64,000 bases of DNA from Amanita rubescens. Lineage: Eukaryota; Basidiomycota; Agaricomycetes; Agaricales; Amanitaceae. The notes under the pieces are model-generated. The model ran no database searches. It saw only the letters and a program-made list of their open reading frames with translations, and was not told the DNA's origin. Made by a program: the position numbers and the translations under genes. Positions 1 through 64,000 of this stretch are shown one piece after another. Positions within the stretch are counted from its first letter, which is position 1. Every line of letters starts with the position of its first letter. The stretch spans positions 124,001 through 188,000 of the forward strand of contig WION01000055.1 in the NCBI GenBank assembly GCA_015039365.1. The letters are read 5' to 3'.

Positions 1-313
1 GGGGATGTTGATGGGATATGATTTTGAATGGAAAGGCCAAAAGGGACTCAGGTGGGACTCACCTTAGTTTCAATTACTAGTTTTTTCTTTTCTTTTTCAT
101 TTTAATTAACTCGTATTACACATATCATTACCTTCATCAAGGGGTATAACCCATAAGGGTGTGGGTGTGGGTATGGAAGTGGGTGTGGGTATGGGTCAGC
201 TTGCCATGTACCCTGATCCAAACCCATACCCAGAGTGAGGGTATGGGTATGTCACAGGGTGTGGGTGTGGGTATGCATCTGGATACCCAGGGGTTCACCC
301 AAGCCAATCCCTA
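1..313. mobile_element. Right end of a hAT-like element (left part outside window)
   Basis: The segment is full of short direct and inverted copies of gggtgtgggtatgg / accc blocks, the kind of subterminal repeat seen at hAT ends. It stops at ...CCAATCCCTA at 313, exactly where the LINE RNase H reading frame is cut. Read inwards from 313 the end is TAGGGATTGGCTTGGGT, similar in layout to the proven hAT end at 5471 (TAGG...GGGT). The 8 bases after it (314-321, cctgttgg) would be one target duplication copy; the other lies outside the window, so this is inference from one end only. No coding region is visible. Confidence 0.45.
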
Positions 314-3300
314 CCTGTTGGTGCATGGTTAGACATAGCGTATGTGAGGCGTGTGAGGGTGGACATTTTATTGTCAGCTAATTCAAAAAAGAAACGGCTG
401 TGGGCAGCCGAGCCGATTCCGGGGAGGAAAGAGCATCGGTTGCGGCGGATTTGAAGCCACTGCCGTCCCCTATAGGAGGGTAGACTGGCTTTGAGGCGCC
501 ATTCAAGTTGTGCGTTGGCGTCTAGTTTGCTTTGTGCTATATAATGCTCTCGGAGCACGGCTGAGCCTATAGTGCGAGGTTCGCCTCCCGTTTTAGCAAT
601 GTTATCTGCCTTTTCATTGCCGTGGATGCTGACGTGGGAGGGACAGTAGGAAAGGTTGACTTTGACTGAGGAGGAAGACAGAAGATCGAGGAGGAGGAGG
701 TTTATTCGCAGCGAGACCATTTGGTTTGAGTGTAGACCCATATCGAGGCCACCTTTAAGAACTGCCTCATTGTCGATGAGGAAGTAGACGGATGAGTGAT
801 GTGGTTTCTGATTGGCGATGAACCATTGGAGGCCAGCCAGGAGAGCTTCTATTTCGGCATCAAAAGAGGAAGCAGCAGGGCAGCGGTGATAGTCATGATC
901 AAGCGGAAGGCCGTCAACATATGCGACAAATGCCGCCTGCCCAAGTCGCTTTTTGCGCCAGTAAGCGCCATCCGTGTAAATGACGATTGAATTGGGATCA
1001 GACTCGATGGAATGGATCCATGTACGGTATGTGCGAAGCCATGGAGCGAAGTCATCTGATGACTTTTTTGGGTGGGTCATGTGGTGCCAGGTAACGCGAT
1101 CCGGATAGATGTCTAGGACACGATCACCCGGTCTGTTGACCTCGTGAAAGACATCAAATTGTTCGCCGATACGATCTTTATCGATGCGCAGTCTAGACAA
1201 TGGATTGTCACTGGGGAGGTGACAGGGACGTCACTTAGCACGTCGTCCAAGGAGTCTAAAGGGAATGGGGTCCATCTGCCATGCCTTTTTTAGGAGGTGG
1301 TTATCGGGAAGGGTGGCAATGCACGCAGTATATCCGTTCAGGATGAGGTTGCTCCAAAGGTGAATGGGTGCGAGGCCAGAGACGATTTCGGCGCAACCAA
1401 TAGGTGTCCCTTTCATGCCACCGGAGATCCAACGTGCTGCAAAATTCTGGACGCGTCCAATGTGTTTTAGATGTCTAATAACGCCCTGTCCATTGCGAGA
1501 GTACCAAAGGGGGAGACCGTAGGACAGGACAGACAAGACGACCGATTTGTAAGCCAATGCACGATTCCTCGGTTCAAGACCACGACAAGAATTGCCTAAC
1601 ATGTTGCAAGCACGTATCGTACTGAAGGCTTTATTAGTATAAAAGCGTACATGATAATCAAATTTGAGAAACGAATCGAAGAAGAAACCAAGATATCTCC
1701 ATATTTCAGCTGGTTTGATCATGTATTGTTTGCCGGACCAATTAATGGTCAGATTGGGTTGGGCAACGTGCGCAAATTTATGCTGTGAAGCGGTAAGGTC
1801 ATAAGCCGTGAAATGTTTCAATTCAACTTTAGATGGTTCGACGGTGATTCCAATTTTACCAAAATACTCAACCATTAGTTCAAAGGTTCGTTTGAGGGCT
1901 CGATTGTTCTTTTTCATCAAGGTGGATGAGGTCATTAATGTACCATCATCAACGAAAAAGAGGCAGTTGACTTGGTTGTTAGTGTCATATGGGAAAAAGA
2001 CTTTAAGTATAAGAGAATTGAAGATAAAGCGCCGAGAGGACCGGCGACAGGCAATCGCCCTGGGGGACTCCTTGGTTAGTGTCGTAAAAGTCAGACACGC
2101 TGGAACCCCAACGGTATTGGGTACGTCTGTTATGAAAGAAACTGGCTATAACGTTAGTGATGCGAGGATTGAAACCTAATTTGCTGAGGAGTGTGGTTAG
2201 GATATCATGATTTATTGACAGGAAAAACTGTGCTATGTCAAGCGCGAGGACAGAAGTGTGTAAACCACAGTCACGATTTTTGCTAATGAAATCCATTAGT
2301 AACACGCCTACATCCGTGGTAGCATGTTTTTTGATGCCTCCAAATTGTCCGGGGTGAAAGAGGTTATGGGCGATGCCGTCGAACTGAAGACGAGAGGCAA
2401 TGACCTTGGTGAAAAGTTTGCCTATTGTGTTAAGGAGCGCGATTGGTCTATAGGCCTTGGGGACCATGTAGTCATCTTTCTTAGGTTTGGGGATGATAAC
2501 TGATACGGCATCTTTGAAGATGTCCGGCCAGATGCCCGCATTGAGGATAGAATTGAAAAGGACAGTGAGAGTGGGGGGGACGTCCTCATGACTTGCCAAT
2601 GCCATTTTAATGTGTCGCCATGTGATGTGGTCCAACCCCGGGGCAGAAGAGTTGTTGGTGGACCGGTGTAACGGATGGAATCCTGTTACAGTGTGCAGCA
2701 TGCTCTGAAGCCTTCCGAAGATGTCCTCCGCCATCCACCTTCGATCCGCTTTCTGTCCGCTTCTGTCCACTTTCGATCCGCTTCGATCCGCTCCGCTCCG
2801 ACGCGCGGGAATTCGTCGGAGTACGTCGGATGCGCGGGAATATGTCGGATTATGTCGGACCACAAGCGCATGGTAAGCGCATGGTAGTTACTATAAGTAC
2901 ATGTCACATGTAGTCGTATACATCAGCTACGAACGAGAATCGGAGTCCCCTTCCCCTCAGATCAGCCTTAGCTTAAGTCTGTGCACTATTGTGCATGGCA
3001 CCTGCAGTGCTGGGTACAACCCAGAGCACTCTGCAGTGTTTCACCGGAGTGCGTCAATGACTTCCTTCGTTGAGATATTGGGGCAAGATCGTTCGTCGGC
3101 AGATGGGAGGTTATGGATGAAGTCCCAGTCGATATTGTTTGACGTGGAAGAGCTGTTGAATTGAGCATGCATCGTTTCCCAGAGCTGTTCTTGTTTGGTT
3201 AGCAGAACACCGTCAGCATTTTTAATTTGAGAAAAAGTAGGAGGAGGGCGGGGGCGGATCCATCTCAGGCCCTCCCAAGGGCGATTCGTTTTGGACCTAA

Positions 3301-4431
3301 TTGCAAGTTTAATGTCAAAGTAGGCCCGTCGCGCATCACGTGCTGTAGCCTTGTACTCACGATAGTTTACCATGGTGCGTGAATGCTCGTAAATTTCTTT
3401 AGCAATTTGGCAATCGTCCGTCCACCAGGCGCAGGGCCGAGAGCTGTTTCTGGGTCGTTTGGCGTTGGACGACCAAGCGAAATGAAAAGCCTGTCCCATG
3501 GTCTTGGTGGTAGAGTCCAGGTCGTCTCCGTTACGGATACTGTGACCGCAGGTGATTATTGCCCTGGCAATGCCATCAATAAAGGACGATTCCTCATCCG
3601 AGTCTTGCTTGATGTATTCATCACCTAACCAGGTAGTGGGTCGGTTGATAGCTAGAGTAAGTAAGGAGTGATCGCCAGGGCCTCGTTCGGTAATCTCATT
3701 TCTATATTATAGGGATAGTTAGTTAGGACGTCATCATGACAGAAAATGAGGTCTAAGACAGAAGATCTGCCATCCTTGTGATGCCAGGTTGGCCTACCGT
3801 CGTCATTTAACAGGGAGAGGTTGTTGATTGTGGCAGCTTCCAGAAGATCGAAGGCAATGGGCATGGTGACCGCGACCTGAGGATCCCATTCTTCGGCATG
3901 GAGGTTGAAGTCTCCTTGGATTAACAACGGTTGGAAGGACGGTGTGGCCAAACAGGCTATTAGTTTGTTGATAGCGCTATTTCTTGTGTTGGGTGGGTTG
4001 TATACGTTGACGAGTTTGGTGCTGCTATTGTCACTGTATCTGGTGAGGGTCAGAGATAATACATTGGGGTCCGGGACATCAAGGGGATCGACTCCGACAT
4101 GAAAAGAAGGAAGAATGCGTTTGTTGAGATAAATGCAAACCTTGGATGTCGGGAAAGCATCTCGTTTGTGTATACATTGCCAGTTGTGATGAAGGGGAGG
4201 GCCGGTGACTGGATCACCCTCTTCGCTGGTTGTGCTGATGGTGTAGCGAATAGGTTTTTCGACGAATGTACCGTCGGGCTGTTTGAGATAGATGCCAAAA
4301 GGGGCTTCTTGGATAAATATGACGTCAATACCATATGCATGTTTTTCTAGAATTTCGTGAGTGTAGCCTCGGTTTTTATGAACATTTTGAAAAAGGAAAC
4401 GAAAATGGGATAAAGGGAGGTGTGTTAACAT
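314..4431 (-). pseudogene. LINE ORF2: endonuclease, reverse transcriptase, RNase H
   Basis: ORF2 starts at 4431. The endonuclease region (4431-3652) has FQNVHKN, FIQEAP, VNVYNPP, GDFNLHAEEWDP and LDLIF. A frameshift near 3690 separates it from the linker (3640-3048). After the solo LTR the RT core continues (2662-2003) with APGLDHITW, YRPIALLNTIGK and NQGVPQGDCLSPVLSAL; a frameshift near 2010 is followed by the catalytic FFVDDGTL and the thumb (1990-1234). A TGA at 1231-1233 is in frame with the RNase H domain (1200-314), which shows YTDGAYW, AEIEALLAGL, IDNEAV and HGNEKADNIA. The frame is cut by the element ending at 313, losing the C-terminus. Clearly non-functional. Confidence 0.85.
2667..3043 (+). 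mobile_element. Solo LTR inserted in LINE ORF2
   Basis: A 377-bp insert that begins TGTAACGGATGG and ends GTGTTTCA, so it has the TG...CA ends of an LTR. It is flanked by CCGG at 2663-2666 and 3044-3047; a 5-bp duplication is equally possible because the adjoining base is shared. Taking out the insert joins the LINE linker to the RT domain in frame (...DALR then STNNSSAPG...). A weak promoter-like ctataagtac lies at 2890. No internal coding region remains, so the full element was lost by LTR-LTR recombination. The superfamily (copia or gypsy) cannot be told. Confidence 0.75.
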
Positions 4432-5470
4432 AGTTGGGGAGCTTCGAGGCGGGACGAGGGACCGGCGGGTTCAGAGATGTAGGATAACTGTGAGATCGGG
4501 TCTTCCGTTTCTTGGGCCAGGGTCTGATCTGGCGGTTGGATGTCATCTTCTTCCTCGTCCATGTCATTAACAATTCCTAGATTGGTGGTGGCAAATGCCC
4601 GTCGTTTTCTGGGTTGAACGGTTTGGAAACCATCGTCGTCGATGCGAGCAGTTGGTATGGTGGTCGAGGTGGTGGGCCGTGCCGGAATGACAATCATATT
4701 TTTTCCTTTCGACGGTCTAGACGTGCCTACAGCTTGGCGATTCTTCGCTCCTCGTTCTCTGCGTTCAGACCATAGTTGTCGAATAGCAGTCATGTCGAAT
4801 CTAGCAGCGAAAAAGGGGCAGTCACGGCTGTCAGAGAAGTGTGGTCCGTCGCAGTTGACGCATTTGGGAGCGCAGACGACGCCTTTGCCTTTCTTGCATG
4901 TGTCGCAAGATTTCTCATGATGTTTGGCCGAGTGATTGCCTCCACATTTGGCGCAGGTAGGGCGTTGGCGCAACACAGAAAAGCGCCGTGGCCCCATTGC
5001 TGGCACGTGGTACAGTGTCGAACTTGTTCTTTGTTGACCCATCTGCGGCATTGATGGCGTGTGCCCCAGAAGTCCACGCTCGTTCCCATTAGTTTTTTAC
5101 CTATGCTACCGGTTTTATCATCAACAACCGAAACAACCATTAGACAGATTTCCGGTAGTGGGGATTCTTTAGGTTTAACAAAGCGGGGTCCTGGGCCCCA
5201 AACGCGTACGTCAGTCCATTTTGGGTGTTGTCGAAGCTGAGACATGAGTTCGTCAGGAGTGACTAAAGCGTCGTTGTCGTGTCTGGTTGGGATACCTAAG
5301 AATTTGAGTTCAGTGGTGGGGGGCTTATTGAGTACGAGAACACTATGTTGAGAGAGGTCAGGAGTGATGCTGGATACTACCCTCGTGATGGCGTCCTTGA
5401 GGGGGTCCGTAAGACCTTTTGCACAGGATATGATCAAATGACCATTCATGGCCCAGCTGAGGGTTGTGAT

Positions 5471-5600
5471 TAGGCATGAGCACGGGTCACCATACCCATG
5501 GCGGGTCACGGGTACGGGTCACGACGGGTACGGGTCCGGGTCACAGTCACAATGACCCGCAACCCGCCCGCAACCCGCAGGCACGAGGCTCACAAATAGT
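5471..5600. repeat. hAT left terminal inverted repeat and subterminal repeats
   Basis: The 17-bp terminal repeat is followed by about 100 bp dense in ACGGGT/GGGTCACGGGT motifs. The right counterpart lies at about 8965-9092 with ACCCGT motifs in opposite orientation. Such clusters bind the hAT transposase in related elements; that function is inferred here. Confidence 0.85.
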
Positions 5601-5726
5601 AATAGTAGATCACGCGGCGCCAACATGGCCTCCACGCAAATTATTAGGCAGCCTCACTGTACCCAGTACCACACAATTACATAAACTGTATAGTACTAGT
5701 ACCCAGCTTGAAAAACCACAAAAAAT

Positions 5727-8700
5727 GTGTGCTTCGTCGTGATTACCTCAATGGCAAACACAACTGAAGCAATCTCTCGCTCTGGCCGCACTATCAAGCC
5801 AAGCTTCAAGCGTAAAGCTGCGGAGCTCGGCGAGAAGACGGCAAAGGCTATCAAGAAGGTTTTTAAAAAAAAGAAGTTGGGCGAAGATAGCAAATTGGAC
5901 TCACACAAGCACGACAATCCACCTACCCCTTCTTCTGACACTCGCCCTGCCTCACCCGGGACTGACCCCAGCATACCAGAAGTAATCCCTATAGAATCTG
6001 ATGAGGAAGAGGCTGCACAGCCAGAAGACGATGTGGCGAAGCTCAGTTAGTTTTATGACATTCCAGTGATACAACTTTGATGACATACCTTCACAGATCG
6101 CCTGCGACGACACTGGACTTTGCCTGTATATGCATTCTACCTACCTGAGCCTGAAATAGGCTATGACAGGAGCGGAGTTGACAGGCGCCCATTTCATGAT
6201 TTCGTCTGCGCTAATAAAGGTTGTAACAAACGGATACGGCGCTACCTCGATAAAGGTGATGCAAAGGCCACTGGAAATCTCGGGAAACATGCTAAACGTT
6301 GCTGGAAATCAAATGTTGTTGATGCAGCATTTGAGGCCAACGGATTGAAAGAAGCCCGAGAAGTGATAGCGGGGGTTCGTGATGGGACCATCACGTCCCA
6401 CTTTGAACGTACTGGCCAGGGCAAAGAGACGTACTCCAATGTACAGCTCACCAAGGCCGAAATGAGGTGAGAACTCTGGTGTTTCAGTCACATTACTTGT
6501 GTATAACTTGGATACTTGAAGGGCCGAGATTGTACGTTGGGTCGCCGAGAGTTTTCGTCCCTTTTCGATTGTCAGTGACCGTGGACTCAAGTTCTTGATG
6601 AAGACGGGTCGTCCGCATTACTATTTACCCTCCCCTTGGACGGTTTCGCATGACGTCCGTTTAATCTTTGCTCGAACTCGACAGCGCATAGCTGCAATGT
6701 TACAAGTCAGTTTTAGTCTCCTTCGACAACATGTAGCTGACTTATCTGCTGCTGCTGAAGAAGTTTGAAGGTCGATTGAGTTTCACAACTGATGCCTGGA
6801 CGTCGCCGAATCATCGCGCTTATGTCGCCATCACTGTACATCTTGTACATAACGGGAAACCACTCTCAATGGTACTAGACATTGTCCAAGTACCCGTTTC
6901 GCACACTGGTTTAAACCTAGCTCGAGTATTTGCTCGCGTTCTGAATGAATTCGGTATCTCAGATAAAGTCAGTTCTATCCCGGGATTGAACATCAAATAC
7001 TCATCTCTTGGTCTCTAGATCCTCTCAATAACATGCGATAATGCAACCAACAACGATGTTATGATTGCCAAGCTTCAATGCCGATTGCCTGATTACTCGG
7101 CCGTTAATCGTTCATGATGCTTTCTGCATGTGGTTAATTTGATTGCCAAATCCATAGTAAAGCAATTTGACGAGCCACAGCCCACTACAATTGTTCAAGA
7201 AACAGATGAGACAGAGGACGATGATGATGGAAACAGCGAAGACGAAGAGACGGCAGTTGATGAAGATGATGATTCTGATGGTGAATCTGAAGTAGATGCC
7301 GGCTTGGGAAATCCCGAGAATGACTGGGTTGACGAGCGCACATTTCTCAGCAGGGAGGAGCGGGAAACCTTGAAGAAATCATCGGTGCCTGTCCAACAAA
7401 TTCTGGTGAAGGTGAGCCTGCCTGGTACTCACAGCAGGAACGGCATCAAGTACTTACTGTTGGTCCATTCTCTTCCAGCTCCGCAAGCTGGCCTACAGGA
7501 TCATCAACTCCACGACGAAGCTTGGCCCCGCATGGAAGCAATGCGTTGCCGACTGTGGGCTTGATTACCGCTTGATGCCGCGTGATGTCGCTACACGCTG
7601 GAATTCAATGTTCGATTTGTTGCATTTTGCACTAAAATATCGTGAGGCAATAGATAAAATGACATCTAACCGAAAAAACGACTTACGGAAATATGAGATG
7701 GATTCAAACGAGTGGGACTTGGCCAAGGAACTCCACAACGTGCTTGGGGTGAGTTTGGCTGGTCTGTGCACTGCTGCTTATCTAATTCACCTCTCTAACT
7801 CCTCCGACTCGCTCACCTTGCTCACTGCGTCCACGCATATTCTGTCAATCCCATGGTTCACCTCTCACCCGGCGGTCACCCCTATTACATGCGCAAACGT
7901 CGTTGCATGAATGTCTTCACAGATCTTGAAAGACGCCACGACCTTCTTTTCCCGTGCAACGCCAAACTTACCCATCGTGATCCCCGCTATGGACCTGATC
8001 AACAAAGAGTTCACAACATACTGTGATAACACCCAGACTCCAGACGCTATCCGTGCGGCGATTGAAGTTGGAAAAAAAACACTTGACCGCTACTATTCCA
8101 AAACAGATGACGTCGAAATCCACCGTATTGCAATAGGTAAGTGCTATATAAACTCATTAAGGTACGAGATTGACAAAAAGAATAGTTCTACACCCACGCT
8201 ATAAGTTATCGTACTTCAGATCAGCCAAATGGCAGCCAGATTGGATCGATACAGCTCGTGAAATAGTCGAGCAAGAGTATGAACGGAACTATCTCAATTT
8301 GGATGTCGCATATCCTGAGGAGGGGCCAGTTGGAGAGAAAGAGCAAGGATCTAACTTGGAGAAGGGCAAGGTGTGTTGACGTCGCATTCCACTGTTCTTA
8401 AACTGATACTAATGGCTATATCTAGACTTCTCCGACTAAGCGCGCGAACCGGTTTGATGAGCTACTACCATCCCTCACACCCTTGCCTAACATCCAGGCT
8501 TCCAACGAGCTCAAACGCTACCTTGACAGCGATGTAGAAGATGTCAAGGATGCAATATCATGGTGGTATGAGCGACGCAGCTCATATCCTCGCCTTTCTC
8601 ACATGGCTCTCGATTACTTGGCAATTCCAGGTATGTTTCAAGTTGTTTCTTAATAAATTTCATTACTAACTTCGCCGGATTCACAGCTACATCAATCGAG

Positions 8701-8913
8701 GTAGAACGACTGTTCAGCCATGGCCGCCTCGTCATTTCACATGTGCGCAGTCGTCTGAGCGCCCAAAGCTCCCGAGCGTTGATATGCTTGGGTGTCTGGA
8801 GCCGCCTCAGCCTTATCAAAAGTTCAGATATAAAAACTGTTTCCAACATGCAGGAGGTTGAGGGAGATGAGCATGTAGAGATGGAAGACGGGTGGGATAC
8901 CATAGTATTATAG
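5727..8913 (+). pseudogene. hAT transposase with BED finger and dimerisation domain (in-frame stop)
   Basis: Exons read in order: a Lys-rich N-terminus (from 5727 or the ATG at 5751, to 6050), then a BED-type zinc finger (about 6190-6315; FVCANKGCNKR ... GNLGKHAKRC). The catalytic region follows, with FTTDAWTSPNHRAYVAIT (about 6780) and ITCDNATNND (about 7030), then the CFLHVVNLIAKS helix (7118) and an acidic Asp/Glu insert. The part from 7470 has LGPAWKQCV and RDVATRWNSMFDLL, and the C-terminal hAT dimerisation block (8700-8800) has TSIEVERLFSHGRLVI. Introns of about 50-90 bases separate the blocks. A TGA at 7115-7117 is in frame immediately before CFLHVVN, where an Arg codon is expected, so the protein is truncated. 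Otherwise the gene is well preserved, suggesting recent death or mobilisation in trans. Confidence 0.88.
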
Positions 8914-11191
8914 AGGACTGTGATAGTACTACTGATAATTGCAATGCCTCACTATGTATATATTACCCATACCCATACCCGTACCCGTGTAACCCGTAAG
9001 GCAACAACCCGCGGGTCAACGGGTACGGGTTGGAGCGGGTACGGGTCAGGGTAAGGTGCTGCCTACCCACGGGTTACCCGTGCTCATGCCTAGTTGTGAT
9101 CGGGTTATTGCATAAAAGGCTGTTTTCAGTTTCAGTGAGTAGAGGGTTAATAGCGACGGCAAAATTATCTAAAAGGGTTTTACCTGATTTGAGTTTTAAG
9201 TTTTTGAAGAGGCCGGCGTCAGGAACACTAAGACGGAGTTCGGACTCTACTCTGGTACCTCTAGTGCTTGGGCGAATGACCGCAGATTTACTTGTTTCTG
9301 TCTTTCGCCAGGAAAGTCGGGTTCCGATTGTTTGTCCGGGGCTGTTATTCGGTTTGGCGTTGGTCCTGGTAACATTAGTACTGACCGAGGAGTTTATCAT
9401 TGCCGCCACTGAGGGCATTGCGCTCATTACCAAGTTGAACGACGAGTCCTGGGACGCCGTCATGGCCGCACCAGCGTAGGACCTAGATTTTCCCTTGCCT
9501 CTATTAGACGGTTTGGTAGCGTTGTTGACAGGGGGTGGTGGAGGGTATTTGCTTGAGAGGTCAATGGCTGTTTTGGTGAGGTCCGCAAGGCGGTGGTTTG
9601 GGAATTGGGCAATTAGTGCAGCAAGATTCGTGGCAATCTGGTTGGAGTTGAGTTTTTTGGCGCCTCTGTCATCGGGGGTGTGGCTTTTGGCAGGTTGTTT
9701 CTTTGCCAATTGCGTTGTCGGGTCAGGGGGAGCATCTTTGGCCGTGGTGGGGGTGGCGTCCTGATTGGGTGAGGGATCTGGGGAAGGAACCGGGTTGTGG
9801 TGTCGCGGCAATTTAGACTGATCAGATACCAGGATGTCATCGCGTTCGTCCATGGGTTGAAATCGCGTTTCTTTGAGTTCAGCAATTTGGCGCAGAAGGT
9901 CGCTTCTTTCGGCGTCGAGGGTTTGTTCGTTGTTTTCACTTTTGGCAAGACAACTGGTGACTGCGGTTAGCTGTTTCTTAAGAACGTTATGCATGTCGGT
10001 CAAGGCGCAAAAGTCAGAATGATTATTATTGATGACTCTCTGGAGATCAGCTAATTTCGCGTCAGCTTCATTGCTTCTTTGGATAAAGCGAGCATTAGCG
10101 TCCAATAGTCGACGTTTCTCGGCAGCATAGTCGTCCGCTAGTTTCTTCCATTGTTTAGTGGCTTCTATTTCATGTTGCATCTTCGCAATAGCGCGTGGTG
10201 CTGTTCTCACATACCAAAGAGCGCTATTATCATACTCCATCTCGTCTGAGGAGATCTTAAGGGTGTTGATGGATTCGAAGAAATTGCGTGCATCGTCCAG
10301 GTTGCCTGTGATTTCCGTGTCAAGGATAACATCTGTGAGAAAGTTAGCAAGGGTTCTCCAGTTGATACGGTCTGTGAGAAGGGCTCTGGTTGCCGTTGCG
10401 ATGCTATCAACCGTTAGGGAGGCACGTCTGACAAACCTGTATTGGTTTTCGTCGTCCGTTTTGACTTTGGTGCCTTCCGAGTCTATATATCCATCGACGA
10501 GATCATGGGTAGGCGTCCAGTCGTCCGGCGCAGGAGTTTCTTCTCGTTGGTTGTTGACTATAGTGAAGGCCGGGGGGGTGAGTGAATATTCAGTGTCGTC
10601 CCCAGAATCGTCCGAGGAGTGGCTTGGTGAGCGTCGTTGGGAGAAAGAAGCATTAGAATGAGCGCGAGAGATGGACCGTGAAGGGGTAGGCATAGGAGCA
10701 AACAGGTTGTCGTTAGGATTTGTTGGGCCTGATGCGCCATGCCTCGGACCACGGACAGTGCCGGGAGGTGACATTGATCTTTCCATGTCCGGGAAAGTCG
10801 AGGGAATAGTAGGCGTGGTGGGGCTATCGCCTCCTCCTCGGATACGTAGAGCGGGAGCAGAGGCGAGATCAGTTGGGGAGAGGAGGCGCTCACATTCGGT
10901 GGTGGTGAACCAATCCGATTTGCAGTCTAAATATAGACCAGAACAAGTGAAAGAGGCGGCAGATCGTGAAGAGGTGACAGAACCAGAGCATGTGGGATGC
11001 ATGGGCATGGGCACAGGGTGTAGGGCTGTGGGCTGAGCTATAGCAGAGACTCGGAGTCCTTTCTGCTCTTTGGGTGACGAAGCGTCCAACCCGCGCGATG
11101 AAGGAGACGGAAAATGAGGAGATGTGGACCTGGATCGTCGATGCGGTCTTGGAGAAAGACCAAGGTGGTCCGAAGAGGGGGGTTCCCTCAT

Positions 11192-11715
11192 TGTGCGAAA
11201 AAATTTAGTGTCAATGGAAGGGGAGGAATAAAAAGGACGATAGAAAAATGGGAAAAAGACGAGAAATGGGAAAAAATTGAGAAGAGTGAGACAGGTGCTT
11301 CTTTGTAGGACACTATGCAATAGGAAAGGGAATAGCAGATGTTAAACGTGTTTTCTCAAATGGGAAGGTGGTGATGAAAGGACAAGAAGCGGCGTATACT
11401 ACTCCCTCAACCCTTCAAAGTTCACACACCATTCAATTTCGCTCGCACCTGTGCCACACAGTACACTCGCATCGCTCTGCGCGCTCTCAAGTTTTGACCA
11501 AACACGTCCTTTCTAACCAGCTGGAGCCTGTCCCACGGGCCACGGTCATCTGGCGCACCGTTATCTCTTTGATCTCACCTCACCTGCTGCCCTACACCCT
11601 TCACATACGAGTAGGTCAAGCCACATGATACTGCTGTCACCGGCTGATTTCTTAATCTTGAGTCCAGAGACATCATCCATTACCTCTATCAAGTCCAGTA
11701 CACAACTCTTTTCAC
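11192..11715. other. Junction between LINE 5' region and GTPase upstream region
   Basis: No convincing gene. The left part is presumably the LINE 5' untranslated region. The right part, up to the gypsy insertion, was joined to 18042 before insertion, so it would be the original upstream region of the GTPase gene. Pyrimidine-rich and otherwise featureless. Confidence 0.4.
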
Positions 11716-11720
11716 ATTTA

Positions 11721-12047
11721 TGTCAAGCCCCTGTTTTACTCCTTGATACGCCGCATGCTTCGTGCATGTACTGACTCATGTACCCTATACCCTATGACAT
11801 AGTATGACTCATACCCCATACCCTATGACTCATACCCTACGCCCTATGTAGTATATAAGTAACGTATATTGTAGTAGGTACCCTAAGCAACAAGCTAGTC
11901 TTTCCTTGGACAGCTCGGAGCTCCTCCCCTCTCAACTTTGCCCTGAACCTCAACGGTTCTTGTATTCGCCCTCACTGCTTGACACGGTCAGCAGTAGCCT
12001 AGAGTGATTGAGTCTTGTGTTGTGTAGCCTGTCTAAGGCTCGTGACA
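11721..12047 (+). repeat. 5' LTR of the gypsy element
   Basis: Begins TGTCAAGCCCC and ends GGCTCGTGACA, matching 17715-18041 except at 11974. The U3 part holds a run of diverged CCCTATGACTCATA repeats; a TATA box lies at 11852. Confidence 0.97.
11852..11858 (+). promoter_or_regulatory. LTR TATA box
   Basis: TATATAAG lies 33 bases before AAGCAACAAGCT (11885), which would be the RNA 5' end if the element self-primes. The same site is at 17846 in the 3' LTR, pointing at the GTPase gene. Confidence 0.65.
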
Positions 12048-12049
12048 TA

Positions 12050-12061
12050 AGCTTGTTGCTT
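12050..12061 (+). promoter_or_regulatory. Self-priming primer-binding site
   Basis: AGCTTGTTGCTT begins two bases after the 5' LTR and is the exact 12-base complement of AAGCAACAAGCT at 11885-11896 inside the LTR. That site lies 33 bases downstream of the TATA box, where transcription should start. In Tf1/sushi elements the first bases of the RNA fold back and prime reverse transcription; this arrangement fits that mechanism and no tRNA end is needed. Confidence 0.75.
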
Positions 12062-12349
12062 TTCTTCACACCACTCACCACGAATTCCCTACGAATTTTC
12101 CTTGCTATCGCCCTGATAGCACAGCTCACATACCTTTACCTTGTAGCAGTTTATATTGCACAAGTACATCAACAACTCTACACAACCCCAAACACCCGTT
12201 AAACCATGGCCCTTCCAGCTGCGTTAACCGCCATCGCGCTGGCAGGATTCACTTACATCATGAGATGAAACAGAATACAGGTTGTCCAACCAACCTTTGA
12301 CGAAACCGGAAACATCATTGGAGCAACCTCAGCAACGGCCGTACCAACA

Positions 12350-13543
12350 ATGGAAACTATTGCAACAGAGACGGAAGACGCGACTATTGCCGCAGCCGCA
12401 ATGGGAGCAAATATTGCAAATGTTATAGAACAATTACGGGTACAGAACGAGAACTTCCAACGGCAACTGGCACAGCAACAACAGGAGTTTGAAAGACAAC
12501 TCGGACGAGAACAACGAGCCGCAGAACGAGCCGACAGGGACGCCGACAGGCTCAGAACACGACCACCGGAACTAAAAATTGAACCTCCGGAACACTACGA
12601 AGGCGAACCGGCAGAAATCGATTCATGGCTCAGAAGGATGAATTACTACTTCGTCCAAGTAAGGTTAACGGATGACATCGCACGGGTCACATATGCGATC
12701 CAACGAATCAGGAAAGGAAAAGGAAACCGAGCATCGAATTGGGCAAATGGAAAAATAGGAGAAATTGCACAAAACGATGAAGAAAGGATCAGGTTCGCTG
12801 CAACTTATCCCGGACGAACCTGCACGCATTATCAAGCGTGTACGGAAGTACCGGCAGAGGAAGCAACGGCTGAACACCCGGCATGGGAGAGATACGAATT
12901 CATCCACAAGCCACCTTTCATGAACTGGAACACATTCGCAGAGGAAGCAAGACAATACTTCCTAACAACGGAAACACGCGACGAGGCCATAAAGAAACTT
13001 CGAGAATTGAAACAAGGAGATAAAACCATCGAAGAATATATCATCGAATTCAAAGGATGGGCCCAACTCTCGGGTTTCGACGAGATCGCACTGATCGATC
13101 AATTCAAGAAAGGTGTCAAAGTTGGAGTAGGCCGAAGGGTAATCGAATTAGGAAACCCAGGAGACGGTAGCGCGCCAGGACAACTCCAAGCGTGGTACAC
13201 CAGGGCTACGGAAATAGAAAAACAATTCCGAGAAGCCGAAAGGTACTATGGCAAACGAGAATTCAAAGTTACAAGAACAAACGCGCAAGCCGGACCAAGT
13301 CAACCAAAAAAAGAAACAATCACGGTCAAAGTCAAAGACGAAAATGCAATGGATGTGGACCAAACCCCGACAACACGACCTCCGCCCAAATGTTATAATT
13401 GCGGAAAGATAGGCCACATCGCGAAATATTGCAAGGGGAAAACCGTGATTAGAAGACAAGCCGTAGGAGATTACTTCGGATCAATGACCGAAGAAGAAAA
13501 GACGGAAATGAAAGAAAAGTTGGGTTTTGTCAAAGATCAATGA
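12350..13543 (+). CDS. gag: Gypsy Gag
   Basis: A 397-residue structural protein that would form the particle and bind the element RNA. The N-terminus (residues 20-70) is a Gln/Glu/Arg-rich coiled coil. The retrotransposon gag fold follows around residues 80-270 (EIDSWLRRMNYYF, FAEEARQYF, GDKTIEEYIIEFKGWAQLSG). A single CCHC knuckle, CYNCGKIGHIAKYC, is near residue 350. The frame is intact. Its stop overlaps the next start as ATGA at 13540-13543, so the protease frame may be reached by re-initiation. The start at 12350 is the first ATG giving the full gag region; the leader from 12048 is untranslated. Confidence 0.92.
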   Translation: METIATETEDATIAAAAMGANIANVIEQLRVQNENFQRQLAQQQQEFERQLGREQRAAERADRDADRLRTRPPELKIEPPEHYEGEPAEIDSWLRRMNYYFVQVRLTDDIARVTYAIQRIRKGKGNRASNWANGKIGEIAQNDEERIRFAATYPGRTCTHYQACTEVPAEEATAEHPAWERYEFIHKPPFMNWNTFAEEARQYFLTTETRDEAIKKLRELKQGDKTIEEYIIEFKGWAQLSGFDEIALIDQFKKGVKVGVGRRVIELGNPGDGSAPGQLQAWYTRATEIEKQFREAERYYGKREFKVTRTNAQAGPSQPKKETITVKVKDENAMDVDQTPTTRPPPKCYNCGKIGHIAKYCKGKTVIRRQAVGDYFGSMTEEEKTEMKEKLGFVKDQ

Positions 13544-14280
13544 AGGATAGTCCCTCTTCGTTGATCAAAGATCGGTGTATTTATGAATCTCTAGTACCTT
13601 CCGAATATGTATCCCTTGAATCAATAATATACGAGGTGAAACAAAAGGAAGGAAAGATTCGAAACACATCGATAAGGGACAAAACAAACAAACTCAGAAA
13701 CTCGTCATCGGCATGGATGATAAGACAATTATGGAAATACCCGGAACAAGGAGTCACGCAACTACGAACGTTCGCACACCAAACCTTTAGAGAACAAATT
13801 GATGAAGAATTAATCAACAAAATCAATGATCTCGAAGAAGAAGAAGCGATCTGGTATCTGCGAAAACTCAGGGAACCACAATGGATCGGAGCATCAGGAC
13901 ACAGAGAGATGGACATACGAGTCATCCTCACCACTCTGGATACAGAAGAAAGCTTCGATACCATAGCGTTAATCGACAGCGGATGTATGATGTCGGCAAT
14001 ATCCAAACAATTCGTTGAGGAACAAAAAATCAACACAACCAAATTACCACGAGCAATAACCGCTACCAACGCCGACGGAACATTAAACGTCGGAGGAAAG
14101 ATAACGGACATGGTTACAATCAAAATGAGAATTTACGACCATGAAGAAACGTTAGAACTAGCGGTGGTAAATATTGGAAAGAAAGACATATTCCTCGGAC
14201 ACGACTGGCTGGAACATCATAACCCAGAAATCGAATGGCGGAAAGCTCAAATAAAGTTCTACATTCGACCAATTACCACC
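13540..14280 (+). pseudogene. pol: Gypsy Pol, protease part
   Basis: This frame opens at the ATG overlapping the gag stop. The aspartic protease is recognised by FDTIALIDSGCMMSAIS (active site DSG, about 13960-13990), VGGKITDMV and DIFLGHDWLEHHNPEIEW (about 14190-14235). The frame stays open to 14418, but similarity moves to another frame at about 14285 (LPPRRAWDHAIEL). The usual linker of many tens of residues between protease and RT is missing here, so a deletion with a frame change is likely. That is based on the family's normal spacing, not on a computed alignment. Confidence 0.75.
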
Positions 14281-14284
14281 AAGA

Positions 14285-15700
14285 AGGGCATGGGACCATG
14301 CAATCGAATTAACGGCAGGAGCAAAAATGGTAGATTGCAAAATATACCCGTTAAATCCAGAAGAACAAAAACAGTTGGACGAATTCCTAAAAGAACAATT
14401 AGAAACAGGAAGAATTAAACCAAGTAAATCGCCCATGGCGTCGCCATTCTTCTTCGTAAAGAAGAAAGACGGGAAATTACGGCCAGTCCAAGATTATCGG
14501 AAATTAAACGAAATGACTATCAAAAACAGATACCCATTACCTTTAATCTCGGAATTGATCGACAAGTTATCCGAAGCAAAGTACTTCTCGAAGATGGACG
14601 TAAGATGGGGATACAACAACATCAGGATCAAAGAAGGAGACGAATGGAAAGCCGTGTTCCGAACAAACCGTGGATTATTCGAACCACTGGTGATGTTCTT
14701 CGGATTAACCAATTCACCGGCAACGTTCCAAACAATGATGAACGATATCTTCAGAGAAGAAATTGCTGAAGGATGGGTCGTAATTTACATGGATGACATC
14801 CTGGTATTCTCAAAAGATAAAAAAGAACATCAAGAGCAAGTCCGAAGGATCCTCGAAAAATTACGACAACATCAACTTTCCTTAAAAGCGGAGAAATGCT
14901 ACTTCGAAAAAGAAGAGATTGAATTCCTAGGGCTAATCATTTCAGAAAAAGGAATACGGATGGACCCTAATAAAGTAAAAGCGATAGCCGAATGGCCAAC
15001 GCCAACAACGAAAAGGGAACTTCAACAATTCCTTGGATTCGTCAATTTCTATCGAAGGTTCATTAAAGGCTTTGCGAAAATAGCAAAAGCATTAACGAAA
15101 CTAACGGGAAAAACCGAATGGTTATGGACGGAATTACAACAAGAAGCATTCGAAGGATTAAAAAAGGAAATTGCTTCCGAAAGGGTCCTCATCATCCCTA
15201 AACCGGGAAGACCCTTCCGAATGGAAACAGATGCATCGGATTTCGCAATCGCAGCAATACTTTCTCAACTCGACGACGACGGAATTTGGAAGCCCGTAGC
15301 ATTCATTTCGAAAGCGTTAAACGACGCAGAAAGAAATTACGAAGTATACGACAAAGAAATGCTAGCGGTAATGCAAGGATTCTATGATTGGGCTCACTAC
15401 CTTAAAGGAACGGAAACAGTAACAGAAGTATTGACAGATCATCAAAATCTTACATACTTCCGAAAACCGCAAAACCTGAATAGAAGACAAGCCCGATGGA
15501 TCATGGATCTACAAGAATATAACTTTGTCATAAAACATCGATCAGGGAAAACGAATACTAAAGCCGATATACTATCCAGAAGAGCCGGACATCCAAAAGG
15601 AGAAAACGACAACGAAGGCGTCATTCTCTTAAAAGAAGATGTATTCGGAAAAATCGAAATCAGAATAGACGACGAAAACTACGAATGGTTAAGTATTTGA
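14285..15700 (+). pseudogene. pol: Gypsy Pol, reverse transcriptase and RNase H part
   Basis: RT motifs are in order: SKSPMASPFFFVKKKDGKLR, VQDYRKLNE, FSKMDVRWGYNNIRI, FGLTNSPATFQ and the catalytic VVIYMDDILVF (about 14780), then the thumb with QFLGFVNFYRRFIKGFA. RNase H follows with METDASDFAIAAIL (15220), AVMQGFYDWAHYL and LTDHQNLTYF. The catalytic residues are all visible. A TGA at 15698-15700 ends the frame, but the same frame continues straight into integrase, so this is a single nonsense change. Confidence 0.9.
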
Positions 15701-17362
15701 CAAGAAATTCGCAACACACATCGACGATATTTCGACAAACAAGTAACAAAGGGAATAAAAGAAAAAGACCCCGATTTCAAATACGACACTCTCGATCAAT
15801 GTTGGGAATGGAAAGGACGAATATATGTACCGGCAAAACCGGAAATCCGAGAAAGAGTAATCAGTTCAAACCATGATGTATCGACGGCAGGACACCCGGG
15901 AGTCGCAAAAACTCTGGAATTGACGACAAGAGGATTCTGGTGGCCCAACATGAAACGGGACATTGAAACATACATCAAAGCATGTCATCAATGCCAAACC
16001 AACAAACCAGATCGACAACCCCGAGCGGCGCCATTACAGCCAAATGAAATTCCATCAGAACCATGGGCAGTAATTAGCGTAGACCTTATCGGACCTCTGG
16101 TGCCGTCGAAAGGAAAAGATATGATTTTGGTAATAGTTGATCGATTCTCAAAGAAGGCTTACTTTATCCCATGCAATACGACGATAACATCGCAAGGAGT
16201 GGCAAACCTTTATCGGGAACACATATTCAAAGAACAAGGATTACCAAAAAAGGTTATATCGGACCGGGGAACGCAATTCGTATCCGGATTTATGAAGGGA
16301 TTGTACCAAACGTTAGGAATAGAAGCAAATCCGTCAACGGCGTATCATCCACAAACGGATGGACAAACGGAACGAGTAAATCAAGAATTGGAAGAATACC
16401 TGCGAATGTACGTGAACGAAAAACAAGACGATTGGACAGATTGGCTTCCCATAGCTCAATTCTGCCACAACGATCGACGACATTCGGCGACAGGATTTTC
16501 CCCTTTCATGATTACGACAGGAAGGAATCCATTCAAGGGACAGGAAGGAAAAACAGAAACGACGAACCACTCGGCTGCGGAATATATTGAAAAGTTCAAA
16601 GAAACGTGGAAAACGGTAAAAGCAAACTTGGAACAAGCCGCCGAAAGGATGAAGAGACAACACGACAAACACGTCAAACCATCCCGACGGTACCAACCGG
16701 GAGATCGAGTATATCTAGATTCGTCCAAAATTAAAACAACAAGGACATCGAAGAAACTCGACGCAAAGTTCCACGGACCCTTCAAAGTAATTTCCGAAGT
16801 AGGGAAGTCAGCATATAAACTGGAATTACCACCGACGTGGGGGATACACGACGTCTTCCACGAATCGAAACTTAAACCAGTTTACGAACCACAATTCCCG
16901 GCGCAGCAAGAAAACGAACCACGGCCGCCACCGGAAATTATTAACGGACGTGAAGAGTACGAAGTAGAAACCGTGAAAGGGGTAAGAAAAACGAGGCAAG
17001 GAAAATGCTTCCTTGTGAAATGGAAAGGGCTACCCGAAGAAGAGAATACCTGGGAACCGGAAGAACACATGGAAAACGCGAAAAAGGCAATTAAAGAATA
17101 CTATAAGAAGAACCCTTCAGCGTTACGGCAAAACAAACCCCTTCCCCTCCTCCCCCCATCTGCCCTATCTCCAACCCCCTCTGGCCCGCCGACACCGACA
17201 CCCCCACACCTCCTTCCACTCTATGTTCCACACCCGCGTCTATATGGATGGAATGACAACGCCTTCGACGAAGAATACCGACGGAAACTCGAGAATAACT
17301 GGCAACGCTGGAAGAGCGCACGCGAAGAAGCGAATTCATCGCAAGGACCCACACCAGTTTAA
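15701..17362 (+). pseudogene. pol: Gypsy Pol, integrase and chromodomain part
   Basis: In the same frame as RT beyond the TGA at 15698. It has the HHCC zinc domain (HPGVAKTL ... ACHQCQTNK, about 15890-16000) and a DDE core (SVDLIGPL at 16075, ISDRGTQF at 16256, and the Glu in QTDGQTERVNQELEEYLR at 16350). A GPF module (FHGPFKVISEVGKSAYKLEL) and a chromodomain follow (EYEVETVKGVR ... FLVKWKGLPEEENTWEPEEH, about 16960-17070). Chromodomains in these elements steer integration towards marked chromatin. The C-terminal tail is Pro-rich and ends at 17362. No ATG follows the TGA before the zinc domain, so translation would depend on readthrough. Confidence 0.9.
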
Positions 17363-17714
17363 AGTGACTGATACCTGTAGCAACAAGATCCAGTACGAAC
17401 AGGGAGAGAAAAAGATAGAAACAACGAGGAATCGGGAGAGGACGCACCTAGGCAAGATCATGGGTGACGCCTCAAACGAGGAATCGCGAGATGTCAACGA
17501 GCATTCGGTGGACCCTGGAGACGGACCCCTACGTGGAAAGTCGAAAGGCCTAACCTTAGCGTTCGATAGTAACCTCCCGTCGGCATTGGACGCAGGTCTG
17601 GTAACGGGTAGAGATGAAGGAGCATCAGGAAGAATGTGAGTGCCAATTGTCATTTCGTCGAATTTTTGGATCCCTTCCAGTTCGTCTGGAATCCGAACCT
17701 TGAAACGGAGGCTA
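17363..17714 (+). other. Gypsy 3' untranslated region
   Basis: Between the integrase stop and the 3' LTR. A short purine-rich block before 17715 (gaaacggaggct) may be the polypurine tract. Nothing else recognised. Confidence 0.5.
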
Positions 17715-18041
17715 TGTCAAGCCCCTGTTTTACTCCTTGATACGCCGCATGCTTCGTGCATGTACTGACTCATGTACCCTATACCCTATGACATAGTATG
17801 ACTCATACCCCATACCCTATGACTCATACCCTACGCCCTATGTAGTATATAAGTAACGTATATTGTAGTAGGTACCCTAAGCAACAAGCTAGTCTTTCCT
17901 TGGACAGCTCGGAGCTCCTCCCCTCTCAACTTTGCCCTGAACCTCAACGGTTCTTGTATTCGCCCTCGCTGCTTGACACGGTCAGCAGTAGCCTAGAGTG
18001 ATTGAGTCTTGTGTTGTGTAGCCTGTCTAAGGCTCGTGACA
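17715..18041 (+). repeat. 3' LTR of the gypsy element
   Basis: Same 327 bp as the 5' LTR with G instead of A at 17968. Its TATA box (17846) lies about 310 bases before the GTPase start codon, on the same strand. Confidence 0.97.
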
Positions 18042-18156
18042 ATTTACGACCCAACTATCACTGCTTTTTCCCATTATCTCTGGTGAGCACTGAGCATTTC
18101 CTTTTACCACCCCCTCAATCAAACAATCTGATCTTGATCCTAGCACAACATCAGTC

Positions 18157-21100
18157 ATGGCAGCTACAACTGGTCCACCTTCTTTGAGTAGGCTAATTTA
18201 TGTGACTCAGCATTGCTAATCCTTGACTGACACATATCAGATGCAGATGAGACACATGTTCAAATACTCATGAAACGCTATCTATGCCCACATTTTCGCA
18301 TCCTTATCATTGGAAGGGCTAATGCAGGTAAGACAACTATCCTTGAGAAGGTTTGTGGTGTAGCAAAGGGGACAAAGTCCATCATATATGACAAGGATGG
18401 TAAGTCAGTCTGAATTTTGTGCATCCTTTGACTTGACTAGTATTGTTTCTTGTAGGTAATAAGCTTGAACAGTCTGTGATCCATTTGATGCCATCAATTG
18501 AAGTGAGTCAGATAATGATGTATGGATGTACCCATTCACATGCAATGATAACAGAGAGGCCTGCATGATATTGAGCATCAGATTACATACCCTGGAAGTA
18601 ACTTTATCTTCCATGACTCTCAGGGTTTTGAAGCTGGTTCAACGGAGGAATTGGAGATTTCTTGGAAGTTGATTGAAAAGAAGGCTGCAGAAACTGAGCT
18701 GAAGAATCAGCTGCATGCAATTTGGTATCTTGCTTTATCCCTGTACAATATTGTCTGATCTGGTTTCCTGCAGGTACTGTATACCCATGGATAGCCCTCG
18801 TCCCATTCTATCTGCAGAGCTTGAATTCTTCAATAAAGGGACAGGCAAAGGTAAGTCCTAATGAATTTGTATACCATCTTGTTGGGTTTGGAGAGATTTT
18901 TTACCTTTCCAATGGCTAAATTGCCACAAAATCAACTTACTAACTAGCAATATTTCCTTTACAGTTCCTTTGGTGGTTATATTCACCAAATTTGATGGTC
19001 AAATAACCACTGAATTTACCAACTTGACTGATGCAAATAATGAAGATAAGTGGGAGAGAGCCAGGGAAAATGCTGAAATCACTTTTCAGGAAGTTTATCT
19101 TCCTAAAGTTTTGGATGCCAAATATCCTCCCAAGGTATATGTGCAATTGGAAGGTGAGAAGATTGAGGATTTCTTCCCAAAAATTGGGAGTAATGTTGTT
19201 TCATAGACATGGATTTACCAGAGACGAATTGTGCTGAATTAACTCAGAAAACTGCTGATGCAATAGATGATGACACCATACAACAGCTGTTTGTTTCAAC
19301 ACAAATGAACAATCTTGACCTTTGTGTTATATCTGCACTTCAGTGAGGATCACATTCAAAATCTCACTTACTGACATTGACATTGTTCAGACATGTTCTG
19401 AAACATGAAAATTGGACATGGCATCATGTCATTCTCATAGTTTTTGGAAAATTTCCACATTTCTGGGTATGCATTTTTGTCAAACTGCACATTGGCATAG
19501 GAAAATTCAAATGGCAATAGGTCCACAGGGAGCCTGTAGGTGGCCTTCATATGGAATGATAAATGCTTCAAAAGTTCATCAGGAGGTAAGTAACACTCCA
19601 ATGCCTTCACATGAAAACAAGATAAGTCATGTGTCAGATGGGTGGTAAACGACTGAGTGAAGCACAGGTCAGTTGTCACCATATTCTTGGTGGTGGGATC
19701 TGATAATATTAATATCAGTGGGTTAGTGACATTGCACCAGCATAGATTTGATATATTTCTCATGACAACAGTTTGTGAGTAATGCTTCCCTTTGTGATCA
19801 GCAGTCTTGTCCCATAATCTACAGGAAGTGAGTGACATGACTCAATTTTGGTTTTGGGTAAATGATTGATGGCACATCATATGACCAATAGCAAGTGAGT
19901 TAATCAATCATTGTAAGCAGACTTGTCAATCCAGTCTTCCATGGTCAGGGAGTCAGTAATACAACACTGCTTCACACTGCATCTGACCTGCTTAAAGAAA
20001 GTAAGCAACATTGATGTTTGTGCAGCTTATCAGACATAACTCAATGAACAACAGAAAGTTGGTGACATCCTGGTATCTGAAAGAGAGTCTCAATAAACTT
20101 GATTGGATTAATAACAGGAAGTAAGTCAGATTTTCTTTCTGTCTGCTTATAAACATTACATCTTGTCTCAAAACAACAGACAGTAAATATTTCTCCTATT
20201 CAAAGCTTCTTCTTCACAAGCTATTGGAAAACAAACAGCATGTATGTGATCCTTTTGTGAGATGTGAATTCATCATATGAAATACCATGGCAAAAGAGAG
20301 TTAGCATTGTTTTCTTTTTCCCCAATGCATGATGCTAATTTTATTCTAAAAGGAAGTGAGTAATGCTGGCCACATTGCTAGAGGATAATTTGGACACATT
20401 TTGTTTTACAGATTGTGAGTGATATTACAAATTTTGTGAAAAGAAGTGAATCCACATCTTTTCTTATGGGTTTAGAAGGTTAGCAGGATGTCATGCTGGT
20501 TTATTGTTTCAAAGATGACCTTATCAAAATTTTGCCTGTGGCCAACAGTATGTAAGTAATGTTGGAAATATTTCTGAAAAGCTGCTTTATGTATTTTTCC
20601 CCAACTGACAGAATGTGAGGAACATAGAAGGTTGTGTAGAAGGCAGTCCAAGTCTCATCACATCTTTTCCCATGATCAACAGGGAGTGAGTGACATTGGA
20701 CATTTTTTGAAAGGCAGTCTCATCACATCTTTTCCCATGCCCAACAGGTTGTGAGTGACATTACACATTTTGTGAAAGGCAGTCTCATCACATCTTTTCC
20801 TATTACCAACAGGGAGTGAGTGACATTGCACATTTTGTGAAAGGTAGTTTCATCACATCTTTTCCTATGACCAACAGCTTGTGAGTGATATTGCACATTT
20901 TGTGAAAGGCAGTCACATCACATCTTTTGCTATGACCAACAGGTTGTGAGTGACATTGCAAATTTTGTGAAAGCCAGTCTCATCACATCCCTTTCTATGA
21001 CCAATAGCAAGTGAGTGACATTGCACATTTTGTGAAAGGCAGTCTCATCACATCTTTTACTATGACCAACAGGGAGTGAGTGACATTGCACATTTAGTTA

Positions 21101-24100
21101 AAGGCAGTCTCATCACATCTTTTGGTGTGACCAACAGGTTGTGAGTGACATGGCACATTTTGTGAAAGGCAGTCACATCACATATTTTGCTATCACCAAC
21201 AGTCTGTGAGTGACATTACACATTTTGTGAAAGGGAGTCTCATCACATCTTTTCCTATAACCAACAGGCTGTAAGTGACATTGTACATTTTTTGAAAGGC
21301 AGTCTCATCACATCTTTTGCTATGACCAACAGCTTGTGAGTGACATTGCACATGTTGTGAAAGGCAGTCTCATCACATCTTTTCCTATGACCACAGGGAG
21401 TGAGTGACATTGCACATTTTGTGAAAGGCAGTCTCATCACATTTTTTCTATAACCAACAGGTTGTGAGTGATATTGCACATTTTGTGAAAGGCAGTCTCA
21501 TCAAATCTTTTGCTATGAATAACAGGTTGTGAGTGACATTGCGCATTTTGAGAAAGGCAATCACATCACATCTTTTGCTATGACCAACAGCTTGTGAGTG
21601 ACATTGCACATTTTGTGAAAGGCAGTCTCATTGCATATTTTTGTATGACCAACAGCAAGTGAGTGACATTGCACATTTTGTGAAAGGGAGTCTCATCACA
21701 TCTTTTCCTATGACCAACAGCTTGTGAGTGATATAGCACATTTTGTGAAAGGCAGTCTCATCACATCTTTTTGTGACCAATAGCAAGTGAGTTACATTGC
21801 ACATTTTGTGAAAGGCAGTCTCATCACATCTCAACAGTTTGTGAGTGATGTTGCACATTTGTGTAAGGTAGTCATGTCACTATGACCAACAGCAAGTGAG
21901 TGACATCATACATTTTGTGAAGGGCGGTTTCATCCAGTACTTTACCCTCCCCCACGCTTCCTGGCAGGATCCTGGCTGACTCCATGGAATCCACACGGAA
22001 TCCACATGGATTCCACATGGATTCCTTGCAAAAAGGAAATTTCTGTGGAAATTCTACCAGGATTCCATGGAGTCCATGTGGATTCCATGCTCAGTCCAGG
22101 CACATTCCTGGCAACAGGCAAAAACATGATTTACACCTGAATTCCTGGTAGACTGTCTGGAATCCATGTGGACTCCGTGGATTCCATGTAGCAATATATG
22201 CATTAAAAAATATGGAAAAAATTCCAAAAAATATAGAAAATTCATAAGATCAAACCTATATAAAATTTATTATCTTAGGACACTTGGATCAGTATCAGCT
22301 AACCATACAAAAGCCACAGACTATTGCTATATGACATTTTGCCATCTATGACTAGCAGTTGGAGTGTGGCAGTGGTTGCTGATGACCTGACATAACATTT
22401 CAGAGCGTCAGAGGTCATGAATAGATGTGAGAAGGTTGTCATGAGGGTTCTGTAATCACTGTGTGGGGGTCTTTGAAATTTGGAGATGGATACATCAGTG
22501 AGCAGTGGTTAGCAGAATATTGACAGCTAGTGATCAATGGTGGCCGCTGACATGCCAGCAATTCAAGTTATCAATATGGTCTACCTCATTACCATCACAA
22601 GGAACCACTTGCAACCACCTGCCACCTCCCTCTCAAACCTACCAGCTTATGCATACCTCCAGCAACCACATCTGTTAGCTGAAAAGGCTGGGCATCTAAG
22701 CAGACTTTAAGGATCTCAATTATCAGTAGTACAGAAGTGACCTACTGGATGACCATCAGCTAACACAGCAAAAGTCTGATTGCATCTGATTCTGTCTGAC
22801 ACACTGATTGTCTGACTGTGTCTGACTGCCTGACCATCTAAGAGACACTGATGGATGCTGATACACTAATTGTCTGACTATCTGACTATCTGAGAGACAC
22901 TGTTGCATAAGTTGTCTGATTGTCTGACTGTCTAAGGGGCACTATTGCAAACTTGAGTTCTTTCAATATATGTATCCATACTAGTTTTACATAGCCCTAG
23001 TCTGTCTCATTGTATCACTTGTTTACTAAACCATTGATTTGCCAGATGGTTCTAGTGTGGAAGCTTAGTAGGTACAGCATTTTGCAAACACACCAGTCAA
23101 ATGAGGGAAACAACTACAAAGTTGCAAAGGAGTAGGCTAGGTCCTGATTGTGCTGCAGAAATAAATACAGTAAAGTTGTGTACACCCCACTACATTATAC
23201 ATATCAGATTGCTGACCACAGGTACATACTTGGAAATCTGGGCCACTGCTGCACACGGCAGGTCCGAGGCCAATTATCAAGTGAGTGTGCACATGATTGT
23301 TCGGGAATTACCAGCGCTTACCAAAAAGGAAATAATCGCGTCTCAAGTTTCGGAATAAAACCGAGGCCTTTGTTTCACTCGGCCTCAGAATGTAACAATG
23401 CATGTGTCAGCAAAGTAATCAAGGTAGAGTAAGCAAGGATAGGCAGCATTCGGATGAATGAGGAGGCTTGTCTGCTAAGCATGATTGTGTAATGTGGGAG
23501 TCCATTACTGTAACAGCCACCATTCCCACCAAAACAGTATTTTGAAAATATCTTGTGTTTGGTTGTGTTTTGCACTGCAATTCTTGAAGAGATGTGATCA
23601 CATAATGTTTTTGGATTTTTGACAATTTTTTGGATTTTTTCAATTTTCTGTCACATCTGAAAAAGTGTTTTGCAAATATCTCATGTTTGACTTTGTTTGG
23701 CACTGTCATTCTTGTATATTCTGAATCACACAATCTAGGTGCATCTTTTTTGTCACAGTCACATTTACATGTCACACACCTCATGTTGTCACAAATTCTA
23801 TAAAAGGAAATCATATTATCTTATCTGTGATCTTATCTTATCTACATCATCATACTGCTATTTAAGCTTACCTAAGCTTACCTATGAGATCATACATATA
23901 TCTAATCACTATCTATCTATCCAATCTTATCACTCCCCTCCCCCCCTGTCCTCGAGGAAGGGGGGGGAAGCTGGGGGATATGTGGTACATGCCCTCTCCT
24001 TATATACCTGTGGGCTGGCGCACAGACCAAGTGGCCTGTCACATGACCATGGGAATCAGGAGTCCATGTGGACTCCTGAGGACTCCTTGTGCTGAAAGTC

Positions 24101-26042
24101 CTTGTATGTCAGCATTATGCAAACCAGGCAGAAATGTACCTGGAATCCACGGAGTCCATGGAGTCCATGTGGATTCCTTGTCACTCCTGTTCCAGGCAAA
24201 TTCCTGAGATTCCGTGGAATATGCATGGATTCCATGCACTTTTTTTAGTGTGTTCTGGGCCATTTGGACCATCTTGAAATTGCAAGGAATCCACGTGGAT
24301 TCCATGGAACTTCCACACGGAATGCAAGGAATCCATAAGGAATGAGTGGGGGAGGGTAAAGACCTCGTTTCATCACATCTTTTCCTATGACCAACAGCTT
24401 GTGAGTAATGTTGCACATTTTGTGAAAGGCAGTCTCATCACATCTTTTCCTATGACCAACAGCAAGTGAGTGACATGGCACATTTTGTGAAAGGCAGTCT
24501 TGCCACATCTTTTGGTATGACCAACAGCAAGTGAGTGACATTGCACATTTTGTGAAAGGCAGTCTCATCACATTTTTTCCTATAACCAACAGGTTGTGAG
24601 TGACATTGCACATTTTGTGAAGGGCAGTCACATCACATCTTTTGCTATGATGAACAGCTTGTGAGTGGCATTGCACATCTTGTGAAAGGCAGTTTCATCA
24701 CATCTTTTCCTATGAGCAACAGCAAGTGAGTGACATTGCACATTTTGTGAAAGGCAGTCCCATCACATCTTTTGGTATGTCCAACAGGGAGTGAGTGACA
24801 TTGCACATTTAGTTAAAGGCAGTCTCATCACATCTTTTCATATGACCAACAGGCTGTGAGTGACATTGCACATTTTGTGAAAGGCAGTCACATCACATAT
24901 TTTGCTGTCACCAACAGTTTGTGAGTGACATTGCACACAGCCGTCTCATCACATCTTTTCCTATGACCAACAGCAAGTGAGTGACATTGCACATTTTGTG
25001 AAAGGCAGTTTCATCACATCCTTTCCTATACCAACAGCTTGTGAGTGACATTGCACATTTTGTGAAAGGCAGTCTCATCCCTTATTTTGACCAACAGCAA
25101 GTGAGTGACATTGCACATTTATTTTGTGAAAGGTAGTCTCATCACATCTTTTCTATGACCAACAGTCTGTGAGTGACATTGCACATTTTGTGAAAGGCAG
25201 TCTTGTCACTATGACCAACAGCATGTGAGTGACATTGTACATTTTGTGAAAAGCAGTTTCTCACATCTTTTCCAATGACCAACAGCTTGTGAGTAATATT
25301 GCACATCCTGTGAAAGGCAGTCTTGTGGCAGTCCAAGTCTCATCACATCTTTTCCCATGATCAACAGGAAGCAGTGAGTGACATTGCTCATTTTTTGAAA
25401 GGCAGTCTCACTGCATCTTTTGATATTACCAACAGGGAGTGAGTGACGATGCACAATGATTTTGTGAAAGGCAGTCTCATCACATCTTTTCCTAGGACCA
25501 ACAGGAAGTGAGTGACATTTCACATTTTGAGAAAAGCAGTTTCATCACATTGTTCCTATGAACAATAGCTTGTGAGTGATATGTACATTAGAATGTTTTA
25601 CTCTATCTCATTGATAGTCTGAAATCTTCTCCATTTTTGGAGACAGGGAAAGGCTGTTTGCAATCCAGGTATCTTTGTTCTTTTATTATTTGGGTAGTAC
25701 ACAGCTGATGCAATGCATCAAGCCTACTGATTGCCAGATTTTAGTTTGTAAATTATTCCTTTTCATATGTGGTATTTATCCTTAAAACTTCAAGCAATTA
25801 TCATTATTGCCAAGCTATCCTTTTGGATTGATGCATCACTTCAGCTATCGGTAGCACAAGCCTTGTATCAATACAAGCAAAAAAGCTACATTCAGAAACT
25901 AAAGACTGACATTACTGCTGACCTTCTGCACTATGGTCATAAAGATTTGGTCACATTACTCTATAGGAAGGTGACTCACATTGAAGGTGGGTCCTTTGTC
26001 TACTCATGCACTAGTACTTATGAACAATTTATGGCAGGGTGA
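18157..26042 (+). CDS. P-loop GTPase-like protein with giant intron array
   Basis: Spliced by eye from ATG 18157. Exons carry a Walker A motif (IIGRANAGKTTILEKVCG, 18300-18355), the switch-like FIFHDSQGFEAGSTEEL (18605), HAIWYCIPMDSPRP (split by an intron at 18725), VPLVVIFTKFDGQI (18965; the TKxD-type base-specificity motif), the FVSTQMNNLDLCV block (19290) and VFGKFPHFW (19466). Introns of about 50-100 bases fit GT-AG rules with preserved phase. After FPHFW the next recognisable exon is at about 25775-26042 (AIIIIAKLSFWID ... LLYRKVTHIEGG), a segment that in this basidiomycete family usually follows closely. The six kilobases between hold the mini-intron array and a hAT-like insertion. The exact 3' acceptor is uncertain. 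Function unknown; no other catalytic domain is seen. Confidence 0.75.
20615..21934 (+). repeat. Homogeneous 65-bp array, left block
   Basis: Twenty donor sites, from 20686 to 21896, mostly exactly 65 bp apart. Each unit starts GTGAGTGACATTGCAC, has a T-rich tract (CATCTTTTCCTAT) and ends GACCAACAG, i.e. a typical 62-base fungal intron, plus a 3-base spacer. Spacers: GTT 5, GGA 4, CTT 4, CAA 4, and one each of TCT, GCT, TTT. The last unit is split by the hAT-like insertion. Confidence 0.95.
21935..24366. mobile_element. Non-autonomous hAT-like element inside a mini-intron
   Basis: The element is 2432 bp and is flanked by the 8-bp repeat GTTTCATC (21927-21934 and 24367-24374). Its ends share CTTTACCCTCCCCCAC as inverted repeats within an imperfect 21-bp terminal repeat. 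Subterminal regions (21960-22195 and 24055-24335) are packed with GGAATCCA/TGGATTCC and GGAGTCCATG palindromic motifs in both orientations. No transposase reading frame is visible inside. Excising the element with one GTTTCATC leaves a mini-intron of exactly 62 bases (39+23), which confirms the boundaries. Confidence 0.88.
22200..24040. other. Interior of the hAT-like element
   Basis: AT-rich, with no convincing reading frame on either strand. 22780-22940 holds loose TCTGACTGTC repeats and 23930-23965 a C/G homopolymer-like palindrome. The interior may contain older nested debris that I cannot resolve. Confidence 0.5.
24375..25600 (+). repeat. Homogeneous 65-bp array, right block
   Basis: Nineteen donor sites from 24401 to 25572, continuing the left block after the insertion. 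Spacers: CTT 5, CAA 5, GGA 2, one each of GTT, GCT, TTT, TCT, CAT, GAA, and one 6-base GAAGCA. Units in the second half vary more in length (56-85 bp) than those near the insertion. Confidence 0.95.
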
Positions 26043-27029
26043 AGTACCCAGCATGATTATCAGGTGATTCATTGTCTGCATTGCCTTTGCATTGAGCTCA
26101 TATTCATTTGTACATAGATCACTTCCAATCATATGCCCCCCCTTGGTTATTTATCCATGTGTCTGAGCCTTTCTTTCTAATGTAGCCATATATATGGTCA
26201 TTTCCATAAGTTCAGTGACAGGTTTGACTCTGTGGCTGAGCGGGAGGTCATCAAGGCCACCTCTACTTCGAAGACGACGACAACTAGCTTCTTTCTGCCT
26301 CATCCTCTCGTACTTATAACTGACAACCTTATTGTCAAGGCCTTGGCGAAACATCTTGCATCGTTTGTTTTTACGAGTGCTCCCCCCCTATCCCCATGCT
26401 CTTTCTTCATTCTATCCCGACTCGTAGGATTTTCCCTCCCCTACCCCAAGTCGCTTGCCTCTCCTCTCGTATAAATACCACTCGGTTGTTACTACCTCCA
26501 TGCCAAATGGACATTATTATTGATGCCGTTTTAAATCACGCGTGATAAGTAAGCTGAAGTTCAATGCCTAGGTAACGGCATTTGGCTGCGCAGCTCTTCT
26601 GGTTAACGTCCTTGGAAACTCCACGAATCGACTTTCTCTAACGACTTCTTAGAACTTCGCTCCTACGACTCGGGACTTTCGACTTTACTCCGATGTACGC
26701 ACTATTGTCTGCCCTGTTTGAATGACGACGATGACGACATTGACATAGGTTCCGAGGCCGAAACGATGAGGATGCTGGTACTAAATGGCGTAGTCGTCTA
26801 TAGCAAACCGTTGTAATCGATTCATCGATATCCGTCTGCGATTTTGTGCTTTAGATTCGCTCTACTTCGTCTTGAGCAACTTGGATTGGTCTAGATAAGG
26901 TTTCTTCGGAATACTCACAAACGGACAATAGACGATACGATTTCCAGGAATACTATATGTACAGAATGTTCACGGTCTGCTATGGATGACCGATGAGCAT
27001 CCCAAACAAAAGGATTGAGGTACGAACAC
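26043..27029. other. Intergenic region after the GTPase gene
   Basis: The AT-rich character of 18-26.1 kb ends near 26.13 kb and ordinary composition resumes. A promoter-like TATAAATA occurs at 26472 with no gene seen downstream on the + strand. No coding region supported. Confidence 0.4.
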
Positions 27030-28546
27030 TCACTCTACAACACAAAAAAGTTTCTTCTCAAGATCGATGTAATCTTTGTACGGCGGCAGATCAATGCGGT
27101 TAAAGCCAGTATGGCTCTTTGGAGATTCTGACGGGTCACCCCATTTCGCGACTGTAAACCGTCTTTGCAGCTCTTGAAAACCTTTGATAGAGACTCGCGG
27201 TGATCCAGTGGTAAACCTCAAAAGACGCGATTGACGTTCTGAGGACCAACTCCGCACGCATTGCCAGAACCACTGAATCACGTCATCGTCGCTCTCATAC
27301 CCATCGTATACCGTATGTTTCGCCCAATCGTCGCTACCGCATTGAAAAAGGTTAGCGCTCAGTCGCTCCTTGACGTAGAACTTGGACTTACACATCAATA
27401 TCCGACGTGCCACCGATAAGGAGCTTCAATTCATCTTCGTCGAATACCCTGATTAGATCCAATGGGATGATTTCGCTGAAGCCAGCCATGAACGCGTCGA
27501 ATCGATCTTGGACGCGTTTACAAAGGCAATACTCGACGAGCAAGTCCACGTATTCCTTCTTATTCTCTTCGGTTACTTTGATATCGTAACCCCCAGGCTT
27601 AAGCTCAAATGTTTTGATTCCGCGAAGTCGTTCTTCTGTGACTGTAAAATTCGAATCGAATTTACCTGTGATGTCGTTTTCACTGTATCACAACTAAATA
27701 AACGGGTAATGATGCGCGTGGGAGCGCAACTCACAGTATCCGTGTCAACCGGCCATACAACTCGGTATCGATGCTTTCCAAGTCTGCCAGGTTGACTTTT
27801 TTGTTAAGGATCATCTTGTAGAAGCTGGTGGTAAAGGAGGCGTCCAAGAGGGAACGATGAAAAATACATAGGCCGATGCACCGGCCGACGAACTTGAGAT
27901 GCTCCGGGTTCGTATCTTTAGCATCGGATGAATATTCGAATAGGGAATATGATTGAGTGGATATGTCGCGCGAGAGTAAGTAGAAAAATTCCCTGGAAAA
28001 GTCAGGCGCTCGGGGAGACGACTCGGAAGCGGAGTCCAGATCATCTGATTCGCCCTCAAACATGATCAAGAGTCGACGTTTCAAATCTTCCGGAGTTTTT
28101 TGCATAATTTCGGCAAAACTATCTTCAAAGATGTGACTTCGCCTGACTTTGACCCGACATAGGCCGCCTTCCTGCGCGCGCATAACAGGTTGGCTTCTGA
28201 AATAAATGCGTTTCCTGAAAAATTGCCGCGTAAAGTCGTGAAGACGACTTGGCAATGAAAGACGAGGATCGTCCCAAGTCGTTATTTTTGCAATATGGTC
28301 GACGAAGTAAACTTTCCCTTGTGAATTGACGCGCATTTCCCAGCCTGGGGGTAAATGGCCGGGCTCGGCAGCGCTTTCAAGCACGTTTGGGAGTGGCTTC
28401 AAGGACTGAGGGTTGGACCAGTGTGTGGTGCGAGTGTTGTGATCAACGTAATAGCGTTGACCTGTTGGGGTGAATCGCTCCTCCCAACCCTTTGGAATGT
28501 TTTCATCGTCAGTCACAGTATCCGCCACTTGACATTGCATCAGAAG
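27030..28546 (-). CDS. Rsp5/NEDD4-like HECT ligase, short, catalytic Cys replaced by Gly
   Basis: Two WW domains open the protein (IPKGWEERFTPTGQRYYVDHN...W and LPPGWEMRVNSQGKVYFVDHI...W), followed by the HECT N-lobe (KVRRSHIFEDSFAEIM, EFFYLLSRDI, FVGRCIGLCIFHRSLLDA) and C-lobe (ELKLLIGGTSDID, VIQWFWQCVRSW, LLRFTTGSPRVS). Two introns (about 27680-27735 and 27330-27390) splice in phase and keep the frame open. NEDD4-type ligases attach ubiquitin through a Cys in SHTCFNR; here the codon at 27105-27107 gives SHTGFNRIDLPPY. The C2 domain and one or more WW domains at the N-terminus are absent, and the conserved C-terminal tail (…GFGQE) is missing. The protein cannot form a thioester as read. It may be a regulatory decoy or a young pseudogene. 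The start near 28546 is a guess among several ATGs just after a GA repeat. Confidence 0.8.
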
Positions 28547-28643
28547 TTGGTTGTGAGAGAGAGAGAGAGAGAAGACGGCAGTGACTATATTTAGTAGCAT
28601 CATAACTATATCGGGCCGATTCGGCTACGCTACTCCGTCGCCC

Positions 28644-30537
28644 ATGACACGGACGTCGGATGAACAAGTTCCTCTTCTACAGGATACTACTATTGAACAA
28701 ACACAGTTTCCATGGTTACAATTCTCGATCATCTTTGCATTGAAGACTTCAGAATTCCTGACGTCAACCACTACACATCCGTTCATTCCAGATGTAAGTA
28801 CGCTCTCTGAACCCCGTCATTCATTTATACTGATCATCATTGTTCTTACTAGCTAGTACGACATGTCGGGATAACAAACGGAGAGAGGAACGTCGGATAC
28901 TATGTTGCTTTGCTGGTACGAAGGTCTTCTCCCTCAGTGTATGTCATCGCTGAAGGAGATGATTCCGTCAACAGCTATCCACGTTCTTTGCTGCTGAGAC
29001 AGTTACAACGTTCCTTTTCTCTCACCTTTCGGATCTGGTAGGCCGCAAACCTGTTCTTCTCACTTGCGTAATCGGCTTGTCGATATGCATCTGCGGCTTT
29101 GGGGTTTCGATGACGTTCTGGATTCTAGTCCTGTGGTTCGTACTATGTTCAAATCAATACAAAATTTCTGATGCTTCGATAGGCAAGCTATAATGGGCGC
29201 ACTGAGTCAGCATTTTATTGGAAATGCCGTCGTGGTTGAACTTTGACGTGTATCTTAGACGGGACAATGGGCGTAGCGAAAAGGTTCGTCATCGTCATCT
29301 CAATGCTCCCTGTTACTGATTCGATGAGGCAGCATGTTGGTAGAAGCAGCCGATTCAACTCATCTCGCTCGAGTGCGTGCCAGATTTAGTTCAGAACATC
29401 ACGTTCTCATTGGGACGTAGGCAATAGGCTATTTTGGCACCTCTGCATACGTTGCGAATATGGTGGGTCGTATTTCCATTGTACTACCTCACGCATGATT
29501 GATTATATGCGCCACAGATTGGGGGTAAGATCGGCGGTTCACTGGCAAGACCAGTCGAGCAATATCCACACCTGTTTGGTTCCAGTGAATTTCTCAAGAA
29601 ATACCCTTACTTTCTTCCTTGCGCCGTCTCCTCAATTTTACTGTTCATCTCCTGGCTATCCGGAGTTGCTTTCCTGAAGGAAACCGTAGCGAAGCCATTA
29701 CCAATTTCTAGCATACTCAAACGCAATGCACGGGAAGAGACCTCGGAAGAGGGAACCGAAAGCGTCAGAAAACCACCATTACGTGCCATCTTCGTACGCC
29801 CAGTCATAATCGCCGCAACCAACCTTGCAGCCCTGGCTCTAGTCGACAGATTCTACATCGCCGCCGACGCTCTCTATCTCTCGACTCCAATCAAAGACGG
29901 CGGCCTCGGCTTTTCCGTAAACGCCATCGGTACTTTCTCTTCTACCTCTGGAACGGTCGTATGCGTATCTCAGCTATTCTTCTTCGCACCCATACACGCC
30001 AACTTGGGCTCGAAATATCTATTTATAATTGGTCTATCTGCGGCGCTTCCGCGATTTGCGTTGTGGCCTGCGATGAATTGGATTGCGAGGAACGACGGAT
30101 ATATGGGTTGGGTGTGGTTCGGGCTTGGATTTCAGATGTGTTGTTCGGCGTTTATTCAGTTTGCGTACGGTAAGTCGTTGCGTATTCTATCTACATGATG
30201 CCACGTCATAGGCTGTATATAGGTGCGATTTGGGTTTTGATTGCTCGATCTCCTGGAAACCGCAGTTCCTTGGGTGCGGTAGTGGGATTCTGTCATGTAC
30301 GCTGCTTCCAAGTTCTTCCGATTTCGATACTATGAGCTCAACTATTAACAGGTGGGGAATAATGTAGTACGCACCATAGGCTCTGCAGTATCAAATTCGC
30401 TCTTTTCGCTGTCGATTGATAAAGGGTATCTGGGTGGATATTTCGCATATTTCATCTTCATCTGTGTTACGATCATAGCGCTGTGCGCGACATTGTTATT
30501 GCCCAGAGACGAGATTACGCAGGAAAGGAAGCGCTAA
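28644..30537 (+). CDS. MFS transporter 1
   Basis: A multi-exon major facilitator of the drug/proton-antiporter-like type found in expanded numbers in mushrooms. The start at 28644 gives MTRTSDEQVPLLQD; TM1 contains FPWLQFSIIFALKTSEFL. Motif A between TM2 and TM3 reads LSDLVGRKPVLL. The loop before the central region is IGGKIGGSLARPVEQYPHLFGSSEFLKKYPYFLPC, then a central hydrophilic loop with acidic residues and TM7-12 (AIFVRPVIIAATNLAAL ... ALPRFALWPAMNWIAR ... GYLGGYFAYFIFI). It ends at 30537 with a short Arg/Lys tail. At least eight short introns are needed. Substrate unknown. The HECT gene starts about 100 bp away on the other strand, so the two may share a promoter region. Confidence 0.85.
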
Positions 30538-30864
30538 GCACATGTACTCGTATACTAACACTACAAAACCCTATTCAAAGAAATCGGTATTAGGTTCTTG
30601 ATATCATCAAGCCAGGCCTCGGACGAGGTAGTGGCCCATACGGCCAAGTGAGTTATAAAACTCTTCACACGGTAGGCATACATGCAATACAATTAGCTAC
30701 AGAAGAAGTCATCTGTCCAGGTCCATGCCGCAACGATCTTGTCAATGTACATAGGAGTCTGGTCGGATAGCCATCGAATGAACGTTGAACGTTGAACGGT
30801 GATGGCAATTCTTCCTTATTCATTCTTTGCCGGCCGGTCTGGAACGCATATCTAGCTCGATTCA

Positions 30865-32551
30865 TTACATGTACTCCTCTTCGTTCATGTCGTCAAAGGG
30901 CCAGTGCGCTGCGATCTGAGCCCGTTCCTCCTCGGATCCGGCCTTCGCCAATGTATCCAACTTCAGCTGCTTGCTGCGCATTATGGCCTGCTCGTAGTTC
31001 CTGGCGGGCACCCAGACCTCCGGCCCGCAGCCGATGATGATTCGGCACGCCTCTGGAGTCACGTCCGCTCTTCTCTGTTCCGCATCTAGCCTCATGGTCT
31101 CGTATACGTCCTTGGCGTCGAACACGAGAGGACACGGCGGGCCTCCCCCCGTAAGCGTCTCCCAGTTCACCGTTGCTTCTATCAGCGCAACCTTCAGCGC
31201 GAGAGTTTCGCCTTCCCACGGGTCACTGGCGTAGCAGAAGAGGCGGCGGCAGAGCACTCCCATGGGGATCGTCAATGCCGCATAATGAAGCTCGTTGTAC
31301 TCCTCCGTGCATTTGACGTAGTAGTAATGGACGAGGCGTTGACGGTAGAGTTCCTCATCTTCCAAATTCTCCGGTAGCGAAGGCCGCGTCATAGATTGCG
31401 AGATAGCATCATCATAGCTCTGTAGCCGTTGGGGTATACCGGCAAGGAGAAATAGAGGTAGGATCGAGGTATGTTGCCAGTCGATTAGGCTGACGACGCG
31501 TAAGCTAGAGTCGGGCGACCTGGAAACGATGATATTGCTCGGCTGGAGGTCGGGATGGCGGATGCAGAAATGACCGAGGGCTGGGTCCCTGGGGATCAGT
31601 GACGACGCGATGAGGAGATAGCGGTCCAGGTTCTCGATGTGATCCGACGGGAGCTGCTCCTGGTATTGGTAACCTTCCCTCCTTATGCATTGGAACGGCA
31701 ACAGTGGTCGACCAAACCGTTCCAGATAAGCTAGTTCCTTGTCAGCTCCTCTTACGAGTGCTGCTTCGGAACTTTCGTCTATAGTTATCAGTTAGTTTAA
31801 GGGAGTAATAAAAAAGGCAAAGAGCAGCCTACATGGTCCCCGATCTACGTCGAGCTGTGATCTCCTACCATACCACAGAGGCAGTGCTGTATCTGGACCG
31901 ATGCAGAAACGCTTGTCCTCTAGCGGGATGCACGGCCTCCCGGCCACATTCTCCAAGTCTTTTGTATAGTACAGGCTTCCGCCAGCCGGGAAAGCAATCG
32001 ACATCATCTTCGACTCGAGTTCAGCAAGCTGGCATGAGACTGAAATAATGTCCTCTTCCCCTAGGTCAAACCATATGTCGCTCAAGCTAGTGGCTTCTAC
32101 GAATTCCATAAAGATATACTCAGTCTCTGCCACGTTGTCCGATACAGGCGAGTATCCATATACCTCAGGTATAGGCAGCCCAGAGGAACGGAGTAAGGCC
32201 ATAGTAGCCACTTCACTGGCGACAGCGAAGTACTTGGGAATCGTAGCCGGGTACGGGATACGCGCTACCATTTTGAAGCCACCGCTCATGGTGATAAGGA
32301 AGGTACGGTTAAACCCACCCTCGGCGAGTTTTTTCAGGTCGACAATATCATCAGGACTCCGATCGACGGACTGTGCTGCAAGTCGACGTAGCCCATCGAC
32401 GTTGAAGACCCGTCTACGCTCTGCGTGGCGAAGGACATCGTTGATACTAGATTACGGGTTACTAGACATATACCCCGTAGAATAACATGCATGAGGCTTA
32501 CATCCACCGCCCTGACGTGTAGTCAAAAAGGTCGTGACGAAGATGCACCAT
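30865..32551 (-). CDS. APH/AIM9-like kinase-fold protein
   Basis: Exon 1 starts at the ATG at 32551 (MVHLRHDLFDYTSGRW); an intron with donor GTAAGC leads to INDVLRHAERRRVFNVDGLRRL and the nucleotide loop LAEGGFNRTFLI. Later come the Lys region (MVARIPYP), the Glu region (SEVATMALLRSSGLPIPEVYGY), the hinge YIFMEFVEA, the catalytic loop HPDLQPSNIIV (30865-31701 exon, about 31550) and the metal-binding SLIDWQHTSILPLF. This matches the aminoglycoside-phosphotransferase fold of the fungal AIM9/FMP29-like family, whose substrate is not known. All catalytic residues are present and it looks intact. It sits between MFS gene 1 and a duplicated scrap of that gene's 3' end, so it may have been placed here by the same rearrangement. 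Confidence 0.85.
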
Positions 32552-32705
32552 GATAGAGAACGCACGACGTGGCGGCCAACGGGTCGTAGAGCTCAAGTAA
32601 GAAAAGTGAAATGAACGCAGTGAGAGCAAGGATGGCGCAGAGACAGTGAGACTGGAACTGCCAGAAAGGAGAGTCAAATACGGATCTGAAAAGAAGGGCT
32701 AGCTT

Positions 32706-32870
32706 GTTTTGTTGATGTTACGATCATAGCGCTGTGCGTGACATCGTTATTGCCCAGAGACGAAATTGCAAGCGCTAGGCGCAATGGGTCGCCACTCGCT
32801 AGAGTACATCTACTCGTATACATCTCATTACAAGGCCCTATTCAACGAAATCGGTATTAGATTCTTGATA
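32706..32870 (+). pseudogene. Duplicated 3' end of an MFS transporter gene
   Basis: Matches 30463-30615 (the last coding bases and 3' flank of MFS gene 1): TTACGATCATAGCGCTGTGC, TTATTGCCCAGAGACGA and CGAAATCGGTATTAG recur in order. The coding part encodes the last transmembrane residues and the PRDEI tail. It lies tail-to-tail with the NTPase gene and overlaps its C-terminal codons. Confidence 0.85.
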
Positions 32871-35795
32871 TGCCTACGTTTGCAGCCCTTGGCAGCGTCG
32901 AGTTTGTCCCGGAAGTCCAGCGTCTTCCTCCTCTTTTCCCTACTATCACTGTTCTCGTCATCAGCGTCTCGCTCCCTTTTCTGACTATCCACCGATTTCC
33001 TACTGCTGCACTCAGAAGCGTCAGAATCTTCCTCCCTCTTCACCATTTTCCTCCTCTTTTCCCCGCCTTTACCACACTCGGCAACGTCAGAACCTCGTCT
33101 TTTCTTTGAAACCCGGTCATTCGACTCCATCCACGCTCGCTCCCGTTTTTCCGAGGATATTCAAAGGAGACAAGTCCTTCGTTACCTCCTTCACAAGTTC
33201 CATGTTGAGTGTCGCAATCGGAGGGTCACCGTTCTCTTTCCAATTCTTCTCGTTGCTGACATCCGCGCGCGCCGGAAATGAAGCGATGACGCGTAAAAGG
33301 TTGTATGACCCTACGTCATCGCACCCATCTGGTAGGCTCTTCAATAGCTCTCGTGTGTCCCTAACGAGACGGTTACGAGCGCGGCTAGAAAAGGATTTCC
33401 CGTTCTGTAAAGATATGTTTAGTCGGTCTTGACGAGCATATTAGGCACAGACCTTGAAACGAAAGAACTTTTTTGGCGTTACACTTCTTATCGCGTCTTC
33501 ATTGTCTTGTTATCAAGAAAGTTTTCCGAGTATTTGGCTTGCAGGGCGACCCATAGCAGCTGTCCGTTGTACAACTCCAGCACAAAGATGACGTCCGGCC
33601 CCATGTTGATACATGGGAAGCAGAAGGGCTGTCGAAAACCATGCTTTAGCCACTTCAGAGTTTGCTCAGGCGTTTTCGCGTACATCCCCAGTGTAGCAGA
33701 AGGTCCGATAGACCCAGTACGATGAACAGTAATAGATATTCGGTTTATGACCAGCTGGGGACTCGCCGGAGGAATCAGTCGGAGAAACATGGACAGAAAC
33801 CAATCTTGCAGGCTTTTGGCCCATGAGGGGATAGTCCCAGGGGAAATTGAATATGTGTTTCAATTTCCTTTGCTTTTCCGCGCCAAATATAAGGTCAAGA
33901 CAGCAGACGATAAAATTTTCCAAGCCGTTTGATGACCCTTTGTTATCGTTTATCCCTATACTCTGAGCGAAGTATGCATAGCTTCGATTACGTTTTTCGT
34001 TAAACCAGCGATGAGCGGCCGCGACGACTAGATGTTCATCGAAAACCACATGAACAGTTCCTCCTTCCTTTCTAAGTCTCCCCAGGCCGCTGCTCAACCC
34101 ATAGCTGATCGTCATCGCCGAGGGGGCCAAGAAGGATGGACCGCATAACATAGAGTGGCAGTATGTCACGAAATTTTGCAAACTTATCTTTATCTGATAA
34201 TTTACTTGCATTCAACATTCATATACGAGCCAAGTACGTGCCGCTCTCACCATTTTCCAATTTTTTAAAATTGAACATGTCCCTCGCCTCAAGTTCTATA
34301 TTCTCTAACTTTGCTTGTTTCTTGTTTCTGATGGCCTCGCGATTAATCACGGGTTTGAACCCAATGGCTCGAGAAACATATGTGTCTAAAAGTCGAATTG
34401 GTTCTTGGTACCCGTGAAGAAGTAGTTCAGTGACGAAACCTGCCGCAAATCTGTACCTGTGTGAACAGAACAATAAAACGGAGAAACAAAAGTCATCGAT
34501 ACGATCTCACGAGGTTAGAAAGCAGGCCCCGACCTTCCGTTTAACCAGTATTCCATGCGTTCTTTGAGTTTCTTCCCCTTCCGTTTGCGAAAGATCCATT
34601 CGGGCACAAACCGCCTCACCCAGCCAGACATCCCGTTTTTGCCCTCCCATCCCTCAAACGCACCGGTGTCGTAACATCGTCGGTACTTTGATTCTTTCAT
34701 GACGGCAGATGTCACCGTTTCATCGACATCTGAATGGGAAAGACCCGTTCCCGCGAGAATGAGGAAGACGTCAAGACCGAGAGTCAGAGCAGAAAAGGTA
34801 AGAATGAGTGGGCGTAGAATAGGACGACGTTCCATATCTTCTGAACGGAACGCTTTAGTATGTTCCGTCGCGGCGAACCGGGCTTCGTCGATGATGCAGT
34901 ACAAGGGCATGCATCCAGATGACGACGTCGATGTTATACAGGATTTAAGAGTGTTTCGTATGTGAAGAAGCACCTTTTCCGTCAACTCATCCAAATCGGT
35001 ATCGAGATATACCGATAGTTTGCGCGTTAAGTCATGAAATGGATCGGATATATCGGTAAAGAAGGTTGGTTGGAGTTGAAGGAGCAACCATTTGCGTCTA
35101 TAGTTTCTAAAGCTGACTTCTGTAAAACCGTCGTCTGAGCTGATGTTTGCCTTCATAGCCTCTACAAAAAGATGAAAAATCAAAACGCGTGCCAGAAACA
35201 CGCGTTTGAATGCACGTCCCGCGAGTTCTTTATTAGATTCATGAAGAGTATGGTATTCGGGTGAGGTAGACGGGGGAAGAACGGGACAGAACTTGGGATC
35301 GTTGCGAATCGTTGACTGAATTGCCTTTTGAAGGTCGGCAGACCCCAGGGAGCTTGAATCGACGTAGGAAGTGAAATAGAGGCCCCAATGTTGGCATAAT
35401 CCTTCGAACAGCAAGCGCGTCTTTCCGGAGCCAGAGGTGTTGATAAAGATCGCATTTTGGGGACGAAATACATCATTGACCCTCTGCTGCAACTCAGGTT
35501 CCTCGGCAAAGTATCCGAGGTTATGCAGCAACAGGCTCGGTCTCTCGCGAACACGAGGGAGTTGAAGGTTCTTCAAAAAGGTTTTGGTTCGCTCGTCGAG
35601 CTGAGATTTCACGTTTTCAGGCGGCATCCACGTGGGGAGGGTGAGGCGGTTTAGATCAACCAAGTGGGGTTCAAGAGATTTTAGAAAAGAGAACACGTCT
35701 TTTTCGCGTAGAATCAGAGGATGGTCAAAGATATGAGCTCGCAGCTCGCAATACCCTGGGCTTGTTGGTCCATCTGTGCGTGGGGCAGGGCTCAT
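32828..35795 (-). CDS. Large P-loop NTPase-like protein of unknown function
   Basis: The N-terminal region runs from about 35795 (ATG giving MSPAPRTDGPTS; the frame is open a little further upstream without an ATG). Walker A is INTSGSGKTRLLFEGL (about 35430) and Walker B is PLYCIIDEARFA (about 34880). A sensor-like segment LDVFLILAGTGLS follows. Exons continue through 34473-34219, 34150-33500 and 33390-32828. The C-terminus is charged and nuclear-signal-like (KKRRG, EKRRK). The layout resembles the Crinkler/RHS-type NTPases expanded in basidiomycetes, but I recognise that only by general appearance. The last 15 or so residues are encoded by the antisense of the duplicated MFS 3' flank, so the original C-terminus was replaced. 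Exact introns in the 33.4-34.2 kb part are uncertain. Confidence 0.65.
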
Positions 35796-35861
35796 ACCAG
35801 AGTGCGTAACCAAGTTTGGCCCATCCCCCTTAGTAACGGAACCCTGAAACGACTCCCACAC

Positions 35862-36700
35862 TCTGTCATCACATAACGAGCTTGATTTTGATTCTTCACC
35901 GTCGACGTTCGAGAATAGGGGGCATTATAAACGGAAGGGAGGATTTGAACATGGTGGATTGTAGGTATGTAGTAAGTCTGAGCATAAAAGCGGAGATTTA
36001 TGGATTGAATTAGCTGTCGTCCGTATTTGGATCTTTCGCATGATCGACCTGGGAACGCGGCAGAAATGCAAAATCCTCGTTCAACGACGATGGAAAATGT
36101 AGTTCAAGCTGGACTACTGTAAGCGTAACGTATAGATAGTATCAGGTTGGCACGACTCATGACTCTCTTCTCAGATTTATCTTTCGGACTTTTTTATCTT
36201 GTGACCAGTCATCCTCTCCTTTGTCCAGGTGGCTCCGTGATTGACGGTCGGGCGATTGCGCTGATGATACATTTATATGACCCTTCCAAAGGACTGATGC
36301 CCCGCGAACCCACGACGTGAGCCGCGTGAGTCTGTCAAGCATGATAAGAGAAGATCTCCCCGGTCCCGTCACAATGTCGCATATGTACGTCTCGAAACAA
36401 AGCTTTCAATCCGTCGACCTAGCCTCCTGTGATGTTCATTTGAGCGGCTACTTGTCAAAGTCAGCCAGATGCAGAAGGAGTAAGTAGTGACCATCATATC
36501 AAGCAGAATCTCAGGGAATTCCATATCTGGCATCCGTCCAATCAGCAGTGAGTCTCTTTATAGGTTGCAGGGTAACGTCACTCAGAAGTCATTTAGTAGA
36601 CACGACCATGATCTCAATGCTGTCCCGTTTGAGTCAAATGCCCGTTGGCTCGAAACGGTTATCTCCTTCCCCTACTTCCATTCCCCTCTCTCGTTTGGAT
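35862..36700. other. Intergenic region with MFS promoter copy
   Basis: The right part (about 36400-36580, with ...gtgaccatcat...gcatccgtcc...ctctttatagg...) recurs upstream of MFS gene 3 (39750-39950) and as an orphan at 39100-39440. It is probably the promoter and leader of this transporter family. Left part: nothing recognised. Confidence 0.55.
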
Positions 36701-38585
36701 ATGAGGATTGATTCGAGAACAGGAGATGATGAGGAAGTCCCTCTTCTCTCTGATCAACGGACTCGCGAGCGTCTTGAGCGGCGGGCGCCCTTTCCGTGGT
36801 TCCAGTTTTCGATCCTTTTTACCCTGACATTTTCACAGTACCTGACGTTGAACATCCAAAATCCTTTTGTTCCGGATGTATGTTTTCCTCATCGTCTGAG
36901 CCATTCCGCACACTAATCATTATCTATAGTTAATTAGACATGTCGGGATAGCGCGTGGATTCGAGAAGAACGTGGGATATTATGTTGGGTTGCTGGTGCG
37001 TCTCCGGGCCCTTGTATCATTACAATCTCTAATGAAACAGAATAACAGACGTCTACGATATATGCCGCCGAAGCTGCTACCTCTTTTCTTTTCTGCCGGC
37101 TTTCTGACCATATAGGCCGCAAACCGGTTTTTCTCGCCTGCATAATTGGTTTGTCGATAATCATCTGTGGCTTTGGGCTATCGACGACGTTCTGGGCTCT
37201 CATTCTGTGGTTCGTGCGACGTTTGAATTTACGCACCGTTCTTGATTATGCCTAGTGAAGCTCTCATTGGAGCGTTAAGTGAGTCGTTTACTCGGAAACT
37301 CCCACATGTTTAATCTCGTTTCAGATGGGACTTTTGGATTAACGAGAAGGTTAGATAAACGTTATAAGAGCTACATTCCTTCTGATTCGACCGTGTAGTA
37401 TGCTGACGGAGATGATCGGCCAAACGGACATCGCTAGGGTACGTTCGTAGTTCTGGATTATCTCATTTTCTCATTGCCGCGAGCAGGGAATCGCCTACTA
37501 CGATATCTCATGGTATCTCGCGGGTGCTGTATGTCATATTCTCTTTTCACAGTGCGCATTTTTGAACACGATACCTTTCCGCAGATTGGGTCCAAGGTCG
37601 GCGGTTCTCTCTCGAGACCTGCGGAACAATTTCCAGGGCTATTCGGTTCGAGCGAATTCCTCAAGAAATATCCATACTTCCTTCCTTGCGCCATCTGCTC
37701 CATGTCACTCTTTGCTTCGTGGCTACTTGGAACAATCTTCCTGAAAGAAACTCTGCAAAAGCCATTACCACTCTTTGGTTTCAAAACCCAAGAAAGCGAA
37801 CCTGTGGATGATTGTGACACTACAGAGGAGGACGAAAGCACCGAAAGGCCATCTCCATTACGCGCAATCTTCGTACCCAGGGTCATTATTTTTGCCATAA
37901 ATCTAGCTGCGCTTTCTCTACTAGAGAAATTCTATTGGGCAACTGAAGCACTATTTCTCTCCACACCTATCAGGGTTGGCGGCCTTGGCCTTTCGCCCGG
38001 CGCTATCGGCACCTTCCAATCGTACTCCACATTATTCATAGGAATTTCTCAATTGTTCGTCTTCCCCCTCATGCATGACAGATGGGGATCGAAAAATATC
38101 TTTATACTCGGGGTATTCGCAACACTCCCCCGATTCATAATGTGGCCTGTCATGAATGGGATTGCGAGGAGTGATGGCCACCCTGGTTTGGTGTATTTCG
38201 CGCTAGGTTCTCAGGTCTGCTGCTCAACCTTGGCTGAATTCGCATATCGTAAGTCGTAATACGGAACCACAGTTCTTCTAAATATACATCGATTTTAGTT
38301 TCGATTTGGGTAATGATCACCAAGTTGCCTGGAAACCGTGACTCGTTGGGTTCAATACTTGGATTTTGTCAGGTGAGTTGTTCTTGATTTCCTCATATCG
38401 GGACCTCATTTTTCGGGCACCAGACGGTGACGAGTATAGTGCGCACTGTAGCTCCTACCGTTTCCAATACCCTCTTTTCGCTGTCAACAGACAGGAACTA
38501 TCTCGGTGGATATCTAGTTTACTTTTTCTTCGTTTATTGCTCGATAATGGCATTGTGTGCAGCATCGACACTGTCCAGATATTGA
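36701..38585 (+). CDS. MFS transporter 2
   Basis: Paralog of the genes at 28644 and 40062. The start at 36701 was chosen by similarity of the GDDEEVPLL leader to gene 3. TM1: FPWFQFSILFTLTFSQYL. Motif A: LSDHIGRKPVFLACI. Conserved block IGSKVGGSLSRPAEQFPGLFGSSEFLKKYPYF (37585). The central acidic loop has DCDTTEEDESTERP. The second half has FAINLAALSLLEKFYWATEALFLS and LPRFIMWPVMNGIAR, and the end is YLGGYLVYFFFVYCSIMALCAA to the stop at 38583. About eight introns, each with a GT-AG pair that keeps the frame. No disruption seen. Substrate unknown. Confidence 0.85.
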
Positions 38586-40061
38586 ATTGTACAAGAAAGG
38601 GGGATAGAAATGGGAGAAGTCAACGCATCTTCAACTTAGCATTTAGCATTGCAATGTACAATAGCATGATACCAACTCTCTCCAAGTTGAACGCGGGTGT
38701 GCGTAAGATTTGAGTTCCCGGGGTCCGCGCTGCTTCGGAGTACGAGTTTCGGCTCCGACCCTTCGCCAGCACTCGTTTGCGTCGTTCGCCTTTCTTTAAC
38801 TGCTTTGGAGATCTGCGACAAAATCAATGCGGAACTGCTGTTGTGTTCGAAGATGAAGGGTGTTGAAAGATCGAGGTTCTATGAAATGTCCCCGGGGCCG
38901 GTCACATAGGCGCAACTTGCAAGTGTACTATTCACAGGTAAGTCAGGTTGTTAATTAGAATGTTAGTATTGGGCACGACCTGAGTTGTTTATCCTACGAG
39001 GTCAAGATATCGCGGATATAGGGGATTCGGTCTTTATTTGTCTTATCCGAGCTCCGGTATCTCAGTCACGTCTGCCTGCCAGCATACCCCATGTTATCGC
39101 GCCTTCCCAATCTCCATCTGGCCCTTCAGCTCGATTCCGATACCCTGCAAACACGCCACGTGCGCCGTGCAACACTGCGTATGGGTCTGATAAGACGAGA
39201 ATCTCATATAATGTTACGTAGGTATCCCTTGAAACGACGAGTCGGATACCTTCAGGTCACTAACTTTGGCCTCTTCTTATAGTCGCTTGACAGTACTATT
39301 CACGTCAAAATCTGTCTGATGTGGAAGGGGAGACAAGTGACCATCATTCTCAGTAGTATCTCTGGAGTTGCTATATGCGGCATCCGTCTGGCAATCAGCG
39401 ACAGGTTCCTTTATTACTTATAGAACAACAGGCCCGTAACACCGTGTACACACCTCAATCCCTGATAACAACATTCAGCTGGACATTGCTGTATTAAGCT
39501 CATTTACGCCGCGCGTTACCTCTCATTTGATGATGTGCGCTTGCATGATGTTATCGAGGTGTTTGCTACCACTGTGGCATGAAAGGAAAGAGGTAAATTG
39601 AAGGTGCAGGTATGATCCAGGGCTAAGGACTGATATTATGCTTTCCGAGTCAGTCTCGGTAGATAGTCGCGCCGGAGATAGCTATCATAATCCCCGTACA
39701 ACCCTTAATTAGCGGGATTCTGTTTCCCCGCCAAGTTCCAACACGCCACATGACATGGGCGGCCCGATAAGACAAGTCAATGTCACGTACTTATCTCTTG
39801 ACGCCGCTCAGATAACATCGACTTACTTATAGTCGCTGAAAGGATGCAATGACTAGTGTTAAACTTAGACTGATATGGAAGGAGTTCGGCACCGGCAACA
39901 TCTGGGGTCCGTCCATTCAATTGGTCCCTTTATAGAACTGCAGGGTGGGCTGCTTAACAGCATGTACCTGACACATTGCTGTCACCCCAACCTGATTCAA
40001 ATGCCTGGAAGCAAGGGTTATCAACGGTTTCCCCACCGTCCTCTCTCTTTCCCCTTTGATC
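38586..40061. other. Intergenic region with decayed promoter duplications
   Basis: Contains two diverged copies of the MFS upstream region: 39100-39440 (no gene follows) and 39740-39960 (before MFS gene 3). Shared pieces include GATAAGAC, CTTATAGTCGCTTGACAG/CTGAAAGG, TGATATGGAAGG, GGCATCCGTC and the CCTTTATA box. The orphan copy suggests a deleted fourth paralog. No coding region. Confidence 0.6.
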
Positions 40062-41894
40062 ATGACGGCTGATGATGAGGAACAAGTCCCTCTTTTACAC
40101 TCAGAGCAAGTTCGGGTACGAGCCCCCTTTCCATGGTTCCAGTTCTCTATTCTCTTCGCATTACAAACTGCGGGCTATCTGACGTTGCGCAGCACAAGTC
40201 CCTTCATTCCGGATGTACGTTTTTAATCACCATGATGCGAACTTTCCCAATCTGATCATTGCTCATAGCTAATTCGAAATATTGGGATAGCAAGGGGAGA
40301 GAAAAACGTGGGATATTACGTCGGATTTCAGGTACGTCTCGTGGTATTGTATATTCAGAGCTTCTATATAAAACTCAACTTCAGACATCTACGATATACG
40401 CTGCTGAAACGGCAACAGCGTTTTATTGCTGTTGGCTTTCCGACTATACAGGCCGCAAACCTGTTTTTCTCGCGAGCATAATAGGATTGGCGCTATGCAT
40501 GTGCGGCTTTGGGCTATTGAAGACGTTCTTTGCTCTACTTTTCTGGTACGTATGATGCTTAAATTAATTATCATTCGAGTTTTCATATTGCTTGACAGGG
40601 AAGCTCTGATTGGCGGGTTAAGTAAGCTTTTTCATTGAAAATGCCACGATAGCTAACCGCTAATATTGTATTCAGACGGGACTTATGGATTGACGAGAAG
40701 CATGTTGGCAGAGATGGTCGATCCAGCAGATATTGCTCGAGTACGTTTCAATTATGGGTTGCGACTCGAGTTTGATCAGTTGCGAACAGGCATTCGCGTA
40801 CTCTGATCTAGCATGGTACGTTGCGGGTACCGTGAGTTCTATTTTCTTTGTAGTGGCGACGCGCACGAGTAAATCCATTTGCACTAGATTGGGGCCAAGA
40901 TTGGCGGTTCCCTCTCGAGACCTGTCGAGCAATTTCCCGGATTATTTGGTTCCAGCGAATTTTTCAAGGAATATCCATACTTCCTGCCATGTGCCGTTTG
41001 CTCTTTTTTATTATTTGTTGCATGGCTAGTGGGAACGGTATTCCTGAAAGAAACTCTGGTGAAGCCATTCCAAAAGAAAACCCAAGAAAGCGAGCCAATT
41101 GCATCTATGGAAGAGGGGGACGAAAGTACCGAGCGACCTTCATCTCTCGCACCCGGCATTATTATCATTGCTATCAATCTAGCTGCGATATGTCTAGTGG
41201 AGAAATTCTATTGGGCCACCGAAGCATTGTTTCTCTCTACACCTATCAAGGACGGCGGTCTCGGTCTTTCACCACGCGCCATCGGCACCTTTTCATCCTT
41301 CTCTTCAATTCTCATAGGCACATCCCAGCTATTCATCTTTCCCCGCATGCATGACAAATGGGGGTCGGGCTATGTATTCATACTTGGTGCATCAGCATCG
41401 CTCCCGCGATTCGTATTGTGGCCCGTGATGAACTGGATCGCGAGGAGAGATGGGAACCCTAACAGTGTTTTGGTGTTGTTCGCTCTGGGTTCTCAGAGCT
41501 GCTGCTCTGCTTTGGTTCAATTCGGGTGTAGTAAGTCGTCCTACACCCCTGGTTATCATTAAAGTTTGTTGACCGCGCTTTTAGTTGCGCTATGGGTTTT
41601 AGTTACTCAGTCTGCTAGAAGCCCTGAATCACTTGCTACAGTCGTTGGTTCCTGTCAGGTGCGTTGTTTCTAGTTTCTGGACTTCAATACAGTAATGCGA
41701 GTTATCAGTCGGTAGCGAGTGTAATGCGCGCCATAGCTCCAGCACTTTCAAACTCCCTCTTTTCGCTTTCAATAGACAAAGGGTATCTTGGTGGATATCT
41801 AGTTTACTTTGTCTTCGTCTGTAGCTCGGTGATAGCATTATGCGCAGCGTCGTTTCTACCCAGAGTAAAGAAAACACGCAAGTCTATAGTATAA
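40062..41894 (+). CDS. MFS transporter 3
   Basis: The start at 40062 (MTADDEEQVPLLHSE). TM1: FPWFQFSILFALQTAGYL. Motif A: LSDYTGRKPVFLASI. Then DGTYGLTRSMLAEMVD, IGAKIGGSLSRPVEQFPGLF, a short acidic loop (SMEEGDESTERP), INLAAICLVEKFYWATEAL and LPRFVLWPVMNWIARR; the end is GYLGGYLVYFVFVCSSVIALCAA with a basic tail. Introns splice in phase. Closest to gene 2 of the three. Its 3' flank (from about 41835) is repeated at 59538-59800. Confidence 0.85.
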
Positions 41895-42510
41895 ATGAAT
41901 CGCTATCACACCATACCATTAGTAGCAGTATTGTACGATAAATTGGCTGGTAATATGTGCAAGAATACAGACGCATCACACACAACTGCAAGTCCGATAA
42001 AAATGAAAGAAAGAAAAACACGACTATGAAACGCCCACGACACCCATACGAAACCTAACAACCGTGATTCGACCCGGAATGACGCAGTGCGTGTCGTAGA
42101 GCGAGGGAGACTTGGTCCCTCAGAAACGCACAGCAGCGTTCTGAAATGGAGTGTTGTGGTATTCTGGGTACATGGGAGGGATCTATTCATTATTTGATTA
42201 TTTAAGAGGTTAATTGGACGTTGGGGATACGCGCTTTGGGTCTGGTAGGAACGCAAATCTGGCTCGAGTTCTTGTCGCATGGCGTACAGGTACTAGCATC
42301 CTCCGGTGCATCTTTTTCCGCGCACGAACCAGTTGGACGGCCAGACGGGTGCTCGCTTTACGAAGGTTCCTTCGCTGACCTGCTTCCACATCCGTTGCCC
42401 AACCACCATTTTCTATTCGCGTCTCCGCCAGGCCATCACAACTTGAACTTAACCAATCTTGTAATCAAACCAACAAAGGTACGAGGGTTGAAGACTGACG
42501 GTGGATCACC
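41895..42510 (-). pseudogene. Decayed copy of the downstream flank and 3' end of the Cys-motif gene
   Basis: 41895-42200 matches 59595-59780 plus 60185-60310, i.e. with about 400 bp missing in the middle. 42213-42330 matches the 3' end of the gene at 60310-62216 (the LTC stop region, the CTPC segment and the RARR segment) with small deletions that break the frame. Further right the match fades. This is non-coding debris of a duplication. Confidence 0.75.
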
Positions 42511-43858
42511 GGAGCCCTCTTTCACCAGATACCCATAACATTGCCTGGCGATATGCGGAGGACAAGGTATAAGAGAGAAATCACCTCGCTAACGTCGTGA
42601 TTTCGGGTAAGCAAGCTAGCGCTGTTTAGGCCATACGGTGAACGAATGGAAAACGACGGAGATGGACACAAGGGACCAGCACTTACTGTGGCCTCGGATC
42701 TTTCATTCAGGCTGTAACTCCTTGATCCACACTGACGCCCATCCACCGCACGAATGCGACCTTCAACTTCTCGACGAATTCAACTTCATTCTTCCAATCG
42801 CTCCGAGTAACTGTAAGTTCGTGACGGTATGTTCGAGCAGAGGTTTCACGTGACAAATCCTGCTTCAAACCACCACGATTTTATCACGACTATTCGCAGA
42901 GGAACAACGCAGAAGAATAAACCCCGGAGGCGCCTCGTGCCACCATCATCGATAGCGCTCGACTGAAACGCTTAGAGCGCCTGGAACAGAAGCGACGTCA
43001 TGACAGTGCGTGCTCATCCAGACAAGGCAACTCATGAAAGAGCTTCGAGGCAGACGTGCTGGGCATCGATGGCATGATGTATCTCTTGCTGCTTGACAAC
43101 GACGAAGAGGCGTTGGCTATCTGGTCTCGTGCCGTATTAGCATCAGGATCAGGCATTCTGACGTTCTTTGTGCAAGTGGCGAGCGTGCATCGACCAGTTG
43201 AAGGTTGGCTCGTGGTTATGCGAAAGCTAAGCCTGTTCATGCTACGGTCCATTGCAAACGCACCACAGTGAGTTTTTGAATTCACCTCTTCACGGTCTTA
43301 ACGATACTTGCTAGGTCAAACCATGCACTTAACCACCTGCTCGTATTGAACACCCTATTATCACCCAAACAATTCACGCAACCTTACGACACTACCTTTT
43401 CCGCAACAGCCTATATTCATTAATATCCAATGCGCCTAGAGAAATCGTGTTCGTCTTTGTGGTACCTGCTTACGAATCGCGTACCCCGTAGAGTCAAAGT
43501 CGTCGCCATCCGTCTCTCAGTCACCACAACCATAGCACCCTCAAGTCGTTTGTCAAGTCCTTGCAAACCTCCTCACAATTCCAATGCTTCCATACCGTCT
43601 ACCGCTCAAATCCCTAGGCCCCACTCACGTTCTTGCCGTGCCTTCCGCCCCTCACCCCACATTGGACCCTCGCACCTGACACTCAACGTTGTATGGCCGT
43701 CGAGGAAGGAGGGTCGGTGAGGGAACTGTACCGCAGGTACAGAAGGAGTTCGCCACTCGGGAGGGACCATAGTCCATGATCCATCCTAGATCCGGCACTC
43801 ATCTTCCTCGCAAGTCCAAGATCAAGCCACAACATTGCTCTCCGATTTGTGCAATTAA
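42511..43858. other. Region without a recognised gene
   Basis: From about 42845 it is duplicated at 46716 onward. Short open frames (43056-43271 +, 42998-43285 -) overlap on opposite strands; neither resembles a known family. Confidence 0.4.
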
Positions 43859-43973
43859 ATGCTGCTTACGATGGGAGATGACGAGTTTTTCGGGACAAAC
43901 GACACGAGTACTTCATCCAGAAACCCTCTTTCACTGGACAAACTCAAGTCGTTGAGTCGTCGACTGCTGATCA

Positions 43974-44204
43974 TTGCATTTCCTCTCTTTCAACGAGAAG
44001 GACAGGCCGATTGGCAGATTTACTTGGGAGAATGTGAAAAAAGTGACTCAGTGCCTCGTTGCGGTTCACTCACGAGAGTACGTTATGTTTGTATTCTTTT
44101 CTTTCGATAAAACGACCGACCTTTCCGTCACAGTTCACGAAAACCATTCGTTCCTCCGGATCATAGGCTCGTCAGTTCCCAGATTGACATGGACTCGTTT
44201 ATAG
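43974..44204 (+). CDS. Short conserved frame, unknown (copy A)
   Basis: The frame encodes FNEKDRPIGRFTWENV ... SREYVMFVFFSF ... TTDLSVTVHEN. The counterpart at 47751-47960 keeps the same frame with mostly conservative changes and an in-frame indel (KK versus REK), suggesting it was coding at some time. No start, splice sites or family recognised. Confidence 0.25.
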   Translation: MHFLSFNEKDRPIGRFTWENVKKVTQCLVAVHSREYVMFVFFSFDKTTDLSVTVHENHSFLRIIGSSVPRLTWTRL

Positions 44205-44616
44205 AAGCGGCGATGCGAGTTTTCACTTGATTGGTCCGATTCGTTGCTAACGAACTTTCTTCTGAAGCTTCGAGGAACAAAAGCTTACGGATGATAGCCC
44301 AATAGCCGGGCTTCTCACGAAGCGGCAAATAGCCGTCATGTAATGGATTTTTTTCCAAGGGAGTGGCTGACCGGCATCCTGCGCTGTTCTGGAGGCGGGG
44401 TAGAACCAAGATTGTAGGGAACGCTGCTCAAGACGGGTTTGATGCCGATTGAGATTTCGTTTATTGATTAATTTGAGAAGAGTGGGTACTGAATGTAAGT
44501 CGGCCAAGTAGTGACTTCCTCATCAAATCAAAAACGCGGAATGATTAGATTTCATTAGATATGACTAAGTTCAAATTCTTAATCATCTGGTTAACCTTCG
44601 ATTATTAATTGAAGAG

Positions 44617-45302
44617 TTATGCAGTGACTGTGCCAACCTCACCTATGTTACCATACTTATTTTTATATGTTTTAACGGCATAATAAAGGCCGATCGCTGA
44701 TCCTGCTAATCCTACGAGAGTGCTGATGATGGCGATTATGTCAGAGTGGTTCAAAGAGTTGTGCCCGAGCATTGTGGAACTGGTAGGAGTTGTCGGATTG
44801 GAAGTGGTACTAGTACTAGTAGGAGTTGTCGGATTGGAAGTGGTACTAGTAGGAGTTGTCGGATTGGAAGTTCCTGTTACAATGGTCAGCACTGTTGAGT
44901 GGATACGGAGGATGGTATTATACCTTGAGTATTAGGCGATGTCTGCAGGTTGAGGCTTGGGGTTGCCAACAACTGCGCGCAAAACCCATTCAAAATGGAT
45001 GTCACTGATGCGACGCCGTCCGTTTGAGATCTGCATGCAGTGATAGCCACAGAGGAAACAGCTGCTGGCGCTGCAGTGAACTGGTTGCAAGCGCACCTCC
45101 AAGTGTCACAACCCACATCACAAGGTATACAGTTGCCCGGATATCCAGGGTATGCACAGCTTGGCACACAGTAACTGTCAAAGGCGTTCTGCACACAGGT
45201 CCTCTGATCCCCCATTCCTGGCCAGTTGGACGGGTCTGTCATCTGCGCCCTCACTGCAAGCGCAACCACTGGCATCAACGAAACATAGACAGGGGAGAGC
45301 AT
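44617..45302 (-). CDS. Secreted Cys-rich protein with stalk and membrane anchor (copy A)
   Basis: Exon 1 (45302 to about 44935) has a signal peptide (MLSPVYVSLMPVVALAVRAQ), then a domain with about ten Cys (RTCVQNAFDSYC, CIPCDVGCDTWRCAC, SILNGFCAQLL), CFEM-like in size and spacing but not a firm match. The intron starts GTATAATACC and ends CATTGTAACAG. Exon 2 codes a Ser/Thr/Pro stalk made of NPTTPTST-type repeats, a transmembrane helix (IIAIISTLVGLAGSAIGLYYAV) and a short Lys-rich tail. It would sit at the plasma membrane with the Cys domain outside on a likely O-glycosylated stalk. Relatives: 48355-49043 and 57593-58104. Confidence 0.75.
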
Positions 45303-46543
45303 CCTCGGTTGCCGTCAATGGCTATGCAGGTATCACACCAGCAGCTTCAGCGTGGTTGATGGGTGTAAAATGGACAACGATGATCGATGGTATACTAGTA
45401 TCAAGTCTTGTACTTACATATTGGTAGCGGCGCTGTAGTATCTTTAGCATCCAGGAACCCAGGAATGACAGACGGAACGCTCCTAACCGCATGGTTACAA
45501 TTATGGGGCATCCGAATTGATCGGGAGTTGCAATGGGGGCCTGAATCTAGCCTAAATTATGTACTTGTCGATTATGGGCCACCGCTTCGTGTGGCATGGT
45601 CCTAGGCAGGGAGGGACTATAAGGCCTTGTAACATTTTCATTTACTGCGACTTTTAGGGTAATGTAGAATGAAACAAGAGTCGGCAACGAAAATCCAGAT
45701 CCCGTGTTACGCGATAGCAAGTCAGACTTGTAGACGAACACCTGCTCCCTCCTTCATGGCAACGTATACGATCAGTGGAGTAGGCAAATAAGTGGTTAAG
45801 CTCAGGGACAGAAGTTAAATAATAGCGAGGAAGACTCTGCATCCGACAAGTAAGCAAAGTCTGTTCCATTGAGGAGAATAAACTGAGATGGACGAGACAA
45901 TTCCGCGTCAATGGACGCTGCATGTGCTACAAGCTCTTCGAAAGGCGAATGCAAATGCACGAGGCGCGGCGAGCTAGTATCGGTCTTGAGAGTAGTCTCG
46001 TTTCCAAGACTGTGGAACCCAGACATGTTTAGCTGCCACATGAAACTTGAGAACTGAGAACACAATCAGTCGTCACAGAAGAAAAGCAGAGATGAAGGGG
46101 CATACTACGTTGTCGTGTTTGAAGTGAGGATACTGCGACTAAATTCGTCGATGCTGGCGACAATAAAAAAAATCCCGAGATCCGTCTAGGAGATAAAGTG
46201 TTGGGACTTGGCGTTGCTAACGATTCTTCTGAAGAGGTTTCGTCAGGCCGACAGGGAATACGACAGACAGTTTGAACTTATACTGGTATAACTTGGTGAC
46301 AAAGTTATTCATGCCAGTGAGTTTAGCGAGAACGCCCTCGTCACGCCGACGTAGATGCTCGCATCTGATTCGTAATCAATGAGAATTCCCGCTACGTAAG
46401 TAGTGGGTTCAGTCCGACGAACGACTGGGGCCCAGCAGTCAAGTTTGTGGGAGGAGGCATCGTCGAACGTCACCCGTCACGCAGCATGTCAATTGAACTC
46501 AATTCTCATGGCGGCCGTAACCCGAGTTTGAGCACTTTTCGTA
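45303..46543. other. Region without a recognised gene
   Basis: 45303-45655 is the right part of duplication A. A minus-strand frame at 45802-46065 (87 residues, Ser/Leu-rich) has no recognisable domain. Nothing further supported. Confidence 0.4.
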
Positions 46544-46715
46544 CCTGAGCTGTCAAAGGCGCTACTAATATATGTAAGTACAAGACTCGGTACTCGGATC
46601 ACCGTTATCCATCTTACACCCATCACGCTGACCCTTGTCTATGTTTCGTTGATGCCAGTGGTTGCGCAACTTGCGCTTGTGGGGGCGCAGATGACAGACC
46701 CGTCCAGCGTCATGG
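46544..46715 (+). pseudogene. 5' fragment of the secreted Cys-rich gene
   Basis: Matches 57515-57670: the leader GCGCTACTAATATATGTA, the signal-peptide codons and GCGCAGATGACAGACCC. The start region is damaged (the ATG is lost) and the copy stops at the edge of duplication B. With the three longer copies this makes four members within the window. Confidence 0.8.
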
Positions 46716-49275
46716 TCTCATTCCACGTGACAAATCCTGCTTCAAACCACCACGACTATTCGCAGAGGAACAACGCAGAAGAATAAACCTCGGAGGCGCC
46801 TTCTCGTGCCGTATTAGCATCAGGATCAGGCATTCTGACGTTCTTTGTGCAAGTGGTGAGCGTACATCGACCAGTTGAAAGTTGGCTTGTGGTTATGCGA
46901 AAGCTAAGCCTGTTCATGATGCTACGGTCCATTGCAAACGCACCACAGTGAGTTTTTGAATTCACCTCTTCACGGTCTTAACGATACTTGCTAGGTCAAA
47001 TCATGCACTTAACCACCTGCTCGTATTGAACACCCTATTATCACCTAAACAATTCACGCAACCTTACGACTACCTTTTCCGCATCAGCCTATATCCAGAC
47101 CAATGCGTCTGGAGCAATCGTGAGACCTGCTTACAAATCGCGTACCCGTAGAGTCAAAGTCGTCGCCATCCGTCTCTCAGTCACCACAACCATAGCACCT
47201 GTTACCCCGCATCTCGCTACGCCAATCGTAGAATCCCTCGAGGAGTCTTCCAGAATCTACCTGCTTTCCAACCTCATATCATTTGTTCCCCCTCGCTATC
47301 CTTTGTCAAAAGAGGCCATTTCTGCATATTTGCGGCCTCCTCAACTCTCTACCAATCTCAACTTTGGATCCATCAGCCGCCGCTCCGCAGAGAGCATCTC
47401 ATGCATCAGAAGGCGATGGTTCGGATTTAGAGCCCCCGCTCACGTTCTTGTCGTGCCTTCCGCCCCTCATCCTGCATTGGATTAGGACCCTCGCACCGCA
47501 CTCAACACTGTATTGCCGTCGAGGAAGGACCAGGTGCTCGGTGCAGCCGGCATGTATGCGAGCGGAGGAGGGTTAGGGAACTGTACCGCGGGTATATAAG
47601 GAGTTCGCCACTCGGGAGGGACGACAGTCCAGGATCCACGCTTGGCCGCCACTCATCTTCCTCGCCGATTTCTACAATTAAATGCTGCTTACGATGGAAA
47701 CCCTCTTTCACTAGGCGAACTCAAGTCGTTGAGTCGTCGACTGCTGATCATTGCTTTTACTCTCTTTCAACGAGAAGGACAGGCCGATTGGCAGATTTAC
47801 TTGGGAGAATGTCCGAGAAAAAGTGACTCAGTGCCTCGTTGCGATTCACTCACGAGAGTACGTTATGTTTGTATTCTTTTATTTCAATGAAACGACCGAC
47901 CTTTCCGTCACAGTTCACGAAAACAATTCGTTCCTATTGGCTCGTAAGTTCCCAGATTGACATTGTCTCGTTTATAGAAACGGCGATGTGAGTTGTCACC
48001 TGATTGGTCCGATTCGTTGCTAACGAGGAACAAAAGCTTACAGATGATAGCCCGATAGCCGGGCTTCTCACGGAGCGGCAAATAGCCGTTATGTAATGGG
48101 CTGACTGGCATGCTGGTAAGGCGAGGGAGCGTTGCTCAAGACGGGTTTGATACCGCGGTGCCGATTGAGATTTCGTTTATTGATTAATTTGAGAAGAGTG
48201 GGTACTGAATGTAAGTCGGCCAAGTAGTGACTTCCTCATCAAATCAAAAACGCGGAATGATTAGATTTCATTAGATATGACTAAGTTCAAATTCTTAATC
48301 ATCTGGCTAACCTTCGACTATTAATTGAAGAGTTATGCAGTGACTGTGCCAACCTCACCTATGTATGTTACCATAATTATTTCTATATGTTTTAATGGCA
48401 TAATATAGGCCGATCCCCGCGATCGCTGATCCTGCTAGTCCTACGAAAGTGCTGATGATGGCGATTATGTCAGAGTGGCTTAAAGAGTTGTGCCCGAGCA
48501 TTGTGGAACTGGTAGGAGTTGTCGGATTGAAAGTGGTATCGGAAGTGGTAAGAATTGGTGGATTGGTAAGAGTTGTTGGATTGGAAGTGGTAGGAGTTGT
48601 CGGATTGGAAGTGGTACTAGTAGGAGATGTCGGATTGGAAGTTCCTGTTACAATGGTAAGTACTGTTGAGTGGATACGGAGGATGGTATTATACCATGAG
48701 TAGTAGGCGATGACTGTAGGTTGCTTGGGGTTGTCAACAACTGCGCGCAAAACCCATTCAAAATGGATGTCGCTGATGCGACGTCCGTTTGAGACGTGCA
48801 TGCGGAGCCAACCACAGAGGAAACAGCTGCTAGCGCTGCAGGGAACTGGTTGCAAGCGCACTTCCAAGTGTCACAACCCACATCACAAGGTATACAGTTG
48901 CCATATCCACAACAGGAAGCGTCAAAGACGTTCTGTACACAGGTCCTCAGATCGCCCAGTCCTGGCCACTTGGACGGGTCTGTCATCTGTGCCCCTACAA
49001 GCGCAACCGCTGGCATCAACGAAACATAGACAAGGGAGAGCATCTTCGGTTGCCGTCAATGCCAGGCTATGCAGGTGTGACACTAGCAGCTTCAGCGTGG
49101 TTGATGGGTGTAAAATGGACAACAATGATTGATGGTACTAGTATCATTGTCAAGTCTTGTACTTACATATTGGTAGCGGCGTGTAGTATCTTTAGCATCC
49201 AGGAACCCAGCAGTGACAGACGGGACGGTTACAATTATGGGGCATCCGAATTGATCGGGAGTTGCAATGGAGGCC
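46716..49275. repeat. Segmental duplication, copy B (left part)
   Basis: Matches 42845-45545. Copy B lacks several blocks present in A, for example about 200 bp in the 42.9-43.1 kb equivalent and in the 43.55-43.9 kb equivalent. Its right part resumes at 57295 after the Plavaka insertion. Confidence 0.9.
48355..49043 (-). CDS. Secreted Cys-rich protein with stalk and membrane anchor (copy B)
   Basis: Same two-exon layout as copy A: signal peptide (MLSLVYVSLMPAVALVGAQ), Cys domain (RTCVQNVFDASCCGYGNC, GCDTWKCACNQF, SILNGFCAQLL), an intron beginning GTATAATACC, then a longer and more varied Thr/Pro stalk (TSNPTTLTNPP and similar), a transmembrane helix (IIAIISTFVGLAGSAIAGIGLYYAI) and the tail NIHR. 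Relative to copy A it lacks an eight-residue or so insert in the Cys domain (SCAYPGYP) and the tail differs. Intact as read. Confidence 0.75.
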
Positions 49276-49635
49276 TGACTCCATCAGGAAAAACGTCGGT
49301 AGCCATTTAGACCAAATATTGTTTGTAAAGACGTAATCTGATCTATTTATCCCAGGATTAGATAAGATCACCCCCCCAATATTTTCATCTAAGTTATGTC
49401 TACTTTGTCGTGATTATGTCTGCTTTAGTCATAAAAGAGACAACTAGATGACTTACATTGGCTCATCTACCTTAAATTTGCCCACATTACAACGAAAAAC
49501 TATATATTATTATTAAAGTGGGTATCCAAGTGACATAGCATATAAATCAGGGAGATACGTAGTGAGAGCATAGTACGAGTCAGGAATATATGACGGAGTG
49601 GAGGTTAAGTATGCAGGAAACAGGTAAGACCCAAC

Positions 49636-52384
49636 TTAAGCCTGAGGCTCTTCATCATCTATCTCAATAACCATTGCCGAGGGATTGAACAATGCTGAGT
49701 GGTTCAGAGCAGAAGTCACGCCATCCCTGCAAGGTTATAAGTACCAGTAGATGACAAAGGTGGTGAGCTTACGACGCAAAACGGTATACTCGACGTAACA
49801 TCGCTGCATAACCCGCTGGGTTATCTTTTTCAACCCGGTGCTTCATGAAGTCGAGGTGATCCTTATAAACATCCGTATATGAATCAGCCGAGAAATCGGC
49901 CGACCTTCTTTCGCCTGAAACCCATTCATCCAGCGCTGCACGAATCTGTCATATGAGATCGATGAAGTTAGTACCGAACATACATTGTTGGGATTCCTTA
50001 CTGCTGTGGCCGCAAACGCGAGAATTGGTGGCGATACTTCTTTTTTGTTTGCAAATTGTTTCGGGTATCGTCTAATGATGCTCTTCACGCAAAATAGTTC
50101 ATACTGGATGACCGAAATAATGGCTTGGTTTTGGTACGGACTGCCGACAAAGGGCCCTCCCTACAACAACATCATCAGTATTATGCCATACTTGTGACCT
50201 TCACCTACATTCGGGGTGCTCGGGTAGATGAATTGCATATCACGTATGAGAGCGCGCACCACGTCACCACATCCCTTTTTCAATCCGAACTCGGATAGAA
50301 TAGCCATACTGGCAGCCTGTTTAAAGTTTTTCCGCAGGCCTGATATACGAACCTCAAGCTTTGACAGACTCAATATTAGTTCACGTAGAGGAAAAGATCG
50401 AGACCACGAACCACTTTTGAAAGTTCGTTTACATATTCTGCGTCTTCTTTAAGCCGGTTCTTGATTATGAAGTACTTCCGCTGTGCGGTTGTGTTTGGCA
50501 TGTTCATAACATAAGAAACAGCTTCAAGAAGAGCCTTCCGTTTCCAGATGGCACGCTTGGCAATATCTGGGAATGCATTTTCAAAAATGACTTGACCTTC
50601 AATAATTGTTATCGCTCGACGAAGGATCAGTTTAAGCTCAAGCCTTTGTTTGGTTAAATTTATCTTCCCCGTCTCGTTGTATATGATGAGCGTGAATGTC
50701 GGCCAATCTACTGGCTCAAAGGCACTATCTGTTTCAGTTAGAGACTCAGACGAAGAGAGCTCAACGATGGAATCTAGATAGCAATGGCATGAGGAGTAGC
50801 TGGCCCTCCAACACAGGCTATGACTCACCGTCGTCATCCTCTTGATTTTTGTTAGCAAGCATCACGTTGGCTTCTGTTATATCAGTACAACCGTTTAAGT
50901 GAAACTCGAGAAGGGTCACGGACCTTTGGGCTTAGTACTATGGCCACCTTGGACCTGGAGAGTTGGCGAACCCTCCTCGTTGCTGTCACTCTCGGAAATT
51001 TCAATGGGATGATTGCGGACGATGACGCTAGCCTTGCGTTTGCCAGGGTTATTGTCATCAGTGGAGAGATTCAGCATAGGACGCTAGAAACGGGTATAGT
51101 ACTTGTAAGCTCGTCTGACCAGAAAAGGGTTCACTTACTTCTTTCACAAGCGCGTTCATTAAACGCGTTGGCTTTTTCTTCAGCTCTTCCAAAGCCTCAT
51201 CAGCTGATTCATTTTTGTTGCCGTCGGACTCATTGTCTGCCGGGTCTGTTTCTTCCTCGGTGCAGGAACCGTCTACCTCTTCAACATCAGAAATCTGATG
51301 GACGGTAATTTGTTTAACTGCATCATGCCCAGTTAGTAGACGGTAACATTAATGACTCAATACTTATTCTAACCTTCTCTGCCACTGGCACGGGTTTTCT
51401 TGGTCTTGGGTGGGATGGGAGGTAGACTGACAGTCGCATTACCTTTGGATGATTGAAAAAAAAAATCTAGATCTGTAGCAGAACTGATAGGAGGGCAACG
51501 AACCATGACTGCCGCGACTAGCGGTACTCTTGGCTACTTTTTGAGCAGGCTTACGTGGCGCTGGTGGGGCAGTCCGACGTTGGGCGTGCTGTGGGGGAGT
51601 CTCTTCTTCGAAATTTATCAGTACTCAAGGTAACATTATAGAAATAAGTGACTTACTTGTATCTGGGTATTGTTTGTGGCGAGCAGGATAACATATGAGA
51701 ATCGATTGAACAAGTCACATCGGCGATGGGCAAAGGGCGTTGAAGTCGAACCGTGTGAAGTAAAACAAGTTGTGATGGTGAGTGACCGTGAGAAGTCAAA
51801 CTTATGTGTGTGAGAGATCAACGCACTGCCACCTTTCGCCTTCTTACTTGTGGTCGTCACCGTGACTGTGGCAGGAGCTGGCCTCTTGCGTGGCCTGGTT
51901 CCACTTCCATGCGCTTCCAACCAAACTAAAAGTAAGAGATCGGAATTGTGGCCGATCTTCTTGCTGACGACTCACCAGCATTAGAAAGGGCCGTTGCCTT
52001 TGCCCTACGAGGACCTGCAACAACGATATCGGAGGTGAGCGACTATACTCTCAGAACTCGACTTCATGTCACTTACCCTCGGTTATAAGCTCTTGTTCAG
52101 CTTGTTCAGCTGCTGCCTTCTTGCGTGCCTCCTTTACCGCTGCACCACAACCCAAATTGTAAGTCAGTTTTTGGGCTTAGTCACGAAGATTGTGACTGAC
52201 CTTGAGCTGCAGATGAGCTATTAGCCTGTTTTTTAGCTGGAATCACTGGAGTGCTCCCTTGCGTGGTGGAGCGCTCATGACCGCTAGTAGTATCACCAGC
52301 CGGTCCAGCAGATTCAACATCTGGGCGATTATTGGCAACAACAGCGGTGTCACTCTTACTTTTTTTCGATACGCGTTTAGCCAT
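49636..52384 (-). CDS. DUF6532-like protein of the Plavaka element
   Basis: It starts at 52384 (MAKRVSKKSKSDTAVV). The N-terminal half is encoded by many short exons and is basic, Ala/Ser/Pro-rich and disordered, with KKAAAEQAEQE and RPRKRPAPATVTV. The C-terminal domain resembles the basidiomycete DUF6532 fold: RRAITIIEGQVIFENAFPD (about 50610), KRKALLEAVSYVMNMP, KNRLKEDAEYVNELSKVV, RISGLRKNFKQAA, KSIIRRYPKQFANKK (about 50070) and LAFAATAVRNPNN. The final exon ends NPSAMVIEIDDEEPQA at 49636. Proteins of this type often lie next to Plavaka transposases; a role as accessory DNA-binding or regulatory factor is inference. Confidence 0.7.
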
Positions 52385-54026
52385 GGTAAGTCAGAGTTGA
52401 GCTCAGGAGTAGGGTATGTGTGCTCAATTGTATCCAGAGCATCCCTTATATATGGCCTCCTCCGCCTATTTCGGCCGCTATGTGCCCCCCGCTCGGCCGA
52501 CAACCCCAGGCCCTACCGCTAGCCATCGCACCTGCTGTACGGCACCACCCTTCAATCTACAAACCCTAGTTTTTGTTAGCAACTGGCGGGGTTTCCATAT
52601 AAGGTGATTAACTCCGTCGCTTGCCTTCTTTTAGCGTGACCACTGATGCTTGCATACCAGGGTAACTCGATAGCCTGAGTTCAGGTACTACTGCGGCCTG
52701 TTACCCGTTTATTGGATACCTGAAGATTTCGCTAGAAGCAGGTCAGATCTCTGTATAATGTAAATATATCTGCCTCTCATTTGTTCATATCCAGAGTTGG
52801 GCATGGTCTCGTGGATGAAGACCATTTTGACCGCAATCATAACCACCTCAGCGGGGGTGGATCTTTGACATATTATTCCAGATGCCAATCTCGTCTCAAT
52901 CCCCGATAAAATGATATGGATCAGAGCCTGGATCTAATCCGTTTTTGCATGATTAAATAAGGTATAGTCTCAATAATTCTAAGCATCACCGTTTGATTCT
53001 AATCTACATTCTTACAGGGTTTTCTACCTTTTTTTCAGTTTTTTGGGGTTGGTTTCGGCTGCCCTTAGTTTTACGTGTGATTTTAGGCATGGTGAGTTCA
53101 AGTATGTTCATTCTCGCTATGCTTTTAACCCACTGACAATGTTGACAGAACTGCAAGCAATTTCAACAGCAACAGATTCAAGAAGCGTTGCAAGGACTCC
53201 TGGGCCGCGCGATTGGTCCCGGTCACGCTGGCGGAACTGCCCTGGATACGGCAACAAGCGCTGGTGCGGCGCTGTCGAATCTTTATGATCGGCCCTCTTC
53301 CCCTTCTTCACATTCACAAAATAAGGTATAGTCTCAATTGGCAGATTATAATCTACATTCTTACAGGGTTTTCTACTTTTTTCAGTTTTTGGGGGTTGGT
53401 TTCAGTTGCCCTTAGTTTTACGTGTAATCACCCATCCCCTGACCCCTTGTCGCTGCGTATTGTCATCAAACTTTCTATTGAGCAAAATCCAATTTGGCAG
53501 TGCACTTCAATTGACGTTGAGAAGGCCGACACGACAGTTGTCTCACATGGCAGAATAGCCTGCCTAGCTTCTGGGTCAGAAGAGCAATCGGACGAGCACG
53601 GCCCGCTCATTTTGACTGGGCGGGCGAATCCGCACGTCTGTGGGCGTCTCACGATGGTTGGCTCAGATGGCAGTGCTTGTCATTTCATCTCACACTTCCA
53701 CCCCTGTTCACCAACGTTACTCAAGAAGCTTTCCCCTCACTGTTGCGATCACCACCCATGGCCCTGCACGCTGCCTCATCCCACACCCTCAATTCTCCTG
53801 GCGCATTTTGGCATGGTCAAAGATGACCGGCGTGTTCCAGCGGATGCCGACCCTGGCAACTGCTCATGCTGGCTACCAAAGATCACGGAAGAGAGCCCCG
53901 CTGCTTAGGCCTTGTTGTTTCACCTCGCACTTCCACCCCTGCCACTCCTTTTCCCCCGTTTTATCATTGCAAAGAAAAAGGAAAACCGTCTTACTCGTAA
54001 CCACCCATATTCCTTACCCCAGTTCC
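52385..54026. other. Central intergenic region of the Plavaka element
   Basis: It separates the divergent genes. It holds a direct repeat of about 115 bp (52960-53090 and 53319-53430; ATAAGGTATAGTCTCAA ... TTACAGGGTTTTCTAC ... CCCTTAGTTTTACGTGT). A shorter repeat (CACTTCCACCCCTG) occurs at 53693 and 53930. The frame open at 53213-53908 has no domain and is probably not coding. Confidence 0.6.
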
Positions 54027-57000
54027 ATGGTGTATTGCGCAGGTTGTCGTCGAAATTTCAAGCCATCGGGGTTTAGCCTGCATATTCAACGGAGCAAAAA
54101 TACGCTCTGTTTGGCAGCTCACTACAACCGCCTGAAAGAGCTTGAGCAGGAGGAACATGATGAAGTCATGGAGGAAGAACACGATACAAATGACGTACTT
54201 CAATTTGAGGGGGACTTTTTCGGCGATTACGAGGATGATGATCTCGATTGGCCTGATGAAGACTGTGGATCTCCGTGTGCGGAAGGTAAGCTTATAGCAT
54301 TGAATAAGGTCATTGACTCACCCATAAATTGCAGGGAGTGATGAATACGAAGATTTGGAGGAAGATGAGGTGGATCCTGAGGATGACACCGCCGAGGGTG
54401 AAGTAGCGCAAGACAGCACCCATGTTGATGTTACAGAGCAACCCCCACGACCAGCAGTTGCTACTTCCCTGGATGCGACGGATGCGCATCAAGGAGGTGG
54501 CATATACGTTGAAAAATTCATTCTTAATTCGGCTGGTTCACCAATACAGAGTCAAGAGCCGTTTAATACAGATTACAACATTTACCAACAGCGTTTATCC
54601 CAGCCTACAAGTGGCGGCGACAATTACTATCCTTTTACATCCAAAATCAACTGGGTGATAGCGCATTGGGCAAAGATCCATAGGATAGGCGTATCAGCAT
54701 TAGACGAACTTCTCAACGAGGTCAGTTGGGTTCAACATCACTTGTCTCAACTCTAAATTATTCATAGGTAGCCGAGGACCTGGGACTCTCTTACAAGAAC
54801 AGTCGAGAACTCCACAAAATTATTGATACCCAATTACCTGGCCGCCCAAAATTTCAACGAGACGAAATCTCAATCTTAGGCGAGTCAGTGACATTGTACT
54901 CGCGCAATGTTGTGGAGTGTATCAAAGCACTTTATGGCGACGCCGAGTTTGCAAGTCACCTTGTATTTAGTCCAGAGCGTCACTACACTGCGCGAGATAA
55001 ATCACAACGCATCTACCATGAGCTACATACCGGAGAGTGGTGGTGGGAAGCCCAGGTAAGCAATAATGCAACAAACACTATCAGTTACTAAAAGAATATA
55101 GATAATACTTGAGCAAGATAAACGCGGCGCTACAATCATCCCTGTCATTATCTCCTCAGACCGAACCCAAGTTACCCAATTTGGCAGCAAATCTGCCTAT
55201 CCGGTTTATCTTACTATCGGCAACCTCCCAAAACACATTCGTCGAAAGCCCTCTCATCGCGGCCAAATTCTCTTAGCATATTTACCAACCAGCAAGCTCA
55301 AGCATATCCCAAATTTAGCCTCACGTCGACGCTGCCTGGCGAACCTAATTCATTCCTGCTTACAGCATATTCTGTCCCCACTTGAGAAGCTCGGCCTCCA
55401 AGGAAAGATAATGCGGAGCGGTGATGGCGTATTGCGACGCGTACACCCTATACTCGCCGTTTATATAGGTGACTACCCGGAACAGCTTCTGGTGGCAGGG
55501 GTGAAGAGTGGTGAATGCCCCAAGTGTATGATAGATTCCAAGGAGCTCGGTTCGATCACTACTCCCCTTCAAAACCGGAATATCATTGCAGTCCTCAACG
55601 CCTTTGAAAAGGCAGATAGCGACCCTTGCCAGTTTCTCACTGCCTGCGAAGCAGAGAAGATCAAACCTCTTTACCACCCGTTCTGGCAACGTCTCCCACT
55701 TGTCAACATCTTCCAGTCTCTTACACCTGATGTCCTACATCAACTCCACCAAGGAGTCGTCAAGCATCTAATGACGTGGCTTAAGGCTGCATACGGCGTG
55801 GCGGAGATTGATGCGCGCTTTCAGCGTGTTCCCCCAAACCATCACATTCGCATATTTAAGAATGGAATTTCCAGCCTATCACGGTTAACGGGAAAAGAGC
55901 ACGACCAGATATGTCGTCTCCTGATGGGTATTGTTGTCGACATGCACCTACCAGGGAACCTTGACCCATCTCGTCTGATACGCGCTGTTCGTGCAATCAT
56001 GGACTTCCTCTATCTAGCACAGTTGCCTATTCATAGTAATGGGTCCTTACGAGCGCTTGCCACGTCTCTACAAGAATTTCATGACAACAAGGACATTTTA
56101 GTTGAACTCGGGATTCGTGAGCAATTCAATATACCCAAACTTCATATGTGCCGGCACTATACCTCATCCATCCAACTCTTTGGAACCACAGACAATTATA
56201 ACTCACAAAATACGGAGAGGTTACACTGCGACCTTGCCAAGGGAGCCTATCGTACCACGAATCGGAAAGATGAGCTACCCCAGATGACAACGTGGTTAGA
56301 GAGACAAGACAAAGTTCATCGACATGCAAACTTCATTCAGCGGCATGACGCAAATAGCAAGATGTCCCGTACACCAGCGCCTCAAACTCAGCTAGGACTA
56401 CGAAGAAAACGGCGCCTAAAAATGACATGCCGTCCGTCAGCACGCGGCATCTCACTTGATGCGCTGACCTCAAGCTATGGTGCTACATATTTCAGGGATG
56501 CAATGGCGCGCTTTGTAGCACAATGGCGGAACCCACAGTTGAGCCGAACACAGATAGAACAGGAGGCCTGCAACATAAGCATGCCTTTCGTTTACGTTTC
56601 AGCATATCACCGTATCAAGTTTACTGAAGAAGACAATAGTGTTATTGATGCTATCCATGTTCAGCCAAGCAGAAAGGACAAGCGAGGTCAGGCAATACCT
56701 GCGCGTTTCGACACCGTCTTAGTCCGCATAAATGAGGCTGAAGGAAATACAGTGCATAGTACGTACATCATTTCACTGCTACTAGCCGAGGCTAGCTTCT
56801 TACCTCTGCACGTCTAGCCCATCGTGTAGCCCAAGTTCGTGTCGTATTCACCATTCCAGAAGCAGCTTCCAAGCTATTATTTGGTCCTACTGTGGCACCC
56901 TCATACCTTGCCTACGTCGAGTGGTTTACGGAATTTCGCACTCATCCAGAACCAAATCATGGCATGTATAAGGTCTCACATGCGCGTCGAGGCCCTTCAA

Positions 57001-57182
57001 GGGTGGCAAGTATCATCTGTGTTACCAAAATCTCCCAAAGCATACACTTGTTCCCGTTGGTTGGGCATACTATATCTCGTGACTTAAGTAGTGATACAGT
57101 GTTAGAGGAAGTGGACTATTTCCTTGTTAATCCATTCAACGTGTCAGACACATACGTCCTTTTCAATTCAGCAGTGATATAG
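54027..57182 (+). CDS. Plavaka transposase
   Basis: The start at 54027 opens with a zinc-finger-like segment (MVYCAGCRRNFKPSGFSLHI), then an acidic linker. Introns at 54286-54334, 54721-54767, 55056-55101 and about 56762-56816 all splice in phase. Landmarks of the family: YYPFTSKINWVIAHWAKI, SELHTGEWWWEAQ-like segment (LHTGEWWWEAQ, 55022), PVIISSDRTQVTQFG (catalytic Asp region, 55140), YPVYLTIGNLPKHIRRK, GECPKCMID, FQSLTPDVLHQLHQGVVKHL (55710) and NTERLHCDLAKGAYRTTNRKD (56205, carrying the Glu). The C-terminus ends LFNSAVI at 57182. No stop or frameshift was found, so it is predicted functional. It would cut and paste the element and its deletion relatives. Confidence 0.88.
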
Positions 57183-57592
57183 CTTCGTACAAACTTTGCA
57201 TAGCCTAGACAAGACTAGACATTATTAGTCAGATTAGACGTAGGTAGAGATAATTGAGTCTGAATGGCAATTGACGGTTTTCCTGATGTCGTCACTCTAG
57301 CCTAAATTATGTACTTGTCGATTGTGGCCACCGCTTCGTGTGGCATGGCCCTAGGCAGGGAGGGACTATAGGCCTCGTAACATTTTCATTTACTGCAATT
57401 TTTAGAATTGAACGCTATCTAATTACGCTATTCTCATGGCTGGGCAGCCGTAACCCCGTTGCCACCTTCTCCGCCCCCAACTTGTTATGGGGTTTGAGCA
57501 CTTTTCGTACCTGAGCTGTCAAAAGCGCTACTAATATATGTACAAGACTCAGTACGATCACCGTTATCCATCTTACACCCATCACGCTGAGG

Positions 57593-58104
57593 ATGCTCTC
57601 CCTTGTCTATGTCTCGTTGATGCCAGTGGTTGCGCTTGTGGGGGCGCAGATGACAGACCCATCCAAGTGGCCAGGACTGGGCGATCAGAGGACCTGTGTA
57701 CAGAACGTCTTTGAAGCTTCCTGTTGTGGATATGGCAACTGCATACCTTGTGATGTGGGTTGTGACACTTGGAAGTTTACTTGCAACCAGTTCCCTGCAG
57801 CGATAGCTGCTGTTTCCTCTGTGGTTGGCTCCGCATGTACATCTCAAACGGACGTCGCATCAGCGACATCCATTTTGAATGGGTTTTGCGCGCAGTTGTT
57901 GGCAACCTCAAGCAACTTGCAGGCATCGCCTACTACTGCACCACCTCATGGTATGATACCGTCCTCCGTATATGCTCAACAATGCTAACCATTGTAACAG
58001 GAACGCCTACCTCTAACGGTGCAGGCCGTGTCCAGACCATCGATACGCTATCCGATGTCCTATCTCTTAGTTTTGTATGTTTCTCCTTGGCTACTTATTT
58101 TTAG
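57593..58104 (+). CDS. Secreted Cys-rich protein, copy C with replaced C-terminus
   Basis: Inverted relative to copies A and B. The signal peptide and Cys domain are kept (RTCVQNVFEASCCGYGNC, GCDTWKFTCNQF), but one Cys of the WKCAC motif is changed (WKFTC). After the intron (GTATGATACC...CATTGTAACAG) only GTPTSN of the stalk remains; then unrelated sequence follows (VQTIDTLSDVLSLSFVCFSLATYF), so the repeated stalk and the true membrane helix are lost. The new hydrophobic end could still insert weakly in a membrane. Probably a truncated paralog or an evolving secreted form. Confidence 0.6.
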
Positions 58105-58245
58105 GCTAGAGCGCTCTTGTACTTGTATCCGTAGTATTGCTGCCTTGTATATTTCCGAATATAGGGACTTGGGCAAGATCTGTCGTAATCATGGGCGAAA
58201 TGGAATAGAGGATCTGTCAGAACTAGTCAGGCAAGCATGTTTGAG

Positions 58246-58934
58246 TCACTGAAAACTCACCATGTCTTTCAATAGTAATTCTACAACGAGCCCTTGATTT
58301 TTATCCGCTGCAAATTTGAGTGCTCCCATCGTAAGCGGTGAAGAACCACTACAAGGTACCATGAGTAAGTGCACCAATGAAGGATTAGGATTTTCGCTTC
58401 CTGCAAAAGTACCGAGAGCTATATACGATGAGAAGAGATGGCAACGAACGTTACGGTCAGAATTGTGAGCACTTGAACAGTATCTGGGGTGTGGCTTATT
58501 CGCTTCTATGATGCCACTCAATGTATTGCTGGGCTCAAACGGCACACCACTCACACACAGTGCATCTGGCCATTACAGTGAAAAATGAAGTAGCGGGTAT
58601 ATGAGCTTACCTTTCAGCTTGATTTAAATAAAACCACCCTTTATCTAGGACGCTGTGGAAGCGCACCTTGGTGTAAGGAATTGGAACTTCAGTGAAGACC
58701 GCAACTGATATGGGTTGTTGATTTCATAGTGTTTGACGACGACGTCTTGATCCAACATGGTTTGCGCGTATATAGTAACGGCAGCGACGAGAGACTGGTA
58801 AGGGGTTTCTTGCACGTTTTGGTTGCAGCGTCCAGCGAGCCCTCGATGAGAGTAACCCTGAAACCAGGGTTGGTGTTTGGAGCCGAAACGAAGCAGCATT
58901 CACTAGGAGTCAAGTGAAGCCTTTGTAAACGCAT
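58246..58934 (-). CDS. Possible broken or spliced gene, ankyrin-like end
   Basis: Minus-strand frames at 58934-58645 and 58554-58246 may belong to one spliced gene. The last part reads GSSPLTMGALKFAADKNQGLVVELLL, reminiscent of an ankyrin repeat. The upstream frame shifts near 58800. Not recognised further; it may be decayed. Confidence 0.25.
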
Positions 58935-59159
58935 GAGATGCCAGGATGCGTGGTGCCACTATAGTAACAGAATGGTGTACAAACTACGCCACACAATTGG
59001 ATCACGGTCTTCAAGTTCAACTCGGACCACCTGCCAGCCGTCCGAGGTGATTGCCAGCGATTCGATCATTGGTTGAAGTTGATTCCGAGTATTGCGCCTG
59101 GGAAGGCAGCTTCGTCTCGTCTGTATAAGAGTGATTTGCATTTGCACAGATATTGCGTA

Positions 59160-59510
59160 ACTATACATTATGCGACTTTCCATTGCCAACGAGCTCCGAC
59201 CCGAGTGCTACGAGCCCAACATTAATCATAGTATTAACGAAGAAAAGGATACTTACTGCTCTGCACCAGTCCACATACCCACGAACCGGATCGTCTACTC
59301 TCACAAGACAATTTGTGTCAAAGCCGACCGGTACGCGAGGAAAAGTGGGATTATGCGGTATTTTCGAATCGCGCGTCGCCTCGGGCACGCCAATGGAAGT
59401 GGACAAGTCAAGGAAACTCAAAACAGTCGAAAGACCAGGAGGAGAGGGAGGCCAACCAGATCGGATTCGAATACGAGTACCAGCAGTTTATCATCGCTTG
59501 TGATGAATCG
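59160..59510 (+). pseudogene. Inverted decayed copy of part of the Cys-motif gene
   Basis: Plus-strand frames here (VKADRYARKSGIMRYFRIAR, RRLGH, TSSLSSL) correspond to VKADWNARKNGIMRCLQVAR, RRVGH and MSSLSSL of the gene on the minus strand at 61100-61370. The copies are thus inverted about 1.9 kb apart. Indels break the frame. Confidence 0.8.
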
Positions 59511-59535
59511 TAGCATCGATATCTCCTGGTACCGC

Positions 59536-59800
59536 TATCGAAATGATAGCATTGTGCGCAGCATTGTTTCTATAATACGCAAACGCGCAAGTCTATAATA
59601 TAAACGAATCGCTATCATATCATACTATTAGTAGCATTGTACGATAAATTGACTGGTAACATGTGCAAGAATACAGACGCATCAAACACACAACTGCAAG
59701 TCCAACAAGAACGAAAAAAAAAAAAAAACACGACTATGAAACGCCCACGACGCCCATACGAAACCTAACAACTGTCATTTGACCCGGAACGACGGAATGC
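59536..59800 (+). repeat. MFS-3 3' end and flank, second copy
   Basis: 59536-59600 matches the last codons of MFS gene 3 (ATAGCATTGTGCGCAGC, AACGCGCAAGTCTATA) with an earlier stop; 59600-59800 matches its 3' flank at 41895-42090. It carries a 15-base A run at 59716. Confidence 0.85.
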
Positions 59801-60282
59801 GAATCGTCTGAAACGGTGATAATGTCCAACTCTCCTTTAATATTTCTTCTGATTGCGTCTTCCGCATCCTTATCCGCTGTCACCCCTCCCTCGGGCGCGA
59901 ACAACGCCAACGGAATCGAATGGGCACACGCGAACCTCATCGCAAACCCTTGTTTAAACGCCACGAGCGGATCGCGCTGGTTCTGAGGTTGTAACCTCAA
60001 ACGGGACGAGCGTTCGAGTACGGTCCGGACGTGGGAGATGTGCCGGAGGATGTTTGGTTTGTGCGTGGGGTGTGTGATGTCGGGGGTGGGAGAGACGGTG
60101 GAGAATTGGCCGGAGAAGGTGAAGAGGGCGGGTGCAGGTGCAGGTCCCACGGAATCAAAGGTTCGTGTGGGAGGGGAAGATTTTTGTCGTAGAGCGAGGG
60201 AGACTTGGTCCCTCAGAAACGCATACAGCAGCGTTCTAAAATGGACAGAGAGAGAATGAAGGGTGTGGTATTCTGGGTACAT
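59734..60282 (-). CDS. Hypothetical protein
   Basis: A 182-residue frame beginning MYPEYHTLHSLSVHF. Pro/Thr-rich in the middle (SPTPDITHPTHKP), with VAFKQGFAMRFACAHSIPLAL and a C-terminal GQMTVVRFRMGVV. The equivalent region in the duplicate at 42.1 kb lost about 400 bp of it, so it is not protected there. No domain recognised; it may be real because codons are used evenly and it lies in tandem with the next gene. Confidence 0.35.
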   Translation of the reverse strand: MYPEYHTLHSLSVHFRTLLYAFLRDQVSLALRQKSSPPTRTFDSVGPAPAPALFTFSGQFSTVSPTPDITHPTHKPNILRHISHVRTVLERSSRLRLQPQNQRDPLVAFKQGFAMRFACAHSIPLALFAPEGGVTADKDAEDAIRRNIKGELDIITVSDDSHSVVPGQMTVVRFRMGVVGVS

Positions 60283-60309
60283 GGGAGGGACCTATTCATC
60301 ATTTGTTTA

Positions 60310-62216
60310 TTAACAGGTTAATTGGACGTTGGGGATACGCACTTTGGGTTTGGTAGGAACGCTCGAGGTCTTGTCGCATGGCGTACAGGTACTACTAGCA
60401 TCATCCTGCGTCTTTCTCCGCGCACGAACCCGTTCGACGCGGTTCATCTCCCAAGCTTTTCTCTTTGTACACTGCACGCACAACGATCCTGATCCCGAGC
60501 TTTCCACCACGAGCACACCGCAATCCAAACTCGCGCATCTCTTCCTCCCGGGCACCAAATCCCCTGCTGTAAACCCGTTCCACGATTCTTTTGCCTCGTT
60601 GCCACCGCGGATGGAAGAAAAGAACCGTCTACAGCCAAGACACATGTTATGCTTGTACTCTTCCACAGGTGGGAGTATATGCGAGCACGGTCGTACCACG
60701 CAGAGTCGCGCGCCCGGAATCACGTCTAGCGTTTCTTTTTCTTTCATTTCCCCTCCCGTCTCGTTCGTATTACCACCATCAACCCTCCTCCTCCTCAAAA
60801 CAGTCAACTCCTCAACAAGCTCCCTCGTCCTCTGCCTCGCGCGCGCTCTACAAGGGACACACCGAACACGGGTGTATTCCTTGTCTAGCTTTCGCGAACA
60901 ACTTGGGTCACAGCAATATCGGAAAGATTTAGTGCTGTGGTAAAGGATTGAGCGGAATCGAAGGGTTAACTTTGGAGGTGGGCGTTTTGACGTGGTCATA
61001 GGTGCAGGTAGAAGAAGGGGAGGCACAGAGTCCTGACTTCCGTCGATAGTCGTAGCGGGGGTATAGATGCTGCGCTCCTCATCACGGTCTTCGTCCTCAT
61101 CCGAACTCGTCAAAGTCGAAAGAGACGATAAGCTGCTCATGCTCGCACTTGAATCCGACCTCGATCGCCCTGGTTGTGGGCCTGGTCTTTCGACTGTTTC
61201 GGCTTGTCCGCCTCCATGCCCGACGCGACGCGCGACTTGCAAACACCGCATAATCCCATTTTTCCTTGCGTTCCAATCCGCTTTGACACAAGACGGACAG
61301 TGTCGCGTGAGCGTTGACGATCCGGTTGGGATAATCCCCGCACAAGATGGTGTGGTGCACGGTTTGGGTGTAGTCGTAGTTGTGACTGCGGGTATGGCCG
61401 AATTCTCTGTCGCCGTGTCTGCGGTGGGCGCGTTTGAAGGCAGAGAACGGTTTGGAATAGGAAGTGGACGCGGGTTGCGCCATTTAAGGGTTAGAGGGGG
61501 GACGGAGTGGGGTCCTGAAACGGGAGGGATTCTACATCTTGGACCTGGTTTGGGCCGTTTCTTGCCTATGATTGGTGGTGCGGGTGAATTGATTGCAGCG
61601 CTGGTGGTGGGGTTGGTAGTGGGGGCAGTCGGACGTGATGATGAAGGTACTGGCGGAATGGGTGTTGAGGAAGGCGCGGCGTTGGGACCGCGACATTGGC
61701 CGTCGCGTCGAATTTCATCTGGGAGTGAAATAGACGGAAGAGGCGGTGGTGATGGGTAAACGAGGGGAAATGGATAAGGATACGGCCAAAGGTAACTTAT
61801 CTGAAAAAGTTTGTGAGGTTAGATAATGAATTTTATGATAAATTCGCGTACTGAAGGGGGATAATGAATGATTTCTCCCCGCGAATTGTAGTGTTCCATC
61901 TTCAAACTTGTCTGCTTGAGTAAAAAAAAGAAAATCGGGGACACCGAGAGAAAAAAAAGTAAGCTAATATGATAAGGGTAAATTGTAGAGTAACCGGAAC
62001 GTACTAGTGAGTCAGGTACAGGGATGAATTGATCTTGAAGAATGCTTGTTGTCGCAGTGAGTGGGAACTATAATTTGATTACGATTTTACTAACGATACT
62101 AAGATATAAATTTGACTTACCTGGCGTGTAGCAGAGTCCGATGATGTTGGCTTCAAGTTCTCGCCTTGAAAACCCGTTGAAAAGCTCGAGATCGGAGCCA
62201 TCAATAAGCTGGTCAT
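60310..62216 (-). CDS. Protein with four tandem C-x4-C-x(12-14)-C-x2-C motifs
   Basis: I assembled four exons: 62216-62121, 62067-62005, 61911-61852 and 61800-60310, all joined at codon boundaries with GT-AG introns of 53, 93 and 51 bases, giving about 569 residues. The N-terminus is Pro-rich (WPYPYPFPLVYPSPPPLP). Four Cys modules follow: CTTPSC...CPSC (61345-61290), CCDPSC...CVPC (60905-60850), CVVRPC...CLGC (60690-60635) and CASLDC...CVQC (60510-60450), each followed by an Arg/Lys-rich stretch. A Ser-rich acidic linker lies between modules 1 and 2. The spacing suggests four small zinc-binding units. No known family recognised. Decayed pieces of the same gene lie at 42.2 kb and 59.2-59.5 kb. 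Confidence 0.7.
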
Positions 62217-62379
62217 CGTGAGGCAGCCATCAAGTCATGCTTACTAAGCATCCACCCTCGCTTGCTCTCACTTCCATCCAGTCATGGCAGACAAAGTCAG
62301 TTAGAATCAAATTTAACCTAGTATTAGTAAACTCACATAACACAACTAGGGTCCCACTGTCAGCGCAAAGCAAATTGCC
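62217..62379. promoter_or_regulatory. Shared upstream region of two divergent genes
   Basis: The 163 bp between the start codons of the Cys-motif gene and the PIN-like gene must hold both promoters. No clear TATA box; tcacttccatccagtcatgg and gtcccactgtcagc are the only notable strings. Confidence 0.45.
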
Positions 62380-63520
62380 ATGTCTCGCGCACTTGGAGCT
62401 GCCTTTCTGACTCATCAAGTCGAGCAGCTTGAAAAGAGCGTCAACGCTAGGGGAGGTCCCGGTTCAGCAAATTGGAGGGAAACTCAGCGAACTCTAATGC
62501 CACAGAAACGATTTCAGAACTCGCGGAGTCAGGCAATGTTGGCCAAGATGAAACCCCGCGATGTCCAGGATGACAATGATGCGAAAGAAGCGGATATCAT
62601 CGTAGTCGACGCTAGCGTGCTGGTTCACGCCCTTTATCAAGTCAAACGATGGTGCAAGGACGGGAGAGACCAAGTCCTTATTGTTCCTCTCGAAGGCGAG
62701 TCGTATACCAGCGTACTCCCGTGCGAAGCGTTGACGCACCCCAGCGCTTAACACCCTCGACCTTCTCAAGAAGGGAACAAGCTCTCTCGCCCAGCGCGCC
62801 CGCGCTGCATCTCGTATCTTGGAAGCCCAAGTGGGTACCAACCCCCGAGTAAGGGTTCAACGAGACGAAGCGTTCGTCTTCTGGGATAAGATCACCTTTA
62901 CCACTAACGACACTGGAACACCCCTCCCGTCACCGGAATGGGTCCGCAGAACCGTCTGTTGCGCCAAATGGGAAACCGAAAATCCTCTCATTGAACTCGG
63001 CACCGACGGTAGCCCCAAACCCACCCCACGTGTCGTCTTTGCAGTTTTATCTCCCTCTTCAGATGGTGACCAGGCTACCAACATGCCCGTCGTTCCGCTC
63101 CCTGCACCTTCCAACAATCCCAACATCAACAAATTTGAACCTAGGTCGACCGGTACACTCGTCTCCTATTGGGCTTCCAAAGCCGGCGTCGAGATTCTCG
63201 AAATCGATGCCGCTGCGCCTGGTCACGGACGAGGCCCCGGCTCAGGAGAAGGAGATGAGGAAGAAACTGTTGGTCCCCGAACCGGACGAAGGGGACATTC
63301 TCATCATGGGCATGGCTATCATGGACATGCCCGAGGAGGGAGGCGAAAGCCGTCCATTAGCTCTATAGGCGATAATGCCAGTTCAACCATAACCGGTACG
63401 GGAGGGAACGGCCCGGGTCTCGTTGAGCGCCCGCCCGCCGTCATGGCGATGATGGAAATGGTCTCACAGCCCAGTAAAGTCGTCCGAGTCTTGGCTCGCG
63501 GCGAGAAGTTGGATCCGTGA
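62380..63520 (+). CDS. PIN-domain-like protein
   Basis: ATG at 62380 (MSRALGAAFLTHQVEQLEKS). The PIN-like core has IIVVDASVLVHALYQVKRW (first acidic residue), VLIVPLE, then ALNTLDLLKKG (second acidic site) after an intron, and RVRVQRDEAFVFWDKI. The C-terminal part is Gly/Pro/His-rich and low complexity (GHSHHGHGYHGHARGG), ending EKLDP at 63520. The intron at 62696-62744 (49 bases) must be GC-AG (GCGAGT donor): it is the only junction that restores the reading frame. PIN domains are metal-dependent RNA nucleases, for example in mRNA decay; the role here is unknown. It is arranged head-to-head with the Cys-motif gene, 164 bp apart. Confidence 0.7.
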
Positions 63521-64000
63521 GGGTGTGTAAACTGTGATCGCGCCGCTTGGTAGATCTCCGAGCTATTGAACTCAATCGTTGGATGGACTTTTGGAAGAGT
63601 GAGTGGGAACTGACTCGGATGACAAGGTACGAAATTCAGCTTTATATTTGCGGGATTTGACTTTGACTGACGGACGGACTTGGAACAGATTATTGACAGC
63701 CTAGAGAAAACCACATCAGTTACGACGACTACATCTTTCATTTTCCATATCCTATGCCTTCGTTGCTCGCGTACCCAACATCGTCTCGATGAAAAGGGAG
63801 CGAGCCAAAGAACAAATCTCAGCCAGCTATCCACTACCCAACTGAACCCTATTCCAGAGACTATAACTACGTTTCCTCCTTAGTATTACTCACCTTGCGG
63901 TGAACTGGAAGGAGGAATGCAATGAGAAAAGTTCTTTTTTCTTTCTTTCTTTACCATCTATATGAACATGTACTGGTTGTGCTTGATTCCATGTATGTAC
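63521..64000. other. Downstream region of the PIN-like gene
   Basis: Probably 3' untranslated sequence; possible intron signals (gtacgaaattc ... ggaacag) at about 63627-63690. A T-rich run with CTTT repeats lies at 63935-63953. No coding region supported. Confidence 0.4.

Follow-up and report, generated by a model that had tools for sequence, protein, structure and literature searches.

A run of probable single-codon exons in a GTPase gene family of Amanita rubescens

The window analysed here is a 64,000-nucleotide stretch of the Amanita rubescens assembly GCA_015039365.1 (contig WION01000055.1, positions 124,001 to 188,000 of the forward strand), and all features described below lie on its plus strand. 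The 5' part of a GTPase gene occupies 18157..19466 and is recognised by an open spliced frame, by homologues and by a match to Pfam MMR_HSR1 (PF01926), which at 22 bits lies barely above the cut-off of 21.9. It consists of eight exons (18157-18187, 18241-18399, 18456-18502, 18555-18724, 18774-18850, 18965-19153, 19207-19342 and 19391-19466) and seven introns, and closes in phase 0 with ..VFGKFPHFW. The P-loop GRANAGKTT is present in the gene, and a profile search of solved structures gave weak GTPase matches only, the best to the GTPase Der (E 0.00011). The family is large in A. rubescens, with at least 40 copies scored on the C-terminal stretch that contains IIIIAKLSFW.

A 15-base exon encoding VHREP (19521..19535) follows, placed by the reconstruction and by sister copies, several of which have a 12-base VDRE- or VDRV-type exon as its counterpart. 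Next come a single-codon exon, GAG (19583..19585), and an exon of normal type (30 bases, 19638..19667) that encodes MGGKRLSEAQ and stands between GAG and TGG; its cognate in the homologous protein P0032 is MANKQLSEAQ. Sixteen single-codon exons then stand in a row at 19719..20614, reading WFEQGKKETHREIKYN from the first codon, TGG at 19719, to the last, AAT from 20612 (TGG TTT GAA CAA GGA AAA AAA GAA ACA CAT AGA GAA ATT AAG TAT AAT), and the introns between them are diverged and 46-70 bases long. The homogeneous array has two parts, one of 20 single-codon exons (20683..21895), with introns that are alike and mostly 62 bases long, and one of 19 mini-exons (24398..25571), among them one of 6 bases (GAAGCA, 25368-25373). 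After the array lie the SEIFSIFGDRERLFAIQ exon (25618..25668) and the PTDCQILV exon (25723..25747), whose cognates in the protein P0022 are the ELFSVFG stretch and ATACQVL, and the last coding exons (25795-25986 and 26038-26042, spanning 25795..26042), which read ..SIIIIAKLSFW..KVTHIEG and then stop.

One array intron of the window copy contains a transposon-like insert of ~2.4 kb (about 21935..24366), read from the sequence. Its terminal inverted repeats are of the TTTACCCTCCCCCAC type, GTTTCATC stands at both sides, and by eye we take it to be hAT-like. The sister copies L010 and L011 are continuous at this site, with no gap. A second transposon insertion lies upstream of the start codon, and given the two insertions the window copy may be inactive.

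Reconstructed exon by exon, the window gene comprises 70 exons and 69 introns, all of the latter GT-AG, and yields 457 residues in a single open frame with no internal stop and TGA as terminator; the reading frames 5' and 3' of the mini-exon chain agree. The first-pass annotation of this DNA had counted 17 diverged and 39 array junctions, and the reconstruction arrives at the same numbers of mini-exons. Its claim that exactly three bases separate the introns everywhere holds for all mini-exons but the 6-base GAAGCA. The mini-exons of its chain from 19583 to 25572 were all found, but the chain is not unbroken, being interrupted by the 30-base exon and by the ~2.4-kb insert, on which that annotation is silent.

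The three-base spacing is a property of this region. In 19467-25750, 45 of 48 GTRAGT donors have a YAG exactly 3 bases upstream, compared with 0/43 in the rest of the window, which bears out the AG-NNN-GT chain proposed earlier; at spacing 0, the recursive ratchet type, the count is 0/48. In nine further stretches (L028-L036 in order) the GTRAGY donors at spacing 3 number 27/39, 27/36, 42/47, 37/45, 66/71, 56/65, 48/52, 39/45 and 31/35. A splice parse that gave exon length no preference returned 3-base exons for 87 of 89 exons in L025, 52/56 in L017, 59/66 in L030 and 44/53 in L031, compared with 0-4 of 35-66 in shuffled sequences and 1-2 of 33-50 in reverse complements. The parse of L020 includes 4-base exons and that of L027 one TGA codon. 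Single-codon exons number about 55 in the window copy and reach 87 in the sister copy L025. Triplet length remains 3 in arrays that run to about 70 units, and the single-codon architecture is retained in paralogues whose introns have diverged.

Read in order, the triplets resemble protein sequence. The homologous proteins P0002, P0022, P0023, P0032, P0051 and P0056 are presumably cDNA-derived, as they come from intronless contigs of 1.4-1.9 kb, and the genes behind them may have an intron layout different from the A. rubescens copies. The first 15 triplets in order give WFEQGKKETHREIKY, which aligns without gaps to P0002 (11/15 identical) and P0032 (9/15). The decoded strings of L010, L021, L025 and L029 outscore all 300 codon-order shuffles against P0002 and P0032 alike; L017 is clearly ahead for P0032 alone (57, best shuffle 43), its score of 57 against P0002 comparing with 56 for the best shuffle. 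L031, a distant copy with diverged introns, decodes to a peptide that aligns end to end with P0051, scoring 65 compared with 44 for the best shuffle and 32 for the highest-scoring read among 55 taken at shifted offsets. Among the nine proteins compared, L031 exceeded shuffled order for P0051 and, more weakly, P0023 only, and L030 for 0/9; rows for P0113 were set aside, as it scored highly at other offsets, apparently from a histidine-rich stretch. We conclude from these alignments that the triplets are very probably translated.

The intronless-contig proteins also delimit the variable part. P0022 and P0023 both stay in frame as far as the C-terminus. They share 248 of their first 250 residues and 87 of their last 92, and differ in the middle, from after ..NFERNYYVD onward; the segment between the flanking exons is present in all four full-length relatives seen (P0022, P0023, P0051 and P0056). 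Past the conserved block, P0002 and P0032 depart from the family consensus and stop short of the C-terminal motif, possibly through incomplete splicing. A protein search with the C-terminal region alone recovered 0 of 430 candidates at E 0.01, though P0051 has that C-terminus. Within the conserved block from W to Y, the codon columns of 21 copies are ungapped, with pairwise differences of 0.079/0.037/0.000 at the three codon positions compared with 0.111 within introns (8 of 29 stretches were not cut out by the pattern and hence excluded). Third codon positions in the block are unchanged across the 21 copies, a pattern not expected from plain selection at the protein level.

We therefore regard it as highly probable, on sequence grounds, that the chain consists of genuine single-codon exons. 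The first-pass annotation had offered this reading, in which each codon of the peptide has its own exon, as one of two, and it gains from the homology, the agreeing frames and an architecture kept despite diverged introns. The spliceosome would take out the short introns, mostly of 46-70 bases, and join the triplets in order, so that roughly 55-90 residues, between ..FPHFW of the G-domain part and ELFS..IIIIAKLSF of the C-terminal part, would be translated from one-codon exons. The first part of this segment (W F E Q G K K E x D R E I K Y) is conserved, and the remainder would form a hypervariable linker, changing in length and sequence by whole intron-plus-codon units, every unit keeping the frame. 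We infer that splicing is efficient in A. rubescens.

The peptide is hypervariable past the Y of the conserved block. In young arrays, where intron identity is 97-99.6%, 33-66% of codon positions differ, and unrelated codon strings can occur in copies whose two flanks are about 99% identical. The majority 62-base array intron is identical in 17 of the 22 copies compared and differs by 1-2 bases in the other 5; its first 35 bases have 548 exact copies in the genome. Pure constraint on the introns is disfavoured because they diverge freely in old copies, and ongoing codon hypermutation because most array codons are preserved in 6 of 15 close pairs (L017/L019, L017/L020, L010/L009, L023/L025, and the window copy, WIN, in WIN/L010 and WIN/L009). 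Low downstream identities (82-88%) occur in ten of the 14 pairs with a value and come from DNA past the last exon. A 3-base target-site duplication around each array intron was rejected, as neighbouring mini-exons are equal in only 2 of 38 pairs in the window array. Growth by duplication of whole introns, as first suggested, fits the introns, which look copied, but not the adjoining codons, which do not. A block-duplication test found repeated codon blocks (p <= 0.03) in 5 of 20 strings (L016, L021, L026, L031 and L035), and linkage between intron variants and codons is weak, with p < 0.05 in 2 of 18 column tests for L010 and 2 of 12 for L025, uncorrected for multiplicity. Twenty variable strings showed no helical periodicity at 100 degrees beyond shuffled order; the average at 105 degrees, one of 33 frequencies, was 1.83 and exceeded the maximum of 300 shuffles (1.70).

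That no spacer is a stop codon had been observed before and is correct for the window, but avoidance of splice sites confounds its meaning. Among 714 array codons, TAA was observed 0 times (expected 20.5), TGA once (18.1), TTA once (18.2) and TGT 0 times (11.7); the expected counts treat columns as independent, and the copies include many near-duplicates. Because T-N-A between AG and GT makes a GTNAGT donor, splicing alone could explain the scarcity of stops; we rejected stop avoidance as proof of translation, since the non-stop TTA is equally avoided.

It is possible, and we suggest it tentatively, that the family diversifies a peptide letter by letter, a master intron having spread without its codon to give each copy a new linker. 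The intron-plus-codon units would then act as single-letter type, and arrays would be written in bursts from about eight codons, with the alphabet CGA CAA GAA GGA CTT TTT GAT GTT; recombination or templated copying would spread one master intron and not its codon. The linker would, we infer, be a diversified recognition surface, and such linkers would suit a receptor or self/non-self recognition family.

A less likely alternative shares its core with single-codon exons joined in order. All triplets would be exons, many of them skipped, so that each gene gives a mixture of in-frame peptides; the near-identity of young-array introns is in its favour, and skips of whole codons would keep the frame. 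That P0051 aligns with most of the L031 codon string speaks against it and suggests that codons are normally included, at least in copies with diverged introns. We consider it very improbable that only the conserved block is coding, with a non-coding satellite having expanded within the gene to form the homogeneous array. The array is a tandem repeat whose codon order has no helical pattern, the window copy has transposon insertions, and P0002 and P0032, the proteins nearest to array copies, are without the matching C-terminus; but triplets stay at 3 bases through up to about 70 units, the variable part is the triplet and not the intron, the window frame is open beyond the array, and P0022 and P0023 have dissimilar in-frame peptides at exactly this position. 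Least probable of all is the other earlier proposal, stepwise removal of one long intron with the triplets as relics absent from the mRNA: fungal spliceosomes favour short introns, and those here are short with strong donors and acceptors, but stepwise removal predicts neither ordered triplets homologous to protein sequence nor a constant spacing of 3, and joining the flanking exons would drop the segment present in P0022, P0023, P0051 and P0056.

Our literature searches found no comparable one-codon-per-exon architecture. Schistosome micro-exon genes likewise encode variable proteins, largely in short exons whose lengths are multiples of three. Their micro-exons are longer, at 6-36 bases, and we know of no case among them in which 3-base exons alternate with copies of one intron. 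Recursive splice sites are 0-base junctions, whereas here the introns are complete with 3 bases left between them, and no donor of the 48 abuts an acceptor. In the portions seen of work on recursive splicing and stwintrons (PMC12403724, PMC8469720, PMC9024468), close-packed introns are also removed in several reactions; a stwintron splits a splice-site element, whereas 69 of 69 introns here have their own GT and AG, and chain neighbours lie 3 bases apart. Microexons of 1-3 bases are described, in the passages available, for Arabidopsis APC11 (PMC4674806) and Fusarium CYP621A (PMC12940212), and further ones for plants (PMC8831610) and Drosophila homothorax (PMC7392893); these are spliced in and required for frame, as the triplets here would be, and both the 3-base length and homology to intronless-contig proteins are observed here. 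The known ones, on those accounts, are single or paired, whereas here tens would follow in succession, almost every one a single codon, and their content is hypervariable within a large gene family. Introners and introner-like elements (PMC9860276, PMC4457414, both in part) share the many near-identical short introns; unlike them, the introns here are tandem in one gene family, one every 3 coding bases, and in the window array no matching 3-base duplication brackets each intron. The HYP effectors of Globodera (PMC11228951), in the sections seen, likewise have a hypervariable centre between conserved in-frame flanks; their variable domain is transcribed as a single exon of motifs, whereas the stretch here is split into single-codon exons and belongs to a dispersed gene family.

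Isolated exons of 1-3 bases are known; here more than 50 single-codon exons would be strung together in a large family, with the architecture retained after intron divergence, and such a gene would probe how far the spliceosome can go. To make one mRNA, the window gene would require 69 accurate splicing events and L025 an estimated 100 or so, and an acceptor and the next donor can hardly be engaged simultaneously because they lie 3 bases apart. The family illustrates how residues could be added to a protein or altered one by one with the frame guaranteed, and it poses sharply the question of how near-identical introns come to flank diverse codons. Intron gain, codon-level exon shuffling and the evolution of fungal recognition genes become directly testable. 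Such genes are easily overlooked by annotation, because among the five A. rubescens gene models read, four stop within about 30 residues past FPHxW and one (P0071) omits the stretch.

The GTPase gene starts at 18157 on the plus strand with the P-loop GRANAGKTT, and its product scores 22 bits against PF01926 (Pfam; cut-off 21.9). Exons 1–8, of 31–189 bases each, lead into a stretch that reads, in exon order, VHREP-E-MGGKRLSEAQ-W-F-E-Q-G-K-K-E-T-H-R-E-I-K-Y-N, in which VHREP is a 15-base exon, E is a single GAG codon, MGGKRLSEAQ has 30 bases, and every residue from W to N occupies an exon of one codon. A homogeneous array of 39 mini-exons follows (38 with 3 bases, one with 6), and then SEIFSIFGDRERLFAIQ, PTDCQILV and the IIIIAKLSFW exon. 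Spliced in this way, the 70 exons form a single open frame of 457 residues ending in TGA; all 69 introns are GT-AG, only three are longer than 75 bases, and the chain is read in phase 0. Within 19467–25750, a YAG stands exactly 3 bases before 45 of the 48 GTRAGT donors; in the remaining window this holds for none of 43.

The gene belongs to a family spread through the 75.7-Mb assembly. With a 1-kb DNA query from the 3′ half of the window gene, 40 of 122 candidates were scored as copies, that of the window among them, and a 241-base query taken from the gene's terminal part likewise gave 40, from 104; both counts are lower bounds, and include identical or nearly identical copies that are perhaps alleles or assembly duplicates. 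We took the sequences of 20 copies (L009–L028; L017, L022, L024 and L027 run up to a contig end) and of eight further stretches (L029–L031 and L032–L036). These were parsed by dynamic programming with donor and acceptor matrices and a branch-point term, leaving exon length unweighted; these loci also served as training data for the matrices, which scored the shuffled controls as well. We found 3-base exons to make up 87 of 89 in L025, 52 of 56 in L017, 59 of 66 in L030 and 44 of 53 in L031 (46 of 59 with a different end point). Dinucleotide-shuffled stretches gave 0–4 among 35–66 (6 shuffles for L031, 7 for L030, 8 each for L025 and L017), and reverse complements one or two among 33–50. The parse has blemishes, including 4-base exons in L020, one TGA codon in L027 and some misread longer exons, and it gave no sensible result across the inserts of the window copy and L009. 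The distant copies L030 and L031 have about 60 introns, still mostly with one codon per exon; both lack the homogeneous array, and their introns, judged by eye, have diverged from one another. Also by eye, some L031 introns apparently have GC donors (GCAAGT), and two junctions seemingly have CAA in place of the expected acceptor CAG.

Judged from sequence, each triplet is most likely a constitutive exon. Neighbouring introns would presumably be removed one after another, since acceptor and next donor lie 3 bases apart. The frame would survive the addition or removal of complete units, so that the linker would be free to change. Judged by title and abstract start, searches of open-licence PMC for single-codon exons, their runs, Amanita introns or hypervariable genes turned up no such system; according to the 2015 report on Arabidopsis APC11 (PMC4674806), no constitutive exon shorter than 6 bases, and no alternative one shorter than 3, had been known before it.

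Protein comparisons support reading the triplets as codons. A search with the GTPase found proteins encoded on JGI contigs about 1–2 kb long, presumably cDNA-derived because they are uninterrupted where A. rubescens has introns. Two of them continue as FPHLWVDRAVTNEQLSETKWFEKGKKESDREIEYDGG (P0002) and FPHFWVGRDEMANKQLSEAQWFEHGKKDTDKQIVYDGE (P0032), and the window's 15 single-codon exons from W to Y align to them without gaps at 11/15 and 9/15 identities. Decoded strings of L010, L021, L025 and L029 outscore 300 codon-order shuffles against both proteins, and that of L017 clearly does so only against P0032. The L031 codon string and P0051 can be aligned from end to end (KHNDIDWFQEAIKAAGIERE..KERDKRQQFVKRKI against KHNEIDWFESADDAAGKERE..KERDHRRDFVEREI); the string as printed opens with an ordinary exon of six residues and has a few codons supplied by eye. 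Its strict parse (46 codons) scores 65 against P0051, the best of 300 shuffles 44 and the best of 55 other-offset reads 32; it also exceeds shuffles against P0023 (47 versus 39) and does not for the remaining seven of nine proteins. The L030 string was above shuffles for none of the nine. Four JGI proteins (P0022, P0023, P0051 and P0056) reach the C-terminal motif in frame; P0002 and P0032 do not. The absence of stop codons was discarded as coding evidence: it is confounded by splicing, and TTA shows the same avoidance as TAA and TGA.

The W-to-Y block was compared in 21 copies, 8 of 29 stretches being dropped where the cutting pattern failed, and its 15 codons are gapless in all 21. Per site, the copies differ pairwise by 0.079 at codon position 1, 0.037 at position 2 and 0.000 at position 3, versus 0.111 inside the introns. 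Positions 1 and 2 vary, and no third position changes in any copy, an invariance that selection at the protein level does not account for.

Within an array, introns resemble one another much more closely than codons do, as measured by mean pairwise difference (22 copies): 0.8% versus 62.6% in L016, 1.3% versus 62.0% in L017, 0.4% versus 33.2% in L026, 1.6% versus 64.8% in L025 and 10.7% versus 59.6% in the window. Of 22 copies, 17 share an identical majority 62-base intron, and in five it is one or two bases off; adjoining blocks are up to 13% apart between copies. Genome-wide, the first 35 bases of this intron have 548 exact matches. L032 (G000:C8:75600-81600) represents another type of array, built mostly of 56-base units that each comprise a 53-base intron and a codon. 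It apparently arose by a further amplification, this time of a shorter intron, and the decoded peptide is rich in L, Q, E, R, K and Y.

Upstream, L016 and L021 agree at 98.8% of 1450 bases; their identity is 99.4% in the W-to-Y block and 98.9% and 99.5% in the two post-array stretches. Their array codons match at 8 positions, no better than shuffled (mean 8.9). Of the 15 pairs compared, six have most array codons in common (for example L017/L019, 34/36), and the other nine score no higher than the best shuffle. Arrays thus seem to change by abrupt replacement, with stable periods between; matches number 33 for the window and L010 and 69 for L023/L025. The same pattern appears at the protein level in P0022 and P0023, which share 248 of their first 250 residues and 87 of their last 92 and have unlike middle stretches of different lengths. 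Gene conversion limited to introns, swapping of entire arrays among copies, or the writing of units from a pool in bursts may explain how varied codons come to lie between nearly identical introns. That introns were replaced in old arrays is made slightly less likely by the smaller codon set of young ones: eight codons make up 81% of 339 in young arrays and 58% of 325 in old arrays, with arrays and codons picked after inspection and a few codons of the conserved tail 3′ of the array counted among the old. Ongoing codon hypermutation is disfavoured by the stable array codons of close pairs. Hypervariability of this kind, in a multigene family, suggests a possible recognition role in addition to the GTPase function; helical periodicity was not found in the variable strings.

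An LTR retroelement at 11721–18041, which we take to be Gypsy-like, has repeat ends TGTCAAGCCCC..GCTCGTGACA and ATTTA on both sides; it lies about 115 bases 5′ of the point where GTPase translation starts, possibly having split the promoter. An insert with terminal inverted repeats (21935–24366), flanked by GTTTCATC, sits inside an array intron. The L009 array has a gap of about 2.9 kb at another place, absent from L010 and L011. On the minus strand, frames at 27000–28650 have WW-domain-like motifs and, we presume, resemble a NEDD4/Rsp5-type ubiquitin ligase. Two related tandem repeats, at 44774–44871 and 48503–48642, have a GTAGGAGTTGTCGGATTGGAA-type core.
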